A DNA stretch of 45,100 bases from a virus: positions 1 to 45,100 of the IMG/VR virus record IMGVR_UViG_3300009150_000005; one strand, written 5' to 3'. The notes under the pieces are model-generated. The model searched no databases and had not been told where the DNA came from. It saw only the letters and a program-made list of their open reading frames with translations. This document shows, piece by piece, positions 1 to 45,100 of the stretch (positions within the stretch are counted from its first letter, which is position 1; every line of letters starts with the position of its first letter). The position numbers and the translations under genes were made by a program.

Positions 1-32
1 ACCAGGACACTTTCATCGCCGAGCTCGCAGAG
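1..32. repeat. Terminal direct repeat, left copy (circular closure)
   Basis: Bases 1-32 are identical to 45069-45100. The gene open at the right end continues in frame through this repeat into 33-326, so this is overlap of a circular or circularly permuted assembly and not two separate sites. The unique genome is about 45,068 bp. Whether the virion DNA is circularly permuted (headful) or has fixed ends cannot be read from this short overlap. Confidence 0.93.
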
Positions 33-326
33 GTGGTTGGTATAGAGATCGACCCCCACCACCCGGACATAAAGAGGGGTTTCGAGGATAGCCCCGAGGA
101 CTTCAAAGACTCCGTGAAGGTCCTGGCCAAGAAGTTAGTAGAAGGGAAGGGCAAGGACGAAGATCAGGAGTCCCTAACAGAGGCAGCGAAAAGGGGAGCG
201 ATAGGATCTCTGGGCGGAGGCACAGGAACCGCAACCAATCCTCTCGCCGGCATGACAGACCCCGACGAGATACATGACGAATGGGTGAGACAAGGAAGAC
301 CTATGCCCAAGAGAGAGGAGGCATAG
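1..326 (+). CDS. Scaffolding protein, C-terminal part (continues from 44648)
   Basis: This is the 3' part of the gene that begins at 44648 and crosses the circular join. The reading frame through bases 2-32 is the same as at the right end (QDTFIAELAE). The GTG at 33 is an internal codon, not a start. This half is charged and then Gly/Thr-rich (GGGTGTATNPLAG) and ends with a basic tail, PMPKREEA. The whole protein is 248 residues, acidic and helical, and lies directly before the major capsid gene with 19 bases between. Size, composition and position are typical of phage capsid scaffolding proteins, which fill the procapsid and leave before or during DNA packaging. The family call is by context and not by a diagnostic motif. 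Confidence 0.8.
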   Translation, partial: QDTFIAELAEVVGIEIDPHHPDIKRGFEDSPEDFKDSVKVLAKKLVEGKGKDEDQESLTEAAKRGAIGSLGGGTGTATNPLAGMTDPDEIHDEWVRQGRPMPKREEA

Positions 327-345
327 GATAAAAGGAAGGTGAACT

Positions 346-1320
346 ATGGCCGTTGTAACACTTGCGGATTTAGCCGCACAAGAAAAGGAACCTCTGCGCA
401 AGGTCATCATGGCTGAGCTCCTGCGACAGTCAGACCTTATAGGGGTGATCCCCTTTGAGGAAGCGAAGAGCTTCGATAGCATCTTGGTCCGGTGGAAGGA
501 TCTACCCACCGTTGCTTGGCGCAACCTTAACGAGGGATATACCGCGACCAAGGGAACGACTGAGCAGGTCACGGAGACCATCTACTTGCTAGGTGGCGAT
601 ATCGAGATAGACAGCGCTCTCAAGAAGGTCAAGAACCTACTTGAGCCCGTTGAGAAGACGCAGCGGAAGATGAAGATGGCTGCAATGGCGTACGAGTACA
701 ACGACACCTTCATCAATGGCGATCTCGCCGTGGACCCCAAGCAGTTCGAGGGGATCAAGAAGAGACTCGCCGGCATGGGCGCACGCCAGACCATTCTCGC
801 TACCGCAGCGGGGGCGACTGTGGCCACCGTTCTAGCCACCGCCGTTACCGCCAATCGCTTCATTGACGATATGCACAGGCTGGTAAGCCTGGTCGAGGGC
901 GGGGCAACGCACCTCTTCATGAACAAGAAGACGAAGTGGGGCTTTGAAGCCTGCCTTCGCAGGTCTGGGCTCCTGAAGACCACGACAGACGCCTTTGAGA
1001 GAGAGTTCAACACCTTCATGGGAGCTCTGATCGTGGATGTGGGCATCCAAGCAGACCAGTCCACCGAGATCATCACGAACACCGAAGTCGCTGCCGACGC
1101 TGGCGCGGATAGCACGTCTATCTACGCCGTCAACATGGAAGTTGGCCGGGGTTGTCACGGGATCAAGATTGGCAACATCGACATCTATGATCCCCTGAAG
1201 GGTGGTGAGAAGGAAGCCGGCCCTCAGACCCTTTTGAGGGTTGACTGGATGGTGGGTCTGGCCAACTGGTCGGACTACAGCATCGCCCGTCTCTACAACT
1301 TCGGGATGGTCTACGCCTAA
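346..1320 (+). CDS. Major capsid protein (HK97-fold likely)
   Basis: This 324-residue protein directly follows the scaffolding gene and has a good Shine-Dalgarno sequence (AAGGAAGGTG). It starts MAVVTLADLAAQEKEPLRK. A conserved-looking stretch at about residues 45-90 contains LVRWKDLPTVAWRNLNEGY and a GGDIEIDSALKK segment, of the type seen in HK97-like capsid proteins of podoviruses and some siphoviruses: an N-arm, then an extended E-loop-like region and an alpha/beta P domain. The central NGDLAVDPKQFEG and ATHLFMNKKTKWG stretches also fit. Length and position between scaffold and cement genes support the assignment. The fold itself is inferred. Confidence 0.87.
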   Translation: MAVVTLADLAAQEKEPLRKVIMAELLRQSDLIGVIPFEEAKSFDSILVRWKDLPTVAWRNLNEGYTATKGTTEQVTETIYLLGGDIEIDSALKKVKNLLEPVEKTQRKMKMAAMAYEYNDTFINGDLAVDPKQFEGIKKRLAGMGARQTILATAAGATVATVLATAVTANRFIDDMHRLVSLVEGGATHLFMNKKTKWGFEACLRRSGLLKTTTDAFEREFNTFMGALIVDVGIQADQSTEIITNTEVAADAGADSTSIYAVNMEVGRGCHGIKIGNIDIYDPLKGGEKEAGPQTLLRVDWMVGLANWSDYSIARLYNFGMVYA

Positions 1321-1345
1321 GCCTAGACCAACACAGGAGGATAAC

Positions 1346-1768
1346 ATGGCTTTTGACGATGAACTGTACTTTCGTGAGGGGGCACTTTCGGGATCTATCC
1401 AGTCAACGGACCTCACAACCGACAGCATCAGGATTTACGAGACGCCTGTTGCTGGGTTGGGGATCAACGTGGTCATCCCGTCAATCGCATCTACAACCGT
1501 AGATCTTGCCGATTGCGGGCTGTACATTGAGATCTTTGAGTCGGATGACGATTCACAGTATAGGCTCATCAAGACGATGCCAGGGACCGATAGTACAGAT
1601 GGTGTGTACTACGAGCCCGGGGTGTACTGGGATCGGTTCTACACTGACAAGGACTATGTGAAGGTTGATGTGACCATCGTCTCCGTTTCCACCGGCAGCA
1701 CCACGCTGGACTTTGGCAAGGTGGACATCAGGCTCACGGATAGATTCGCCAAGTATGCGGGCTCATAA
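1346..1768 (+). CDS. Capsid cement/decoration protein (Bbp16-like)
   Basis: This 140-residue, beta-strand-rich acidic protein starts at ATG 1346 behind a strong AGGAGG site. The alternative upstream start in the same frame would lie inside the capsid gene and was rejected. The N-terminus (MAFDDELYFREGALSGS) followed by alternating beta segments and a final DIRLTDRFAKY resembles small cement proteins such as Bbp16 of Bordetella phage BPP-1, encoded just after the capsid protein. Such proteins stabilise the capsid at its local axes. A hairpin terminator follows. Assignment rests on position, size and general pattern. Confidence 0.6.
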   Translation: MAFDDELYFREGALSGSIQSTDLTTDSIRIYETPVAGLGINVVIPSIASTTVDLADCGLYIEIFESDDDSQYRLIKTMPGTDSTDGVYYEPGVYWDRFYTDKDYVKVDVTIVSVSTGSTTLDFGKVDIRLTDRFAKYAGS

Positions 1769-1772
1769 GGTT

Positions 1773-1795
1773 AGGGGGGCGTTAAGCCCCCCTTT
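1773..1795 (+). terminator. Hairpin terminator after the capsid genes
   Basis: The sequence AGGGGGGC, a 5-base loop (GTTAA) and GCCCCCCT form a perfect 8-bp stem at 1773-1793 followed by only a short T run. It lies five bases after the cement protein stop and before the cargo block. The weak T tract suggests partial termination, which would set cargo expression below capsid expression. Confidence 0.75.
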
Positions 1796-1816
1796 CCCCA
1801 CAAAGGAGCCGGTGGT

Positions 1817-2563
1817 GTGGGTATAAGCATAGCGGTCCCGTCGTTAGATCTACACGCGGTTCGCTTGGCACGCTATATGATCGCAACGAAGATGCCTTCT
1901 GGCGTGGAGGTTATCTGGAAAGAGTACAGCCACGCCCTTGCGATTGACAAGGCCCGCAATAACATCGTCCACAGCTTCTTAGATCAGGAGGTGAAAACTG
2001 ATCGGCTCTGGATGGTGGACGACGATATGATCTGGGACCCGGATAGCGTAGGCAGGCTTTACGAGAGAGATTTGGACGTAGTTGCCGCGCTGACCTGGAC
2101 TAACGCCGTCCCGCCCTGCCCTACCATTTGGCAGGATGAGCGAGAAGTTGATGGGACATACTTCTATACACCGGCTGCCTTTGAAACCCTACAATGGATG
2201 ATCGACCACGATCACAATTTCGTTAGCAATGATCCAGTAGTTTTGCCCCCCTCAGACAACGACTTGGTAAAAGTCGATGCAACGGGGGGCGCTTTTATAA
2301 TGATAAAACGAAGGGTCTTGGAGGCCATAGAGCCGCCCTGGTTTGAAGGGGATGTGAATGGCTTTGGGGAAGACTTCTATTTCTGCCGGAAGGCAAGGGC
2401 GGCAGGGTTCAAGGTGTTCGTTGACCGGTCAGTGATCGTTAGTCACCAGCCGAGATTTGTCTTGGGGCCGCTTACCTTCAGAGCGTTTATGGGAGTTACA
2501 AGAACAGCAACGGCAGAGGAAAAGGAAAAGACTTACGAGGCAGCGAGGAAGCATGAAGATTAA
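1817..2563 (+). CDS. Glycosyltransferase family 2-like protein (GT-A fold)
   Basis: This 248-residue protein uses a GTG start at 1817, eight bases after AAAGGAG. It has an acidic metal/nucleotide-sugar motif at residues 68-70 (WMVDDDMIW), matching the DxD region of GT-A enzymes. A GGAFIMIKR segment, a GEDFYFCRKAR segment (the usual place of the acceptor-activating acid) and a later SHQPR with a possible metal-binding His follow. The enzyme would transfer a sugar from a nucleotide donor to an unknown acceptor in the cytoplasm. It opens the cargo block after the terminator. Its stop overlaps the next start. Donor and acceptor cannot be told from sequence. Confidence 0.8.
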   Translation: MGISIAVPSLDLHAVRLARYMIATKMPSGVEVIWKEYSHALAIDKARNNIVHSFLDQEVKTDRLWMVDDDMIWDPDSVGRLYERDLDVVAALTWTNAVPPCPTIWQDEREVDGTYFYTPAAFETLQWMIDHDHNFVSNDPVVLPPSDNDLVKVDATGGAFIMIKRRVLEAIEPPWFEGDVNGFGEDFYFCRKARAAGFKVFVDRSVIVSHQPRFVLGPLTFRAFMGVTRTATAEEKEKTYEAARKHED

Positions 2564-3002
2564 CTTGGGCGGTGGTTACATCGACATTCCTGGCTATCTG
2601 AAACTCGACAAGCAGCCCGAGTGGGGAGGAGTGAGGGCCAACGTCATAGCAGACCTGGAGGAAGGGCTACCGTTTCCAGATCGTAGCATAGACGTCCTCA
2701 ATGCTTCCCACATCTTCGAGCATATCCGGAACTTTATACCCCTGATGAACGAGTGCTGGCGAGTCTTGAAGGATGATGGGTTCATGATGGTTACTGTTCC
2801 TGCCTTCCCGTCCGATGGGGCAATAGCTCCACCAGACCATGTTCGCTATTTCGTGCAAAAGACATTCCATTGCCTTGAAAAGGAGTTTTGCCCCCCAGAC
2901 CGAAAGGCATGGGCCGTGGAGGTGAATGTGCAATTTATCTCCCCCCTATTTGCGGAGGCAGATACAGAGGCCATCTTTGCCCTTATGAGGCCGGTGCGAT
3001 GA
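2553..3002 (+). CDS. Class I SAM-dependent methyltransferase (type 11-like)
   Basis: The likely start is ATG 2553, inside the end of the preceding gene, because the protein then begins MKINLGGGYIDIPGYLKLD, the classic N-terminus and SAM-binding loop of small phage and polysaccharide-locus methyltransferases. The PFPDRSIDVLNASHIFEHI segment and CWRVLKDDGFMMVTVP (post-motif III region) follow in order. At 149 residues it is short but has the expected core. A longer start at 2457 would add a basic, unconserved extension made of the overlapping gene. Between glycosyltransferases, a sugar or glycan O-methyltransferase is the natural guess; the substrate is unknown. Confidence 0.82.
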   Translation: MKINLGGGYIDIPGYLKLDKQPEWGGVRANVIADLEEGLPFPDRSIDVLNASHIFEHIRNFIPLMNECWRVLKDDGFMMVTVPAFPSDGAIAPPDHVRYFVQKTFHCLEKEFCPPDRKAWAVEVNVQFISPLFAEADTEAIFALMRPVR

Positions 3003-3832
3003 GGACACTGAGGACACCGCCCACGAAGGCAGTGCCCATCGTCATCGTGAGTTACAACACGCTTTTCCACACCAGGCGGTGCATAGAGAGTATCCTGGTC
3101 CATTCTCATTACCCTCTTAGCATACCATACCGCTTGATAGTGGTGGACAACGGATCAACGGATGGGACAGTGGAGTATTTAGAGAGTCTAGGAGATGCCG
3201 TTGCGTGGTTTACAGAAAAGGAGAATCTGGGCTGGGTCAAGGGAGTCAATAACGGGCTGGCTTGTGCATTGTACTCGGGACTAGACCCAGACTTCATCGT
3301 GTTCGGCAACAGCGATATAGTGATCCCTGGCGAACCCTGGTGGCTTGACAGGTACATCAAACCCTTGGAGGAGGAGGGGATAGGGGCCGTGGGGCCTACG
3401 AGTAACTTCGTGATGGGCTTGCAGAAGTATGAGTTCAACGCACAAATGCCACCGATTCACGAAGTCAAGTACCTTATCGGGTTATTCGTGGCGATGAAGG
3501 CGAAGGTTGCAAGGGAAGTCAGCCAATTAAATTTCGGCAACTTCTTAGACGAGCGCTTTGGACTGGGTGGAAATGATGACCTTGACTTGTCTATCAGGAT
3601 TCGCAACCTGGGCTACAAGCTACTGGTCAACCGGAAAGCCTTTGTGTATCACTATGGATCTAGGACTTTGCTTCAGAAAGATGTGTTTGATGGGCGGGAG
3701 GGGATTGCAAAAGAAGAAGCCCGCACTAGAGCCCTTCTGGTTGAGAAATGGGGAGAGAAGACGGTGGACGAACTCTTTATAATGCCCCCGGGCGTTCAGG
3801 GAAGGCTAGGAGGGGCAGGAGAGGGGATATGA
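2999..3832 (+). CDS. Glycosyltransferase family 2 (rhamnosyltransferase-like)
   Basis: The start at ATG 2999 overlaps the methyltransferase stop (ATGA). The 277-residue protein shows nearly all GT2 landmarks in order: IVIVSYN, LIVVDNGSTDGT, ENLGWVKGVNNG, a DxD-equivalent FGNSDIVIP, and GGNDDLDLSIRIRNLGYKL followed by YHYGSRT. This is the arrangement of inverting GT-A enzymes that build O-antigen or capsule glycans. The upstream in-frame region from 2888 lies inside the previous gene and is not needed. No membrane anchor is seen. Acceptor and donor are unknown. It is the clearest glycosyltransferase of the block. Confidence 0.92.
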   Translation: MRTLRTPPTKAVPIVIVSYNTLFHTRRCIESILVHSHYPLSIPYRLIVVDNGSTDGTVEYLESLGDAVAWFTEKENLGWVKGVNNGLACALYSGLDPDFIVFGNSDIVIPGEPWWLDRYIKPLEEEGIGAVGPTSNFVMGLQKYEFNAQMPPIHEVKYLIGLFVAMKAKVAREVSQLNFGNFLDERFGLGGNDDLDLSIRIRNLGYKLLVNRKAFVYHYGSRTLLQKDVFDGREGIAKEEARTRALLVEKWGEKTVDELFIMPPGVQGRLGGAGEGI

Positions 3833-4353
3833 GCCTATTGACCTTCGTGACTAGGAGTTGTAACCGGCCTGTCATGCTACAGAGGGGCAAGGACTCCTTG
3901 ATTGACCAGACAGACAGTGATTGGGAGCAGATTATCTTGGTGGACGATGGGGCGCGTGGGATCGAGTACGCCAATGGTATGCTCGTCGCCAATAAAGAGC
4001 AGGTCAAGGGGCAGTACGTTTACATTCTGGACGACGACCATAGGCTAATCGTGCCCGACTTCGTAGCGGGGATTCGCGCAATCGTTGAGGCATCGACTCC
4101 CGATGTCGTCATGGTCAAGGCGCGCAAGAGGGTACATGGCCTTCTTCCCCGGAAGTGGGGATCGCATCCCCAGAATGGCTCGGTAGACACGGCCAACTTT
4201 GTAGTGAGGAACGAGATATGGCAAGAGCACATTGGGGCCTTTCATCGCCCTAGCTCTGGCGACTTCTACTTCATCAACGAGATCTTTTCAGATCCAAAGT
4301 TGAAGGTCGAATGGTGGGATTACATCGTCTCAGAGGATATGCGAGATGACTAA
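3829..4353 (+). CDS. Small glycosyltransferase family 2-like protein
   Basis: This 174-residue protein starts at ATG 3829, coupled by ATGA to the preceding stop. It opens with LLTFVTRSCNRPVMLQRGKDSL and has the GT2 core: IILVDDGARG and YVYILDDDHRLIVPDF, the latter giving the DxD metal site. It is shorter than typical GT2 enzymes and lacks an obvious C-terminal acceptor-binding extension, so it is either a minimal enzyme or specialised. Its stop overlaps the next start at 4346. Function by fold is well supported; specificity is not. Confidence 0.8.
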   Translation: MSLLTFVTRSCNRPVMLQRGKDSLIDQTDSDWEQIILVDDGARGIEYANGMLVANKEQVKGQYVYILDDDHRLIVPDFVAGIRAIVEASTPDVVMVKARKRVHGLLPRKWGSHPQNGSVDTANFVVRNEIWQEHIGAFHRPSSGDFYFINEIFSDPKLKVEWWDYIVSEDMRDD

Positions 4354-5251
4354 GCTATTGGTCTTTACGACAGCCAGAATGTCATCGTCTCGATGCCCGG
4401 GCAAGGTTGCCTATGATCTGGGGGGCAAGCCCTCCTTCGTCCAGTTGCTTGAGAGAGCGCAGCAATTCATACCCGATGCTGACTACTACTTTGTTGCCAC
4501 TACCGTCGAGATCGTGGACGACCCCCTAGTGCTTTTGGCACGGGCGTATGGCTACGAGGTCTTTCGTCACTCGGCTGCGTCTACCCCGATACGCCAGTTG
4601 GCGTTGTTCGATCACCTGGGACTCAAGGATGAGGATATCTACATTCCAGTTTCCTCAGACACGCCTTTCGTAATTTGTGATCATCTGCCTTTCTGCAAGA
4701 AGGTGGTCGAGGAAACGGGGCTTGACACCCGGCCAGTGCTACGCAACGGGACTCTTGCGAAGGCGGTACACGCGAGTACTGTATGCCATGTGGGGCACTA
4801 TCGGAAGCTAGTACCGCTGGGATGGCGAACCACGTGGAAGGATGGGGCTACGGGCTTCAATGTTCATCCCTTACCCCAGGCGTTTGTCGAGTTTCCCGCG
4901 AAGTATCAGGAGCCTTGGTCCTGGAACCCCTTATTCATAGACATTCCCTTGCAGGCCCTACAGATTAAGGGGATTTACGAACTGCTCTACAAGGGCAGAC
5001 CCATCGACATCTTCGACTTGCCTGCGCTATTTGAGGAGAGGCCGTTTCTGGCCCATCTCGTCGATCCCGACGTAATCACTAACGCCGGGGGCATCATGCC
5101 TCACGGAGCGCATGGGTATGATATACAAGAGGCTCTGAACGTGACCGACTCAATAATCGTCAAGTGGGATGGGAAGGAGGGCCTATGTAATCTGGGCGCG
5201 TCGGACGAAGATCAAAGCCCCGAAGGAGGTACGCGGTGCGAAAGCTACTAA
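4346..5251 (+). CDS. Cytidylyltransferase-like sugar nucleotidyltransferase (SpsF/CMP-sugar type)
   Basis: This 301-residue protein starts at ATG 4346. Its N-terminus, VFTTARMSSSRCPGKVAYDL, matches the nucleotide-binding signature of SpsF, NeuA and KdsB-type cytidylyltransferases (usual form: xxARMGSxRLPGKV), and PVSSDTPFV fits the metal/nucleotide aspartate loop. Such enzymes activate an acidic or other sugar as a CMP-sugar for glycosyltransferases. Its presence among the glycosyltransferases suggests the phage helps supply its own activated donor. The last part overlaps the next start, and the C-terminal ~50 residues look unconserved. The sugar is unknown. Confidence 0.78.
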   Translation: MTKLLVFTTARMSSSRCPGKVAYDLGGKPSFVQLLERAQQFIPDADYYFVATTVEIVDDPLVLLARAYGYEVFRHSAASTPIRQLALFDHLGLKDEDIYIPVSSDTPFVICDHLPFCKKVVEETGLDTRPVLRNGTLAKAVHASTVCHVGHYRKLVPLGWRTTWKDGATGFNVHPLPQAFVEFPAKYQEPWSWNPLFIDIPLQALQIKGIYELLYKGRPIDIFDLPALFEERPFLAHLVDPDVITNAGGIMPHGAHGYDIQEALNVTDSIIVKWDGKEGLCNLGASDEDQSPEGGTRCESY

Positions 5252-6639
5252 CTCTGTTGTTGATTTTCTCTATGCTAGTCATGTCGTGTGCGAAGGCCAC
5301 ACCCTCCCCACCACCGCCTGAGGTGGTGGCCGCGGTTCCCGTGGAGGAGGCTGAAGAGGAGGAAGCTGCCCCCGAGCCCTTTACGCTCGTCTGGTACACC
5401 GGCTACGCAGCGGGTTGTGTAAACCAGGATTATTGTGTGCCAGAGTGTGAGGGGCCTGGATGTCTCGGGGATTGGCAGATCGAGCATTTCCACGCCGCAT
5501 ACCCACAGTACGATCACGTCACCATCGAGTACATCTACCAGACGGAAGTCGGAGGGATGCTACCACCTGATCTCGACACGCTCATTGCTGCCGGCGAGAC
5601 GCCTAGTATCATAGACGGCTATGGTGGCCGCATTGGTCGGTATGCAGAGATCGGGCTTAACTTCGATGACTACCTAGACGACGACCAGAAGGCCGCCTTT
5701 CTCAACTACGAGGGTATGTTCTTCGGTGACACGATGCCGATGATTGAGGCTTCGGGTAACTTTGCTTATTTCACCGTGAACGCTACTCTTGTTGGAAGGG
5801 CGTGCGCCCAGGAGGAATTTGAGTGCAGCGTCCCTGAGCCGTGGTCTCTTGTCGCCCATGACGAGTTTCTAGAGATTGGCAGGGCTATCAAGGCCCTAGA
5901 CGACGGCTCCTACCTCGGATTGCTCTTCGGAATGAACCCATCGAGCCAGCATCTTCAGTGGCTTTGGTTTGCCCAGGTTGGAGTACAGGCCTTCGAGGGC
6001 GGCGTCTTTACAGGGCTCAATAGCCCTGAGACTCGCGCCGTGATGAGGGAGCTGATCGACCTATACAACGATGGCCAGTTCATGCCGGGAGCGCCAGGTC
6101 TATGCGACGACGACTATCTGGTCTACTGGGGACCTGGTAAGATTGCCTTCGCTCCTTGGGGTCTGCCCCGTCACGCGGGTACGATGGTAGCACTCGTTGA
6201 GTCGGGTGAGCTTGAGGAGCCTTGGGAGATCGTGCCGATTCTTGGCATCCAGTTTGACGAGGACATTCAACCTCTCATGTCGGGCTCCCACTTCACAAGT
6301 GCCAGCATAGTCACGGCAGCGACCCCGGAAGAACACCGGAAGGCAGCCGTTGACTTTGCCCACTTCACCATGATGCTGAATTGGGTGCGGTGGGTAAATC
6401 CGGGCACACTCCCTGCGACGGTCCCTAGTCAAGAGAAACTGAGGACGGGAGATCTCGGGCCGGCCTATGAATACATTGCAGAGCATGGCCTAGCAGACGT
6501 GGGTGTTTACAACCCGCATTACAACGAGATCCGTTCTCTCTTCGCTGATCTGGTCGCCGCTATGACAGCCGGGGTGAAGGCTCCGGTGGAGGCGATGTTC
6601 ACGCTTGAGCAGATTGGTGAGGCGTTGATGGAAGAATGA
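5236..6639 (+). CDS. Sugar ABC importer solute-binding lipoprotein (CUT1-like)
   Basis: This 467-residue protein starts at GTG 5236, preceded by AAGGAGGT at 5223-5230. It has a lipoprotein signal: positive n-region, hydrophobic core and lipobox LVMSC with the lipidated Cys at 18. A Pro/Glu linker follows (to about residue 48), then an extracellular solute-binding domain of the MalE/UgpB type, seen in LDTLIAAGETPSIIDGYGG, FEGGVFTGLNSPETRAVMRELIDLYNDG and GPGKIAFAPWGLPR. Length is normal for the family. Four cysteines lie at about residues 61, 67, 71 and 76, an unusual cluster. It is followed directly by two permeases, so it would capture a sugar outside the membrane. Ligand unknown. A phage gene of this kind is very unusual. 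Confidence 0.9.
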   Translation: MRKLLTLLLIFSMLVMSCAKATPSPPPPEVVAAVPVEEAEEEEAAPEPFTLVWYTGYAAGCVNQDYCVPECEGPGCLGDWQIEHFHAAYPQYDHVTIEYIYQTEVGGMLPPDLDTLIAAGETPSIIDGYGGRIGRYAEIGLNFDDYLDDDQKAAFLNYEGMFFGDTMPMIEASGNFAYFTVNATLVGRACAQEEFECSVPEPWSLVAHDEFLEIGRAIKALDDGSYLGLLFGMNPSSQHLQWLWFAQVGVQAFEGGVFTGLNSPETRAVMRELIDLYNDGQFMPGAPGLCDDDYLVYWGPGKIAFAPWGLPRHAGTMVALVESGELEEPWEIVPILGIQFDEDIQPLMSGSHFTSASIVTAATPEEHRKAAVDFAHFTMMLNWVRWVNPGTLPATVPSQEKLRTGDLGPAYEYIAEHGLADVGVYNPHYNEIRSLFADLVAAMTAGVKAPVEAMFTLEQIGEALMEE

Positions 6640-7499
6640 GTAAACGACGAGGTTGGTGGGGGCTACTCTTTGTGGCCCCCGCCCTCCTGGCCTTATTCGT
6701 CTACTTCCTACTGCCTATAATTTACAGTGGGAACCTGAGCTTCTATAAAGTTGAGCTTACTGGGAGATCCTGGGTTGGACTTGACAATTACTTGGCGCTG
6801 GGAGAGCAAGATCAGTTATGGAATGGCATCAGGGTCTCCGCGAAGTTCCTAACCGCATATCTGTTCTTTAACATCGTCGTCGCATACCTACTAGCCATTG
6901 GGTTGAGCAAACTAAGCCCACGATTCTGCGGGGTGATGCTGACCTACTACCACATACCCTGCCTGATCTCCGCGATTTCGAGTATCGCGGTCTGGCGGTG
7001 GCTCTACAGATACCCGGGAGGAGGCCTCAATGAAATCCTTGAGGCCCTACACCTGCCGACAATCATGTTCCTGGGGAATCCAAGAATCGCCGTTTGGGCA
7101 ATTTGCTTCGTGATGATGGGTGGCATGGTGGGCAGTTCCACGGTTCTCTATGCAGCGACCATAGGCCAGGTCAACAAGGAGTTGCTTGCCGCTGCCCGGC
7201 TAGACGGAGCGAATGAGTGGCAGGTGATCTGGTACATCCTTACTCCGCTAACCCAGCCGGTGAGGATATACATTTTGATAGCGAACTTAATAGGGGCGAT
7301 GAATGTCTGGGAGCATCCATTCTTCTTCACTGGAGGTGGGCCCTTTGGCTCCACTCGGACGATGATGTTTGAGATCTACTATACTGCCTTTGTCAAACAT
7401 AGGTTTGGACTGGCTTCAGCCTTGACGATGGTGATGATGGGCATAGCTCTGGGGATCGGGGCTGTGTCAATGCGAAGGGTTAGGAGTTACCTTGGGTAA
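6636..7499 (+). CDS. Sugar ABC importer permease 1 (MalF/UgpA-like)
   Basis: This 287-residue membrane protein has about six hydrophobic segments, starting with a first helix at residues 8-30. The cytoplasmic EAA loop, which docks on the ATPase, is intact at about 182-209 (LLAAARLDGANEWQVIWY, then ILTPLTQP). It matches the binding-protein-dependent permease family in length and topology. The start overlaps the stop of the binding protein (ATGA at 6636), so the two are translationally coupled. It would pair with the next gene to form the membrane pore. No frameshift or loss of the docking loop is seen, arguing for a working protein. Confidence 0.92.
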   Translation: MSKRRGWWGLLFVAPALLALFVYFLLPIIYSGNLSFYKVELTGRSWVGLDNYLALGEQDQLWNGIRVSAKFLTAYLFFNIVVAYLLAIGLSKLSPRFCGVMLTYYHIPCLISAISSIAVWRWLYRYPGGGLNEILEALHLPTIMFLGNPRIAVWAICFVMMGGMVGSSTVLYAATIGQVNKELLAAARLDGANEWQVIWYILTPLTQPVRIYILIANLIGAMNVWEHPFFFTGGGPFGSTRTMMFEIYYTAFVKHRFGLASALTMVMMGIALGIGAVSMRRVRSYLG

Positions 7500-8349
7500 G
7501 AAAATTGTCTTGATGGCCATGATCGTTCTGCTGGGGACGTGGTTTGTCTTTCCCGCGTACTTCACGTTGCAGACATCGTTTATGACGAAGTTCGCTCTTG
7601 TCAATCCCCTTACTGCGTGGCGGCACAGCTCCTTGGGGAATTGGAAGATGATGCCGTGGGGCTTGCTAATGGGCTGGCTGAGAAACAGCCTGGTCGTTTG
7701 TGGATCACTTTCTGTACTCACGTTGCTGGTTTGCGTCGCGGCAGGATACGGCTTCGCAAAGTTCGACTTCCCGATGAGGGAACCGCTATTCTGGCTCTTT
7801 CTTTTAGCGATGATAGTTCCTGGCTCCCTGCTATTCTTGCCGAGGTATCTCATCACAAGGGATATGGGGATTTTGAACACCCATCTAGCGATGATACTGC
7901 CGCTGATCCTTAGCCCGGCGTTGGTCTTCCTTTCCCGGCAATACCTATTATCTATCAGCGACGATCTACTGGATGCGGCGCGGGTGGACGGTGCATCGGA
8001 GGCCCAGATCTTCCGCTACATCGTACTCCCCCTAGTCAAGCCATTGATCGTTCTCGCGGTGCTTGGGGGGTTTAGCGCCGGCTGGGGAGACTTCATGTGG
8101 CAGTACATCGTGGCTAGGAATCGGGAGATTCAAACGATGACCGTGGGACTGGGACTGTTTATGATGGGCTCTGCGGGTCCTTCGGGTTCGAGTCTGTCGC
8201 CAGAGTTCACGGCCTTGCTTCGGCAAGGCGTATCCTTGGAGGGTATGCAGGCGGTGGCGGCCATACTACAATCTGCTCCAATGCTGGCGCTCTTCGCCTT
8301 CGGCCAGAAGTATTTTTTGCAGGGCATCAAGCTGGGGGCTCCGGAATGA
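7492..8349 (+). CDS. Sugar ABC importer permease 2 (MalG/UgpE-like)
   Basis: This 285-residue protein has six predicted membrane spans and an intact EAA docking loop at about residues 159-184 (LLDAARVDGASEAQIFRY, then IVLPLVKP). The best start is TTG 7492 (MGKKIVLMAM), overlapping the preceding stop; an ATG lies a few codons downstream. It ends GIKLGAPE, the usual type of C-terminus for MalG-like permeases. It completes a binding protein plus two-permease importer, yet no ATP-binding subunit is encoded anywhere in the genome. A shared host ATPase (as MsmX/MsmK-type proteins provide in some bacteria) would be needed. The next gene starts inside its stop region at 8346. Confidence 0.92.
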   Translation: MGKKIVLMAMIVLLGTWFVFPAYFTLQTSFMTKFALVNPLTAWRHSSLGNWKMMPWGLLMGWLRNSLVVCGSLSVLTLLVCVAAGYGFAKFDFPMREPLFWLFLLAMIVPGSLLFLPRYLITRDMGILNTHLAMILPLILSPALVFLSRQYLLSISDDLLDAARVDGASEAQIFRYIVLPLVKPLIVLAVLGGFSAGWGDFMWQYIVARNREIQTMTVGLGLFMMGSAGPSGSSLSPEFTALLRQGVSLEGMQAVAAILQSAPMLALFAFGQKYFLQGIKLGAPE

Positions 8350-9047
8350 AATTTGTGAACGAAGCTCTGAGAAACAAGCACAAAGGCGACCCCGTGTGGG
8401 TTATGGGTGCTGATCCCACGGTGGTCACGTATCCCAAGGACTTCCTAAGCGACAAGTTATCAATCGTCATAGGAAGCGCACAACGCATCTTCCAGAACGG
8501 AACCTACAACTACAACAACGAGTCTAGGACTATCTTGCCACACGCGAAGCTCATACCCGATTATCTAGCGAAGGCACAGCTCTGGGCGTTTCCGTTCTAC
8601 GGTAAGGATGAGGACCAGTCCAGGGCGCTCATTGAAAGGTTGCAGCCAGTAGAGGCGTGGTATCTGGACTACAAGCCCTACCCGCCACGCGGACATAGGC
8701 CGGACGCACTGACGGACGTGGGACGCGATGCGATGATTGCGTTGGTCGGAGCCGCGCACCGGGGCGAGGCCGGCCCCTATGGAGGGTTCGGAACCTGCCT
8801 GCATTGTGCTCTCTATGTGGCAATCATCATGGGGTGCGACCCGATCAACATTGTCTGTTGCAGCCATCGGGTTATAGGCGATCACTGGAAGCCTCCAGAA
8901 CTAGGGGGGAGACCCATGACCCCCGAGCAAATCGCCCACTCAGAAAAGAACTGGTGTCGGTATGCCGAAGGGGGTACGCAGGCGATCATGGAGGGCTGCA
9001 GAAGAGAAGGAATAGAGGTCATTCGATGGCAACAACAACCGCAATAA
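8346..9047 (+). CDS. DUF115/sialyltransferase-like protein, putative
   Basis: This 233-residue protein starts at ATG 8346, overlapping the permease stop. It has the layout of DUF115/MptE- or GT42-like Rossmann proteins: an N-terminal strand with a nucleotide-binding-type turn (DPVWVMGADPTVV), then a later helix-strand unit (TCLHCALYVAIIMGCDPINI) resembling their SAxxAIxLAxxMGxxxIYLVG signature, followed by a His-containing loop (CCSHRVIGDHW). Some members transfer sialic or pseudaminic-type sugars from CMP donors, which would fit the SpsF-like enzyme upstream. The match is by pattern and could be wrong; a plain unknown function is the fallback. Confidence 0.5.
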   Translation: MKFVNEALRNKHKGDPVWVMGADPTVVTYPKDFLSDKLSIVIGSAQRIFQNGTYNYNNESRTILPHAKLIPDYLAKAQLWAFPFYGKDEDQSRALIERLQPVEAWYLDYKPYPPRGHRPDALTDVGRDAMIALVGAAHRGEAGPYGGFGTCLHCALYVAIIMGCDPINIVCCSHRVIGDHWKPPELGGRPMTPEQIAHSEKNWCRYAEGGTQAIMEGCRREGIEVIRWQQQPQ

Positions 9048-9727
9048 TCGTACACTACTGGCTGGAGAGGACTAGCCACATCGCTAGGATTGTACGCGAT
9101 TTACACCAGGGGAGTGTTGTGCCAGATAAGATCATTGTCTTCAACAACAACAAAAAGATTGTCCTGCCCGCAATGCCTGGGGTGGCGGTCGTGAACTCGA
9201 CCCACAACTTTCACTGCCCTGTAAGACACGCAATAGGGCTAATAGCCGGTACTGAGCTCTGCCTGTTCGTGGACGATGATGTCACGCTACGGCGCGATGG
9301 CTTAGAGTATCTACTCACGGCGCACGACATCTTCCCCGAAGCCATACTAGGCTTTGAAGGAAGAAAGTTGGGCTCAGACAAGAACGCTCCTTACACTTCT
9401 GGCCACAGAGTTCACAATGTTGCCGTGCCAACATCAGTAGATATAGTTTTGGGCAGGGTACACTTCTGCAAGACCAGTAAGCTGATAAGCGCCTTTGCAA
9501 CGAGGCAAGGAATAGAAAGTTCCTATGGGGAGGATGACATCTTCTTGTCGCTCTCGAACGATGCACAGAACTATGTACTCCCATCTAAGATGATAGAGCT
9601 TGGCGAAAAGGGAGTCGGATTGTACCATCGAGCCAACCACTATTCTCTGAGAAACGAATGTTGCCTTGGGGTTTTAGAGCTTAGGAGGAGGCAGGATGAG
9701 CAAGGAATATCTGGCCGAAACGGTTAA
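9026..9727 (+). CDS. Glycosyltransferase family 2-like protein
   Basis: With the ATG at 9026 (inside the end of the previous gene) the protein is 233 residues. It starts MATTTAIIVHYWLERTSHI, has a GT-A core with IIVFNNN, a DxD-type metal site in CLFVDDDVTLRRDG, and SSYGEDDIFLSLS in place of the usual acidic acceptor site, followed by YHRANHYSLR with possible metal-binding His. An upstream in-frame extension to 8804 is only the other gene read in a second frame. It ends the cargo block; its stop lies inside the start of the zinc-finger gene at 9696. Confidence 0.75.
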   Translation: MATTTAIIVHYWLERTSHIARIVRDLHQGSVVPDKIIVFNNNKKIVLPAMPGVAVVNSTHNFHCPVRHAIGLIAGTELCLFVDDDVTLRRDGLEYLLTAHDIFPEAILGFEGRKLGSDKNAPYTSGHRVHNVAVPTSVDIVLGRVHFCKTSKLISAFATRQGIESSYGEDDIFLSLSNDAQNYVLPSKMIELGEKGVGLYHRANHYSLRNECCLGVLELRRRQDEQGISGRNG

Positions 9728-9998
9728 TCCGGCCTATGCAGGGATGGTCGCCCGCATCAAGTTCAAGGAGGGCAAGGCCATAGTAAACGAGGAGGCCGTA
9801 GCCGGGGGCGATAGAGACCTCCCAGAGGTCATCCGGGTGTTCAAAGATCTAGGCATTAAGATCACCGAGATTGCAAAATGCCCGAAATGTGGTAAAATAT
9901 GTAAGTCGGCGTTTGGCCTGCATGGCCACATGAAGACGCACGCAGGAGAGGACGCGGAGGAGCCCGGGGAGGCCGAGGAGCCAGTTAAGGAGGATTGA
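9696..9998 (+). CDS. Small C2H2 zinc-finger protein
   Basis: This 100-residue protein begins at ATG 9696 behind AGGAGG and overlaps the previous gene by 32 bases. It contains one textbook C2H2 finger: C62, C65, H78, H82 with Leu at the usual core site (CPKCGKICKSAFGLHGHMK, then TH). A very acidic tail follows. The usual core Phe is replaced by Cys. Similar small zinc-finger proteins occur in structural modules of several phages, but I cannot assign a role: virion component, assembly factor or nucleic-acid binder are all possible. It heads the tail module. Confidence 0.72.
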   Translation: MSKEYLAETVNPAYAGMVARIKFKEGKAIVNEEAVAGGDRDLPEVIRVFKDLGIKITEIAKCPKCGKICKSAFGLHGHMKTHAGEDAEEPGEAEEPVKED

Positions 9999-9999
9999 T

Positions 10000-10845
10000 A
10001 TGGGGTACACGCGTAAGGACTTTAGGGATGACCTGGATGCCATCTATGTTGATACTGGGAACACGACCTGGACAGCAGCTCAGAAAAACTCTGCTATCAA
10101 CCAGGCGATAGATGCCCTCTGGCCTGAGTGTAAGGCTTCCAAGAAAGACGAGTCCAAAGTCTTAGTTGCTGATACCTACCTTTATACCCCCACTGGCCAA
10201 CCTACGGAGCTGGGCTATTCGCAGGCTTTCTTAGAGCAAGACAGCGATGAGGAGTATCTACTATTGCGCAGGGTGATGCAGACGCGGGAGCTTGTTTCTG
10301 GCATCCTCAAGTGGGTGGTGGATATCCCCAAGGATGTCGTTGACAACAATGACGTGGGCAAGACGATCTTGCTTCGCTACCACGGCCCGTTTGACCATTT
10401 CACCGGGGATCAAATCGTGGGTTCCGGTATTGCCTTTGCCGCCACAACGCCAGGGACAATAACAGATACGGGTAACGGGCTGGCCTTTGTGCAAACCGGG
10501 GATACCATCATAGTCTCTGGATCGGCAGATAATGAGGGCACTTACGTTGTGAGCACGGGTAATGTGGCCGGAACGATTAGGACTACGGAGGCTACGACTC
10601 TTGAGGCAGCCGGAGATACTATAACCATAGGAGTCGGGACCGTCACCGAACAGGACCTACCCTATCTCCCCGTTCTCTACTACGCCCAGATGGCACTCTG
10701 CACCATGATGCTCCAAAGGGCAGGCTCATCGGATATTGGGATGTGGAGAGAACAGATCGCAGAATACAGGGCCCTTTGGTTGCAAATGAAGAAGGACAAC
10801 CTGGTTCTCTCGATGGCCTGCCATATCGGGCTGAGAAGGAGGTAG
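10000..10845 (+). CDS. Head-tail adaptor protein with inserted beta domain
   Basis: This 281-residue protein has the helical start of phage head-tail adaptors (KDFRDDLDAIYVD, then TAAQKNSAINQAIDALWPE) and a helical end (LPVLYYAQMALCTMMLQR, then MWREQIAEYRALWLQMKK), the gp11/connector-like arrangement that joins the portal to the nozzle. Between them, residues 144-210 form a Thr/Gly-rich beta domain (IAFAATTPGTIT to DTITI) absent from ordinary adaptors. Almost the same domain occurs in the nozzle-like protein. The position before the nozzle gene supports the role. Confidence 0.72.
   Translation: MGYTRKDFRDDLDAIYVDTGNTTWTAAQKNSAINQAIDALWPECKASKKDESKVLVADTYLYTPTGQPTELGYSQAFLEQDSDEEYLLLRRVMQTRELVSGILKWVVDIPKDVVDNNDVGKTILLRYHGPFDHFTGDQIVGSGIAFAATTPGTITDTGNGLAFVQTGDTIIVSGSADNEGTYVVSTGNVAGTIRTTEATTLEAAGDTITIGVGTVTEQDLPYLPVLYYAQMALCTMMLQRAGSSDIGMWREQIAEYRALWLQMKKDNLVLSMACHIGLRRR
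10429..10629 (+). repeat. Shared beta domain, copy 1 (adaptor residues 144-210)
   Basis: The 67 codons here encode a domain that matches nozzle residues 215-281 at 46 of 67 positions by eye, with no gaps. Common elements are IAFAATTPGTIT, TGD.II, GSA.N.GTY.VSTG, VAGT.RTT and LEA.G. DNA similarity is lower than protein similarity, so the copy is not recent or has been under selection. Confidence 0.9.
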
Positions 10846-10848
10846 ACT

Positions 10849-11436
10849 ATGTTTATTTGCCCGGGGTGTGGCGAGGAAGGGCAATACTATGCCAAGGGGC
10901 TATGCAAAGTGTGCTATAACCGCCAGTGGGATAGGGCTAACCCAGATAAAAAGAAGGCCCGGGACTGCGGCTGGCGAGAGAAACACAAAGATCACATAGC
11001 GGCATACAATAAGCGCTACTACGAGGAGCATAGAGAGGAAAGTTTGGCCTATCAGCGTCAATATCGGCAAGAGAATGGCGAGAAGGTGGCGGCTAGCAAT
11101 CGCCGCCACTACCAAAAACATCGAGGGATATATGCTACCAATAGTAAGCGCTGGGTCAAGGAGAACCCCGAAAGGGCCGCGGCCATTAAGGCACGCCGCA
11201 GGGCCAGAGAAAAGAGGGTCCCTGATACACTAACAACAGAGCAATCCGAGCGACTTCTTACAATTGGCCAAGCCATGTATCCAGGCGAGAAACTGCACCT
11301 CGACCACATCGTGCCTATAAGCAGGGGTGGGGGAACCACAAGGGCAAATATTCATTTCATCCCCGCAACGGTCAATCACCGCAAGGGAAACAAGTTACCG
11401 CAAGAGACTTACAGACAAGAAAGGCTGGGGGCATAA
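10849..11436 (+). CDS. HNH endonuclease (homing type) with zinc knuckle
   Basis: This 195-residue protein starts with a zinc-binding knuckle (C4, C7, C19, C22; CPGCGEEGQYYAKGLCKVCY). A basic, repeated helical stretch at 30-120 contains several YxxRYYEEHREE-like units that probably bind DNA. The C-terminal HNH core is KLHLDHIVPISRGGG with D152-H153, N167, and N176-H177 plus the closing RKGNK. The core residues all look present. Free-standing HNH genes of this type are often homing endonucleases between structural genes; it sits between adaptor and nozzle genes with only three and one bases of spacing. Confidence 0.9.
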   Translation: MFICPGCGEEGQYYAKGLCKVCYNRQWDRANPDKKKARDCGWREKHKDHIAAYNKRYYEEHREESLAYQRQYRQENGEKVAASNRRHYQKHRGIYATNSKRWVKENPERAAAIKARRRAREKRVPDTLTTEQSERLLTIGQAMYPGEKLHLDHIVPISRGGGTTRANIHFIPATVNHRKGNKLPQETYRQERLGA

Positions 11437-11437
11437 C

Positions 11438-13714
11438 ATGGGTGTCGTAGAAGGTGGCCACCTATATGATGTTGCGTTCAAAAAGGGCGGCGTTCATACG
11501 TCCTCCATGATCTGGTTCGACACCTATGGCGAGTTCATCCACGACCTAAATCGCAACCTACCCATTATACCCGCGGGCACGACCATCACCGTAGCGGGTT
11601 CTGATTCCAATGATGGGGACTTTACAGTCGTAGACAGCGAGGTCACTTGGATTCAGGTGGCAGAGAACCTTACGCCGGAAGGTGAGGGGGCCGAGATTTC
11701 AATAACCATCGCCGCTCATGGTCATGGGTTTATGATCGTGCCCACCTCCGCTGAATTTCGCAGGCGGGCCAACGACTTCGCTCCCGTAATTGGCGTGCCA
11801 GGAGCACAGCTTGAGTACGCCGAGGACATCTGGCGACCCTGGACGATGGGGGACTTCCGGGGAGGGCTAGGGCAAGAAGAATGGGATGATCCCACCCGGT
11901 TTGACATTATGACGGCGGGGTTGCGGATATACAAGAACAGGATCACCCTGGATACCCAATTCCACGATGAGGATGCCGGCGTTGTCGTGAGCAAAGGCGT
12001 AGACTTTGCTGGGGATCACTATGCTATCTCTGTTAATACGGTGAGGAAGCGAACCACGGCGATTCTTACAGCCTCCAATATAGCCTTTGCAGCCACAACC
12101 CCAGGGACAATAACTCATGCCGGAAACGACTTGGCCAAATTCGTGACCGGCGACAAGATCATCATTACTGGCTCTGCGAACAATGATGGCACTTATGATG
12201 TGAGCACGGGTGGTGTTGCTGGGACGCTCAGGACTACACAGGAGACATTTCTTGAGGCTGTCGGAGCCTCTGTAACCATAACGGGTAGCTGGAATCTATC
12301 TAAGGACTTTGGGGTTGAGGTGAGGGGGCTATGCGTATGGGGGCAGAAGTTGTGGGCTTCTACTTGGGGTTCTAGGCTCTGGTACACATCTGATGGGGCG
12401 GCCTGGACTCAAGACGGTGACGCAGAGGAATACCTAACTGCCATACTGGGCTACCGGGAGTTCCTATGGATAGGCACGGTAGCCAGCATCATATTTAGCG
12501 ATGCGCCTCCTGGTAATTGGAAACCGGCAATAGCCGTTGGGGATGTCACGTACGGAACGGGGATAATTAACATGGCTGTCCTGGGTGGCTTTATCGCCAT
12601 AGGCCGAACGGACGGAATCTATATCTACGAGGGTAGTGGTGATAGGGCTGAGGGTCCAATCATAGACTTTGAGAACATGGACTGGTCGGGGAACTGCAAA
12701 CTCTTTACCGTGGTGGACGGCTTTCTCTATTACAACATCGGAGATCGGGTGAAAAAGGCAGATCTTCGAGGAGCAGAGTTTGACATCACGCCCTCTATAA
12801 GCGGAGATAAGTATAAAGAACTTTATGGCTTTGGCGTGCCGGTGGGAGGGCAAGGCCGCCAGGGGCATCTCTACGTAGCCTTCGCAGGAACTAAGCACGT
12901 AGGGGGTACTTATCCTGCGGTGCTTGAGATAACCACTATAGACGTTGGCGGGTGGCGGGTAGCCTATGAAGCCCCATCGGATCTCATAACAAGAGGTTGC
13001 TGGTTTAGCGACGTCGCTGATCGGCTGTTCATCAACGACGGGACTACGAGGAGCCAACGGTTCCAGCCCCAAAGCGATGCACCATACCCTGACTATGTGC
13101 AAACGGCTTCTATTATCACCTCTTGGTTCGATGCCGGGGATGTGTGGAGTCAGAAGATATTTAGGAAGATGCTGGCGCTGGCACGGGATTTGTCTGCCAC
13201 AGAGACGATCAAGCCGTACTACGAGAAAGATTACAGCGGAGCCTGGGTCTTGATAGAGACACTAACGTCCGGCGGGCAAAATGAGTTCTTCTTCGATCCC
13301 AACAACGTAGCCAATTCGGCTAGGAAATGGCGACTGAAGATTGAGCTTTCAAGAGACCCCGAAGATAGTGGCGTGACGCCTACGTTGTTGTTGCCACTGG
13401 TGGTTTCCTATATCGTGCGTCCCGATCCCGTCTATGCCCAGCAGGTAGTCGTTCGCTTGCAAGAGGGGATTCAGACGCATCAAGCCACCGGGGGCCGCAA
13501 GACATTAAGTGCTGGCGACATAACCACACTCAAGGCGTTCCTTAGAGTGTGCGAAGCATACCCATTACCCGTCGAATACACAGACCGGTATGGAGCAACT
13601 TGGGATGTATTTATCAGCCGAACAGAGGAACTACGCTCCTTTAGATACCCAGTTGGCTTAGGCGGCGAGGAAAGGCAAGAAGATGTGATGATCGTCACCA
13701 TGAGAGAGGTCTAA
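11438..13714 (+). CDS. Tail nozzle/tubular-like protein
   Basis: The 758-residue protein is taken from ATG 11438, directly after the HNH stop; a longer frame from 11327 only overlaps the HNH gene. It is mostly beta. Residues about 290-450 contain repeated W- and G-rich units (WASTWGSRLWYTSDGAAW, EFLWIGTVASIIFSD, GFIAIGRTDGIYIYEG), consistent with a beta-propeller, as in podovirus nozzle proteins. Residues 215-281 are the domain shared with the adaptor, and 30-85 may hold a weaker relative. The C-terminal part (YTDRYGATWDVFISR) resembles tail-assembly beta domains. With no tape measure or tube gene, nozzle is the best role. Confidence 0.68.
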   Translation: MGVVEGGHLYDVAFKKGGVHTSSMIWFDTYGEFIHDLNRNLPIIPAGTTITVAGSDSNDGDFTVVDSEVTWIQVAENLTPEGEGAEISITIAAHGHGFMIVPTSAEFRRRANDFAPVIGVPGAQLEYAEDIWRPWTMGDFRGGLGQEEWDDPTRFDIMTAGLRIYKNRITLDTQFHDEDAGVVVSKGVDFAGDHYAISVNTVRKRTTAILTASNIAFAATTPGTITHAGNDLAKFVTGDKIIITGSANNDGTYDVSTGGVAGTLRTTQETFLEAVGASVTITGSWNLSKDFGVEVRGLCVWGQKLWASTWGSRLWYTSDGAAWTQDGDAEEYLTAILGYREFLWIGTVASIIFSDAPPGNWKPAIAVGDVTYGTGIINMAVLGGFIAIGRTDGIYIYEGSGDRAEGPIIDFENMDWSGNCKLFTVVDGFLYYNIGDRVKKADLRGAEFDITPSISGDKYKELYGFGVPVGGQGRQGHLYVAFAGTKHVGGTYPAVLEITTIDVGGWRVAYEAPSDLITRGCWFSDVADRLFINDGTTRSQRFQPQSDAPYPDYVQTASIITSWFDAGDVWSQKIFRKMLALARDLSATETIKPYYEKDYSGAWVLIETLTSGGQNEFFFDPNNVANSARKWRLKIELSRDPEDSGVTPTLLLPLVVSYIVRPDPVYAQQVVVRLQEGIQTHQATGGRKTLSAGDITTLKAFLRVCEAYPLPVEYTDRYGATWDVFISRTEELRSFRYPVGLGGEERQEDVMIVTMREV
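12080..12280 (+). repeat. Shared beta domain, copy 2 (nozzle residues 215-281)
   Basis: This is the second copy of the 67-residue domain also found in the adaptor protein. It begins IAFAATTPGTITHAGNDL and ends VGASVTI. The sequences around the two copies are unrelated, which points to a mobile domain inserted into two proteins that touch in the tail. Confidence 0.9.
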
Positions 13715-13715
13715 G

Positions 13716-14129
13716 ATGCCAGAGTTTCGCTTGCGGGCCAAAGGGCCACCAAGGGGCAAGGAATATATCAGGATACCCCCGGGCTTAGAACTGGCATCCA
13801 AGGGGGAGATTGTTGTCTATTGGGCGTTGACAAGGATGCGGATACCCTTTATTACACAGGTCAACTACGAAGGGGGGATGGGCTACCCCGGGGGGACCCG
13901 GGTGGATTTTCGCTTACTGGATAGAGATATGGTGGTCTACTATCACGGACCCTACTGGCACTCATCGCTTTACAGTAGAGCGAGGGATCTGCTAAACGAG
14001 ATTGCCTTGAGGGCCAGGGGCATCACTCCTGTAATCCTCTGGTGGTGGGAAGTAGAAGCCGATGTGGAAGGTGCGATCATGCGGAAAGTAGGCTACGCTC
14101 TGGGACGGAGACGGCAATGGCAAGGATGA
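13716..14129 (+). CDS. Vsr-like endonuclease-fold protein
   Basis: This 137-residue protein carries the core pattern of very-short-patch (Vsr) and related PD-(D/E)XK-type proteins: an early Glu (E31, KGEIVVYWAL), a strand with a likely metal Asp (D64, GGTRVDFRL), then MVVYYHGPYWHSS with H77 and H82, which resembles the HGCFWH motif of Vsr, and finally GITPVILWWWEVEAD, like the terminal WE strand. Vsr proteins nick DNA at T:G mismatches. The gene lies one base after the nozzle gene and overlaps the tailspike gene, an odd place for a repair enzyme. Activity is uncertain; it may have been recruited to another role. Confidence 0.62.
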   Translation: MPEFRLRAKGPPRGKEYIRIPPGLELASKGEIVVYWALTRMRIPFITQVNYEGGMGYPGGTRVDFRLLDRDMVVYYHGPYWHSSLYSRARDLLNEIALRARGITPVILWWWEVEADVEGAIMRKVGYALGRRRQWQG

Positions 14130-16027
14130 TAAGGATGGTAGGGGAAGTTAAAAGGAACTCTCCCCCCAGCGGTTATCCGAGACCGCGACTGGAACCGCCT
14201 ATACCGATTCCCCAGCCCTATGCCATGCCTACTCAAAGAGAGTATGGCAGGAAATCCCAGGCAGAATTGATTACAGGTCGTTGGATCTTTGAAAATCTTG
14301 CGATGGCCATGGGGGCCAAAAACGCATCTGCTTATGCTGATGGCTCGGCTACGGGGGGTGTTGCGGAGGCGATAACTGAGTTCGAGGGTGCGGAGGGAGT
14401 GCTTTATGCCTCTCCGAAGGCATATCCGTTCGACTCCAATTACACTATACCCTCTAATATCCACCTCTGCTTTGGCAGGGGTGCTATCTTCACTATCGCT
14501 ACAGGCGTGACCCTTACCATCAACGGCACAATGCCGGAGGACCCCCTAAGTCAACGGTTTAATTGTGTTGGCACTGGGACAGTAGTGTTTGGTGACGGTT
14601 CTGTTGCAAGAATATGCCCTGAATGGTGGGGCATCGATGGGACTAACGACCATCTGGAGCTCGAAAAAGCCTTTGATGCAGCCGCTTTAGCCAAGATTGT
14701 AATATTCTCACAGTTATACAACGTTACTGTTGTGCCGACCGTGGCCGTGGGAGCAAGTATTCAAGGCCTTGGTCGCCACACAGGGATAAATGCCACTGGT
14801 TGCGATGGAATTTCCTTCGATGGTAATGGCTCCGTTCCCGGAACCTTCTATAAGGATTTTGCGATCTTAGGAGATGGCACGGCGAGCATTATTGGGCTTA
14901 ATGTACCAGGTACGAACACAACGGCATATATCTTGCAGGGGCCAAAGTGGGATAACATATACATCAACAACTTCGAGACGGCGGTGCATCTGAGGACATT
15001 ACGGCATGCCACCTTCGATCACATAGTCGCCTATGATGTCAAAAGGGGCATCGATATAGCGGGGATGTGTGTGGATGTGCGCTTCAATAATCTCTTCTTT
15101 GCCCAGGGAAGCTATGCAAATGCGGGTTCTAGGGGAATCAGCGTAGATGGATTCACTTACGATGAAGGGCTGAGACGCTCTGAATCAATTACGTTTAAGG
15201 ATCCTCTCATCTTTGGTTTCGAGAGTGGGGCATATTGGTGGCAGTGCAATCTTGGCCAAATTATCCGCCCCACTTTAGATGATTGCACCAAATATGGTAT
15301 TCACTTCATGCAGAGCGACGGGGGCCTAACAATTCGGGACGGGTGGGTTTCCATTCGCGGAGCCAGCGCTCTGTATGGCATCTATGGCATTACTCTTGGC
15401 TCTTCGCAAGATGGCATCGCTCTGATTTCACACATGAAGATCTTTGCTTATGACAGCCCCCACGCCGACTCGGTGGGGATAAGGATTCTTGGCAATCAGG
15501 ACAACACGCATACTGAACACAACCACATAGATGGATTCCAAAAGTACGATATAGAATATGCTAACAATGCCAATGCTAGAATCCTTTACAACAAGTGCCT
15601 TTCCACCACTCCTACCTACTCTTTGTATATGGATACTTGCACAAAGCACATGGAGCATGGAAATGAATTTGCCGGGTCAGTGTTCTTCTCGGCGGGCACA
15701 AGACATGTTGAAGAACAAGAGGCGTGGATAACGCCATCGCTGCTAAACAGCTGGGCTGATTTTGGCGGTGGGTATCCACCCGCAAGATATTTCAAAGACA
15801 ATTTTCGCATTGTGCATCTCAAGGGACTGGTCAAGGATGGAACTGGCATGGGCACCGTGATATTCACGTTACCCGCTGCGTATCGGCCCGCAGAGGAGCA
15901 TTTCTTCGCAGTAGCAAGCAACAACGCCTTTGGGTTTTGCAGCGTGACTGTCGCAGGCGAAGTGAAGGCTATAGTGGGCAGTACCTCTTGGTTTTCTCTT
16001 GCGGGAATTACATTTAGGGTTGATTAG
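14117..16027 (+). CDS. Tailspike/receptor-binding protein with right-handed beta-helix
   Basis: The start ATG 14117 has GGAG six bases upstream and gives 636 residues. After a Pro-rich N-terminus (about 12-40, probable virion anchor/linker) come many short parallel-helix rungs rich in G, N, D and I (for example DGISFDGNGSVPG, NIYINNFETAVHLRT, RGIDIAGMCVDVRFNNLFF, GIRILGNQDNTHTEHNHIDG), the pattern of pectate-lyase-like tailspikes. The last ~100 residues (LKGLVKDGTGMGTVIFTLP to LAGITFRVD) look like a compact beta trimer head found on receptor-binding fibres. It probably binds or cuts a surface polysaccharide. No catalytic residues could be assigned. Confidence 0.82.
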   Translation: MARMIRMVGEVKRNSPPSGYPRPRLEPPIPIPQPYAMPTQREYGRKSQAELITGRWIFENLAMAMGAKNASAYADGSATGGVAEAITEFEGAEGVLYASPKAYPFDSNYTIPSNIHLCFGRGAIFTIATGVTLTINGTMPEDPLSQRFNCVGTGTVVFGDGSVARICPEWWGIDGTNDHLELEKAFDAAALAKIVIFSQLYNVTVVPTVAVGASIQGLGRHTGINATGCDGISFDGNGSVPGTFYKDFAILGDGTASIIGLNVPGTNTTAYILQGPKWDNIYINNFETAVHLRTLRHATFDHIVAYDVKRGIDIAGMCVDVRFNNLFFAQGSYANAGSRGISVDGFTYDEGLRRSESITFKDPLIFGFESGAYWWQCNLGQIIRPTLDDCTKYGIHFMQSDGGLTIRDGWVSIRGASALYGIYGITLGSSQDGIALISHMKIFAYDSPHADSVGIRILGNQDNTHTEHNHIDGFQKYDIEYANNANARILYNKCLSTTPTYSLYMDTCTKHMEHGNEFAGSVFFSAGTRHVEEQEAWITPSLLNSWADFGGGYPPARYFKDNFRIVHLKGLVKDGTGMGTVIFTLPAAYRPAEEHFFAVASNNAFGFCSVTVAGEVKAIVGSTSWFSLAGITFRVD

Positions 16028-16076
16028 GGATCGTAGGGGCATGACTTTCAAGAAAGACATCGAAGAGGAATGAACG

Positions 16077-16304
16077 ATGAGTAAATATGGCGAGCAGATA
16101 GCCAGGATAGATGAACGCACGGGCGCCATCCTTGAACGACTAGGCAACTTGAACGATTCCCAAGATAAGCAATGGAAGGCCATCAACGAGAATGCGGGGA
16201 ACATCAAGGTGCTCGATACCAAAGTCTCGATCTTTGCCGGAATCCAGACCATTTTGAGCGCGGCCTTGGCTAGTATAGCCGCTTGGTTGGGGATGAGGAA
16301 GTGA
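16077..16304 (+). CDS. XhlA-like coiled-coil membrane protein (lysis helper)
   Basis: This 75-residue protein has a charged coiled-coil N-terminal half (ERTGAILERLGNLNDSQDKQ) and one C-terminal membrane segment (FAGIQTILSAALASIAAWLG) with a basic end. This is the arrangement of XhlA-like haemolysin/holin partner proteins. It directly precedes the endolysin, whose GTG start overlaps its stop (GTGA). Membrane-anchored helper of lysis is the likely role; another holin-like protein lies at 18778. Confidence 0.7.
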   Translation: MSKYGEQIARIDERTGAILERLGNLNDSQDKQWKAINENAGNIKVLDTKVSIFAGIQTILSAALASIAAWLGMRK

Positions 16305-17821
16305 GCAAACTGGGTCTCCATATCCACTCTTGGAACCACGCGATCTTTGTCTACTGTAAGACGGTGGGGGGCGCAGTTCACATCATACTCGACCACAACG
16401 AGATGATGGTAAACGAGGTGAAGAGGGCACAACCCAAGAGTCTCTTGATTGCTCGGTTATGGGTCCCCGAGCAGAAGCTAGACAACCCCATCAAGAACGC
16501 CCAGGACTTTACCGATCTCCTACTACTCTATATGGACGGCTGCGACTTCGATGGCGCGACTGGCTATAACGAGTGGGATGGCGACCTGATGTATTGCGAT
16601 GGCAGGCCGGGGGGCAAGGAGGTCTTCGAGAGGTACGCAGACTTCGAGGCGGAGCGTAGCCGAATACTCCATAGAGAGGGCTTGCTATCCGTGGTAGGTG
16701 GCTGCTCGGTTGGCACTCCCCCGGAGCACTGGTTCGAGGTCTTTAGGCCGGCACTGGAAGAGGGAGACTTTCTACATCTCCACGAATACTCCGCGCCGGC
16801 CATGTGGGATGCGGAGAACTGGCATTGTCTCAAGTATAGGGCGGTGTATAGATACCTCAAGGAGCATGGCCTTCCCCAACTTCCCCTCATCATCTCTGAG
16901 TGTGGCATAGACGGCGGAGTGGTTGGGCGCCCGAGAGAGGGCTGGAGGAAGTTTGGGATTACGCCCTGGCAGTACATGGCGCAATGGGAATGGTATGACG
17001 AGGAGATGATGAAGGATTGGTTTGTGGTGGGCTCTGCTGCGTTCGATTGTGGTGGGGGTGGTGGACTAGGTTGGGCCTCATTTAACATGGACCCGCAGAT
17101 GCTGCGCCACTATGCCGATCGGATCAGAGCATTAGGCGTATCGCATTGGGATGGATCATATGAGCCAGGAGGTGACTCAATGGGAGTGTGGGAACAGGTG
17201 AACAACCATAGGCCGGACGTGGCAGTGTTCGCCTATGAGATAGGAGGGGCAACGAAAGAACACCACGTACCAATCCCCGATTACCAGGGACAACCCGTGT
17301 CCCCGGCGAAGGTGCTAACGGTCGTCATCGCCAACGAGAAGAACCCCTGCGACCCCAGCTTCGTCAATGAGTTCGAGGAGAAAGACAAGGATGGGAAGCC
17401 CACTGGCCGGATGCTCCACGCTGTCGGCCTCTGCGGGGTGGTGGCAGAGCACACCGCATACACTATTGAGGAGTTGAAAGATCCTTTCGTCAACATCAAG
17501 ATGGGGCTTCGCATATTAGAGGGCAAGCTGCACGGAGTCCAGGGGAACTTGAGAGAAGCCTACTACCTCTACACCGGGGGCCCTGCCTGGGAGCCTAAGG
17601 GCCGGTGGCTTAGTGAAATCTGGCTCAATCGCTTCTGCTCTACCTACAAGCTCTTCTGGGGCGTGGATCTGGCAACCGGCGTAGCTCCCGAGACAAAAAT
17701 ACTACTTGTCAGGATTGCAGAGTTAGAGACCAGGCAGGTAGCCTTGATAGAGGAGCGTGTGAGGGATAGGACAGCGATGATAGCGGCGGTAAACGAACTC
17801 AACAAGAGGATTCACATTTAA
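16301..17821 (+). CDS. Two-domain endolysin: GH-A-type glycosidase plus transglycosylase-like domain
   Basis: The GTG at 16301 overlaps the previous stop and has GAGG upstream; the protein is 506 residues. Residues 1-285 look like a TIM-barrel glycoside hydrolase of clan GH-A, with an Asn-Glu pair in GYNEWDG (E91, likely acid/base) and LIISECGID (E200, likely nucleophile). Residues about 335-460 match the lytic-transglycosylase pattern: VVIANEKNPCDPSFVNEF (E346 likely catalytic), then VGLCGVVAEHTAY, DPFVNIKMGLRIL and YYLYTGG in place of AYNGG. A coiled-coil C-terminus follows. It probably cuts cell-wall glycan. No secretion signal is seen, so holin export is expected. Confidence 0.78.
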   Translation: MSKLGLHIHSWNHAIFVYCKTVGGAVHIILDHNEMMVNEVKRAQPKSLLIARLWVPEQKLDNPIKNAQDFTDLLLLYMDGCDFDGATGYNEWDGDLMYCDGRPGGKEVFERYADFEAERSRILHREGLLSVVGGCSVGTPPEHWFEVFRPALEEGDFLHLHEYSAPAMWDAENWHCLKYRAVYRYLKEHGLPQLPLIISECGIDGGVVGRPREGWRKFGITPWQYMAQWEWYDEEMMKDWFVVGSAAFDCGGGGGLGWASFNMDPQMLRHYADRIRALGVSHWDGSYEPGGDSMGVWEQVNNHRPDVAVFAYEIGGATKEHHVPIPDYQGQPVSPAKVLTVVIANEKNPCDPSFVNEFEEKDKDGKPTGRMLHAVGLCGVVAEHTAYTIEELKDPFVNIKMGLRILEGKLHGVQGNLREAYYLYTGGPAWEPKGRWLSEIWLNRFCSTYKLFWGVDLATGVAPETKILLVRIAELETRQVALIEERVRDRTAMIAAVNELNKRIHI

Positions 17822-17836
17822 GAGGAGGCGCAAAGC

Positions 17837-18721
17837 ATGGAGTTCTGCGAGATCATTGAGAAACACCCTAGTCGGCGCACCGTCTTCACTATCTATCCCC
17901 TGGCGGATCTCCACATCGGGCTTGTTGGACTCGATGAGGAGCTGCTACGCAAGGACGTGGCCAAGATAAAGCGCAGCCCCAATGCGCGGTGGATCAGCAT
18001 GGGGGAAGTGTGCGACCTGATTGTGCCCGGGGATAAGCGATGGGACCCTGCCCACGTGGCGCCGTGGGTTGACCAGTTGGACGTAGCAGAGTCCCAGGTG
18101 GTACGGGCGCTGGACATTCTCAAGCCTATCGCGGACAAGTGCTGGGGGATGATGCTTGACACTCATACCGATAGCATGAGGAAGAACATCAACCGCGATG
18201 TATACTCTGAACTCCTGCGCCGGCTGGGGGAGGATCTGCCAGATGAACTCAAGGAAGACCGCCTGAAGCGTTTTGAGAGCATGGCGTTTCTGAACGTCAT
18301 TTTCCGGCGCATCATGGGAAAGGGAGGAGCACAAAGAGAGGTAGGGAGTGTCATACATTTCTGGCTTCACCACGGCTGGTTTACTGGCCGGTTGGCTGGC
18401 CATGTTGCCCTCAACCTACAACGCCTAACGATGAACTATGATGCAGACATCTACTGCGTTGCGCACGGCCACAAGAAACACATCCTCCCGCTAACCTATC
18501 TAAGCGCTAGGCATGGTGGCGATCACGGAGAAAGGCCGATCAAGATGCCCCGCTTCACCATGATGTGCGGGACTTACGTGGATGCTCATAAAGCAAGTGC
18601 GACTAGCTGGGCGGAGAAGCGGGGCTTTTACCCCGTGCCCCTGGGTTGCCCAGTCATCAGGATAAAGCCCGCAACGAAGCTGGTGGAGGTAATTGATTCG
18701 GGGGCATTGCCCACTTTCTAG
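17837..18721 (+). CDS. Metallophosphoesterase-like protein with altered metal site
   Basis: This 294-residue protein shows the calcineurin-like phosphoesterase blocks in order: PLADLHIG (D24, H26), SMGEVCD (G56-E57 where GD is usual), LDTHTDS (H110; the Asn of GNH is Thr here), FWLHHGW (H178-H179) and CVAHGHKKH (H210, H212). The family binds two metals and cleaves phosphodi- or monoesters. Two ligand positions are changed, so activity may be altered or lost. It lies 15 bases after the endolysin, in the lysis group, behind AGAGGAGG. The role there is unknown. Confidence 0.78.
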   Translation: MEFCEIIEKHPSRRTVFTIYPLADLHIGLVGLDEELLRKDVAKIKRSPNARWISMGEVCDLIVPGDKRWDPAHVAPWVDQLDVAESQVVRALDILKPIADKCWGMMLDTHTDSMRKNINRDVYSELLRRLGEDLPDELKEDRLKRFESMAFLNVIFRRIMGKGGAQREVGSVIHFWLHHGWFTGRLAGHVALNLQRLTMNYDADIYCVAHGHKKHILPLTYLSARHGGDHGERPIKMPRFTMMCGTYVDAHKASATSWAEKRGFYPVPLGCPVIRIKPATKLVEVIDSGALPTF

Positions 18722-18777
18722 CGGAGAGGTCGACAACTGTATACAAAATGTAGCCAATAGAAAGGAGGTGAGAAGAG

Positions 18778-19077
18778 ATGGACTTTCCACTTGACATCAG
18801 GGCAGTTCTTACGATTCCTGGGATGGCCGTACTAGCAACCATCGTTATCCTGTGGCTCAACCAGTATGTTCCCAAGGACCAGAAGTTCTATACCAACATC
18901 ATCGCGCTGGTGATCTGTGAGGTCTTCGCCATTGTGGGGACCTTCATCCTCTACGGCAGACCAACAGCGGCGCAGTTGTATATGACCTTCTTGGTCGGGC
19001 TATTCGGGACATCGCTTGAGTGCTTCGGATATGAGGCTATCAAGAACCTACGAGCGTTTGGCAAGCCAACTACATGA
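18778..19077 (+). CDS. Holin-like membrane protein
   Basis: This 99-residue protein has three hydrophobic segments at about 10-27, 40-58 and 66-82 and a short charged C-terminus. It has a strong AAAGGAGGTG site. Size, topology and place at the end of the lysis group, just before a strong terminator, fit a class I-like holin that would make holes for the endolysin. No sequence motif is diagnostic. Confidence 0.72.
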   Translation: MDFPLDIRAVLTIPGMAVLATIVILWLNQYVPKDQKFYTNIIALVICEVFAIVGTFILYGRPTAAQLYMTFLVGLFGTSLECFGYEAIKNLRAFGKPTT

Positions 19078-19091
19078 CCACCACCACCCCC

Positions 19092-19133
19092 CAGGGGGGC
19101 AGGAGAAGTGGGATGACTTCTTCTGCCCCCCTG
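19092..19133. terminator. Strong stem-loop terminator at the end of the late region
   Basis: An 18-bp stem with one G-U pair (19092-19109 with 19116-19133) closes a six-base loop, GGGATG. It lies 15 bases after the holin stop. A strong T run does not follow, but the stem is long and GC-rich at its base, so it should block or slow transcription from the late region into the early region. Confidence 0.82.
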
Positions 19134-19147
19134 TTCACTAAAAGTGC

Positions 19148-19162
19148 TATGTTTACCATAGG
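19148..19162. promoter_or_regulatory. Small inverted repeat upstream of the early promoter
   Basis: CTATG, five bases TTTAC, and CATAG form a short perfect dyad between the late terminator and the early promoter. The heptamer GTGCTAT at 19145-19151 also occurs at 44581-44587 in the other promoter region. It may be a regulator site; chance is possible for such a short element. Confidence 0.35.
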
Positions 19163-19209
19163 GCAAACAGATTTCCTTATTCTACGTCTAAACTTTAAGG
19201 TTGAAACCC

Positions 19210-19256
19210 TTGACTTCTCTCTCTAATCTGGTATAATTAGAGATGTAGAGAAGGGA
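19210..19256 (+). promoter_or_regulatory. Early sigma70-type promoter with overlapping operator-like dyad
   Basis: TTGACT (19210-19215) and TATAAT (19232-19237) are separated by 16 bases, close to the sigma70 consensus. An interrupted inverted repeat covers it: CTTCTCT followed by CTCTAAT on the left (19214-19227) and ATTAGAG, four bases, AGAGAAG on the right (19236-19253). The dyad spans spacer and -10, so a bound protein would block RNA polymerase. The next gene encodes a ribbon-helix-helix protein, which makes autoregulation likely. Confidence 0.75.
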
Positions 19257-19263
19257 GGCAAGA

Positions 19264-19458
19264 ATGAACGGCGGGAAGAGCAGCGTACTAGGTCTGGCAG
19301 CAGGAGTGGAGCGAACCAAGTCACTATGGATCAACGCTGAACTGCACCGCGAGCTAAAGATGAGGGCCGCTGAAACCAGGAGGAGCATTAGAGACCTGGC
19401 AGAAGTGGCCATCCGTCTTTATCTGGACGGTGGGCCAAAGAACCCGGTGGGCAAATGA
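19264..19458 (+). CDS. Ribbon-helix-helix transcription regulator
   Basis: This 64-residue protein has a Gly/Ser-rich lead, then the CopG/Arc pattern: a strand (TKSLWINAELHREL) and two helices (LKMRAAETRRSIRDL, AEVAIRLYL). Such proteins dimerise and insert a beta ribbon into the major groove at inverted repeats. It is the first gene after the early promoter, with AGGGAGG upstream. The dyad around that promoter is the natural operator. It could act as an early-gene repressor that shuts off its own operon. Confidence 0.82.
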   Translation: MNGGKSSVLGLAAGVERTKSLWINAELHRELKMRAAETRRSIRDLAEVAIRLYLDGGPKNPVGK

Positions 19459-19817
19459 ACTTTGAGGGACTAACCGACATCATACGATTCTATGGAGGGC
19501 TGGGCAAGCCGCTTTCGACGTGGGAGCTGGAGAAGCTAGCCGACGAAGAGGCGATCACCGCCTATAGAAAGGGGGAGAAGATGCCGGAACCCAGGGCGGT
19601 GAGTCTGTACAGGGAGTTGGACCAGGTTGTGATAACCACTAAGTCGGGCAAGATCAAGTTCTTCAAGCCCACCCCGGCAAGCACCCGCAGAATGATGAAG
19701 GTGCTTAGGTCTCTCGATACAGAGGATAGGGCTGACATTGGCTTCGCCCAGATCTACGGGGGCGGGTTCCGCGCATGGGTCGATCCGAAATGGACAATAA
19801 GAAGGAGGGGGGGCTAA
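19455..19817 (+). CDS. Hypothetical early protein
   Basis: This 120-residue protein starts at ATG 19455, overlapping the previous stop. The N-terminal half is helical and acidic (LEKLADEEAITAYRKGEKMPEP), the middle has VVITTKSGKIKFFKP, and the end is basic (WTIRRRGG). I recognise no family. It is coupled to the regulator gene, so it is likely made early. Confidence 0.65.
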   Translation: MNFEGLTDIIRFYGGLGKPLSTWELEKLADEEAITAYRKGEKMPEPRAVSLYRELDQVVITTKSGKIKFFKPTPASTRRMMKVLRSLDTEDRADIGFAQIYGGGFRAWVDPKWTIRRRGG

Positions 19818-19818
19818 G

Positions 19819-20343
19819 ATGGGGCTTCTTATGGAGCCACCAAGGGGTGATGGAGGCTTTGATGACAGGCTGCATTTCCACGAAACACTCCCGAACGAGG
19901 AGCAGAAGGAGGAGAGGATGAGTAACCGAAGCGTGGACGAGCTCATGGCTGACGACAGGATAGTCCCCAGCGCAAGGATGCACCACCTTCTAGTTGCGCT
20001 AGGGCAAACCCAGGAGGAGGCAGAGGCGAGGGCCGCCCCCTTTAAGGCCGTCATCAAGGATGAGGAAGAGAAGATGGCGGGGGCCGTGGCTATCGTAGAA
20101 GCACAGGGGCGCAGGCTCAGGGCTATCATAGAGGAGTGCCTGAACAATTACTTCGCAGACGAGGACTGGAAGTACAAGGGCGAGGCGGGATCTGCCCAGA
20201 TCGTCAGGCCCAAGAACCGCATCTCCTACGATACCAAGGGGCTAGAAACGCTCAGGCTATCGAGTGATGAGACCAACCGGCTGATCGGCCATTTGCGGAG
20301 CGAGAAGCCGACCAACCCGTATCTCAGGGTGAAGGTCAAGTAG
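19819..20343 (+). CDS. Coiled-coil protein, Gam/Gp157-like possible
   Basis: This 174-residue protein has AAGGAGG before ATG 19819. A second in-frame ATG at 19918 also has a good site (GGAGGAGAGG) and gives 141 residues. A long helix (AAPFKAVIKDEEEKMAGAVA, continuing through the next ~35 residues) is followed by a region with GSAQIVRPKNRISYDTKGL and a C-terminal PYLRVKVK. This long helix plus small beta tail is seen in Mu Gam-type and Gp157-like phage proteins, which protect DNA ends or assist recombination. The likeness is weak. The following coiled-coil gene may be a partner. Confidence 0.5.
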   Translation: MGLLMEPPRGDGGFDDRLHFHETLPNEEQKEERMSNRSVDELMADDRIVPSARMHHLLVALGQTQEEAEARAAPFKAVIKDEEEKMAGAVAIVEAQGRRLRAIIEECLNNYFADEDWKYKGEAGSAQIVRPKNRISYDTKGLETLRLSSDETNRLIGHLRSEKPTNPYLRVKVK

Positions 20344-20355
20344 AGGAGGAGGAAG

Positions 20356-20568
20356 ATGGCTCTTAGGGCCGAGATTGTTTCTCTGGGCGACAAGCTCAAC
20401 CATACTAGGCTTGACCTGGAGAATCTGCGGAAGACCAAGGCGGAGACAGAGGACGAGATAGAGCGCCTTGAGAAATTGCAGGACACCCGAGCGTCTGTCC
20501 TGCGTAGGTTAAGAGAGATAGGCGAGGCGCTACAGCCACTAAAGGAGGTAGAAGGGGATGCCGATTAG
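20356..20568 (+). CDS. Small coiled-coil protein
   Basis: This 70-residue protein is almost wholly a heptad-like coiled coil (LRAEIVSLGDKLNHTRLDL, then ENLRKTKAETEDEIERLEKL). It has AGGAGGAGGAAG before ATG 20356 and overlaps the next start by 11 bases. No function can be given; pairing with the preceding helical protein is plausible. Confidence 0.72.
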   Translation: MALRAEIVSLGDKLNHTRLDLENLRKTKAETEDEIERLEKLQDTRASVLRRLREIGEALQPLKEVEGDAD

Positions 20569-21736
20569 CGATCTAGATGGACGCTATCGACCCCAGCGGT
20601 TAGGCAAGGTGAGGCTGGGCCGGAAGAAAGAAAGGAAGACGAAGGGCGGCAAGGTCGTGGAGATCCCGTATGCCACGCCCTATTTCGTGATGGACGATAT
20701 GCCCCCGGAGATCCAGAATGAGTACGGGGAGGAACCGACTACCCTCAAGATCGAGTTTCTGTTCAATACCATTCCTCAGGTGTTTCCCCACTTCCATCAA
20801 TACTATCTAGCCCGTGGCCTCCGTTGCATGGGCGATGGGGAGATCGTGCTTTACCGGACGGCAGGCACGGTGGAGGAGCCCGAGGTCTGTATCAAGGACG
20901 CGGTTCTGTTGGTCTCTGCCTCTATGGCAAGTGAGGAGTGGACCGAAGAATACGGGACCAACGAGGAGGCGGGTAACACTCTTCGCTGCCTGGGCTTCGA
21001 GTGCCCATCGAGCAAGCCGGGGGGCTGTCGCCCCCGAGGCCGGCTATGCTTTGCGATCCAGGGGCATGAGGCTCTGGGTTATTACGAGATGGGAACTGGT
21101 GGCATCAATGCCATCGCTGGCATCGTTGGCCAGTTCCAGCTGGCCTTCAGCATCTTCGGCCACATAGACTCGATCCCGTGGAAGCTGCATCTTCGCCCCG
21201 AGACCGTTCAGGCAAATGGCAAGAGCAGAAACATCTACGTGCCCTGGATTGAGATAGATCCCGCGTGGCTTCAGAGGCACGTCCACTCTAGGGGAGCCCA
21301 CCTGAGAGCGATAGAGGAGAGCAAGCGGTCCGACATAGCCGATCTGTACGGCAGGGACGACGTGGAGGACCTGGACCATGACAGAACGCCCCAGCATCTC
21401 CTAGAGGCTGCTAGCGAGGAGGACTACAGACCTACGTTGGAGGAAGTGGAGGCTGTCGCGGCCCCCGCAACGGGCTTCAAGGAGGCCGTAGAGGAAGCCC
21501 AGGAGGTTATCGAGGGGGAGCTGGAAGGCCCCGAAGTGACTACCAAGAAGGGTAACATTTACGAGCGCCTGATGAAGGATGCCAACCACAACCTCAAGAA
21601 GCGGGGGTACAAGGCTCGCTACACCGGGGTCGAAGAGGTACGTCAAGCGATGGACGACGGAGGCATCATGGGAAGGCTGGTGCTCGATAAATACCTAGAC
21701 TATCTGAGCATAGTGCTAGAGGTAAAGGAGAGGTAA
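20558..21736 (+). CDS. RDF/Gp3-like phage protein
   Basis: This 392-residue protein begins with a basic GKVRLGRKKERKTKGGK segment, then IPYATPYFVMDDMPPEIQNEYGE, a zinc-type region (CLGFECPSSKPGGCRPRGRLC) and GYYEMGTGGINAIAGIVGQ. This order matches the recombination-directionality-factor-like family typified by phiC31 Gp3: GRIRLG start, cysteine cluster ending CxPxGRL and a TGG segment. In phiC31 the protein turns integrase toward excision. No integrase is present here, so another DNA-related role is likely. The C-terminal third is acidic and variable, ending in a helical domain. Confidence 0.65.
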   Translation: MPISDLDGRYRPQRLGKVRLGRKKERKTKGGKVVEIPYATPYFVMDDMPPEIQNEYGEEPTTLKIEFLFNTIPQVFPHFHQYYLARGLRCMGDGEIVLYRTAGTVEEPEVCIKDAVLLVSASMASEEWTEEYGTNEEAGNTLRCLGFECPSSKPGGCRPRGRLCFAIQGHEALGYYEMGTGGINAIAGIVGQFQLAFSIFGHIDSIPWKLHLRPETVQANGKSRNIYVPWIEIDPAWLQRHVHSRGAHLRAIEESKRSDIADLYGRDDVEDLDHDRTPQHLLEAASEEDYRPTLEEVEAVAAPATGFKEAVEEAQEVIEGELEGPEVTTKKGNIYERLMKDANHNLKKRGYKARYTGVEEVRQAMDDGGIMGRLVLDKYLDYLSIVLEVKER

Positions 21737-21787
21737 AGTGTCGCCCAGAGGACATCATATAGAGGGCAATAACAACCGAGGAGAGCC

Positions 21788-21908
21788 TTCTTCTCCTCTG
21801 GGCGGTGGGGAAGAGACCATAGCGAACACCATACGAATCCGAAATGGTGGAGGCCAGGAACTAGGGTGTCCGGGCCAAAGTTCGCCCCCACCGCCGAAAG
21901 GAGAAGAA
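21788..21908. repeat. Long-range inverted repeat with inner hairpins before 21918
   Basis: TTCTTCTCCT plus GGCGGTGGGG (21788-21797, 21801-21810) pair with CCCCACCGCC plus AGGAGAAGAA (21886-21895, 21899-21908), leaving a 3-base internal loop on each side. The 75 bases inside hold a smaller dyad (CACCAT/ATGGTG). The right arm reaches to two bases from the ribosome-binding site GGAGG at 21911-21915. Possible roles are a translation-control leader, a structured RNA or the remains of a small inserted element. Confidence 0.7.
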
Positions 21909-21917
21909 AAGGAGGAG

Positions 21918-22304
21918 ATGATGAAGGATGACGCGATCACGTTGAGCAAGCATGAGGTAGTAGAGGCACGGAAAGGTTACGTGAGGGTCATGGGCAAGCA
22001 TCACCTGGGCTTTTCTTGCTTCCTCGCGTACCGGGAGGAGTGCGAGGAGAGCCAGGAAGAGGCCATCTGCCGTCTCTGCAAGCGCCTCACGCAGTTCATG
22101 GGAGGAAACATCGAGATGGAGCTAGTGCTAAGTAGGAAAGAGGTCGAGGAGTTCTATACAGGCGCAGAGAGTGATCCGTGCAACGAGTTTGGTCACTACT
22201 ATGCCTGCTCCATAAACAGGGGCAATACCGAAACGCCGGCAGATGGGGAGTGTGCGCTTTGCAAGCGCATCGAAGACTTTGCGAGGGAAGGAGGAGAGCC
22301 ATGA
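21918..22304 (+). CDS. Cysteine-rich small protein, hypothetical
   Basis: The 128-residue protein from ATG 21918 (or 21921, which has better spacing to GGAGG) has two cysteine clusters: FSCFLAYREECEESQEEAIC with RLCKRL, and PADGECALCKRIEDF near the end, likely zinc-binding. The frame stays open upstream to GTG 21738, which also has a good AAGGAG site. That gives 188 residues, but the extra 60 are Gly/Pro/Asn-rich, coincide with the long inverted repeat and do not look like protein. No family recognised. Confidence 0.6.
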   Translation: MMKDDAITLSKHEVVEARKGYVRVMGKHHLGFSCFLAYREECEESQEEAICRLCKRLTQFMGGNIEMELVLSRKEVEEFYTGAESDPCNEFGHYYACSINRGNTETPADGECALCKRIEDFAREGGEP

Positions 22305-22528
22305 GTTGCGAAGGCAAGACCTTCTGCCCCATCCACGGGACTAAGTACATGAGGAGGTTTCGGGTAGCTTCGGGCTCTTGGGAAAGCTACTGCAACGGCT
22401 GTCATGCCGGCGAGAGGGCGGTGGCCCAGCAATACAAGGTAGGAGTTGAAAGGCAAGACCGTGAGGTAGGGCGGAGAATGTCTAGGGTGACAGATCGGAC
22501 CTCGACCCAGAGGGAGGCGCGACGATGA
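22301..22528 (+). CDS. Small Cys/His zinc-binding protein
   Basis: This 75-residue protein starts at ATG 22301, overlapping the previous stop, with GGAGGAGAG upstream. It has CPIHG near the start and CNGCHAGE about 22 residues later, a Cys/His zinc-knuckle pattern, then a basic helical tail rich in Arg. It may bind nucleic acid. No family recognised. Confidence 0.6.
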   Translation: MSCEGKTFCPIHGTKYMRRFRVASGSWESYCNGCHAGERAVAQQYKVGVERQDREVGRRMSRVTDRTSTQREARR

Positions 22529-22878
22529 AGGTGAGTGAGTTGATGTTGTTTCAAGATCTGGTATTCCGCCAGGGCTTGAACATGACCTGCCGCAAGGGTC
22601 CCAAGTGGGGCTTTCTGATCCCCGGTGACAGGGTGGATGTGGCGGCGACGGATAGGCCGGAGGAGATCGTCGGTGAGATGATGGTCCATACTATCTTCAA
22701 TGGCCCCTTCTGGCTGCTGCCCGAGGAGCTAATCAAGAGGGGGCACTTGCCCCAGTGTAGGGACAAGGCCGTTCTGTTCCAGAAAATGAGGCACGTCTAC
22801 GGCGAGTTCGAGCAACTAAGCAAGGTGGTGGCCATCACCTTCGAGCCACTATGGGAGATCAGGGGGAAAGACGCATGA
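22525..22878 (+). CDS. ASCH/PUA-like protein, tentative
   Basis: This 117-residue protein overlaps the preceding stop (ATGA). The order of a GDRVDVAATDRPEEIVGEM strand region, a helical LLPEELIKRGHLPQC segment and a final VVAITFEPLWEI strand resembles ASCH/PUA-like domains, which bind modified nucleotides or RNA. The pattern is weak and the call may be wrong. It is part of a tightly coupled early cluster. Confidence 0.42.
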   Translation: MKVSELMLFQDLVFRQGLNMTCRKGPKWGFLIPGDRVDVAATDRPEEIVGEMMVHTIFNGPFWLLPEELIKRGHLPQCRDKAVLFQKMRHVYGEFEQLSKVVAITFEPLWEIRGKDA

Positions 22879-23222
22879 AGGCTGCGGTAATGAGCATCAC
22901 AGTCGGGCAACTCACAGAAACAAGCCAGGCCAGGCCCGCCAAGCACAAGAGGGAGGCTTTATTTAAGCATATCCCACGATTGGTGGTGTACGTGGTGCGG
23001 GATATGAGCCGCGTAATTTATATTGGTATGACAAGCGTGGGTCCGAGAGAGCGATTATCAGGGCATAAAGGCGGTAACTCAGCACTCGGGTTGGCTATCA
23101 AAAGAAATATACCAAGCTCGAACGGATGGCTAGTTGATCTGTATTCCATGCCGAATCGACGAGCGGCCTACGGGGTCGAGAGGATCTTGGAGAAAACTTT
23201 TCAGCCGGAGATAAGAGAATGA
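22875..23222 (+). CDS. GIY-YIG endonuclease domain protein
   Basis: The start ATG 22875 overlaps the prior stop. The 115-residue protein has the core VVYVVRDMSRVIYIGMT, in which VYV stands for GIY and YIG is exact at 49-51. Conserved-type Arg residues (58, 60), His 64 and a late Glu (E102) follow. It is close to a minimal GIY-YIG domain with no added DNA-binding domain. It may be a homing or DNA-repair nuclease, or act on host DNA. Confidence 0.85.
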   Translation: MKAAVMSITVGQLTETSQARPAKHKREALFKHIPRLVVYVVRDMSRVIYIGMTSVGPRERLSGHKGGNSALGLAIKRNIPSSNGWLVDLYSMPNRRAAYGVERILEKTFQPEIRE

Positions 23223-23734
23223 GCGAAGTAATACCGCATGAGAAGAAAGAACTGGCAGGGTGCTTCGAGTTTACGCCCACGGGCCTTGTCATTAGTGGTA
23301 GTCCGTCCCTCGACGAGTGGCTAGCCACCGGGCACGCCCTCAAGGAAATGAAGGCGGCCTTGCGCTGGTGGATTGGCGACTGGCTTAACTACGGGGAGCG
23401 CGGCTATGGAGATATGTACACCCAGGAGGTGGATGAACGCTGGGGTACATACGGCGGCCTGGCTAATGCCAAGTGGGTAAGTAGCCGCTTCCCGATTATC
23501 ACGCGGCGTGAAACTCTAACTTGGTCTCACCACCAGGAGGTTGCAAGCCTGGACAGGGAGGAGCAGGACCGTTGGCTAGACCTGGCGGAGCAAGAGGAGT
23601 GGAGTCGAGCCCGCTTGAGGAAGGAACTGAAGATGGCCAGCGGGGAACTACCCCCGGACGAAGAGTGGATCATCGTGCGGGAGGCAGAGCTAAGGTGTGT
23701 ATGTGGACGCAACTACCTCTTTAAGGGGGAGTGA
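23219..23734 (+). CDS. ParB/KorB-like DNA-binding protein, tentative
   Basis: This 171-residue protein has a tryptophan-rich region (LRWWIGDWLNYGERGYGDMY) and a second region (TLTWSHHQEVASL, then LDLAEQEEWSRARLRKEL) that looks like the helix-turn-helix part of ParB-like proteins (usual form: LSWSHHxxVAxL, then WSxxxLRxxI). A short C-terminal cysteine pair (CVCG) may bind zinc. It is encoded in a coupled chain leading to the initiator gene, so a role in replication or its control is plausible. Confidence 0.58.
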   Translation: MSEVIPHEKKELAGCFEFTPTGLVISGSPSLDEWLATGHALKEMKAALRWWIGDWLNYGERGYGDMYTQEVDERWGTYGGLANAKWVSSRFPIITRRETLTWSHHQEVASLDREEQDRWLDLAEQEEWSRARLRKELKMASGELPPDEEWIIVREAELRCVCGRNYLFKGE

Positions 23735-24075
23735 TGGAAGGGTATAAAGACCTGGGCTTGCGGATATGGAGTATCGTCAAGCATCACCCTGGCCCGGGCT
23801 TCGCTATCTTGCAGGCAGAGGTAGCAGGAAGGGTGGGGACCACCACTCGGGTGCTGCGAATGGCGACCCTGTGGCTTTTGGAGAACGACTACCCCGTGGC
23901 GGCGACAACGCAACCTCCCTATGGCCTATACCGGATGACCAAGAGGGAGCATCAAAACGCCTACGCAGGCTCTCTGTGGAGCAGGATAAGCAACACGCGG
24001 CATCGAGCCCAGTTAGTAGAGGGATTAAGGCTGGACGGAGGGGGAGAGAAGCAATTGGGATTAGAGTGGACATAA
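23731..24075 (+). CDS. Small winged-helix-like protein
   Basis: This 114-residue protein can start at GTG 23731 or ATG 23734, overlapping the previous stop. GFAILQAEVAGRVGTTTRVL with RMATLWLLENDYPVAA looks like a winged-helix domain, followed by YGLYRMTKREHQNAYAGSL, the type of C-terminal tail seen in phage replication-related wHTH proteins. It lies just before the iteron-like repeats and initiator gene. Confidence 0.55.
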   Translation: MMEGYKDLGLRIWSIVKHHPGPGFAILQAEVAGRVGTTTRVLRMATLWLLENDYPVAATTQPPYGLYRMTKREHQNAYAGSLWSRISNTRHRAQLVEGLRLDGGGEKQLGLEWT

Positions 24076-24130
24076 ATCACTCCAACCGATTGTCGGAGTA
24101 ACTCCGGCAAAACTCTGGAAGCCTCCCCCA

Positions 24131-24170
24131 CAAGTTAAGTTAAGAGAAGATAAGAGAAGTCAAGAGAAGA
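24131..24170. repeat. Iteron-like 10-bp direct repeats, candidate replication origin
   Basis: Three tandem units, TAAGAGAAGA, TAAGAGAAGT and CAAGAGAAGA (24141-24170), follow a related unit CAAGTTAAGT. They fill the 110-base non-coding gap before the DnaD-like gene. A small dyad (CTCC/GGAG) lies further upstream. Direct repeats beside an initiator gene are typical of origins, but purine-rich leaders can look similar. Confidence 0.5.
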
Positions 24171-24185
24171 GAGAGGCCCCGTTTT

Positions 24186-24626
24186 TTGGCAAAAGGCAGA
24201 CTCATACATAAAAAGATATGTCTCTCAGAGCAGATCCATCTTCTACCCAATGACACGGCCCGTCTGCTCTACACCTGGATCATCCCTCAACTGGACATTG
24301 ACGGTCGTTTCTATGGGGATGCCCAGCGGGTAGGAAGCCTGATTTTCCCCTTACGGTCGGTAAAGAAACAGTCGATTGAGCGCTATCTGGTGGCCATGGA
24401 AGAGGTAGGGCTGATCGTGCGCTACGAGATTGAGGGGCAGGTGTATATGTGGATGCCCAAGTTCCATATCCACCAGACCCTCCGCAAGGACAGGGAACGG
24501 GCCTCTATCATCCCGGCCCCACCGGAGGACGTGGTGAGGGCGTACAAGAACAACGAGTATGCGAGGTTCTTCTGCTTTGAGTGCAACGAGATGAAGGCTC
24601 AATGTAGGTGCGAGGAGGAGAAATGA
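24186..24626 (+). CDS. DnaD-like replication initiator (replisome organiser N-domain)
   Basis: Start TTG 24186 gives 146 residues. RLIHKKICLSEQIHLLPNDT, then ARLLYTWIIPQLDIDGRF, LIFPLRSVKKQSIERYL, EEVGLIVRYEIEGQVYMW and FHIHQTLRKDRE form the conserved winged-helix domain at the start of phage replisome-organiser and DnaD-like proteins. It would bind origin DNA and help load host helicase. The usual C-terminal domain is missing; a cysteine cluster (FFCFECNEMKAQCRC) takes its place. It follows the direct repeats. Confidence 0.78.
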   Translation: MAKGRLIHKKICLSEQIHLLPNDTARLLYTWIIPQLDIDGRFYGDAQRVGSLIFPLRSVKKQSIERYLVAMEEVGLIVRYEIEGQVYMWMPKFHIHQTLRKDRERASIIPAPPEDVVRAYKNNEYARFFCFECNEMKAQCRCEEEK

Positions 24627-24976
24627 CTGAGCAACCGCTATGGAAAACGGACCCGGTAAAATGGGTAGGGCAGATGTTAATTTGTGCTCAAAAGGCAAGG
24701 GGTATCTTGAGGGACTCTATGGGCGCCGACGAACAGTTGTTGGCGCTCATCCATCCCTGGCTATTTGGAGAGAAGTCTATACTGCCACTGTTGTCTAAAA
24801 TGGCTACGTCATCACAGATAGGACCAGGAGAGATTTTTAATCTGGCCTCTGTGCTATCACGATGCCCTGCGCTTGGGATGCAGATGACCGTGCTAGGCAT
24901 CGATGTGCCTAGCATTGAAGAAGTCATGCAATGGCTAAGTGAGATAGACGCTCTAAGGGGGTTTGCCAATGACTGA
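24623..24976 (+). CDS. Hypothetical helical early protein
   Basis: This 117-residue protein starts at ATG 24623, coupled to the initiator stop. It is mainly helical (KWVGQMLICAQKARGIL, SILPLLSKMATSSQ, EEVMQWLSEIDALRGF) with no known motif. By place it may serve replication, for example as a helicase loader or partner, but nothing in its sequence proves this. Confidence 0.6.
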   Translation: MTEQPLWKTDPVKWVGQMLICAQKARGILRDSMGADEQLLALIHPWLFGEKSILPLLSKMATSSQIGPGEIFNLASVLSRCPALGMQMTVLGIDVPSIEEVMQWLSEIDALRGFAND

Positions 24977-25361
24977 GGAGACCATGAGAGAGGTACGCTT
25001 CCAGCTACAGGTAGACTACCAGAACGGCGGGGGCTTCACCTCTTATGGGCAGAGGCAGCCTTCCGCGCAGATGCTGGGGCTGATGAATGGCAAGTTGCAG
25101 GAGGTCTTCGATGGCGATAGTGCCAAGCGGATCTCTCTGCTACGCTGGCTCTGGGACATTGAGGACTCATCTAAGGAGCTGGACTATACCCAGGTGAGGG
25201 TCATGCTAGACTGGCTGATAGACGAGGACGCGAGCTACAGGGCGAGTCATGCGGACGGCAGGGAGAAGAACGTCTACGTGGTAAAGAAAAGCACCTGGGG
25301 TGCCTGCTATGAGATCATCGCTATCTACTGCGAGGAACGTGGGCAGGGGAGGCTGCTATGA
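24969..25361 (+). CDS. Hypothetical early protein
   Basis: This 130-residue protein is read from ATG 24969 (TTG at 24963 is possible), overlapping the previous stop. It contains YGQRQPSAQMLGLMNGKLQE, then LLRWLWDIEDSSKELDYTQV and VMLDWLIDEDASYRA. This pattern of short helices with conserved-looking Trp and Asp residues is reminiscent of proteins next to phage single-strand annealing or recombination genes, but I cannot assign a family. Confidence 0.6.
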   Translation: MTEETMREVRFQLQVDYQNGGGFTSYGQRQPSAQMLGLMNGKLQEVFDGDSAKRISLLRWLWDIEDSSKELDYTQVRVMLDWLIDEDASYRASHADGREKNVYVVKKSTWGACYEIIAIYCEERGQGRLL

Positions 25362-25444
25362 TTTGCCTACTGTTTATTATAGAGGCTGCGGTATTTCTCT
25401 GCTGGGTTTTCATCGCAACCTGGCGGGAGCAGAGGCGTTGGTGA
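25358..25444 (+). CDS. 28-residue membrane microprotein
   Basis: ATG 25358 overlaps the previous stop (ATGA), and the stop at 25442 lies one base before the next ATG at 25446. The peptide is MICLLFIIEAAVFLCWVFIA followed by a short charged tail (TWREQRRW). That is one hydrophobic helix with a basic end, a typical small membrane protein. GGGGAGG lies upstream. Position and exact fit between coupled genes support it being real. Confidence 0.6.
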   Translation: MICLLFIIEAAVFLCWVFIATWREQRRW

Positions 25445-25445
25445 T

Positions 25446-26309
25446 ATGTGGCCCAAGAAGGCGATTGATTGGATAGAGAACGGGACGGCGTTTGTCTCGG
25501 TTCCGTTTACATGGGAACTGCCTCAAGCCTATTCCCGGTGTATCTTTCTCCGAGAGCAAGGCTATAAGGTTAGGGCTGGGGGGCCAGCGGTGGGCTTGAT
25601 GCCGGACTATCTTGCAAGTGTGGCGAGGATCGGTGGCCAGGTGGATGCTCTAAGGCATCATCACCCTGATGCCACCTTCACAAGCCGGGGGTGCATAAGG
25701 CGGTGTGAGTTCTGCGCGGTCCCCCAAATAGAGGGTGATCTAGTGGAGCTGGCGGAGTGGGAGGTTAGGCCCATTGTTTGTGATAACAACCTTCTGGCCT
25801 GTAGCGACACTCACTTTGATAAGGTGATTGACTCGCTGAAGCCGCTTGTGGATGTAGACTTCAACCAGGGTCTAGATGCGAGGTTGCTAACGGAGTACCA
25901 TGCTACGCGGTTGGCGGAGCTGGATCTGAAGGTCGTGCGGCTTGCATGGGACCACACTGGTTCGGAGCGATGGGTGATGAAAGCACTTGAGATGCTGAGG
26001 GGTGTGGGCATAGGCAAGATGAGGATACGGGTGTACGTATTGCTCAATCACAAAGACACCCCCGGGGATGCTCTCTATCGGCTCCAGACTCTCAAGGACT
26101 GGGGTGTGCGGCCCTTCCCAATGCGCTACCGGCCCTTGGATGCGCTGGAGAAAAACGCCTATATCTCCCCGCATTGGACAAAGGAACAGATCTATCAGGT
26201 CATGGAATACTGGACCCAGCTTAGGCGCTTTGAGCACATCCCCTTTGAGGAGTTTGATGCCCATAGCCGACATTTACATCGGGAGAAGGGGCAGGAGAGG
26301 CTATTTTGA
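25446..26309 (+). CDS. Radical SAM protein
   Basis: This 287-residue protein carries the radical SAM cluster motif CIRRCEFC (C83, C87, C90), which binds a 4Fe-4S cluster and SAM. The later FNQGLDARLLTEYHATRLAE, VRLAWDHTGSERWVMKAL and RIRVYVLLNHKDTPGDAL segments fit the half-barrel of Elp3/MiaB-like members. The N-terminal 75 residues could be a small cobalamin-binding-like domain. The substrate is unknown. Radical SAM genes of unknown role are found in some environmental phages. It lies in the early region after the 28-residue protein. Confidence 0.88.
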   Translation: MWPKKAIDWIENGTAFVSVPFTWELPQAYSRCIFLREQGYKVRAGGPAVGLMPDYLASVARIGGQVDALRHHHPDATFTSRGCIRRCEFCAVPQIEGDLVELAEWEVRPIVCDNNLLACSDTHFDKVIDSLKPLVDVDFNQGLDARLLTEYHATRLAELDLKVVRLAWDHTGSERWVMKALEMLRGVGIGKMRIRVYVLLNHKDTPGDALYRLQTLKDWGVRPFPMRYRPLDALEKNAYISPHWTKEQIYQVMEYWTQLRRFEHIPFEEFDAHSRHLHREKGQERLF

Positions 26310-26446
26310 AGACGACAACGCTACGATCAATCATCAGCCGGAATGTACCGAGCGCCCCCCTGATGAAGATCAGGAAGGAGCTACGCCGGCGGAGGAAGAG
26401 GGAGAGGGCTAACCGGAAGAGGGGGAGGAAGCGTGCCAGCGCATAA
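26306..26446 (+). CDS. Small very basic peptide, possible
   Basis: A TTG at 26306 overlaps the radical SAM stop and opens a 46-residue frame ending at 26446. The last 27 residues, from the internal ATG at 26363, are almost all Arg/Lys/Glu (LRRRRKRERANRKRGRKR), which would suit nucleic-acid binding. It fills an otherwise empty 123-base gap and overlaps the next start. The start is weak, so it may not be expressed. Confidence 0.35.
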   Translation: MKTTTLRSIISRNVPSAPLMKIRKELRRRRKRERANRKRGRKRASA

Positions 26447-26828
26447 GGTCTGGCGATTCAATTCGGCAGTATTGGAAGATAGGATCTGGGCCCCGGGCGG
26501 GAGTGCTCGGAGCGTGGCCGGGGACTACGGTTGCCACCACCAGACGATCCTCTTGGCCCAAGAAGAGTTTGATATTCCCAAGAGGGCGGAGCATTGGTGT
26601 CTCGATGGTCGCTGGTCGCATCGCCATGAGTGTTGTCAGGAGCATGGTGGGACAGACGTGCCACACAAGGCGTGGGGCCTATGCTTAAATTGCTATGCCA
26701 GGCTAGTCGATTACCCGAGGGTGCGGGAAAAGCGGCGGTGCAGGAAACAGAGAGCCATGTACGATAGGCACTATTACCGAGAACACAAGGCGAAAAAAGA
26801 TGCCCAAAACAAGAAGGTGAAACGGTGA
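26433..26828 (+). CDS. HTH plus zinc-binding small protein
   Basis: This 131-residue protein uses GTG 26433 with GGGGAGG upstream. Residues about 18-48 look like a helix-turn-helix (GSARSVAGDYGCHHQTIL). Cys/His residues (WCLDGRWSHRHECCQEHGG and LCLNCYARL) follow as a treble-clef-like zinc site, and a basic helical tail ends it (RRCRKQRAMYDRHYYREHK). The layout resembles the DNA-binding part of phage HNH proteins without the nuclease. A paralogue-like gene is at 27077. Confidence 0.62.
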   Translation: MPAHKVWRFNSAVLEDRIWAPGGSARSVAGDYGCHHQTILLAQEEFDIPKRAEHWCLDGRWSHRHECCQEHGGTDVPHKAWGLCLNCYARLVDYPRVREKRRCRKQRAMYDRHYYREHKAKKDAQNKKVKR

Positions 26829-27064
26829 GGATCTATAAGGACTGTGACGTGCTTGTTGGCAGCTTGCTCCAGGTGATGATACTGAACTGGCTCAACAAGG
26901 CAGGGATCAAGCATATTGTAGCCGACGTGCCCCCGGTAGGTGAGTGGTACGCGGAGGGGGCAGTGCAGTATAAGAAGATTGACGCCGAGATCTGCAATCA
27001 CATTAGGATGACGATAGTGGGAGGGCCCGATGTTCAACCTGGGGTATGCAGAGAGCCTAGCTAA
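26825..27064 (+). CDS. Hypothetical small protein
   Basis: This 79-residue protein uses GTG 26825, overlapping the stop of the previous gene. It has a hydrophobic middle (LVGSLLQVMILNWLNKAG) and an EWYAEGAVQYKK region. No family is recognised. It fills the space between two zinc-binding genes. Confidence 0.48.
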   Translation: MRIYKDCDVLVGSLLQVMILNWLNKAGIKHIVADVPPVGEWYAEGAVQYKKIDAEICNHIRMTIVGGPDVQPGVCREPS

Positions 27065-27076
27065 GAGGCGGCAAGT

Positions 27077-27385
27077 ATGACCTCGCAGGTCAACCGGGCA
27101 ACGCTGGTGCAGAGGTACGAGGAAGGGGAGACGCTTAGAGCGTTGGCGCAAGCCTATGGGACTACCCGGTACTACGTAACGCTAGCGTTTGACCAGATGG
27201 GGTACTCCCGCCGGTCTCGGGGAACGCAGAAGCGCGGTGATCGTTGGGCTACGCACTGGAAGAAGTGCCGGGCCTGTGGGGAAACGAAGCGCAAGCACCA
27301 TAGCCACGGCCTATGCACGTCGGACTACTACAGGTGGCGGTGGGTAGGTAGGCCGAAGATCTGGAACGGGATAGCCATAATATAG
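27077..27385 (+). CDS. HTH plus zinc-knuckle small protein
   Basis: This 102-residue protein begins with a helix-turn-helix (TLVQRYEEGETLRALAQAYG, then TTRYYVTLAFDQMG) of the resolvase/transposase type. Then comes a zinc knuckle (CRACGETKRKHHSHGLCTSD) and an aromatic basic tail. The same order of HTH, then Cys/His knuckle, is seen at 26433. It probably binds DNA; a role in regulating or guiding other proteins is open. Confidence 0.65.
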   Translation: MTSQVNRATLVQRYEEGETLRALAQAYGTTRYYVTLAFDQMGYSRRSRGTQKRGDRWATHWKKCRACGETKRKHHSHGLCTSDYYRWRWVGRPKIWNGIAII

Positions 27386-27394
27386 GGGGGAACA

Positions 27395-27604
27395 ATGTCG
27401 CAGCAAGATCCTAGTTACGCCGACTGGGTGCTTTCATGTAAGGAGTGCATCAACTTCCACCCGGACACGGGCTGTCCCCGGGATATCTACCAGTATTGCC
27501 GGAATGTGACCCCGAAGCACAGGCCGTTCTTCAACGTGGACGTGAGGACCAAGAGCGAAGAGGAGAAGAGGAACTTGCAATACTTCTATGACAAAAGGTG
27601 GTAG
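27395..27604 (+). CDS. Small cysteine-rich protein
   Basis: This 69-residue protein has four cysteines (CKECINFHPDTGCPRDIYQYC) suited to binding one zinc, followed by a charged helix. It starts at ATG 27395 after AGGGGGG. The family is unknown. It precedes an HNH nuclease by three bases and could be its partner. Confidence 0.58.
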   Translation: MSQQDPSYADWVLSCKECINFHPDTGCPRDIYQYCRNVTPKHRPFFNVDVRTKSEEEKRNLQYFYDKRW

Positions 27605-27607
27605 GCC

Positions 27608-27988
27608 GTGATTGACCGCACGGACCTGGAGCAGGAGTTTTTTGAGGAACTGGTGGAGGGGACCATGTATGACCTTGTGATGGCGCGCTGTAAGGGCCTC
27701 TCCGAGGTAACTGGGCGACCAGGCGTGGACATACATCACATCCTGGGGAGAAAGAAACCCAGAGGCTTCAAGGTGCTGCCGGACATACTAAGAGAGTGCT
27801 GGCCGCATCCCCCGATGAACATGATTATGCTCACGAAGGCGGAGCACCAGGCGGCAGAGAAGTATAAGAAGATGATGAGGCCCCTGTTACTAGGCCGGCT
27901 TGCCTACCTCTACGGGGGGCAGGAATGGGGTGACATGACTTACTGGGAGAGGTTACATCTCCCACCGTTTAAGGAGTTTCTACAATAG
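27608..27988 (+). CDS. HNH endonuclease-like protein
   Basis: This 126-residue protein starts at GTG 27608. It contains DIHHILGRKKPRG (D41, H43, H44), then PPMNMIMLTKAEHQAAEKYK with N71 and H80, the order of an HNH core. The motif is well preserved. There is no added DNA-binding domain. In the early region it may be a homing enzyme, a recombination nuclease or an agent against host DNA. An HNH protein used with terminase in packaging is usually encoded nearer to terL, so that is less likely. Confidence 0.8.
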   Translation: MIDRTDLEQEFFEELVEGTMYDLVMARCKGLSEVTGRPGVDIHHILGRKKPRGFKVLPDILRECWPHPPMNMIMLTKAEHQAAEKYKKMMRPLLLGRLAYLYGGQEWGDMTYWERLHLPPFKEFLQ

Positions 27989-28001
27989 GAGGAGAAGTGA
28001 G

Positions 28002-28622
28002 ATGGGTTTCTACGAGGACCTGGAGCAGAGAGCAAGGCTGAGGTTGATACGTGAGGGGGGATATCCCGTAGACGGGGTGGACGCCACCATCTTTGTCCTG
28101 AAGGAGATGACGGTGGGGGAGCCAATACCTACGCGACTTGAACATGAAGACATGGGGCCAAAGACCAGCACCTTCTTGGTGGATATGAACGATGAAGTCC
28201 ATGCCCGCTGGGACGGATACAAAGGCATCGACGGCGAAGAGGTAGTAGTGATGGTGTTTGGCCATAAGCACAAGTCGGAGAGGGCGAAGAGACCCTATGA
28301 GCCCAGCGAGGCAGATCACCGGAGAGTAATCAGCTGGCAGTATTGCCCCTACTGTCTAGCGGTGGACCATGAGATCGCAACGATCAATGAGTCGGGCATC
28401 GAGGGCAACCGCTTCGCATATTACATGGGGGGGGGAAATGTCTTCAAGTGCTCCTGGTGTGGCCAGATCTTTAAGAAGATGGAGGAGGGGGTGTCGAAGG
28501 CAACAATGCCAGAGACTAGAGTGAGACTGAGTGATATCTTCATTAGCGAGGAGGACTTCTGGGAGCGTATGAAGAAGGTCGTTGAGGAAGCCGTGTGGAG
28601 TCAGTGTGGGAGAGTGAAATAG
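28002..28622 (+). CDS. Zinc-ribbon-containing hypothetical protein
   Basis: This 206-residue protein has an N-terminal alpha/beta part (residues 1-100) of unknown fold and a zinc ribbon made of CPYC at about 114 and CSWCGQIF at about 150. A helical C-terminus follows (FWERMKKVVEEAVW). It starts at ATG 28002 after GGAGGAG. The ribbon suggests contact with nucleic acid or protein. No family recognised. Confidence 0.62.
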   Translation: MGFYEDLEQRARLRLIREGGYPVDGVDATIFVLKEMTVGEPIPTRLEHEDMGPKTSTFLVDMNDEVHARWDGYKGIDGEEVVVMVFGHKHKSERAKRPYEPSEADHRRVISWQYCPYCLAVDHEIATINESGIEGNRFAYYMGGGNVFKCSWCGQIFKKMEEGVSKATMPETRVRLSDIFISEEDFWERMKKVVEEAVWSQCGRVK

Positions 28623-28625
28623 ATT

Positions 28626-28640
28626 TTCACGTCACGTGAA
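28626..28640. promoter_or_regulatory. Perfect 7-bp inverted repeat, operator-like
   Basis: TTCACGT, one base C, and ACGTGAA form a perfect dyad in the 59-base gap after the zinc-ribbon gene. The short centre makes a protein-binding site more likely than an RNA hairpin. No promoter is evident beside it. Confidence 0.5.
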
Positions 28641-28681
28641 GAAGGGGAGAGCCTTGATAGAGGTGCCAAGGGAGGGGTAGG

Positions 28682-28900
28682 ATGATATATGAAATCCGAG
28701 ATGGCGAAGGCGAAGTCCTTCGGGAGTGCCATAGTCTATTGGAGGCTAGGCTTGCGAGCCTTGATTATCCTAACGGCTCTGTGATAGTTGAGAAACGCTT
28801 TGTAAACGGCGAATGGGAGCCAAGAGAGATGTATGTTAGGCTCAAAGATCACCCTTGCTATAAGGGAGACGCAGAGGAGCAACCCAATGAAGAAGCATGA
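28682..28900 (+). CDS. Hypothetical small protein
   Basis: This 72-residue acidic protein is read from ATG 28682 with GGGAGGGG upstream. The sequence alternates strands and a helix (YEIRDGEGEVLRECHSLLEA, then SVIVEKRFVNGEWEPREMYV). No family recognised. It overlaps the first of a pair of paralogues by 14 bases. Confidence 0.58.
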   Translation: MIYEIRDGEGEVLRECHSLLEARLASLDYPNGSVIVEKRFVNGEWEPREMYVRLKDHPCYKGDAEEQPNEEA

Positions 28901-29219
28901 TGAGTTGGTGGAGGAGACACGCCTGTTGTGGTGCGAAGAGTGCATCAATGGCCCACAGCGTTATGATTATCACCCAGAGCTTGGCGAGGCTTGCGAGACT
29001 GGGGCCGAAGACTTCTGTAATGAACGAGCAAGAAAGTGCATCGCCCTCATCCTCTCCGCCGTCCGTGATGGGATGCCGTTGCCTGGGGAGGTGGGGCGAA
29101 GAGAATGGAATGTTGACATGATGATTATGCCCGATGGTGAGATGTGGGGCATACCAAAGGGAAGTATCATCATCGCCCTTCGCCCCCTATCGGGGGCAGG
29201 CAAAGAGGAGGAGAGATGA
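28887..29219 (+). CDS. Tandem paralogue 1, hypothetical protein
   Basis: The start at ATG 28887 (GAGGAG upstream) gives 110 residues. The ends match the next gene: MKKHDELVEE at the start, LSAVRDGMPLPGEVGRREW in the middle and IALRPLSGAGKEEER at the end. The middle differs, with cysteines here (LWCEECINGP) and none in the neighbour. Only the duplication is clear; function is unknown. Confidence 0.65.
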   Translation: MKKHDELVEETRLLWCEECINGPQRYDYHPELGEACETGAEDFCNERARKCIALILSAVRDGMPLPGEVGRREWNVDMMIMPDGEMWGIPKGSIIIALRPLSGAGKEEER

Positions 29220-29536
29220 CCAAGAAGCATGATGAGCTGGTGGAGGAGATATGTAGCCAGTTGTGGAAATATAGAACATGGGTGTTGAAATACCACAAAG
29301 AGGAAGATCGACACGCCGAAAGGGAAATAACTATAGCCTTCGCAGAAGATTTGGCAGACCGCACCCTCTCCGCCGTCCGTGATGGGCTGGAGTTGCCTGG
29401 GGAAGTGGGGCGGTGGGCATGGCCTAGCGATAAGCCAGCAACCGAAGCGGTGAGCAAGTGGGCAACAAGAATCACACATCAAGAGAGGGCCAGTCAACTC
29501 ATCGCCCTATCGGGGGCAAGCAAAGAGGAGGAGTAA
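29216..29536 (+). CDS. Tandem paralogue 2, hypothetical protein
   Basis: This 106-residue protein starts at ATG 29216 inside the stop of paralogue 1, with GAGGAGGAG upstream. It shares MTKKHDELVEE, LSAVRDGLELPGEVGRWAW and LIALSGASKEEE with it. The residues between are more helical and charged (REITIAFAEDLADRT). It arose by tandem gene duplication followed by divergence. Confidence 0.65.
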   Translation: MTKKHDELVEEICSQLWKYRTWVLKYHKEEDRHAEREITIAFAEDLADRTLSAVRDGLELPGEVGRWAWPSDKPATEAVSKWATRITHQERASQLIALSGASKEEE

Positions 29537-29538
29537 AG

Positions 29539-29718
29539 GTGGAGTTCGAAGAGATCATTAAGAGTGCGATAGCTTGCCATTCGGAAGACACTGAGTGGAA
29601 GATCCGCACAAGGGTAAGGCTGGAGGAGGCTGTGATCTATAGGAAGTCGTTGAGCCTACACCTCCGCGTCGATCTTGATATCCAGCACTTCACGCCAGAG
29701 GAAGATCTGAAAGATTGA
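29539..29718 (+). CDS. Small hypothetical protein
   Basis: GTG 29539 with GGAGGAG upstream gives 59 residues: an N-terminal helix (VEFEEIIKSAIACHSEDTEW) and two amphipathic strands (SLSLHLRVDLDIQHF). A longer frame from 29458 overlaps the previous gene and starts poorly. No family recognised. Confidence 0.52.
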   Translation: MEFEEIIKSAIACHSEDTEWKIRTRVRLEEAVIYRKSLSLHLRVDLDIQHFTPEEDLKD

Positions 29719-29802
29719 CTAGCAGCGGCAACTGTGGTATATTAGAGAGTAGCGGGGACTGGGGGGTGGACCGTGTAGGTTCGCCCTTCCCTGTTAGGAG
29801 GT

Positions 29803-29997
29803 ATGATGCCCTGGAGAGTGGAGAGACGAGGCAGGAAGTGGGCGGTCGTCAACAGCAAGACGGGCAGGGTAAAGAAGAGTCACCACAGCAAGACGAAGGC
29901 AGAGAAGCACAAGCGGGCATTGTACGCTAACGTACCGGATGCAACCAAGCCCAGGTACAGGAAGCGAAAGACCAAGAAGGGGAGGAAGAAAGGATGA
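29803..29997 (+). CDS. Small basic, nucleic-acid-binding-like protein
   Basis: This 64-residue protein starts at ATG 29803 after TTAGGAGG. It is very basic: WRVERRGRKWAVVNSKTGRV followed by KAEKHKRALYANVP and a KRKTKKGRKKG tail. The WxVVNxxTGxVxxxHxTKxKAxxxxRAL pattern occurs in small phage proteins of unknown role that lie near packaging genes. It may coat DNA or be a minor virion protein. Confidence 0.6.
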   Translation: MMPWRVERRGRKWAVVNSKTGRVKKSHHSKTKAEKHKRALYANVPDATKPRYRKRKTKKGRKKG

Positions 29998-30191
29998 GAA
30001 ATCTTGGTAGCGTCTTGCGCGGTATCAAGGCGATGCGCAGGCCCTTCCCTCATCGAAAACCAAGTTGGAGTGTGCGATTTGGTTGGAGGCAAGGGCTTTG
30101 GGCACATTGGTGGACACCGATCTGGCACGAAGGGCGTGGGCCATATATCACTATAGGGCTGGGCTTGATAGCGATATACAGAGGATATTAA
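29994..30191 (+). CDS. Small hypothetical protein with a C-terminal hydrophobic segment
   Basis: ATG 29994 overlaps the previous stop. The 65-residue protein is Arg- and Trp-rich and ends with a hydrophobic stretch (YITIGLGLIAIYRGY). No family recognised. Weakly membrane-like; real by coupling and by spacing to the next gene. Confidence 0.5.
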   Translation: MRNLGSVLRGIKAMRRPFPHRKPSWSVRFGWRQGLWAHWWTPIWHEGRGPYITIGLGLIAIYRGY

Positions 30192-30201
30192 GGAGGCAGA
30201 C

Positions 30202-30612
30202 ATGAGCAACGGAGATTCATGGAGAGAGTGGGTGGGGCGCTATCGTAAGACGCTGCCCGGCGCAAGCCAGGAGGAGATAGAGCGCAGGGCTAAGATCCGC
30301 ATGGATGCAGCCGGTGGGCAGAGTCCCGGCGCGGGTCCCCGAGGGATGCCGCAGCGTGGAGGCGGGGGTATGCCGGCCTGGGGGAGCCTATCAGATGAGG
30401 TGCTGAAGCTCTGGCGACAGATGATCTCTGGTATCCAGACCTATCGGAAGGCGTGGGGAGAAGTGCAAGGCTTTGCCACGGAGGGACGGGAGGGACAGAA
30501 GCCCGACTTTGGCGGTGTCTTCCCGTGGGAGCAATGGAAGGAGAAGGCAAAGGGTATGGGACAGAGAGGGATGGAGTATCTACGGACCCCCTTCAACCAG
30601 TGGGGACGGTAG
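30202..30612 (+). CDS. Hypothetical Gly/Pro-rich protein upstream of terS
   Basis: This 136-residue protein starts at ATG 30202 with AAGGAGG upstream. Its N-terminus is helical (WVGRYRKTLPGASQEEIERR); a disordered Gly/Pro linker follows at about 38-58, then helices (LSDEVLKLWRQMISGIQTY, EQWKEKAKGMGQRGMEYL). A small structural or packaging-related protein is possible. No family recognised. Confidence 0.55.
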   Translation: MSNGDSWREWVGRYRKTLPGASQEEIERRAKIRMDAAGGQSPGAGPRGMPQRGGGGMPAWGSLSDEVLKLWRQMISGIQTYRKAWGEVQGFATEGREGQKPDFGGVFPWEQWKEKAKGMGQRGMEYLRTPFNQWGR

Positions 30613-30620
30613 CAGTTGTT

Positions 30621-30643
30621 GGGTAAAATAGCCGTGTTTACCC
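30621..30643. promoter_or_regulatory. Inverted repeat before terS
   Basis: GGGTAAA, nine bases, and TTTACCC form a perfect 7-bp dyad in the 58-base gap before terS. It could be a hairpin or a protein site. Its place beside the 10-bp repeats at the start of terS makes it part of a candidate packaging or regulatory region. Confidence 0.5.
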
Positions 30644-30670
30644 GAGGGTGAACAGCGGAGTGAGGCGTAA

Positions 30671-31117
30671 ATGGTGGACGAACGTGGACGAACGTGGACG
30701 AAGTGGTCAAGAGAAAAGAGGGAGGAGGTTTTGGATGCTCTTGCGTTGACCGGCAACATTCGGGCTACCGCGAGGGAGGCGGGAGTCCCCAAGTCCACTG
30801 TACACAAATGGTCTAACCATTACGGAGAGGAAATCGCAAGGCGACGGCAAGAGATGTTGGGTGGCCAGCATGAGGCCAGGGTGAAGGACGTGATTGAGTG
30901 GACTCCCAAGATAGGCCAGGAGATGCGGAGGATTCTTGAGGATCTACTAGTGCAGGTTCAGGCCAAGATGGGAGACAAGAAGGTGAGCCTTTATGCCCTG
31001 GTCTATGCCTTTTCTAAGATCTTCGAGAAGCACGAACTGATAGAGGGAAAGCCGACTGAGCGCAAGGAGATCAGTGTGTTAGAGAAGGTCATGCAGATGA
31101 TGGTGGAGGATGAATGA
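30671..31117 (+). CDS. terS: Terminase small subunit
   Basis: This 148-residue protein has a helix-turn-helix at 28-50 (GNIRATAREAGVPKSTVHKW) at its N-terminus, then a long helical region (about 85-120) for oligomerisation and an acidic C-terminus for docking on the large subunit. This is the classic layout of small terminases, which pick out phage DNA for packaging. Its last bases overlap the start of terL. The start is ATG 30671, although the upstream Shine-Dalgarno is weak. The first 11 codons contain three 10-bp DNA repeats. Confidence 0.86.
   Translation: MVDERGRTWTKWSREKREEVLDALALTGNIRATAREAGVPKSTVHKWSNHYGEEIARRRQEMLGGQHEARVKDVIEWTPKIGQEMRRILEDLLVQVQAKMGDKKVSLYALVYAFSKIFEKHELIEGKPTERKEISVLEKVMQMMVEDE
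30674..30703. repeat. Three tandem 10-bp repeats in the 5' end of terS
   Basis: GTGGACGAAC occurs twice in a row, followed by GTGGACGAAG. Ten is not a multiple of three, so the repeats encode different residues in each unit (VDERGRTWTK) and are likely to exist for the DNA and not the protein. Packaging sites (pac) are often inside or beside terS, so this is a candidate binding site for the small terminase. Confidence 0.8.
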
Positions 31118-32562
31118 AGTGGCCTTCTTGGAAGCGCAAGGGACAGTTGTTCTCGGTGCTGGGCTACTCGCCCACGCAAGCCCAGGAGCCGGTTCACCAG
31201 AGCAAGGCAAGGATTATCATCGTTGGTGGTGGGGAGCGGGCTGGCAAGAGCAAGATAGCGGCGATGGAGTGTGTAGCCCGCATCTTCGCTTGTGATGGTA
31301 GGCCGATCTTCTTGGTAGGGGAGAAGTACGAGAGATGCGTGCCGGAGTTTGATTATATCAGTGAGGCCTTGCTGGACTTAGGGCTGGTCACGGTAAAGGA
31401 TATATCGAGGCCGGCAGACGGGCAACAGAGATGCACGATCAAGGTTAGAAGACCGCACCTTAACACCACAATAATGACGGTAAGCGCGGTGAAGGGGATG
31501 ACGGCGGTCCGGGCCTCCGGGAGGGCTCCTGCGTTGATCTTGATGTGTGAGGGGGGGCTGATGAGCTACGAGGTGGAACTAGCCTGTCGGGGTCGGCTGG
31601 CAGAGGCGAGAGGGGCGCTGATAGTGACGGGTTCTTTTCCAGACGATGTTGGCTGGATGGCCCAGAAGTATGAGGACTACCAGCATCCAAACAAGGAGAT
31701 GGGCGAATCCTTCTCCATCCCCTCTTGGAGCAACACGGCGATCTACCCTGGAGGCCGTCAAGACCCGGAGATCCTGGCAGTTGAGAGCGCGTACCCGGAG
31801 CTAGACTTCCTTCGGTTTATTGGAGCGTTGCCCCAGCCACCGGCCACCATCGTCTATCCAGAGTTCCGCTACTCAATGCACGTACCGGGCACGGTGAAGT
31901 TCGATCCAGATGAGCAGGTGTGGCTGGCCATAGACCCGGGGTATCGAGGAGCCTATGCGGTGATAGCTTACCAGTTCAGCGGTCCGTATGTCTTGGCAAT
32001 AGACGAGGTCTACCGCTGGGCAGCAAAGCATGGCAAGGGGGCATACGGGGAAGCAGTGATCGAGGAGTGCATGAAGAGGGAATGGTGGCCTAACGTGATA
32101 GACGGGGTGATAGATATAGCAGGGCTTCAGCATCACGGGGCGGAGAGCCAGGTGGAGATATGGGCAGCTAAGACCATGGGGAAGCTACCGGCTAGGCCAG
32201 GGCCAGACGAGGCGCTACGTCTCAAGTATCGGAAGGTCATTCCCTTTGAGGGGCGGCAGAGGCTACGTACCTTCCTGGCAGATCCAGCGAGTGGGGAAGC
32301 ACTGTTACGATTGTCTACTAAATGCGAACACTTTGCCCGGGAGTTTGGGCTGTATAGGTTCAAGGAGATTGTAGAGGGGAGGCCGATAGACGAAGAGCCT
32401 ATCCCCAGAGATAACCATGCTATCAAGGCGACAGAGTATCTACTGTTCTTCCTCTATGGGCGGGTGGAGTGGCCAACGCGAGAGGTAGAGCCACGGAAGG
32501 ATCGCTGGGAAGTGTACGGTCATCAGCGGCGCAGGAAGGACTACAGACGATACGGCGAGTAA
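31114..32562 (+). CDS. terL: Terminase large subunit
   Basis: This 482-residue protein is the packaging motor and nuclease. The ATPase has Walker A GGGERAGKS (38-46) and a Walker B-type strand LILMCEG with E146, followed by the coupling motif region LIVTGSF. The RNase H-like nuclease has LAIDPGYRGAY (D274), VIDIAG (D334) and RDNHAIKATEYLLF (D433), so all main acidic residues appear present. It starts at ATG 31114, overlapping terS. It would act at the portal to pump DNA into the procapsid and cut it. Length is normal for the family. Confidence 0.95.
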   Translation: MKWPSWKRKGQLFSVLGYSPTQAQEPVHQSKARIIIVGGGERAGKSKIAAMECVARIFACDGRPIFLVGEKYERCVPEFDYISEALLDLGLVTVKDISRPADGQQRCTIKVRRPHLNTTIMTVSAVKGMTAVRASGRAPALILMCEGGLMSYEVELACRGRLAEARGALIVTGSFPDDVGWMAQKYEDYQHPNKEMGESFSIPSWSNTAIYPGGRQDPEILAVESAYPELDFLRFIGALPQPPATIVYPEFRYSMHVPGTVKFDPDEQVWLAIDPGYRGAYAVIAYQFSGPYVLAIDEVYRWAAKHGKGAYGEAVIEECMKREWWPNVIDGVIDIAGLQHHGAESQVEIWAAKTMGKLPARPGPDEALRLKYRKVIPFEGRQRLRTFLADPASGEALLRLSTKCEHFAREFGLYRFKEIVEGRPIDEEPIPRDNHAIKATEYLLFFLYGRVEWPTREVEPRKDRWEVYGHQRRRKDYRRYGE

Positions 32563-32571
32563 TTATAGTTT

Positions 32572-32666
32572 GTATGGCCGAAGTGGCATGGGAGGCGACT
32601 ATGGCCATACAGAATATAATGCCCAGAGGTTATAAATGCGAATATAACCCGTAGAAGTTATATTCG
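32572..32666. promoter_or_regulatory. Two inverted repeats in the terL-portal gap
   Basis: The 126-base gap holds two perfect dyads: GTATGGCC/GGCCATAC (32572-32579 with 32603-32610) and CGAATATAAC/GTTATATTCG (32639-32648 with 32657-32666, eight-base loop). A TATAAT-like sequence lies at 32615-32620 but no -35 box fits. They could form an RNA leader or protein sites that adjust portal expression. Confidence 0.55.
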
Positions 32667-32688
32667 ATGAGGAGTAGGGAGGCATAAG

Positions 32689-34482
32689 ATGGTAGAGAGT
32701 AAGCAACCCACCAAAGAGCAGATCAGCGACAGGATGAAGTTTGCCCACGGGCTCTACGACACGGCTAGGGCTCACATGGACGAGGTGGAGGACCTGTTCA
32801 CGGGGGCATACGTGCTGAAGAAGGAGCAGGAGGATCAGGAGGTCGATCTAATCAAACCTCCCCGGGCTATGGCGATCCTGGGCAAGTTCGTCTCCCGGCT
32901 GGCTACCAGGGCAGAGGTAGGCATCCAGGTGGTCCCCCGGACGCTAGGCGATGCAGAGGAGAAGGTCTGCACTACACTAGAGCGTTGGCTGGAAGGCTAT
33001 AGATTCCAGGCAGAGTACGAGGCGATGAACCCGATCTACCGTTACTTCGTGACCTGGTTCTGCCTACGGGGGCGTGGCTGTCTGGAGTTGAGGTTGCGGC
33101 CTCAGTATGCAGAGGGGCAGAAATTCCAGGTGGTGAGGCCCATTATCGATGACCCCAAGAAGATCTCTCCCGTCTATGGCGAGACCGGCATCATGTTCTA
33201 TGCCAAGAAGTACAAGCGGTCTGCCTGGGACCTGAGGCAGGAGTTGGGTGAGAAGTTTGCTGGGGGCAAGGATCTGGTGTGGCAAATGCCCTCAGGCTTG
33301 GAGGCGGAAGATGCGACGAAGGAGCTGGAGATAGAGGAATACTGGGACAAGGACTGGCATGCGGCTTACATAGAGGGCGAGGAAGTCTATCTCAAGAAGA
33401 ATCCGATGGGCTTTGTGCCGCTGGTTGAGGCGAAGGCGATGGATACTCCCCTGGAAGCGGCAGAGTGGGCATCGCAATCTATCCTCTACCCCCTGATGGA
33501 TATGCTCAAGAAGCAGGCAGAGTTGATGAGCAAGGGGATCACTGGCCTAGAGGTCTTCTACTACCCGTGGGTGTTGGTGAGAGAGCCAGGTGGAAGATCC
33601 TACATCATGGAGACTACACCGGGCACCATCCAGAGCATCCATCCAGACGCAGAGATCACCGTGCTTAACCCCACCCCTAACCAGCAGCTACTTCACCAGT
33701 TGGGTATGATGGTCCAAGATGAGATCAACCTATTGGCGCTGCCGGAGATCTCCTGGGGCGCAGAGCCAGGGACCTTGCAGAGTGGGCGTGCCATCTCCCA
33801 GGTTCTAGCACAGACCCTAGATGTGATTGAGGATAAGAGGCAAAACCTAGAGCGCACGTTGGGCTGGCACTTTGGAGGCGTGCTGCGGCTGGTGGAGCAG
33901 TACGCGGAGCTGGACAAGAATAAGAAGTTCTCGGTCATGGCCATACCAGAGGAGAAGGGACGCAAGCGCCGGGACCTGGTATCCATTGGGAAGGAAGAGA
34001 TAGATGGCCATTACAGGGTGATCGTCAACCTCTCACCCCCGATGCCAGAGGACAAGATGATGCGCTACGAGATAGCCAGGAGAGCGAGTGATCTGGGCAA
34101 AGACGGTTATCCACAACTGGATGCCCGCACGATCCTCACTGATGTATTGGAGGTAGGCAATCCCGACGAGGTAAGGGAGCGCATCGAGAAGCAGGTGGTG
34201 GAGCGTATGAGCCCTGAGATCATGGCATATAAGAAGAGCAAGTATCTAAAGGAGTTTTGCGATGAGGAGGGGATCAGCTACGAGGAGTTTATGACGATGG
34301 CGCAGGAGGGGATGCCCGAGATCCCTGGAGGCATGGGTGAGATGGGTGGACAGCCCCCATCGCCAGGGATAGAAGGTGAGATGGGTAGGCCGGGGCCTGG
34401 AGAGTTACCACCCGAGGAGTATGGACCTGGCCCTGAGACTCCTGGGCCTGAAGAGGCAGCGTTGATAGGAGCTCCGGCATGA
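32689..34482 (+). CDS. Portal protein
   Basis: This 597-residue protein follows terL. The N-terminal helical part (LYDTARAHMDEVEDLFTG) leads to a mixed alpha/beta core with typical portal elements, such as FVTWFCLRGRGCLELRLRP (wing strands) and PLMDMLKKQAELMSKGITGL (long helices). An EISWGAEPGTLQSGRAISQ loop is followed by more helices. The C-terminal 80 residues are acidic and Pro/Gly-rich (PPSPGIEGEMGRPGPGELPP) and probably disordered. Twelve copies would form the ring through which DNA passes. Length and order suit podovirus portals. It ends in ATGA overlap with the next gene. Confidence 0.9.
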   Translation: MVESKQPTKEQISDRMKFAHGLYDTARAHMDEVEDLFTGAYVLKKEQEDQEVDLIKPPRAMAILGKFVSRLATRAEVGIQVVPRTLGDAEEKVCTTLERWLEGYRFQAEYEAMNPIYRYFVTWFCLRGRGCLELRLRPQYAEGQKFQVVRPIIDDPKKISPVYGETGIMFYAKKYKRSAWDLRQELGEKFAGGKDLVWQMPSGLEAEDATKELEIEEYWDKDWHAAYIEGEEVYLKKNPMGFVPLVEAKAMDTPLEAAEWASQSILYPLMDMLKKQAELMSKGITGLEVFYYPWVLVREPGGRSYIMETTPGTIQSIHPDAEITVLNPTPNQQLLHQLGMMVQDEINLLALPEISWGAEPGTLQSGRAISQVLAQTLDVIEDKRQNLERTLGWHFGGVLRLVEQYAELDKNKKFSVMAIPEEKGRKRRDLVSIGKEEIDGHYRVIVNLSPPMPEDKMMRYEIARRASDLGKDGYPQLDARTILTDVLEVGNPDEVRERIEKQVVERMSPEIMAYKKSKYLKEFCDEEGISYEEFMTMAQEGMPEIPGGMGEMGGQPPSPGIEGEMGRPGPGELPPEEYGPGPETPGPEEAALIGAPA

Positions 34483-34661
34483 TAGAAGACGTGACGATCA
34501 TTGAGACTGGCATTGTCGAAGACGATGACGACGAGGACATCTATCTGCGGATTGAGACGAAGAGAGACGAGCCAGTGGAGTGCTATATGCAGCGGCATGA
34601 AGCCCTGGAGGTCATCAAGGCTTTGGTGATCGCGCTCCTGGCGTTGGAAGAAGGGGACTAA
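34479..34661 (+). CDS. Small acidic protein
   Basis: This 60-residue protein overlaps both neighbours (ATGA with the portal stop, TAATG with the giant gene). It has a run of Asp/Glu near the start (VEDDDDEDIYLRI) and a C-terminal hydrophobic helix (ALEVIKALVIALLALEEG). No family recognised. Its coupling suggests a role linked to portal or giant protein, for example as a chaperone. Confidence 0.55.
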   Translation: MIEDVTIIETGIVEDDDDEDIYLRIETKRDEPVECYMQRHEALEVIKALVIALLALEEGD

Positions 34662-37600
34662 TGGCAGAAGACCCGATGCGGAAGTACGGCTATCTTAGAA
34701 ACTGGGAGTGGTGGCAACCTAAGCCCAGGCGGCCGCGTCGGTATGACGAACCCGGGGGTTGGGGTAGGGCCCAGGGAAAGGCAGCGGCAGCGGGCTACTC
34801 CAGCGTTGAGGAGTGGGAAGCTGCTGGCTGGCCACATCCGATAGACCCTGATACCGGCCAATCCTACGAGGGCTACAAGATAGACCGTATGGAGCGCGGT
34901 CGGCATCCTGATGGTCGCAAGATGACCGATCAGGACTGGTTCAATCCCCGCACGCAGTACATCTTTGACTACCTGGCAGGAGCCCGTGTCTATAGCAAGC
35001 ACTACGATTGGGCAGATCAGATGCGGGCTAAGTACCCGAACTACCCCATGCCTGGGATCAACATGGACGAGCTGCTACGCCAGATGTTCCCCGACTGGTA
35101 TGATGGAGTAGAAGAAGAGCCTGCTCCTGCTCCTGCTGCTGCCCGCGAGATTCCGCTACCAACGGCAGAGACATTGGAGAGGATGATACCCGCGGGGATG
35201 CAGAGATGGATGCAGCAGTTAGGGATAGAGCCCACTCCCCGCGCCAGAGAGCCAGGTTTGCCGATCTCCCAGATACCCGAAGAAGAGAGGGAGGCCCAGA
35301 GGCGGGCTATCCGTGAGAGAGAGCTGGGACGCAGGCCGGAAGAGGTCATTGGCCCAGACTGGGACGCCTATCTGAGGGAAAAGGAGAGGGAGCCTACTAG
35401 CTGGCGTGACTATTTCAAACTAGAGGAACCCGAGCCCCCAATTGCTCCCGATGTACCACCCTGGAGAGCAGCGGCAGAGCTAATTGAAAGGGCTAAGGGG
35501 TTGGTGGGTGTACCCGATGTTAGAGGGGTCCTGCCTCCACCAGAACAGGTAGCATTGGAGATTGGTAAGATCCTTGTCAACCTTCCCGTCCTGCCTGTTA
35601 TCACAGCAGAAGCAGTATTGAAGCGACTAGAAGACGCAATCCCCGTTGCTGGTGAGCTGGCAGAGATACGTCCAGCCACGGCAGAGAAGATCATCGCCAC
35701 AGCCATGCTACCGGCAGAGTGGGCGGAGGTTGGCTTGAGCCAGGTATATCTACAGAGGCTTCACATCGTCAAGGCTGGCGAGGTTCCCGAGGAGTGGAAG
35801 GGGAACGTAGAGGCCGAGGCCGGATATGAGCTAGGGCATCTCTTGGGGGATCTGGACGAGACGACACGGGCACTGATAGTTAGGTCGATTTCACGCATCG
35901 GCTGGTCCCCCTTCCAGCATCAGCTTGCGGCAGCGAAGCGCATCCTAGACTCCAAAGAGTACGAAGGATGGGCACGATACGAGGGCGAACTGGTGCAGAT
36001 CGAGCCTGGTATTCCTCTTGCGGAAGGCTATGCTCCCGTCGATATGTACGACCCCGGTGTTATCACCCAGATTCTTAGGAGAGAGGAACATCCTCTTGCG
36101 GAGATGCTGGGACGCACGATAGTCGATCCTCTCAACATCTTCTACATCCCCGAGGTTAGGGCTGCTCCTGGTAGGGTGTGGACGAGGCTAACTGGCAGAC
36201 CCACGGGCCCGCTTAGTGCTGCCCATGAGACAATGGAACAGTATGCGAAAGCGGGAGGCTTCATTGATGAGCCTACTAAGGAGTTCTTGAAGGGTCATCG
36301 GCTGAAGCCGCGCTGGTATCAAGAGGCCGTGGCTAACATTGTCGATGACTGGTTCAAGCCCTTATCGCAACGCTATGCAGCGTGGAAGGCCCGGGGAGCA
36401 CCGCGAGTAATAATGAGTCTCCCAGACAAGGCAGGAGATCTCACTAGCTACATGAGGGCGGCGGCAAAGGCGGAGGACGAGATAGCGCGGTCGTATGCCC
36501 TGGTGTATCCCCGGGCCGGCACTAGCGATCCTAACTTTATACAGGTAATAGCCAAGGCACTAAGCGGTGGCCTAGATCCAGCACAGGTTAGAGAGATGCG
36601 GGTGCTGGTGATCGAGGCAGAGAACTACCGGGCAATGGGCAACGCAAAGGGGATGGCGGAGAAGGTAGAAGCACTGGAGAAGATAGCTAAAGAGGGGTTG
36701 AGTATATCCCAGCGGTGGAGGCTGATACGGGATCTCTTCCAGACCAAAGCGAGTAGCATGGCGTTGGGTAGGCCAACTCCCCGTCACTCTGCGGACCTCA
36801 TGGCCGATGATGCTATTAGGGTGCTGGGCTGGATGTTTGAGGATATGCCTGGGGGCATAGATCGAGCAGTAACGGCACTTCTCCTCAAGAAAGACCCGAA
36901 GCAGTTAGTCAAAGAGTTCCCCTGGATGGACAGCAAGGCGGGCCTCGAGGCGTTCAGGCTTCTTCAGCATATTAGAGATGACTCACTGGGAAGCTTGGCT
37001 TTCGCAACGGGCATACCCAGTACGAATAGGCAGGGTGCATGGACGAGGCTGCACGACTCCTTTAGGCGGATCGCTGGGACGTATATGTACCCCTCTCCGC
37101 GACGTGATCCCTGGCAGAGGCTAATCGGGCAGTTCTACAGGATAGCCCCCAGGACCTTTCTCTCTACGGGCCGCTATCCCCTTCAGAACATTGTCTCCAA
37201 CTTCACTAACATCTGGGCACGCTATGGCTGGGTGACTCCACGCACCGATGCGTCTAGCCTGGAGTTCATCAACAGGGTCATGGGCGATGCGGGGTTCTTA
37301 CCCCCTGGCTTTGCAAGGTCTATCACCGCTGCCGGCGAGGTATCTACGGAGCGCATACCTACGTTGCTGGGTAGGAAGTGGGTGTACGAGGGGCCGACAG
37401 CCAGGAAGCGTGAGCCACCGAGCGAGGAAGCACTGGAGGTTGCCAGGAAACTAGGGCGGCGTCCATCCCCGGTCGCGTGGGCTGCAAGATTGGCCAGGAA
37501 GATCGGACGATACGCACCGTTTGGAGAGGGCTTTATTGACCTGAGCAAGTGGGGAGAGCGCAACGCTTCTATGGCTAACTACCGGGACATCGTGGAGGCT

Positions 37601-40600
37601 ATAAAGGGAGAGCATGGCCGGCCAGGGCGAGGCTTCTTGCCTACCATTCCCGAAGGTGTAGAGCCTAACTTAGAGATGAGGAAGGCCATAGAGGAGATCA
37701 TCGCAAGTAGCTGGAACTGGGGTGAGATCATAGAGCGTGCCGCAGAGCTATATGGAGTAGAGCGCGTTGCAAAGGCGGCACATTACCTCTCCACGGAGCG
37801 CATACGGAACCTGGGAGCAGAGGCCTTAGAGGTAGCTGATGATCTGATGGAGGCGCTATCCTTATCCCCTAGTAGGTCTGCCTTCCAACGCCGCTACCGG
37901 TTGCTGAAGGATGGGATAGTCAAGCAGACGAAGCAATGGGTGGATGCCGAACCAGACTTCCCCGAGGAGATAGAGTTACCGAAGGCCCCCCTAGAGGGAT
38001 TGAGCCCGGAGCAGGCACAACGCCTGATGGCCCTTACTGGGACGGCAGAACGCAATCGTGGGCATATCATCAATGCCAGGCGCATCCTCATAGAATTGGC
38101 AGAGAAGAACACGGAACTACCTATAGCAAATCGCTACCGCATGGCCGATCTGGTGATAGACAAGGCTATGCGTGACTACTACGCTGCCGGTCGAGAAGCG
38201 GGCAGGATGACGGACCACTTCTGGCAGGTGTTCAACGATGGGCGACTCTGGCCTGCATACCGTGACCAGTATGTGCTGAAGATCCACGCCACGGCGCATG
38301 AGAACATCGACAAGGAGATCTACAACAGTGCTATCAAGCTGGGTGGAGATCCCGCAACGCTGAAGGAAGAGCTAGATCTGTTCCCGTGGGGTGGGCTACC
38401 GAGTGACCTGGCAGACCGCAAGATGCGGGCACTACAGGACGACATCATCAATAGCACCTACCAGATGCAGGCGTTTGAGTTACCGCTTGCTCCCGAGGGT
38501 GTAGAGACTCCCCCCCTAGACTCGATCAAGGCTATCAAGGAGTGGGCAGAGGAGAAACCCCTAGCTGCTAACGCCTGGCTGGAGTACATGAGCGAGGCTA
38601 TCAGGGAGAAGGAGATAACGGAGGCCGCGGAAGTAATAGCCCGCACGCCAGCAGAAGAGATCCAACGAGCACGGCGGGCCAGTTGGACAGAGGGGACGGC
38701 ACGTCGCCTGGAGCTGATGGAGCAGAAGATCGTGCGCTTACAGGCAGAGATCGCTGGCGCTCCCGTTGAAGCGGCAGACATCGAGCAGTTGACAGAGAGG
38801 CAGCAATCACTCTATGGCATGGCGATGGAGTTGCAAGGGCTGAAGGATACTCTTACTGGCCTGCCCACGCAACGAGAGGTCTTCCGCTTCTGGGACTACA
38901 AAGAGGGGGCGCTTCGCAGGGTCAAAGACCCCAGTGGAAGGGTAGCGGAGTTTGCCCAGTCTCAGATAGTCCAAGAGATCGCGTACAAGCATTACGGTCT
39001 GGAGCAGAGCGTACAAGGGGCAGAGGCTTTAGGCGCGATGATAGAGGAGAGGCTGGGCGTAAGCAATCGGATAGCAGCGCTAGAGAATCTGATCTGGGAA
39101 GACCCCGAGATGATCCTGCCAGAGACGGCGGAGGGGCTTGAAGCGTTTATCGCCCAGAGTGAGCCACAACTAGCCCAGATGATGCAATATGAGCGAGAAC
39201 CCTATCTGTTCGAGTCGGGACTACAAGCCTATGAGGAAGCGGTGGATAGGCTCTCTAAGATCAGGGCTGGGGAGGCGATGCCGGACAGTGTGGCTTCTAC
39301 CATCAAGAGTGCGAAGGAGGAGTTGGCACAGCTTGAGGCGCAGAGAGAAGCGATCCGCACAGAGGAGATATTACGCAACCGTGTACCCGTGAGCGTAGAG
39401 GAACAGGTGCAACTGGCCCAGGACCTTGAAGCTCTCAACGGGCAGTACGTGGCTAAGGGGATCGTCACCCGGAACAAGCGGGGGCAGGCCAAACTCTTCG
39501 AGGAGTTGGAGCAACTGAAAGAACGCGGTTTGATGGAGCGCACCCTAAGAGGACCCCGGAAGGCAGACCACAAGAGAGGGTTGGAGAGGATACCCTATAG
39601 CCACTACCACTACAGCCTCACGCCTATGGGAACTGCCGTCACGAAGGATCAGCCAGTCGTGAGGATAGAGGAAGTGCCCCACCCAGAAGCCCCGGGCTCT
39701 CGATGGGTAGAGCCTGCGGGGGTTCCTGGTGCGGAGGGTGGCCCACCGATCACAGCAGCAGAGCAAGCGGCTCTCTTTGGCGCACCTGAAGAAGTAGGGA
39801 TGCCCACGCCAGAAGTGCCGAAGCCACAACTACCAGGGCTTGAGGCAGGTGAGCTCTTCGGTGGTGGGGAGATCCCGATGGAGATACCCCCAGAGGCTAG
39901 GGAACGGCCTATGCCTTTGGAGATGGAGATAGAGGGCTTGACCCCGGAGGAAGCAGAGAAGATAGCGATGGAGAAGGGGGCATATAGGTTGCCAGGGGTG
40001 GAGCCGGATGTGAGGGCAGCAAAGGCAAGAGAGGATCTGGCGAAGTATTGGAAGTGGCCCGAGGAGTACATAGCCCGCTTGTCACCAGAAGAGGCTATCG
40101 AGGCAGAGGCAAACCAGCTGCGCCACTATGACCAACCCCCGTATTCCTGGCTAGACCGGTTCAATACGAAGGAAGATCTAGTTAGGAAGGCTATCGAGGA
40201 GTGGGGTCTAACAGACGATCTGTATGAGGCCGGGTACATCCTAGAAGACGGATCGTTGCTGGACTTCAGCGGCAAGAAAGAGGGTGGGATGCCGGGTATG
40301 CGCTCCTCAGACCACCGCGAGATCACCAGGATAATCGAGGGCGATTGGCCCGAACTGGGAGGCGGCCATGCTCTAGGCTACTTTGAGACCCGGGCCAACG
40401 CTATCAGGATAATGCCCCCGCAGGACCCAGAGACTACCCTTGCGCCAGCCCGGACCTTCATCTTTACGCTGATGGAGGGGCAAGATCCCACTGAGGCTCA
40501 GCGGCAGATCTTACGGAAGTACGTGGGGCAAAGGCCAGAGGCTATCTATGTCGAAATGTATGATAGGGCCGGCTCTCTCACCGCGAAGGAAAGCGTCGAG

Positions 40601-43600
40601 ATGCCGAAGGTTAGCGATGTGGACGGGGTTATTGACAGGCTCTTTGAGCAGCTGGTAGTTGAGCAGCAGGGCAGGATAGACAGAATAACTGCCAAGCTAA
40701 CCGAGGCCCAGGCCGAGCTACAAGCGAAGAGAGGCGAGTGGGATGCGGAGAGGATAAAGGAGAAAGAGGACTACATCACCTACTGGGAAAAAGAGCTACG
40801 TCGAGGCCAGCCGGCCATCCCCGAAGAGAGAGTAGCCGAAGCGGTAACCCCAGAACTCCCCGCACCAGCAGAGATATTGCGGGAGGAGGGAGTGCTGCCC
40901 GCCTATGAGGAGCCCGCAGGCATCCCCACCATGCTCACCAATGCCCACCGGGAGGCTCTGCGAGAGCTAGGCTACTCTGATTCTGTCATTAGCCAGATGA
41001 CGCCAGAGCAGGGGCTAGGACTCATCGAAGGCCGGCTGAAAGACTTTGCGCCTACTGTCGAGACCCCTATGGGGCCGATGCGAGACATCCAGAGCCCAGT
41101 CATGCCCCCGTCGGTGAGAGAAGGTGCAGAACTGAAGCGGGATATGCTCTTGCAGCGCATGGACGGGTGGTACAAGGATGCTCTCAAGGAGTTCGAGAAG
41201 GAGCTAGGCGGAGATCCTGCCAACTTTGGTCCCGTGAGCAAGTGGCTAGAAGAGGAACTGAGGGGCCACTTCGGACAGTTCAAGATCTACATGGACAAGA
41301 TGGGCGAGGCGACTACGGCCTGGACTCTCTACAACTACCGCAAGATGAACATAGACACACTCCTCTATCGTGGCTTCTGGTGGCCATACTGGCAGACCCG
41401 CACGGGCCACCGTTGGCTAAGGACCTTCATAGAGAACCCTGCCAAGCTGGCTGCGTGGGCTCGCTGGCACGATACCCACCGCAAGATCAATGACGACCTG
41501 CCGGAGAACTATCGTGATACCGTACACATTCCCGATATGATACCCCTAGTGGGAGGGAAGTACTGGAACCCCTACTTCTTCTTCGATCCTATCTATGCCT
41601 GGACCTGGAGCCTGGAGAACTTTATGCCCACCTGGAGGAGGGAGGGCTTGGTGAACGCGATGGTAACGGCCACTCCTATCTCCCCCCTAGTAGGCATGAG
41701 GGAAGCGTTGCAACCGATGATAACCGAAGAAGGGCGAAGGGTGGAGCCGATCACTCCCTGGAGCAGGGCGCTCTACGAGAAGACTGGCATCAACATCGAG
41801 GCCGGTGCGATAAAGGGCTTAGAAACGGCCTATGGGGAAGTGAAGCCCACGATCTACTCCGCGATGGAGAAGGGATCAAGGATGCTAGGGCGACCAGGGA
41901 TAGCAGAACGGATGCTGGGTGGGCCAGAGGTAATGCCGATAGTACCAGAAGGTCGTTACCAACCGACTTACATGGCCCGAGTGCTGATAGATATGTGGTT
42001 GGCAGAAGAGATCACAGAGGAAGAGTTTGAGGAGGCCGCATCTACCCGTGAGGGGCCTGTCTGGGACAGAGCGCAAGAAGAGGTTAGGAAAGAGAGGGGC
42101 TTGACTGAGTTCTCATCTATCTACACTGGTGTTCGAGCACGGAAGCTCTACCCCTCTGAGTACGAGATAGAGGAGTTTAGGAGGATGCGGGGGATGCTCC
42201 GCACTATGAGGGAGGGCCCAGAGAAGCGGGAGTACAGAGAGCAGATCTATGAGGCTTTCCCGTGGGCTAGACAGTGGGATGTCCGCTATGACAGTGCGGA
42301 AACTGCCAGGATGGAAGCGACGATCAGCGAAGCGTGGCGAGATATAGAGAATGAGTCTGTCATCAGCGACAAGAAGCTGGCTGATGCGATCCGGTCCCGT
42401 CCCGGGGACCTGGCCCATGAGTACGAGGTCAAGCAGGAGAATAGGAAGAGAGAAGAGGGCAGACGCGCTTTTTGGCAAAGGCAGGGAGTGAGCTTCGTCT
42501 TTAACCCCCGCACTCGCACCTATGAGGAGATAGAGGAGTGGGTGCAGGGTCAGGTGCTAGGCCAGTTCTACTACCATCTCCCCGAGGCAGACAAGTTCAG
42601 AGATGACGAGGGGGCAATAGATTGGAATGAGTACAATGAGGCCGTGGAGAGTTTCTGGCTAGAGCTACCTCAAGAGATCGTGAAGTGGCCAGACATTGAG
42701 CGATTAGACCAGGAAGTAGGCGATGCGTTAGGCGTTAAGGTGAATGTCTTGGATCTGGCCCAGGAGGTTGCTACCGAGGAAGCCTATGATGAATACCGCA
42801 AGGCCAACGACCTACCCGAAGAGGCTCTAAACTACACCTGGAAGAAGCACGTCATAGACGTGGCCAATGAGTATTACCAGGACGAACTCAAGGACCTGGA
42901 GTATGATGAGCGCAATATGCCTGCCTTCTTCGCGGAGTTTGGGCAGAAGACCGCTGATGAGCTGATACCCTATATCCTACAAGAGTACCCTGGCCGCTGG
43001 ACAGAAGAGGAACTAACGGAAGCCCTTGTAGATATGAGAATGCCGGGGATCTGGGAGCGATGGAACCAGGACGGGGATGAGAGATCAACAGCGATCAGCC
43101 TTCTCTGGGCCTTCTGGGGAGGGCAGACGGGGCTTGGGCGCCGGAGACTCAAGGAAGTTCTCAACTCTACGATCTACAACGACTACTTTGTGGACAAGGA
43201 GACCAGAAACTACGAGAGAATCACCAACGAGGAACTAGAGGCATGGCTAAAAGAACTGAGCGTACCTAACCCTTGGGAGGATAAAGAAGGGGCCCTGCGA
43301 ACACTTTACTACTGGACGGTGGATTCAACTGGTGATCCTCTCCTGTACGGAGAAGAGGAGCCCGAAGCGCGAGGCATTGATACGGCCTGGGAAAAGGAAG
43401 TGACCGGCATTTTGGGGTACTTCCCAGAATGGCTACAAGGAGTGAGTAGCACCGATCCTATAGGTAAGGCTCTTGTTCGGCAGGAATATGGGCCCAGACG
43501 GACCGAGGAGGAACTTAGAACTTGGTGGCTGGCAATACCAGAGGAGAAAAGGCGGCAAGTGCTAGCAGAGTTCGATGCAATAGACCGAACTAAGCCAGAA

Positions 43601-44395
43601 CCCGAGGTCTGGGAGATTGAGTCTGAGTTCTTTGGAAGGATAAAACAGATCGGGGCAGAGCCAGAAGCAAGCGGAAGGCCCCCAGGGCTGGCTGCACCGA
43701 TGCCGGGGAGAGGAGGGCCGTGGAGAGGCGAGGGAGAGCCACCCGTGCCAGAAGAGGAAGCGCCATCGCCACCTAAGCCAGTGAGGACGATCCCGCAACT
43801 GGCAGGAACGAGCGAGAGTGCCCAGTACGCACAGGCCCAGGATGAGATGGGAGCCTGGGTAGCGGCTGGGAAAGAGGGCGACTGGACACCCACGATGGAG
43901 AAGTGGTTTGGCAAGGATACGCCGGCAGGCTTCTTCTGGGAATACTACTGGGACCAGATACCTCCGGGCAGGATAGCCGATGAGGTTCGGAAAGATCCGA
44001 TCATCGAGATGCTTCTGAACAAGGCTTTTAGGACAGTCTACGATGTTAAGGAAGGGGTATATGAGGCTGCCCTGGAGACGTTGCAGGGTTGGCGAGAAGC
44101 ACACCCCGAACTACCTGGTGATCCTAAAGAGTGGGCTATCGTCCGGCAGATCGTCAAGAAGTATTGGGAGCTACGGGAGCTAGGTGAGGTAAACGAGGCG
44201 AGGGCGCTTTGGATGTTCTTTACAACTCTGCTGGAGCCCTACTATCCCACTACCAAGAGGGTGACGACCAAGAGAAGGCGAGGGGCCCGTGTTGGGAGAA
44301 GGGGTGGAGGTAAGGGTGGTCGTAGGCGTGGCTCTGCAATGTTCAATAGGTGGAGGAGATGGGCCAACATCAGATACTATCCACCGAGGGGGTAA
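34661..44395 (+). CDS. Giant 3244-residue virion-associated protein (ejection/polyvalent-type, putative)
   Basis: This one frame covers a fifth of the genome without a break, between portal and scaffold genes. It is mostly helical with Pro/Ala/Glu linkers (about 150-165, 1690-1760, 2070-2100). An aromatic region near 770-850 contains TFLSTGRYPLQNIVSNFTNI, and another near 2235-2300 has FWWPYWQTRTGHRWL and NPYFFFDPIYAW. A winged-helix-like stretch lies at about 1585-1655 and coiled coils near 1310-1380 and 2000-2050. The last 48 residues are very basic (RRGARVGRRGGGKGGRRRG), suited to binding packaged DNA. Position and size suggest an internal protein injected with the DNA, like large polyvalent or inner-core proteins. 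No RNA polymerase or peptidase motif was found. Confidence 0.68.
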   Translation: MAEDPMRKYGYLRNWEWWQPKPRRPRRYDEPGGWGRAQGKAAAAGYSSVEEWEAAGWPHPIDPDTGQSYEGYKIDRMERGRHPDGRKMTDQDWFNPRTQYIFDYLAGARVYSKHYDWADQMRAKYPNYPMPGINMDELLRQMFPDWYDGVEEEPAPAPAAAREIPLPTAETLERMIPAGMQRWMQQLGIEPTPRAREPGLPISQIPEEEREAQRRAIRERELGRRPEEVIGPDWDAYLREKEREPTSWRDYFKLEEPEPPIAPDVPPWRAAAELIERAKGLVGVPDVRGVLPPPEQVALEIGKILVNLPVLPVITAEAVLKRLEDAIPVAGELAEIRPATAEKIIATAMLPAEWAEVGLSQVYLQRLHIVKAGEVPEEWKGNVEAEAGYELGHLLGDLDETTRALIVRSISRIGWSPFQHQLAAAKRILDSKEYEGWARYEGELVQIEPGIPLAEGYAPVDMYDPGVITQILRREEHPLAEMLGRTIVDPLNIFYIPEVRAAPGRVWTRLTGRPTGPLSAAHETMEQYAKAGGFIDEPTKEFLKGHRLKPRWYQEAVANIVDDWFKPLSQRYAAWKARGAPRVIMSLPDKAGDLTSYMRAAAKAEDEIARSYALVYPRAGTSDPNFIQVIAKALSGGLDPAQVREMRVLVIEAENYRAMGNAKGMAEKVEALEKIAKEGLSISQRWRLIRDLFQTKASSMALGRPTPRHSADLMADDAIRVLGWMFEDMPGGIDRAVTALLLKKDPKQLVKEFPWMDSKAGLEAFRLLQHIRDDSLGSLAFATGIPSTNRQGAWTRLHDSFRRIAGTYMYPSPRRDPWQRLIGQFYRIAPRTFLSTGRYPLQNIVSNFTNIWARYGWVTPRTDASSLEFINRVMGDAGFLPPGFARSITAAGEVSTERIPTLLGRKWVYEGPTARKREPPSEEALEVARKLGRRPSPVAWAARLARKIGRYAPFGEGFIDLSKWGERNASMANYRDIVEAIKGEHGRPGRGFLPTIPEGVEPNLEMRKAIEEIIASSWNWGEIIERAAELYGVERVAKAAHYLSTERIRNLGAEALEVADDLMEALSLSPSRSAFQRRYRLLKDGIVKQTKQWVDAEPDFPEEIELPKAPLEGLSPEQAQRLMALTGTAERNRGHIINARRILIELAEKNTELPIANRYRMADLVIDKAMRDYYAAGREAGRMTDHFWQVFNDGRLWPAYRDQYVLKIHATAHENIDKEIYNSAIKLGGDPATLKEELDLFPWGGLPSDLADRKMRALQDDIINSTYQMQAFELPLAPEGVETPPLDSIKAIKEWAEEKPLAANAWLEYMSEAIREKEITEAAEVIARTPAEEIQRARRASWTEGTARRLELMEQKIVRLQAEIAGAPVEAADIEQLTERQQSLYGMAMELQGLKDTLTGLPTQREVFRFWDYKEGALRRVKDPSGRVAEFAQSQIVQEIAYKHYGLEQSVQGAEALGAMIEERLGVSNRIAALENLIWEDPEMILPETAEGLEAFIAQSEPQLAQMMQYEREPYLFESGLQAYEEAVDRLSKIRAGEAMPDSVASTIKSAKEELAQLEAQREAIRTEEILRNRVPVSVEEQVQLAQDLEALNGQYVAKGIVTRNKRGQAKLFEELEQLKERGLMERTLRGPRKADHKRGLERIPYSHYHYSLTPMGTAVTKDQPVVRIEEVPHPEAPGSRWVEPAGVPGAEGGPPITAAEQAALFGAPEEVGMPTPEVPKPQLPGLEAGELFGGGEIPMEIPPEARERPMPLEMEIEGLTPEEAEKIAMEKGAYRLPGVEPDVRAAKAREDLAKYWKWPEEYIARLSPEEAIEAEANQLRHYDQPPYSWLDRFNTKEDLVRKAIEEWGLTDDLYEAGYILEDGSLLDFSGKKEGGMPGMRSSDHREITRIIEGDWPELGGGHALGYFETRANAIRIMPPQDPETTLAPARTFIFTLMEGQDPTEAQRQILRKYVGQRPEAIYVEMYDRAGSLTAKESVEMPKVSDVDGVIDRLFEQLVVEQQGRIDRITAKLTEAQAELQAKRGEWDAERIKEKEDYITYWEKELRRGQPAIPEERVAEAVTPELPAPAEILREEGVLPAYEEPAGIPTMLTNAHREALRELGYSDSVISQMTPEQGLGLIEGRLKDFAPTVETPMGPMRDIQSPVMPPSVREGAELKRDMLLQRMDGWYKDALKEFEKELGGDPANFGPVSKWLEEELRGHFGQFKIYMDKMGEATTAWTLYNYRKMNIDTLLYRGFWWPYWQTRTGHRWLRTFIENPAKLAAWARWHDTHRKINDDLPENYRDTVHIPDMIPLVGGKYWNPYFFFDPIYAWTWSLENFMPTWRREGLVNAMVTATPISPLVGMREALQPMITEEGRRVEPITPWSRALYEKTGINIEAGAIKGLETAYGEVKPTIYSAMEKGSRMLGRPGIAERMLGGPEVMPIVPEGRYQPTYMARVLIDMWLAEEITEEEFEEAASTREGPVWDRAQEEVRKERGLTEFSSIYTGVRARKLYPSEYEIEEFRRMRGMLRTMREGPEKREYREQIYEAFPWARQWDVRYDSAETARMEATISEAWRDIENESVISDKKLADAIRSRPGDLAHEYEVKQENRKREEGRRAFWQRQGVSFVFNPRTRTYEEIEEWVQGQVLGQFYYHLPEADKFRDDEGAIDWNEYNEAVESFWLELPQEIVKWPDIERLDQEVGDALGVKVNVLDLAQEVATEEAYDEYRKANDLPEEALNYTWKKHVIDVANEYYQDELKDLEYDERNMPAFFAEFGQKTADELIPYILQEYPGRWTEEELTEALVDMRMPGIWERWNQDGDERSTAISLLWAFWGGQTGLGRRRLKEVLNSTIYNDYFVDKETRNYERITNEELEAWLKELSVPNPWEDKEGALRTLYYWTVDSTGDPLLYGEEEPEARGIDTAWEKEVTGILGYFPEWLQGVSSTDPIGKALVRQEYGPRRTEEELRTWWLAIPEEKRRQVLAEFDAIDRTKPEPEVWEIESEFFGRIKQIGAEPEASGRPPGLAAPMPGRGGPWRGEGEPPVPEEEAPSPPKPVRTIPQLAGTSESAQYAQAQDEMGAWVAAGKEGDWTPTMEKWFGKDTPAGFFWEYYWDQIPPGRIADEVRKDPIIEMLLNKAFRTVYDVKEGVYEAALETLQGWREAHPELPGDPKEWAIVRQIVKKYWELRELGEVNEARALWMFFTTLLEPYYPTTKRVTTKRRRGARVGRRGGGKGGRRRGSAMFNRWRRWANIRYYPPRG

Positions 44396-44396
44396 C

Positions 44397-44555
44397 ATGA
44401 GGATAATTCTAGCCCTATCCCTAGTGCCGTTGATCTATGCCTATGTAGTAAGAAGGTGGCTCTACGATACGGCATATTGGGAGAAACGCGAGAAGGAGCT
44501 TGCCCGCTTTGGTCTGAAAGACCTATCGGGGGGCTCCCCCGGGGGCGTCGGCTAA
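44397..44555 (+). CDS. Small membrane protein before the scaffold gene
   Basis: ATG 44397 lies one base after the giant gene stop. The 52-residue peptide has one N-terminal membrane helix (IILALSLVPLIYAYVV) and then a charged tail with a Gly-rich end (SGGSPGGVG). The coding sequence for the end contains a GC-rich palindrome. No function known. A promoter follows. Confidence 0.55.
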   Translation: MRIILALSLVPLIYAYVVRRWLYDTAYWEKREKELARFGLKDLSGGSPGGVG

Positions 44556-44561
44556 TAGTCC

Positions 44562-44590
44562 TTGCATTATTTTCCGAAGTGTGCTATACT
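44562..44590 (+). promoter_or_regulatory. Sigma70-type promoter for capsid genes
   Basis: TTGCAT (44562-44567) and TATACT (44585-44590) are 17 bases apart, close to consensus. It sits just before the scaffold gene and would drive scaffold, capsid and cement genes up to the terminator at 1773. An inverted repeat and two direct repeats overlap or follow it. Confidence 0.75.
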
Positions 44591-44601
44591 AGCAATAGCA
44601 C
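44581..44601. promoter_or_regulatory. Inverted repeat over the -10 box (operator-like)
   Basis: GTGCTAT, seven bases, and ATAGCAC form a perfect 7-bp dyad that covers the -10 element and start site. A bound protein could block this promoter until late infection. The same heptamer GTGCTAT occurs near the early promoter at 19145. Confidence 0.65.
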
Positions 44602-44607
44602 GAAATG

Positions 44608-44637
44608 TTTAACAACCGAAGTATTTAACAACCGAAG
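44608..44637. repeat. Two 14-bp direct repeats before the scaffold gene
   Basis: TTTAACAACCGAAG occurs at 44608-44621 and 44624-44637, a 16-base period. The second copy runs into the scaffold ribosome-binding site (AAGGAGG at 44635-44641). They may bind a regulator at operator or RNA level, or tune translation of the scaffold gene. Confidence 0.85.
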
Positions 44638-44647
44638 GAGGTCTGAG

Positions 44648-45100
44648 ATGACAGGTGAGGAAACAGCAGGCCAGGTTCCGGGCCAGCCTTCCACTACAGC
44701 GGGAGAGGCCGGAAAGGGGACAGAAGGCCAGGGAGCCTTACCAGAAGAAGGAGATGTTCAAACCCAACTTTCTGCTCTAAAGCAGGAATTGGCAGATCAG
44801 AAGGCCCAGGCAGCGCTTCAGGCGCGGCAGATGCAGGGCAAGATTGACAAGGACATCGCCAGAGAGAGGACCCAGGCAGAGCAGAGAACCAAATCGCTTC
44901 AAGCCTACGTTAGGGAGAAGATGGAGAAGGCGGGGGCAAGCTTGGAGGAGTTAGCAACCTTCGAGGCAGACTTTGGAAGCGAGACAGAGAGGCTATCAGA
45001 CAAGGAGAAGGCAGCACGCTACGAAGACCTGGTAGCCGATCAAGCGGTGGAGGTAAGGGTACGGGAGTACCAGGACACTTTCATCGCCGAGCTCGCAGAG
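44648..45100 (+). CDS. Scaffolding protein, N-terminal part (continues at 1)
   Basis: ATG 44648 with AAGGAGG upstream opens a frame that continues across the circular join to 326, 248 residues in all. The first ~35 residues are Gly/Thr/Ser-rich and disordered. Residues about 40-100 form a coiled coil (LSALKQELADQKAQAALQA), and the next part stays helical and charged. This is the usual form of capsid scaffolding proteins. It is the first gene of the capsid transcription unit, behind the promoter at 44562. Reading the window as linear would split this one gene in two. Confidence 0.82.
   Translation, partial: MTGEETAGQVPGQPSTTAGEAGKGTEGQGALPEEGDVQTQLSALKQELADQKAQAALQARQMQGKIDKDIARERTQAEQRTKSLQAYVREKMEKAGASLEELATFEADFGSETERLSDKEKAARYEDLVADQAVEVRVREYQDTFIAELAE
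45069..45100. repeat. Terminal direct repeat, right copy
   Basis: Identical to bases 1-32. When joined, the scaffold frame continues without a break, showing that the contig is closed at this point. Confidence 0.93.

Follow-up and report, generated by a model that had tools for sequence, protein, structure and literature searches.

Three adjacent genes of a phage genome were found to encode a CUT1-type solute-binding lipoprotein (SBP) and two permeases, with no ATP-binding subunit of their own, and together they probably form an accessory importer that is powered by a shared ATPase of the host. As a module, the three genes would supply the half of a CUT1-type ABC importer that determines its substrate. 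Outside the cell, an oligosaccharide-like solute would be captured by the lipoprotein and passed to the permease pair, whose EAA loops would dock an orphan UgpC/MsmX-type ATPase, one that would already serve the numerous CUT1 importers of the host itself. ATP hydrolysis by the host enzyme would drive uptake, and the infected (or lysogenic) cell would gain a new or stronger uptake specificity, the imported solute feeding either energy metabolism or the adjacent phage-encoded glycan pathway.

The Importer Genes and Their Genomic Setting

The window analysed here is the whole of the virus record IMGVR_UViG_3300009150_000005, 45,100 bases in length. Since the first 32 bases recur as the last 32 (an unstranded repeat, 1–32 and 45069–45100), the record looks complete and is probably a circular or terminally redundant genome. 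A major capsid protein gene (346–1320, plus strand; phrog_212, 1.9e-54) provides a viral hallmark upstream of the importer, and the terminase large subunit and portal genes lie at 31114–34482 on the same strand. The importer genes themselves are situated inside a glycan cassette among the virion genes, with the capsid upstream and structural genes downstream. Their location among late virion genes counts against the proposed role, as this would be a strange stage at which to begin supplying a cell with nutrients. Elsewhere in the window, a 3,244-aa ORF (34661–44395) follows immediately after the portal gene, and a radical SAM protein (25446–26309; phrog_9298, 6e-39) is encoded outside the virion gene blocks. 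A Gp3-like protein resembling recombination directionality factors is encoded at 20558–21736 (PF18897, 7e-29), despite which no integrase was found among the window ORFs scanned.

The sequence-only reading had described three adjacent, intact genes at 5236–8349, and this description proved correct. All three are on the plus strand. The SBP (5236–6639, 467 aa) is of the CUT1/cluster-D type and matches the Pfam family SBP_bac_8 (PF13416) with an E-value of 1e-6 and 29.2 bits, slightly over the 27-bit cut-off. It is followed by permease 1 (6636–7499, 287 aa; AlgM1/SugA/UgpA-like; PF00528, 3.5e-10) and permease 2 (7492–8349, 285 aa; AlgM2/SugB/UgpE-like; PF00528, 2.3e-13). Two different BPD_transp_1 permeases thus stand side by side, as a CUT1-type ABC importer requires. 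The SBP gene starts with GTG and is preceded by a strong ribosome-binding site (GAAGGAGGT), while permease 2 starts with TTG.

The stop/start overlaps that had been noticed among these genes, and with the genes on both flanks, are real and range from 4 to 16 bases. The upstream SpsF/KdsB-like nucleotide-sugar transferase (4346–5251, plus strand; PF02348, 5e-8; KdsB-like in NCBIfam), hereafter the nucleotidyltransferase, overlaps the SBP gene by 16 bp; the SBP gene overlaps permease 1 by 4 bp (ATGA), permease 1 overlaps permease 2 by 8 bp, and permease 2 overlaps the next gene by 4 bp (ATGA). Further upstream, 1817–4353 (plus strand) holds three family-2 glycosyltransferases and a methyltransferase (2457–3002). 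The downstream genes (8346–9727, plus strand) comprise the one coupled to permease 2 (8346–9047), which has no assigned function, and a GT64-like gene. The codon use of the cassette resembles that of other genes of the same phage. Promoter and terminator scans revealed nothing above chance.

Recurrence in a Second Phage and Selection

When 2.9 million viral contigs were scanned, a single further carrier of the same three genes emerged, the 23.3 kb contig IMGVR_UViG_3300028822_000279, in which their order is the same. The proteins of the two phages are 88% (SBP), 91% (permease 1) and 92% (permease 2) identical, and the DNA is 84% identical over 5359–8349 of the window. In the second contig, the importer set has the portal gene on one side and the capsid gene on the other. 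Viral hallmark genes thus enclose it in both phages, as expected of an accessory module. No match was found between the two phages for portal, terminase or capsid. Outside the importer, what they share is limited to the nucleotidyltransferase (45% identical), an HNH gene (also 45%) and faint similarity in a methyltransferase and a glycosyltransferase. The HNH-endonuclease-like gene (10849–11436 in the window, 4747–5355 in the second contig) occupies a different position relative to the importer in each. Scans of the viral contigs with the SBP, permease 1, permease 2 and the nucleotidyltransferase pair gave only this second carrier, and scans with the window capsid, the terminase and the window nucleotidyltransferase alone gave no related contig, all of these scans being pattern-limited.

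Comparison of the two phages with YN00 gave a dN/dS of 0.085 for the SBP (dN 0.070, dS 0.83), 0.070 for permease 1 (dN 0.043, dS 0.62) and 0.039 for permease 2 (dN 0.040, dS 1.05), values which rest on one sequence pair, whose divergence may in part be older than the arrival of the genes in phages. Purifying selection on all three importer genes is strong. That the set recurs in two unrelated phages, and is kept by such selection in them, argues that the importer is selected and is no accident. In the nucleotidyltransferase next to it, the synonymous sites are saturated between the two phages. Since this neighbour is saturated and only 45% identical, we conclude that the importer set was exchanged as a module, and more recently than the adjacent gene.

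These data also bear on the view that the block is functionless host DNA, brought in by mis-assembly or transduction. The sequence-only reading had held that the genes belong to the phage and are not a chimeric join. Both statements were borne out: the first by an independent phage contig, purifying selection and phage-like codon use, the second by the same block occurring with different flanks in two assemblies, which makes a chimeric join very unlikely. The combination of absence from relatives with identity to one host genome was looked for as far as possible and was not encountered. What speaks for host DNA is that short database records labelled as phage contain similar permeases and that one of those examined is clearly host DNA: in OR847034, glutamate synthase genes adjoin the permeases, so that it looks like bacterial chromosomal DNA. 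With virion genes on both sides of the block, no close host sequence, and the divergent second contig, dN/dS and codon use described above, a chimera or transduced host DNA was ruled out, and we consider the functionless-DNA view extremely improbable. The records that match permease 2 were considered as true phage carriers and rejected, since those examined are unverified, unannotated contigs. OR847034, OR846992, MT835755 and MT835541 are such records matching the importer permeases, and they could mislead surveys of phage genes.

The shared gene order touches on the purpose of the importer. In both phages, it runs methyltransferase, glycosyltransferase, nucleotidyltransferase, SBP, permease, permease, with the first two genes weakly alike. 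The importer might therefore bring in sugar for the adjacent SpsF/KdsB-like transferase and the glycosyltransferases, which would decorate the virion or the cell. Such a supply line fits the conserved glycan-gene-to-permease order and the location among virion genes, and it would be a special case of the accessory-importer explanation, compatible with it. However, the nucleotidyltransferase (45%) is far more diverged than the importer (88–92%), and because of this difference the two need not share a sugar. CUT1 systems, moreover, usually serve catabolism. As a specific account, the supply line is therefore unlikely.

The Missing ATPase and the Docking Loops

The sequence-only reading had stated that no ATP-binding subunit is encoded, and a PF00005 search of the whole record agreed: at E ≤ 1, there was no match in the window or in the second phage contig, while the same search found matches in 14 of 14 control genomes. 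Having no ABC ATPase of its own, the phage set cannot be classed as a self-contained CUT1-type ABC importer. It has the composition of a shared-ATPase CUT1 set, namely an SBP and permeases with no ATPase gene nearby. Among bacteria, the absence of an ATPase beside CUT1 genes is the usual design: an ATPase-like ORF lay within 4 kb of the permease pair in 6 of 89 cases and was absent in the other 83 of 89.

The sequence-only reading had proposed that the phage adds specificity and borrows a shared host ATPase. The UgpC model NF008653 was passed by 53 of 60 Chloroflexota genomes, and for 24 of the 25 strongest Chloroflexota ATPases checked, flanks reaching up to about 1.5 kb were free of CUT1 permeases. 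The UgpC/MsmX-type ATPases of this phylum therefore look orphan, and they are near-universal in it. Since Chloroflexota are a plausible host phylum (see below), a shared host ATPase is realistic. It was reported that multitask ATPases are interchangeable between species and even phyla, and can energise foreign CUT1 importers (PMC7658222). However, E. coli MalK and YcjV were unable to replace MsmX (PMC7658222), so docking of a host ATPase on the phage permeases is not guaranteed. Thus the realism of the idea stood, and the docking step itself is one that we infer.

That step would depend on the EAA loops, which had been called complete. Both are indeed present: the loop of permease 2 (DAARVDGASEAQIFRYIVLP; 7972–8031, plus strand) is near-canonical, but that of permease 1, the predicted ATPase docking region (AAARLDGANEWQVIWYILTP; 7188–7247, plus strand), is slightly off, as it ends in TP instead of LP, so that calling both loops complete goes somewhat too far. 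This ending would count against docking of a host ATPase. In sequence searches of the PDB, permease 1 matched AlgM1 and SugA, and permease 2 matched AlgM2, SugB and MalG; the best NCBIfam model for permease 2 was UgpE (2e-25, below the model's cut-off). AlgM1/AlgM2 (4tqu) and SugA/SugB (8ja7, 7cad) are the best solved sequence relatives of the phage permeases, yet they are distant. Both pairs belong to bacterial importers that have been characterised and have ATPases of their own.

The same loops could serve a different end. As a decoy, the permeases would hold the shared ATPase of the host idle via their EAA loops and so stop the infected cell's own CUT1 sugar uptake, the SBP being secondary. 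The EAA loops are strongly constrained, and one ATPase on which many importers depend would make an efficient target in the host. A decoy, however, could do without a binding lipoprotein, whereas the SBP here is intact and constrained as given above, and both permeases are full length, which makes a decoy very unlikely.

The Binding Protein

A CUT1-type ABC importer requires an extracellular carbohydrate-type SBP with a lipobox or signal peptide, and the phage protein is of this kind. Its lipobox, VMSC (residues 15–18, with Cys18; 5278–5289, plus strand), is followed by a P/A/E-rich linker (also described as P/A/T-rich) that resembles those of Chloroflexota SBPs. The SBP profile had no match at E ≤ 0.01 among PDB sequences. 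The AF2 model of the protein is moderate (pLDDT 66, pTM 0.68), and its best matches in the PDB are carbohydrate-binding proteins, with a Z of 25 and an rmsd of 3.4 over 353 residues along the mature length. The predicted fold is that of a CUT1-type sugar-binding protein. Near-equal structural matches bind glucooligosaccharides, sulfoquinovosides, dinucleotides and glycerophosphocholine. A sugar may be the substrate, but UgpE/UgpA-like and nucleotide-binding relatives stand close as well.

The SBP also contains a four-cysteine insert, CVNQDYCVPECEGPGC, at residues 61–76 (5416–5463, plus strand), which is conserved in both phages. Its pattern was present in both phage SBPs and in 0 of the 107 bacterial SBPs compared, and the mature part of the phage protein has 7 Cys against a bacterial mean of 0.87. 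The insert may form a disulfide or metal knot. An unusual insert in a lipoprotein encoded among surface-glycan-type genes could also point to a surface role, in which no net transport would take place and the lipoprotein and its membrane partners would instead mask or alter a phage receptor (superinfection exclusion) or act as solute sensors. Phage-encoded lipoproteins are known as exclusion factors. Those known, however, are small and require no permease pair, whereas here the SBP is coupled to two permeases that are themselves conserved. A surface role is accordingly judged quite unlikely.

Relation to Known Systems

The closest parallels in design are AraNPQ or GanSPQ with MsmX in Bacillus subtilis, and MsmK in streptococci. 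They likewise consist of an SBP lipoprotein and two permeases with EAA loops, and obtain their ATPase from elsewhere. Those systems are encoded on the chromosome, and both their sugars and their ATPase have been identified, whereas the present set is phage-borne.

Phage-borne ABC import genes are already known (pstS, pstSCAB, ugpE). The published phosphate importer genes of phages include PstS of cyanophages as well as pstSCAB and phoU-pstBACS clusters (PMC10987575). These likewise encode parts of an ABC importer, and PstS alone must use host permeases and ATPase. They belong to the phosphate family, however, and the complete clusters include the ATPase pstB, whereas the present set is CUT1 and consists of the SBP and both permeases with no ATPase. 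Single ugpE and ugpB genes were also reported as phage auxiliary genes (PMC10987575), which places a CUT1-family permease or SBP in viral contigs. Those are single sequences, in contrast to a coupled SBP-permease-permease set that recurs in unrelated phages. The new element is the ATPase-less CUT1 set in a phage: no report of such an SBP-permease-permease set in phages, or of one common to unrelated phages, was found in the open-access literature searched.

If the accessory-importer explanation is true, the shared host ATPase would be a socket for viruses, and three specificity genes would suffice to rewire uptake by the infected cell. This would be a cheap route for viral reprogramming of carbon uptake, and the nutrient import encoded by phages would reach beyond phosphate to the CUT1 family. 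At the bench, uptake would be predicted to depend on a UgpC/MsmX-type ATPase. A bolder version can be offered tentatively, as a possibility that we hold with some doubt: a mobile 'half-transporter', made up of nothing but the specificity parts of a CUT1 importer, is traded by unrelated phages, the orphan ATPase of the host acts as a universal socket, and the Cys-rich insert of an SBP that evolved in phages sets a ligand that the importers of the host do not serve.

Origin and Possible Host

No close bacterial source of the importer was found among the bacteria searched. Among 400 Chloroflexota genomes, nothing matched the SBP at E < 1e-8, and 73 genomes of the class to which genome G005 belongs gave no match at E < 1e-5. 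In a GTDB genome scan, relatives of permease 2 were mostly 30–40% identical, with a maximum of 43% over a partial segment. The best permease 1 scores, 157 bits in Bacillota and 149 bits in Chloroflexota, are too close to separate donors. In a tree built from 91 permease pairs, one branch of 1.7 substitutions per site is common to the two phage sets, whose grouping with Chloroflexota and with two MAG sets of Bacillota is weak. Because this branch is very long and the SBP insert is unusual in its cysteines, the function of the phage SBP and permeases may have shifted.

A prophage-like region of the Chloroflexota genome G234 encodes a terminase 34% identical to that of the window (194 bits, against 94 for the best isolated phage) and a capsid 31% identical. 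Its order is like that of the window: terminase, an ORF of about 600 aa at the portal position, a very large ORF, capsid. From these likenesses, and that of the SBP linker, Chloroflexota would be a plausible host phylum, and all of them are best taken as a hint that falls short of proof. In a Chloroflexota prophage-like region (L129:858–7913), a 2,351-aa ORF stands at the place that corresponds to the 3,244-aa ORF of the window. CUT1 permeases were also found beside prophage-like genes in another genome, G404 (L131, 5832–7681, minus strand). Located past an amidase-like gene and encoded on the opposite strand, they resemble host DNA and were rejected as a phage-borne set. CUT1 permeases adjoining prophage-like genes in this manner offer a possible route by which phages could pick up such sets.
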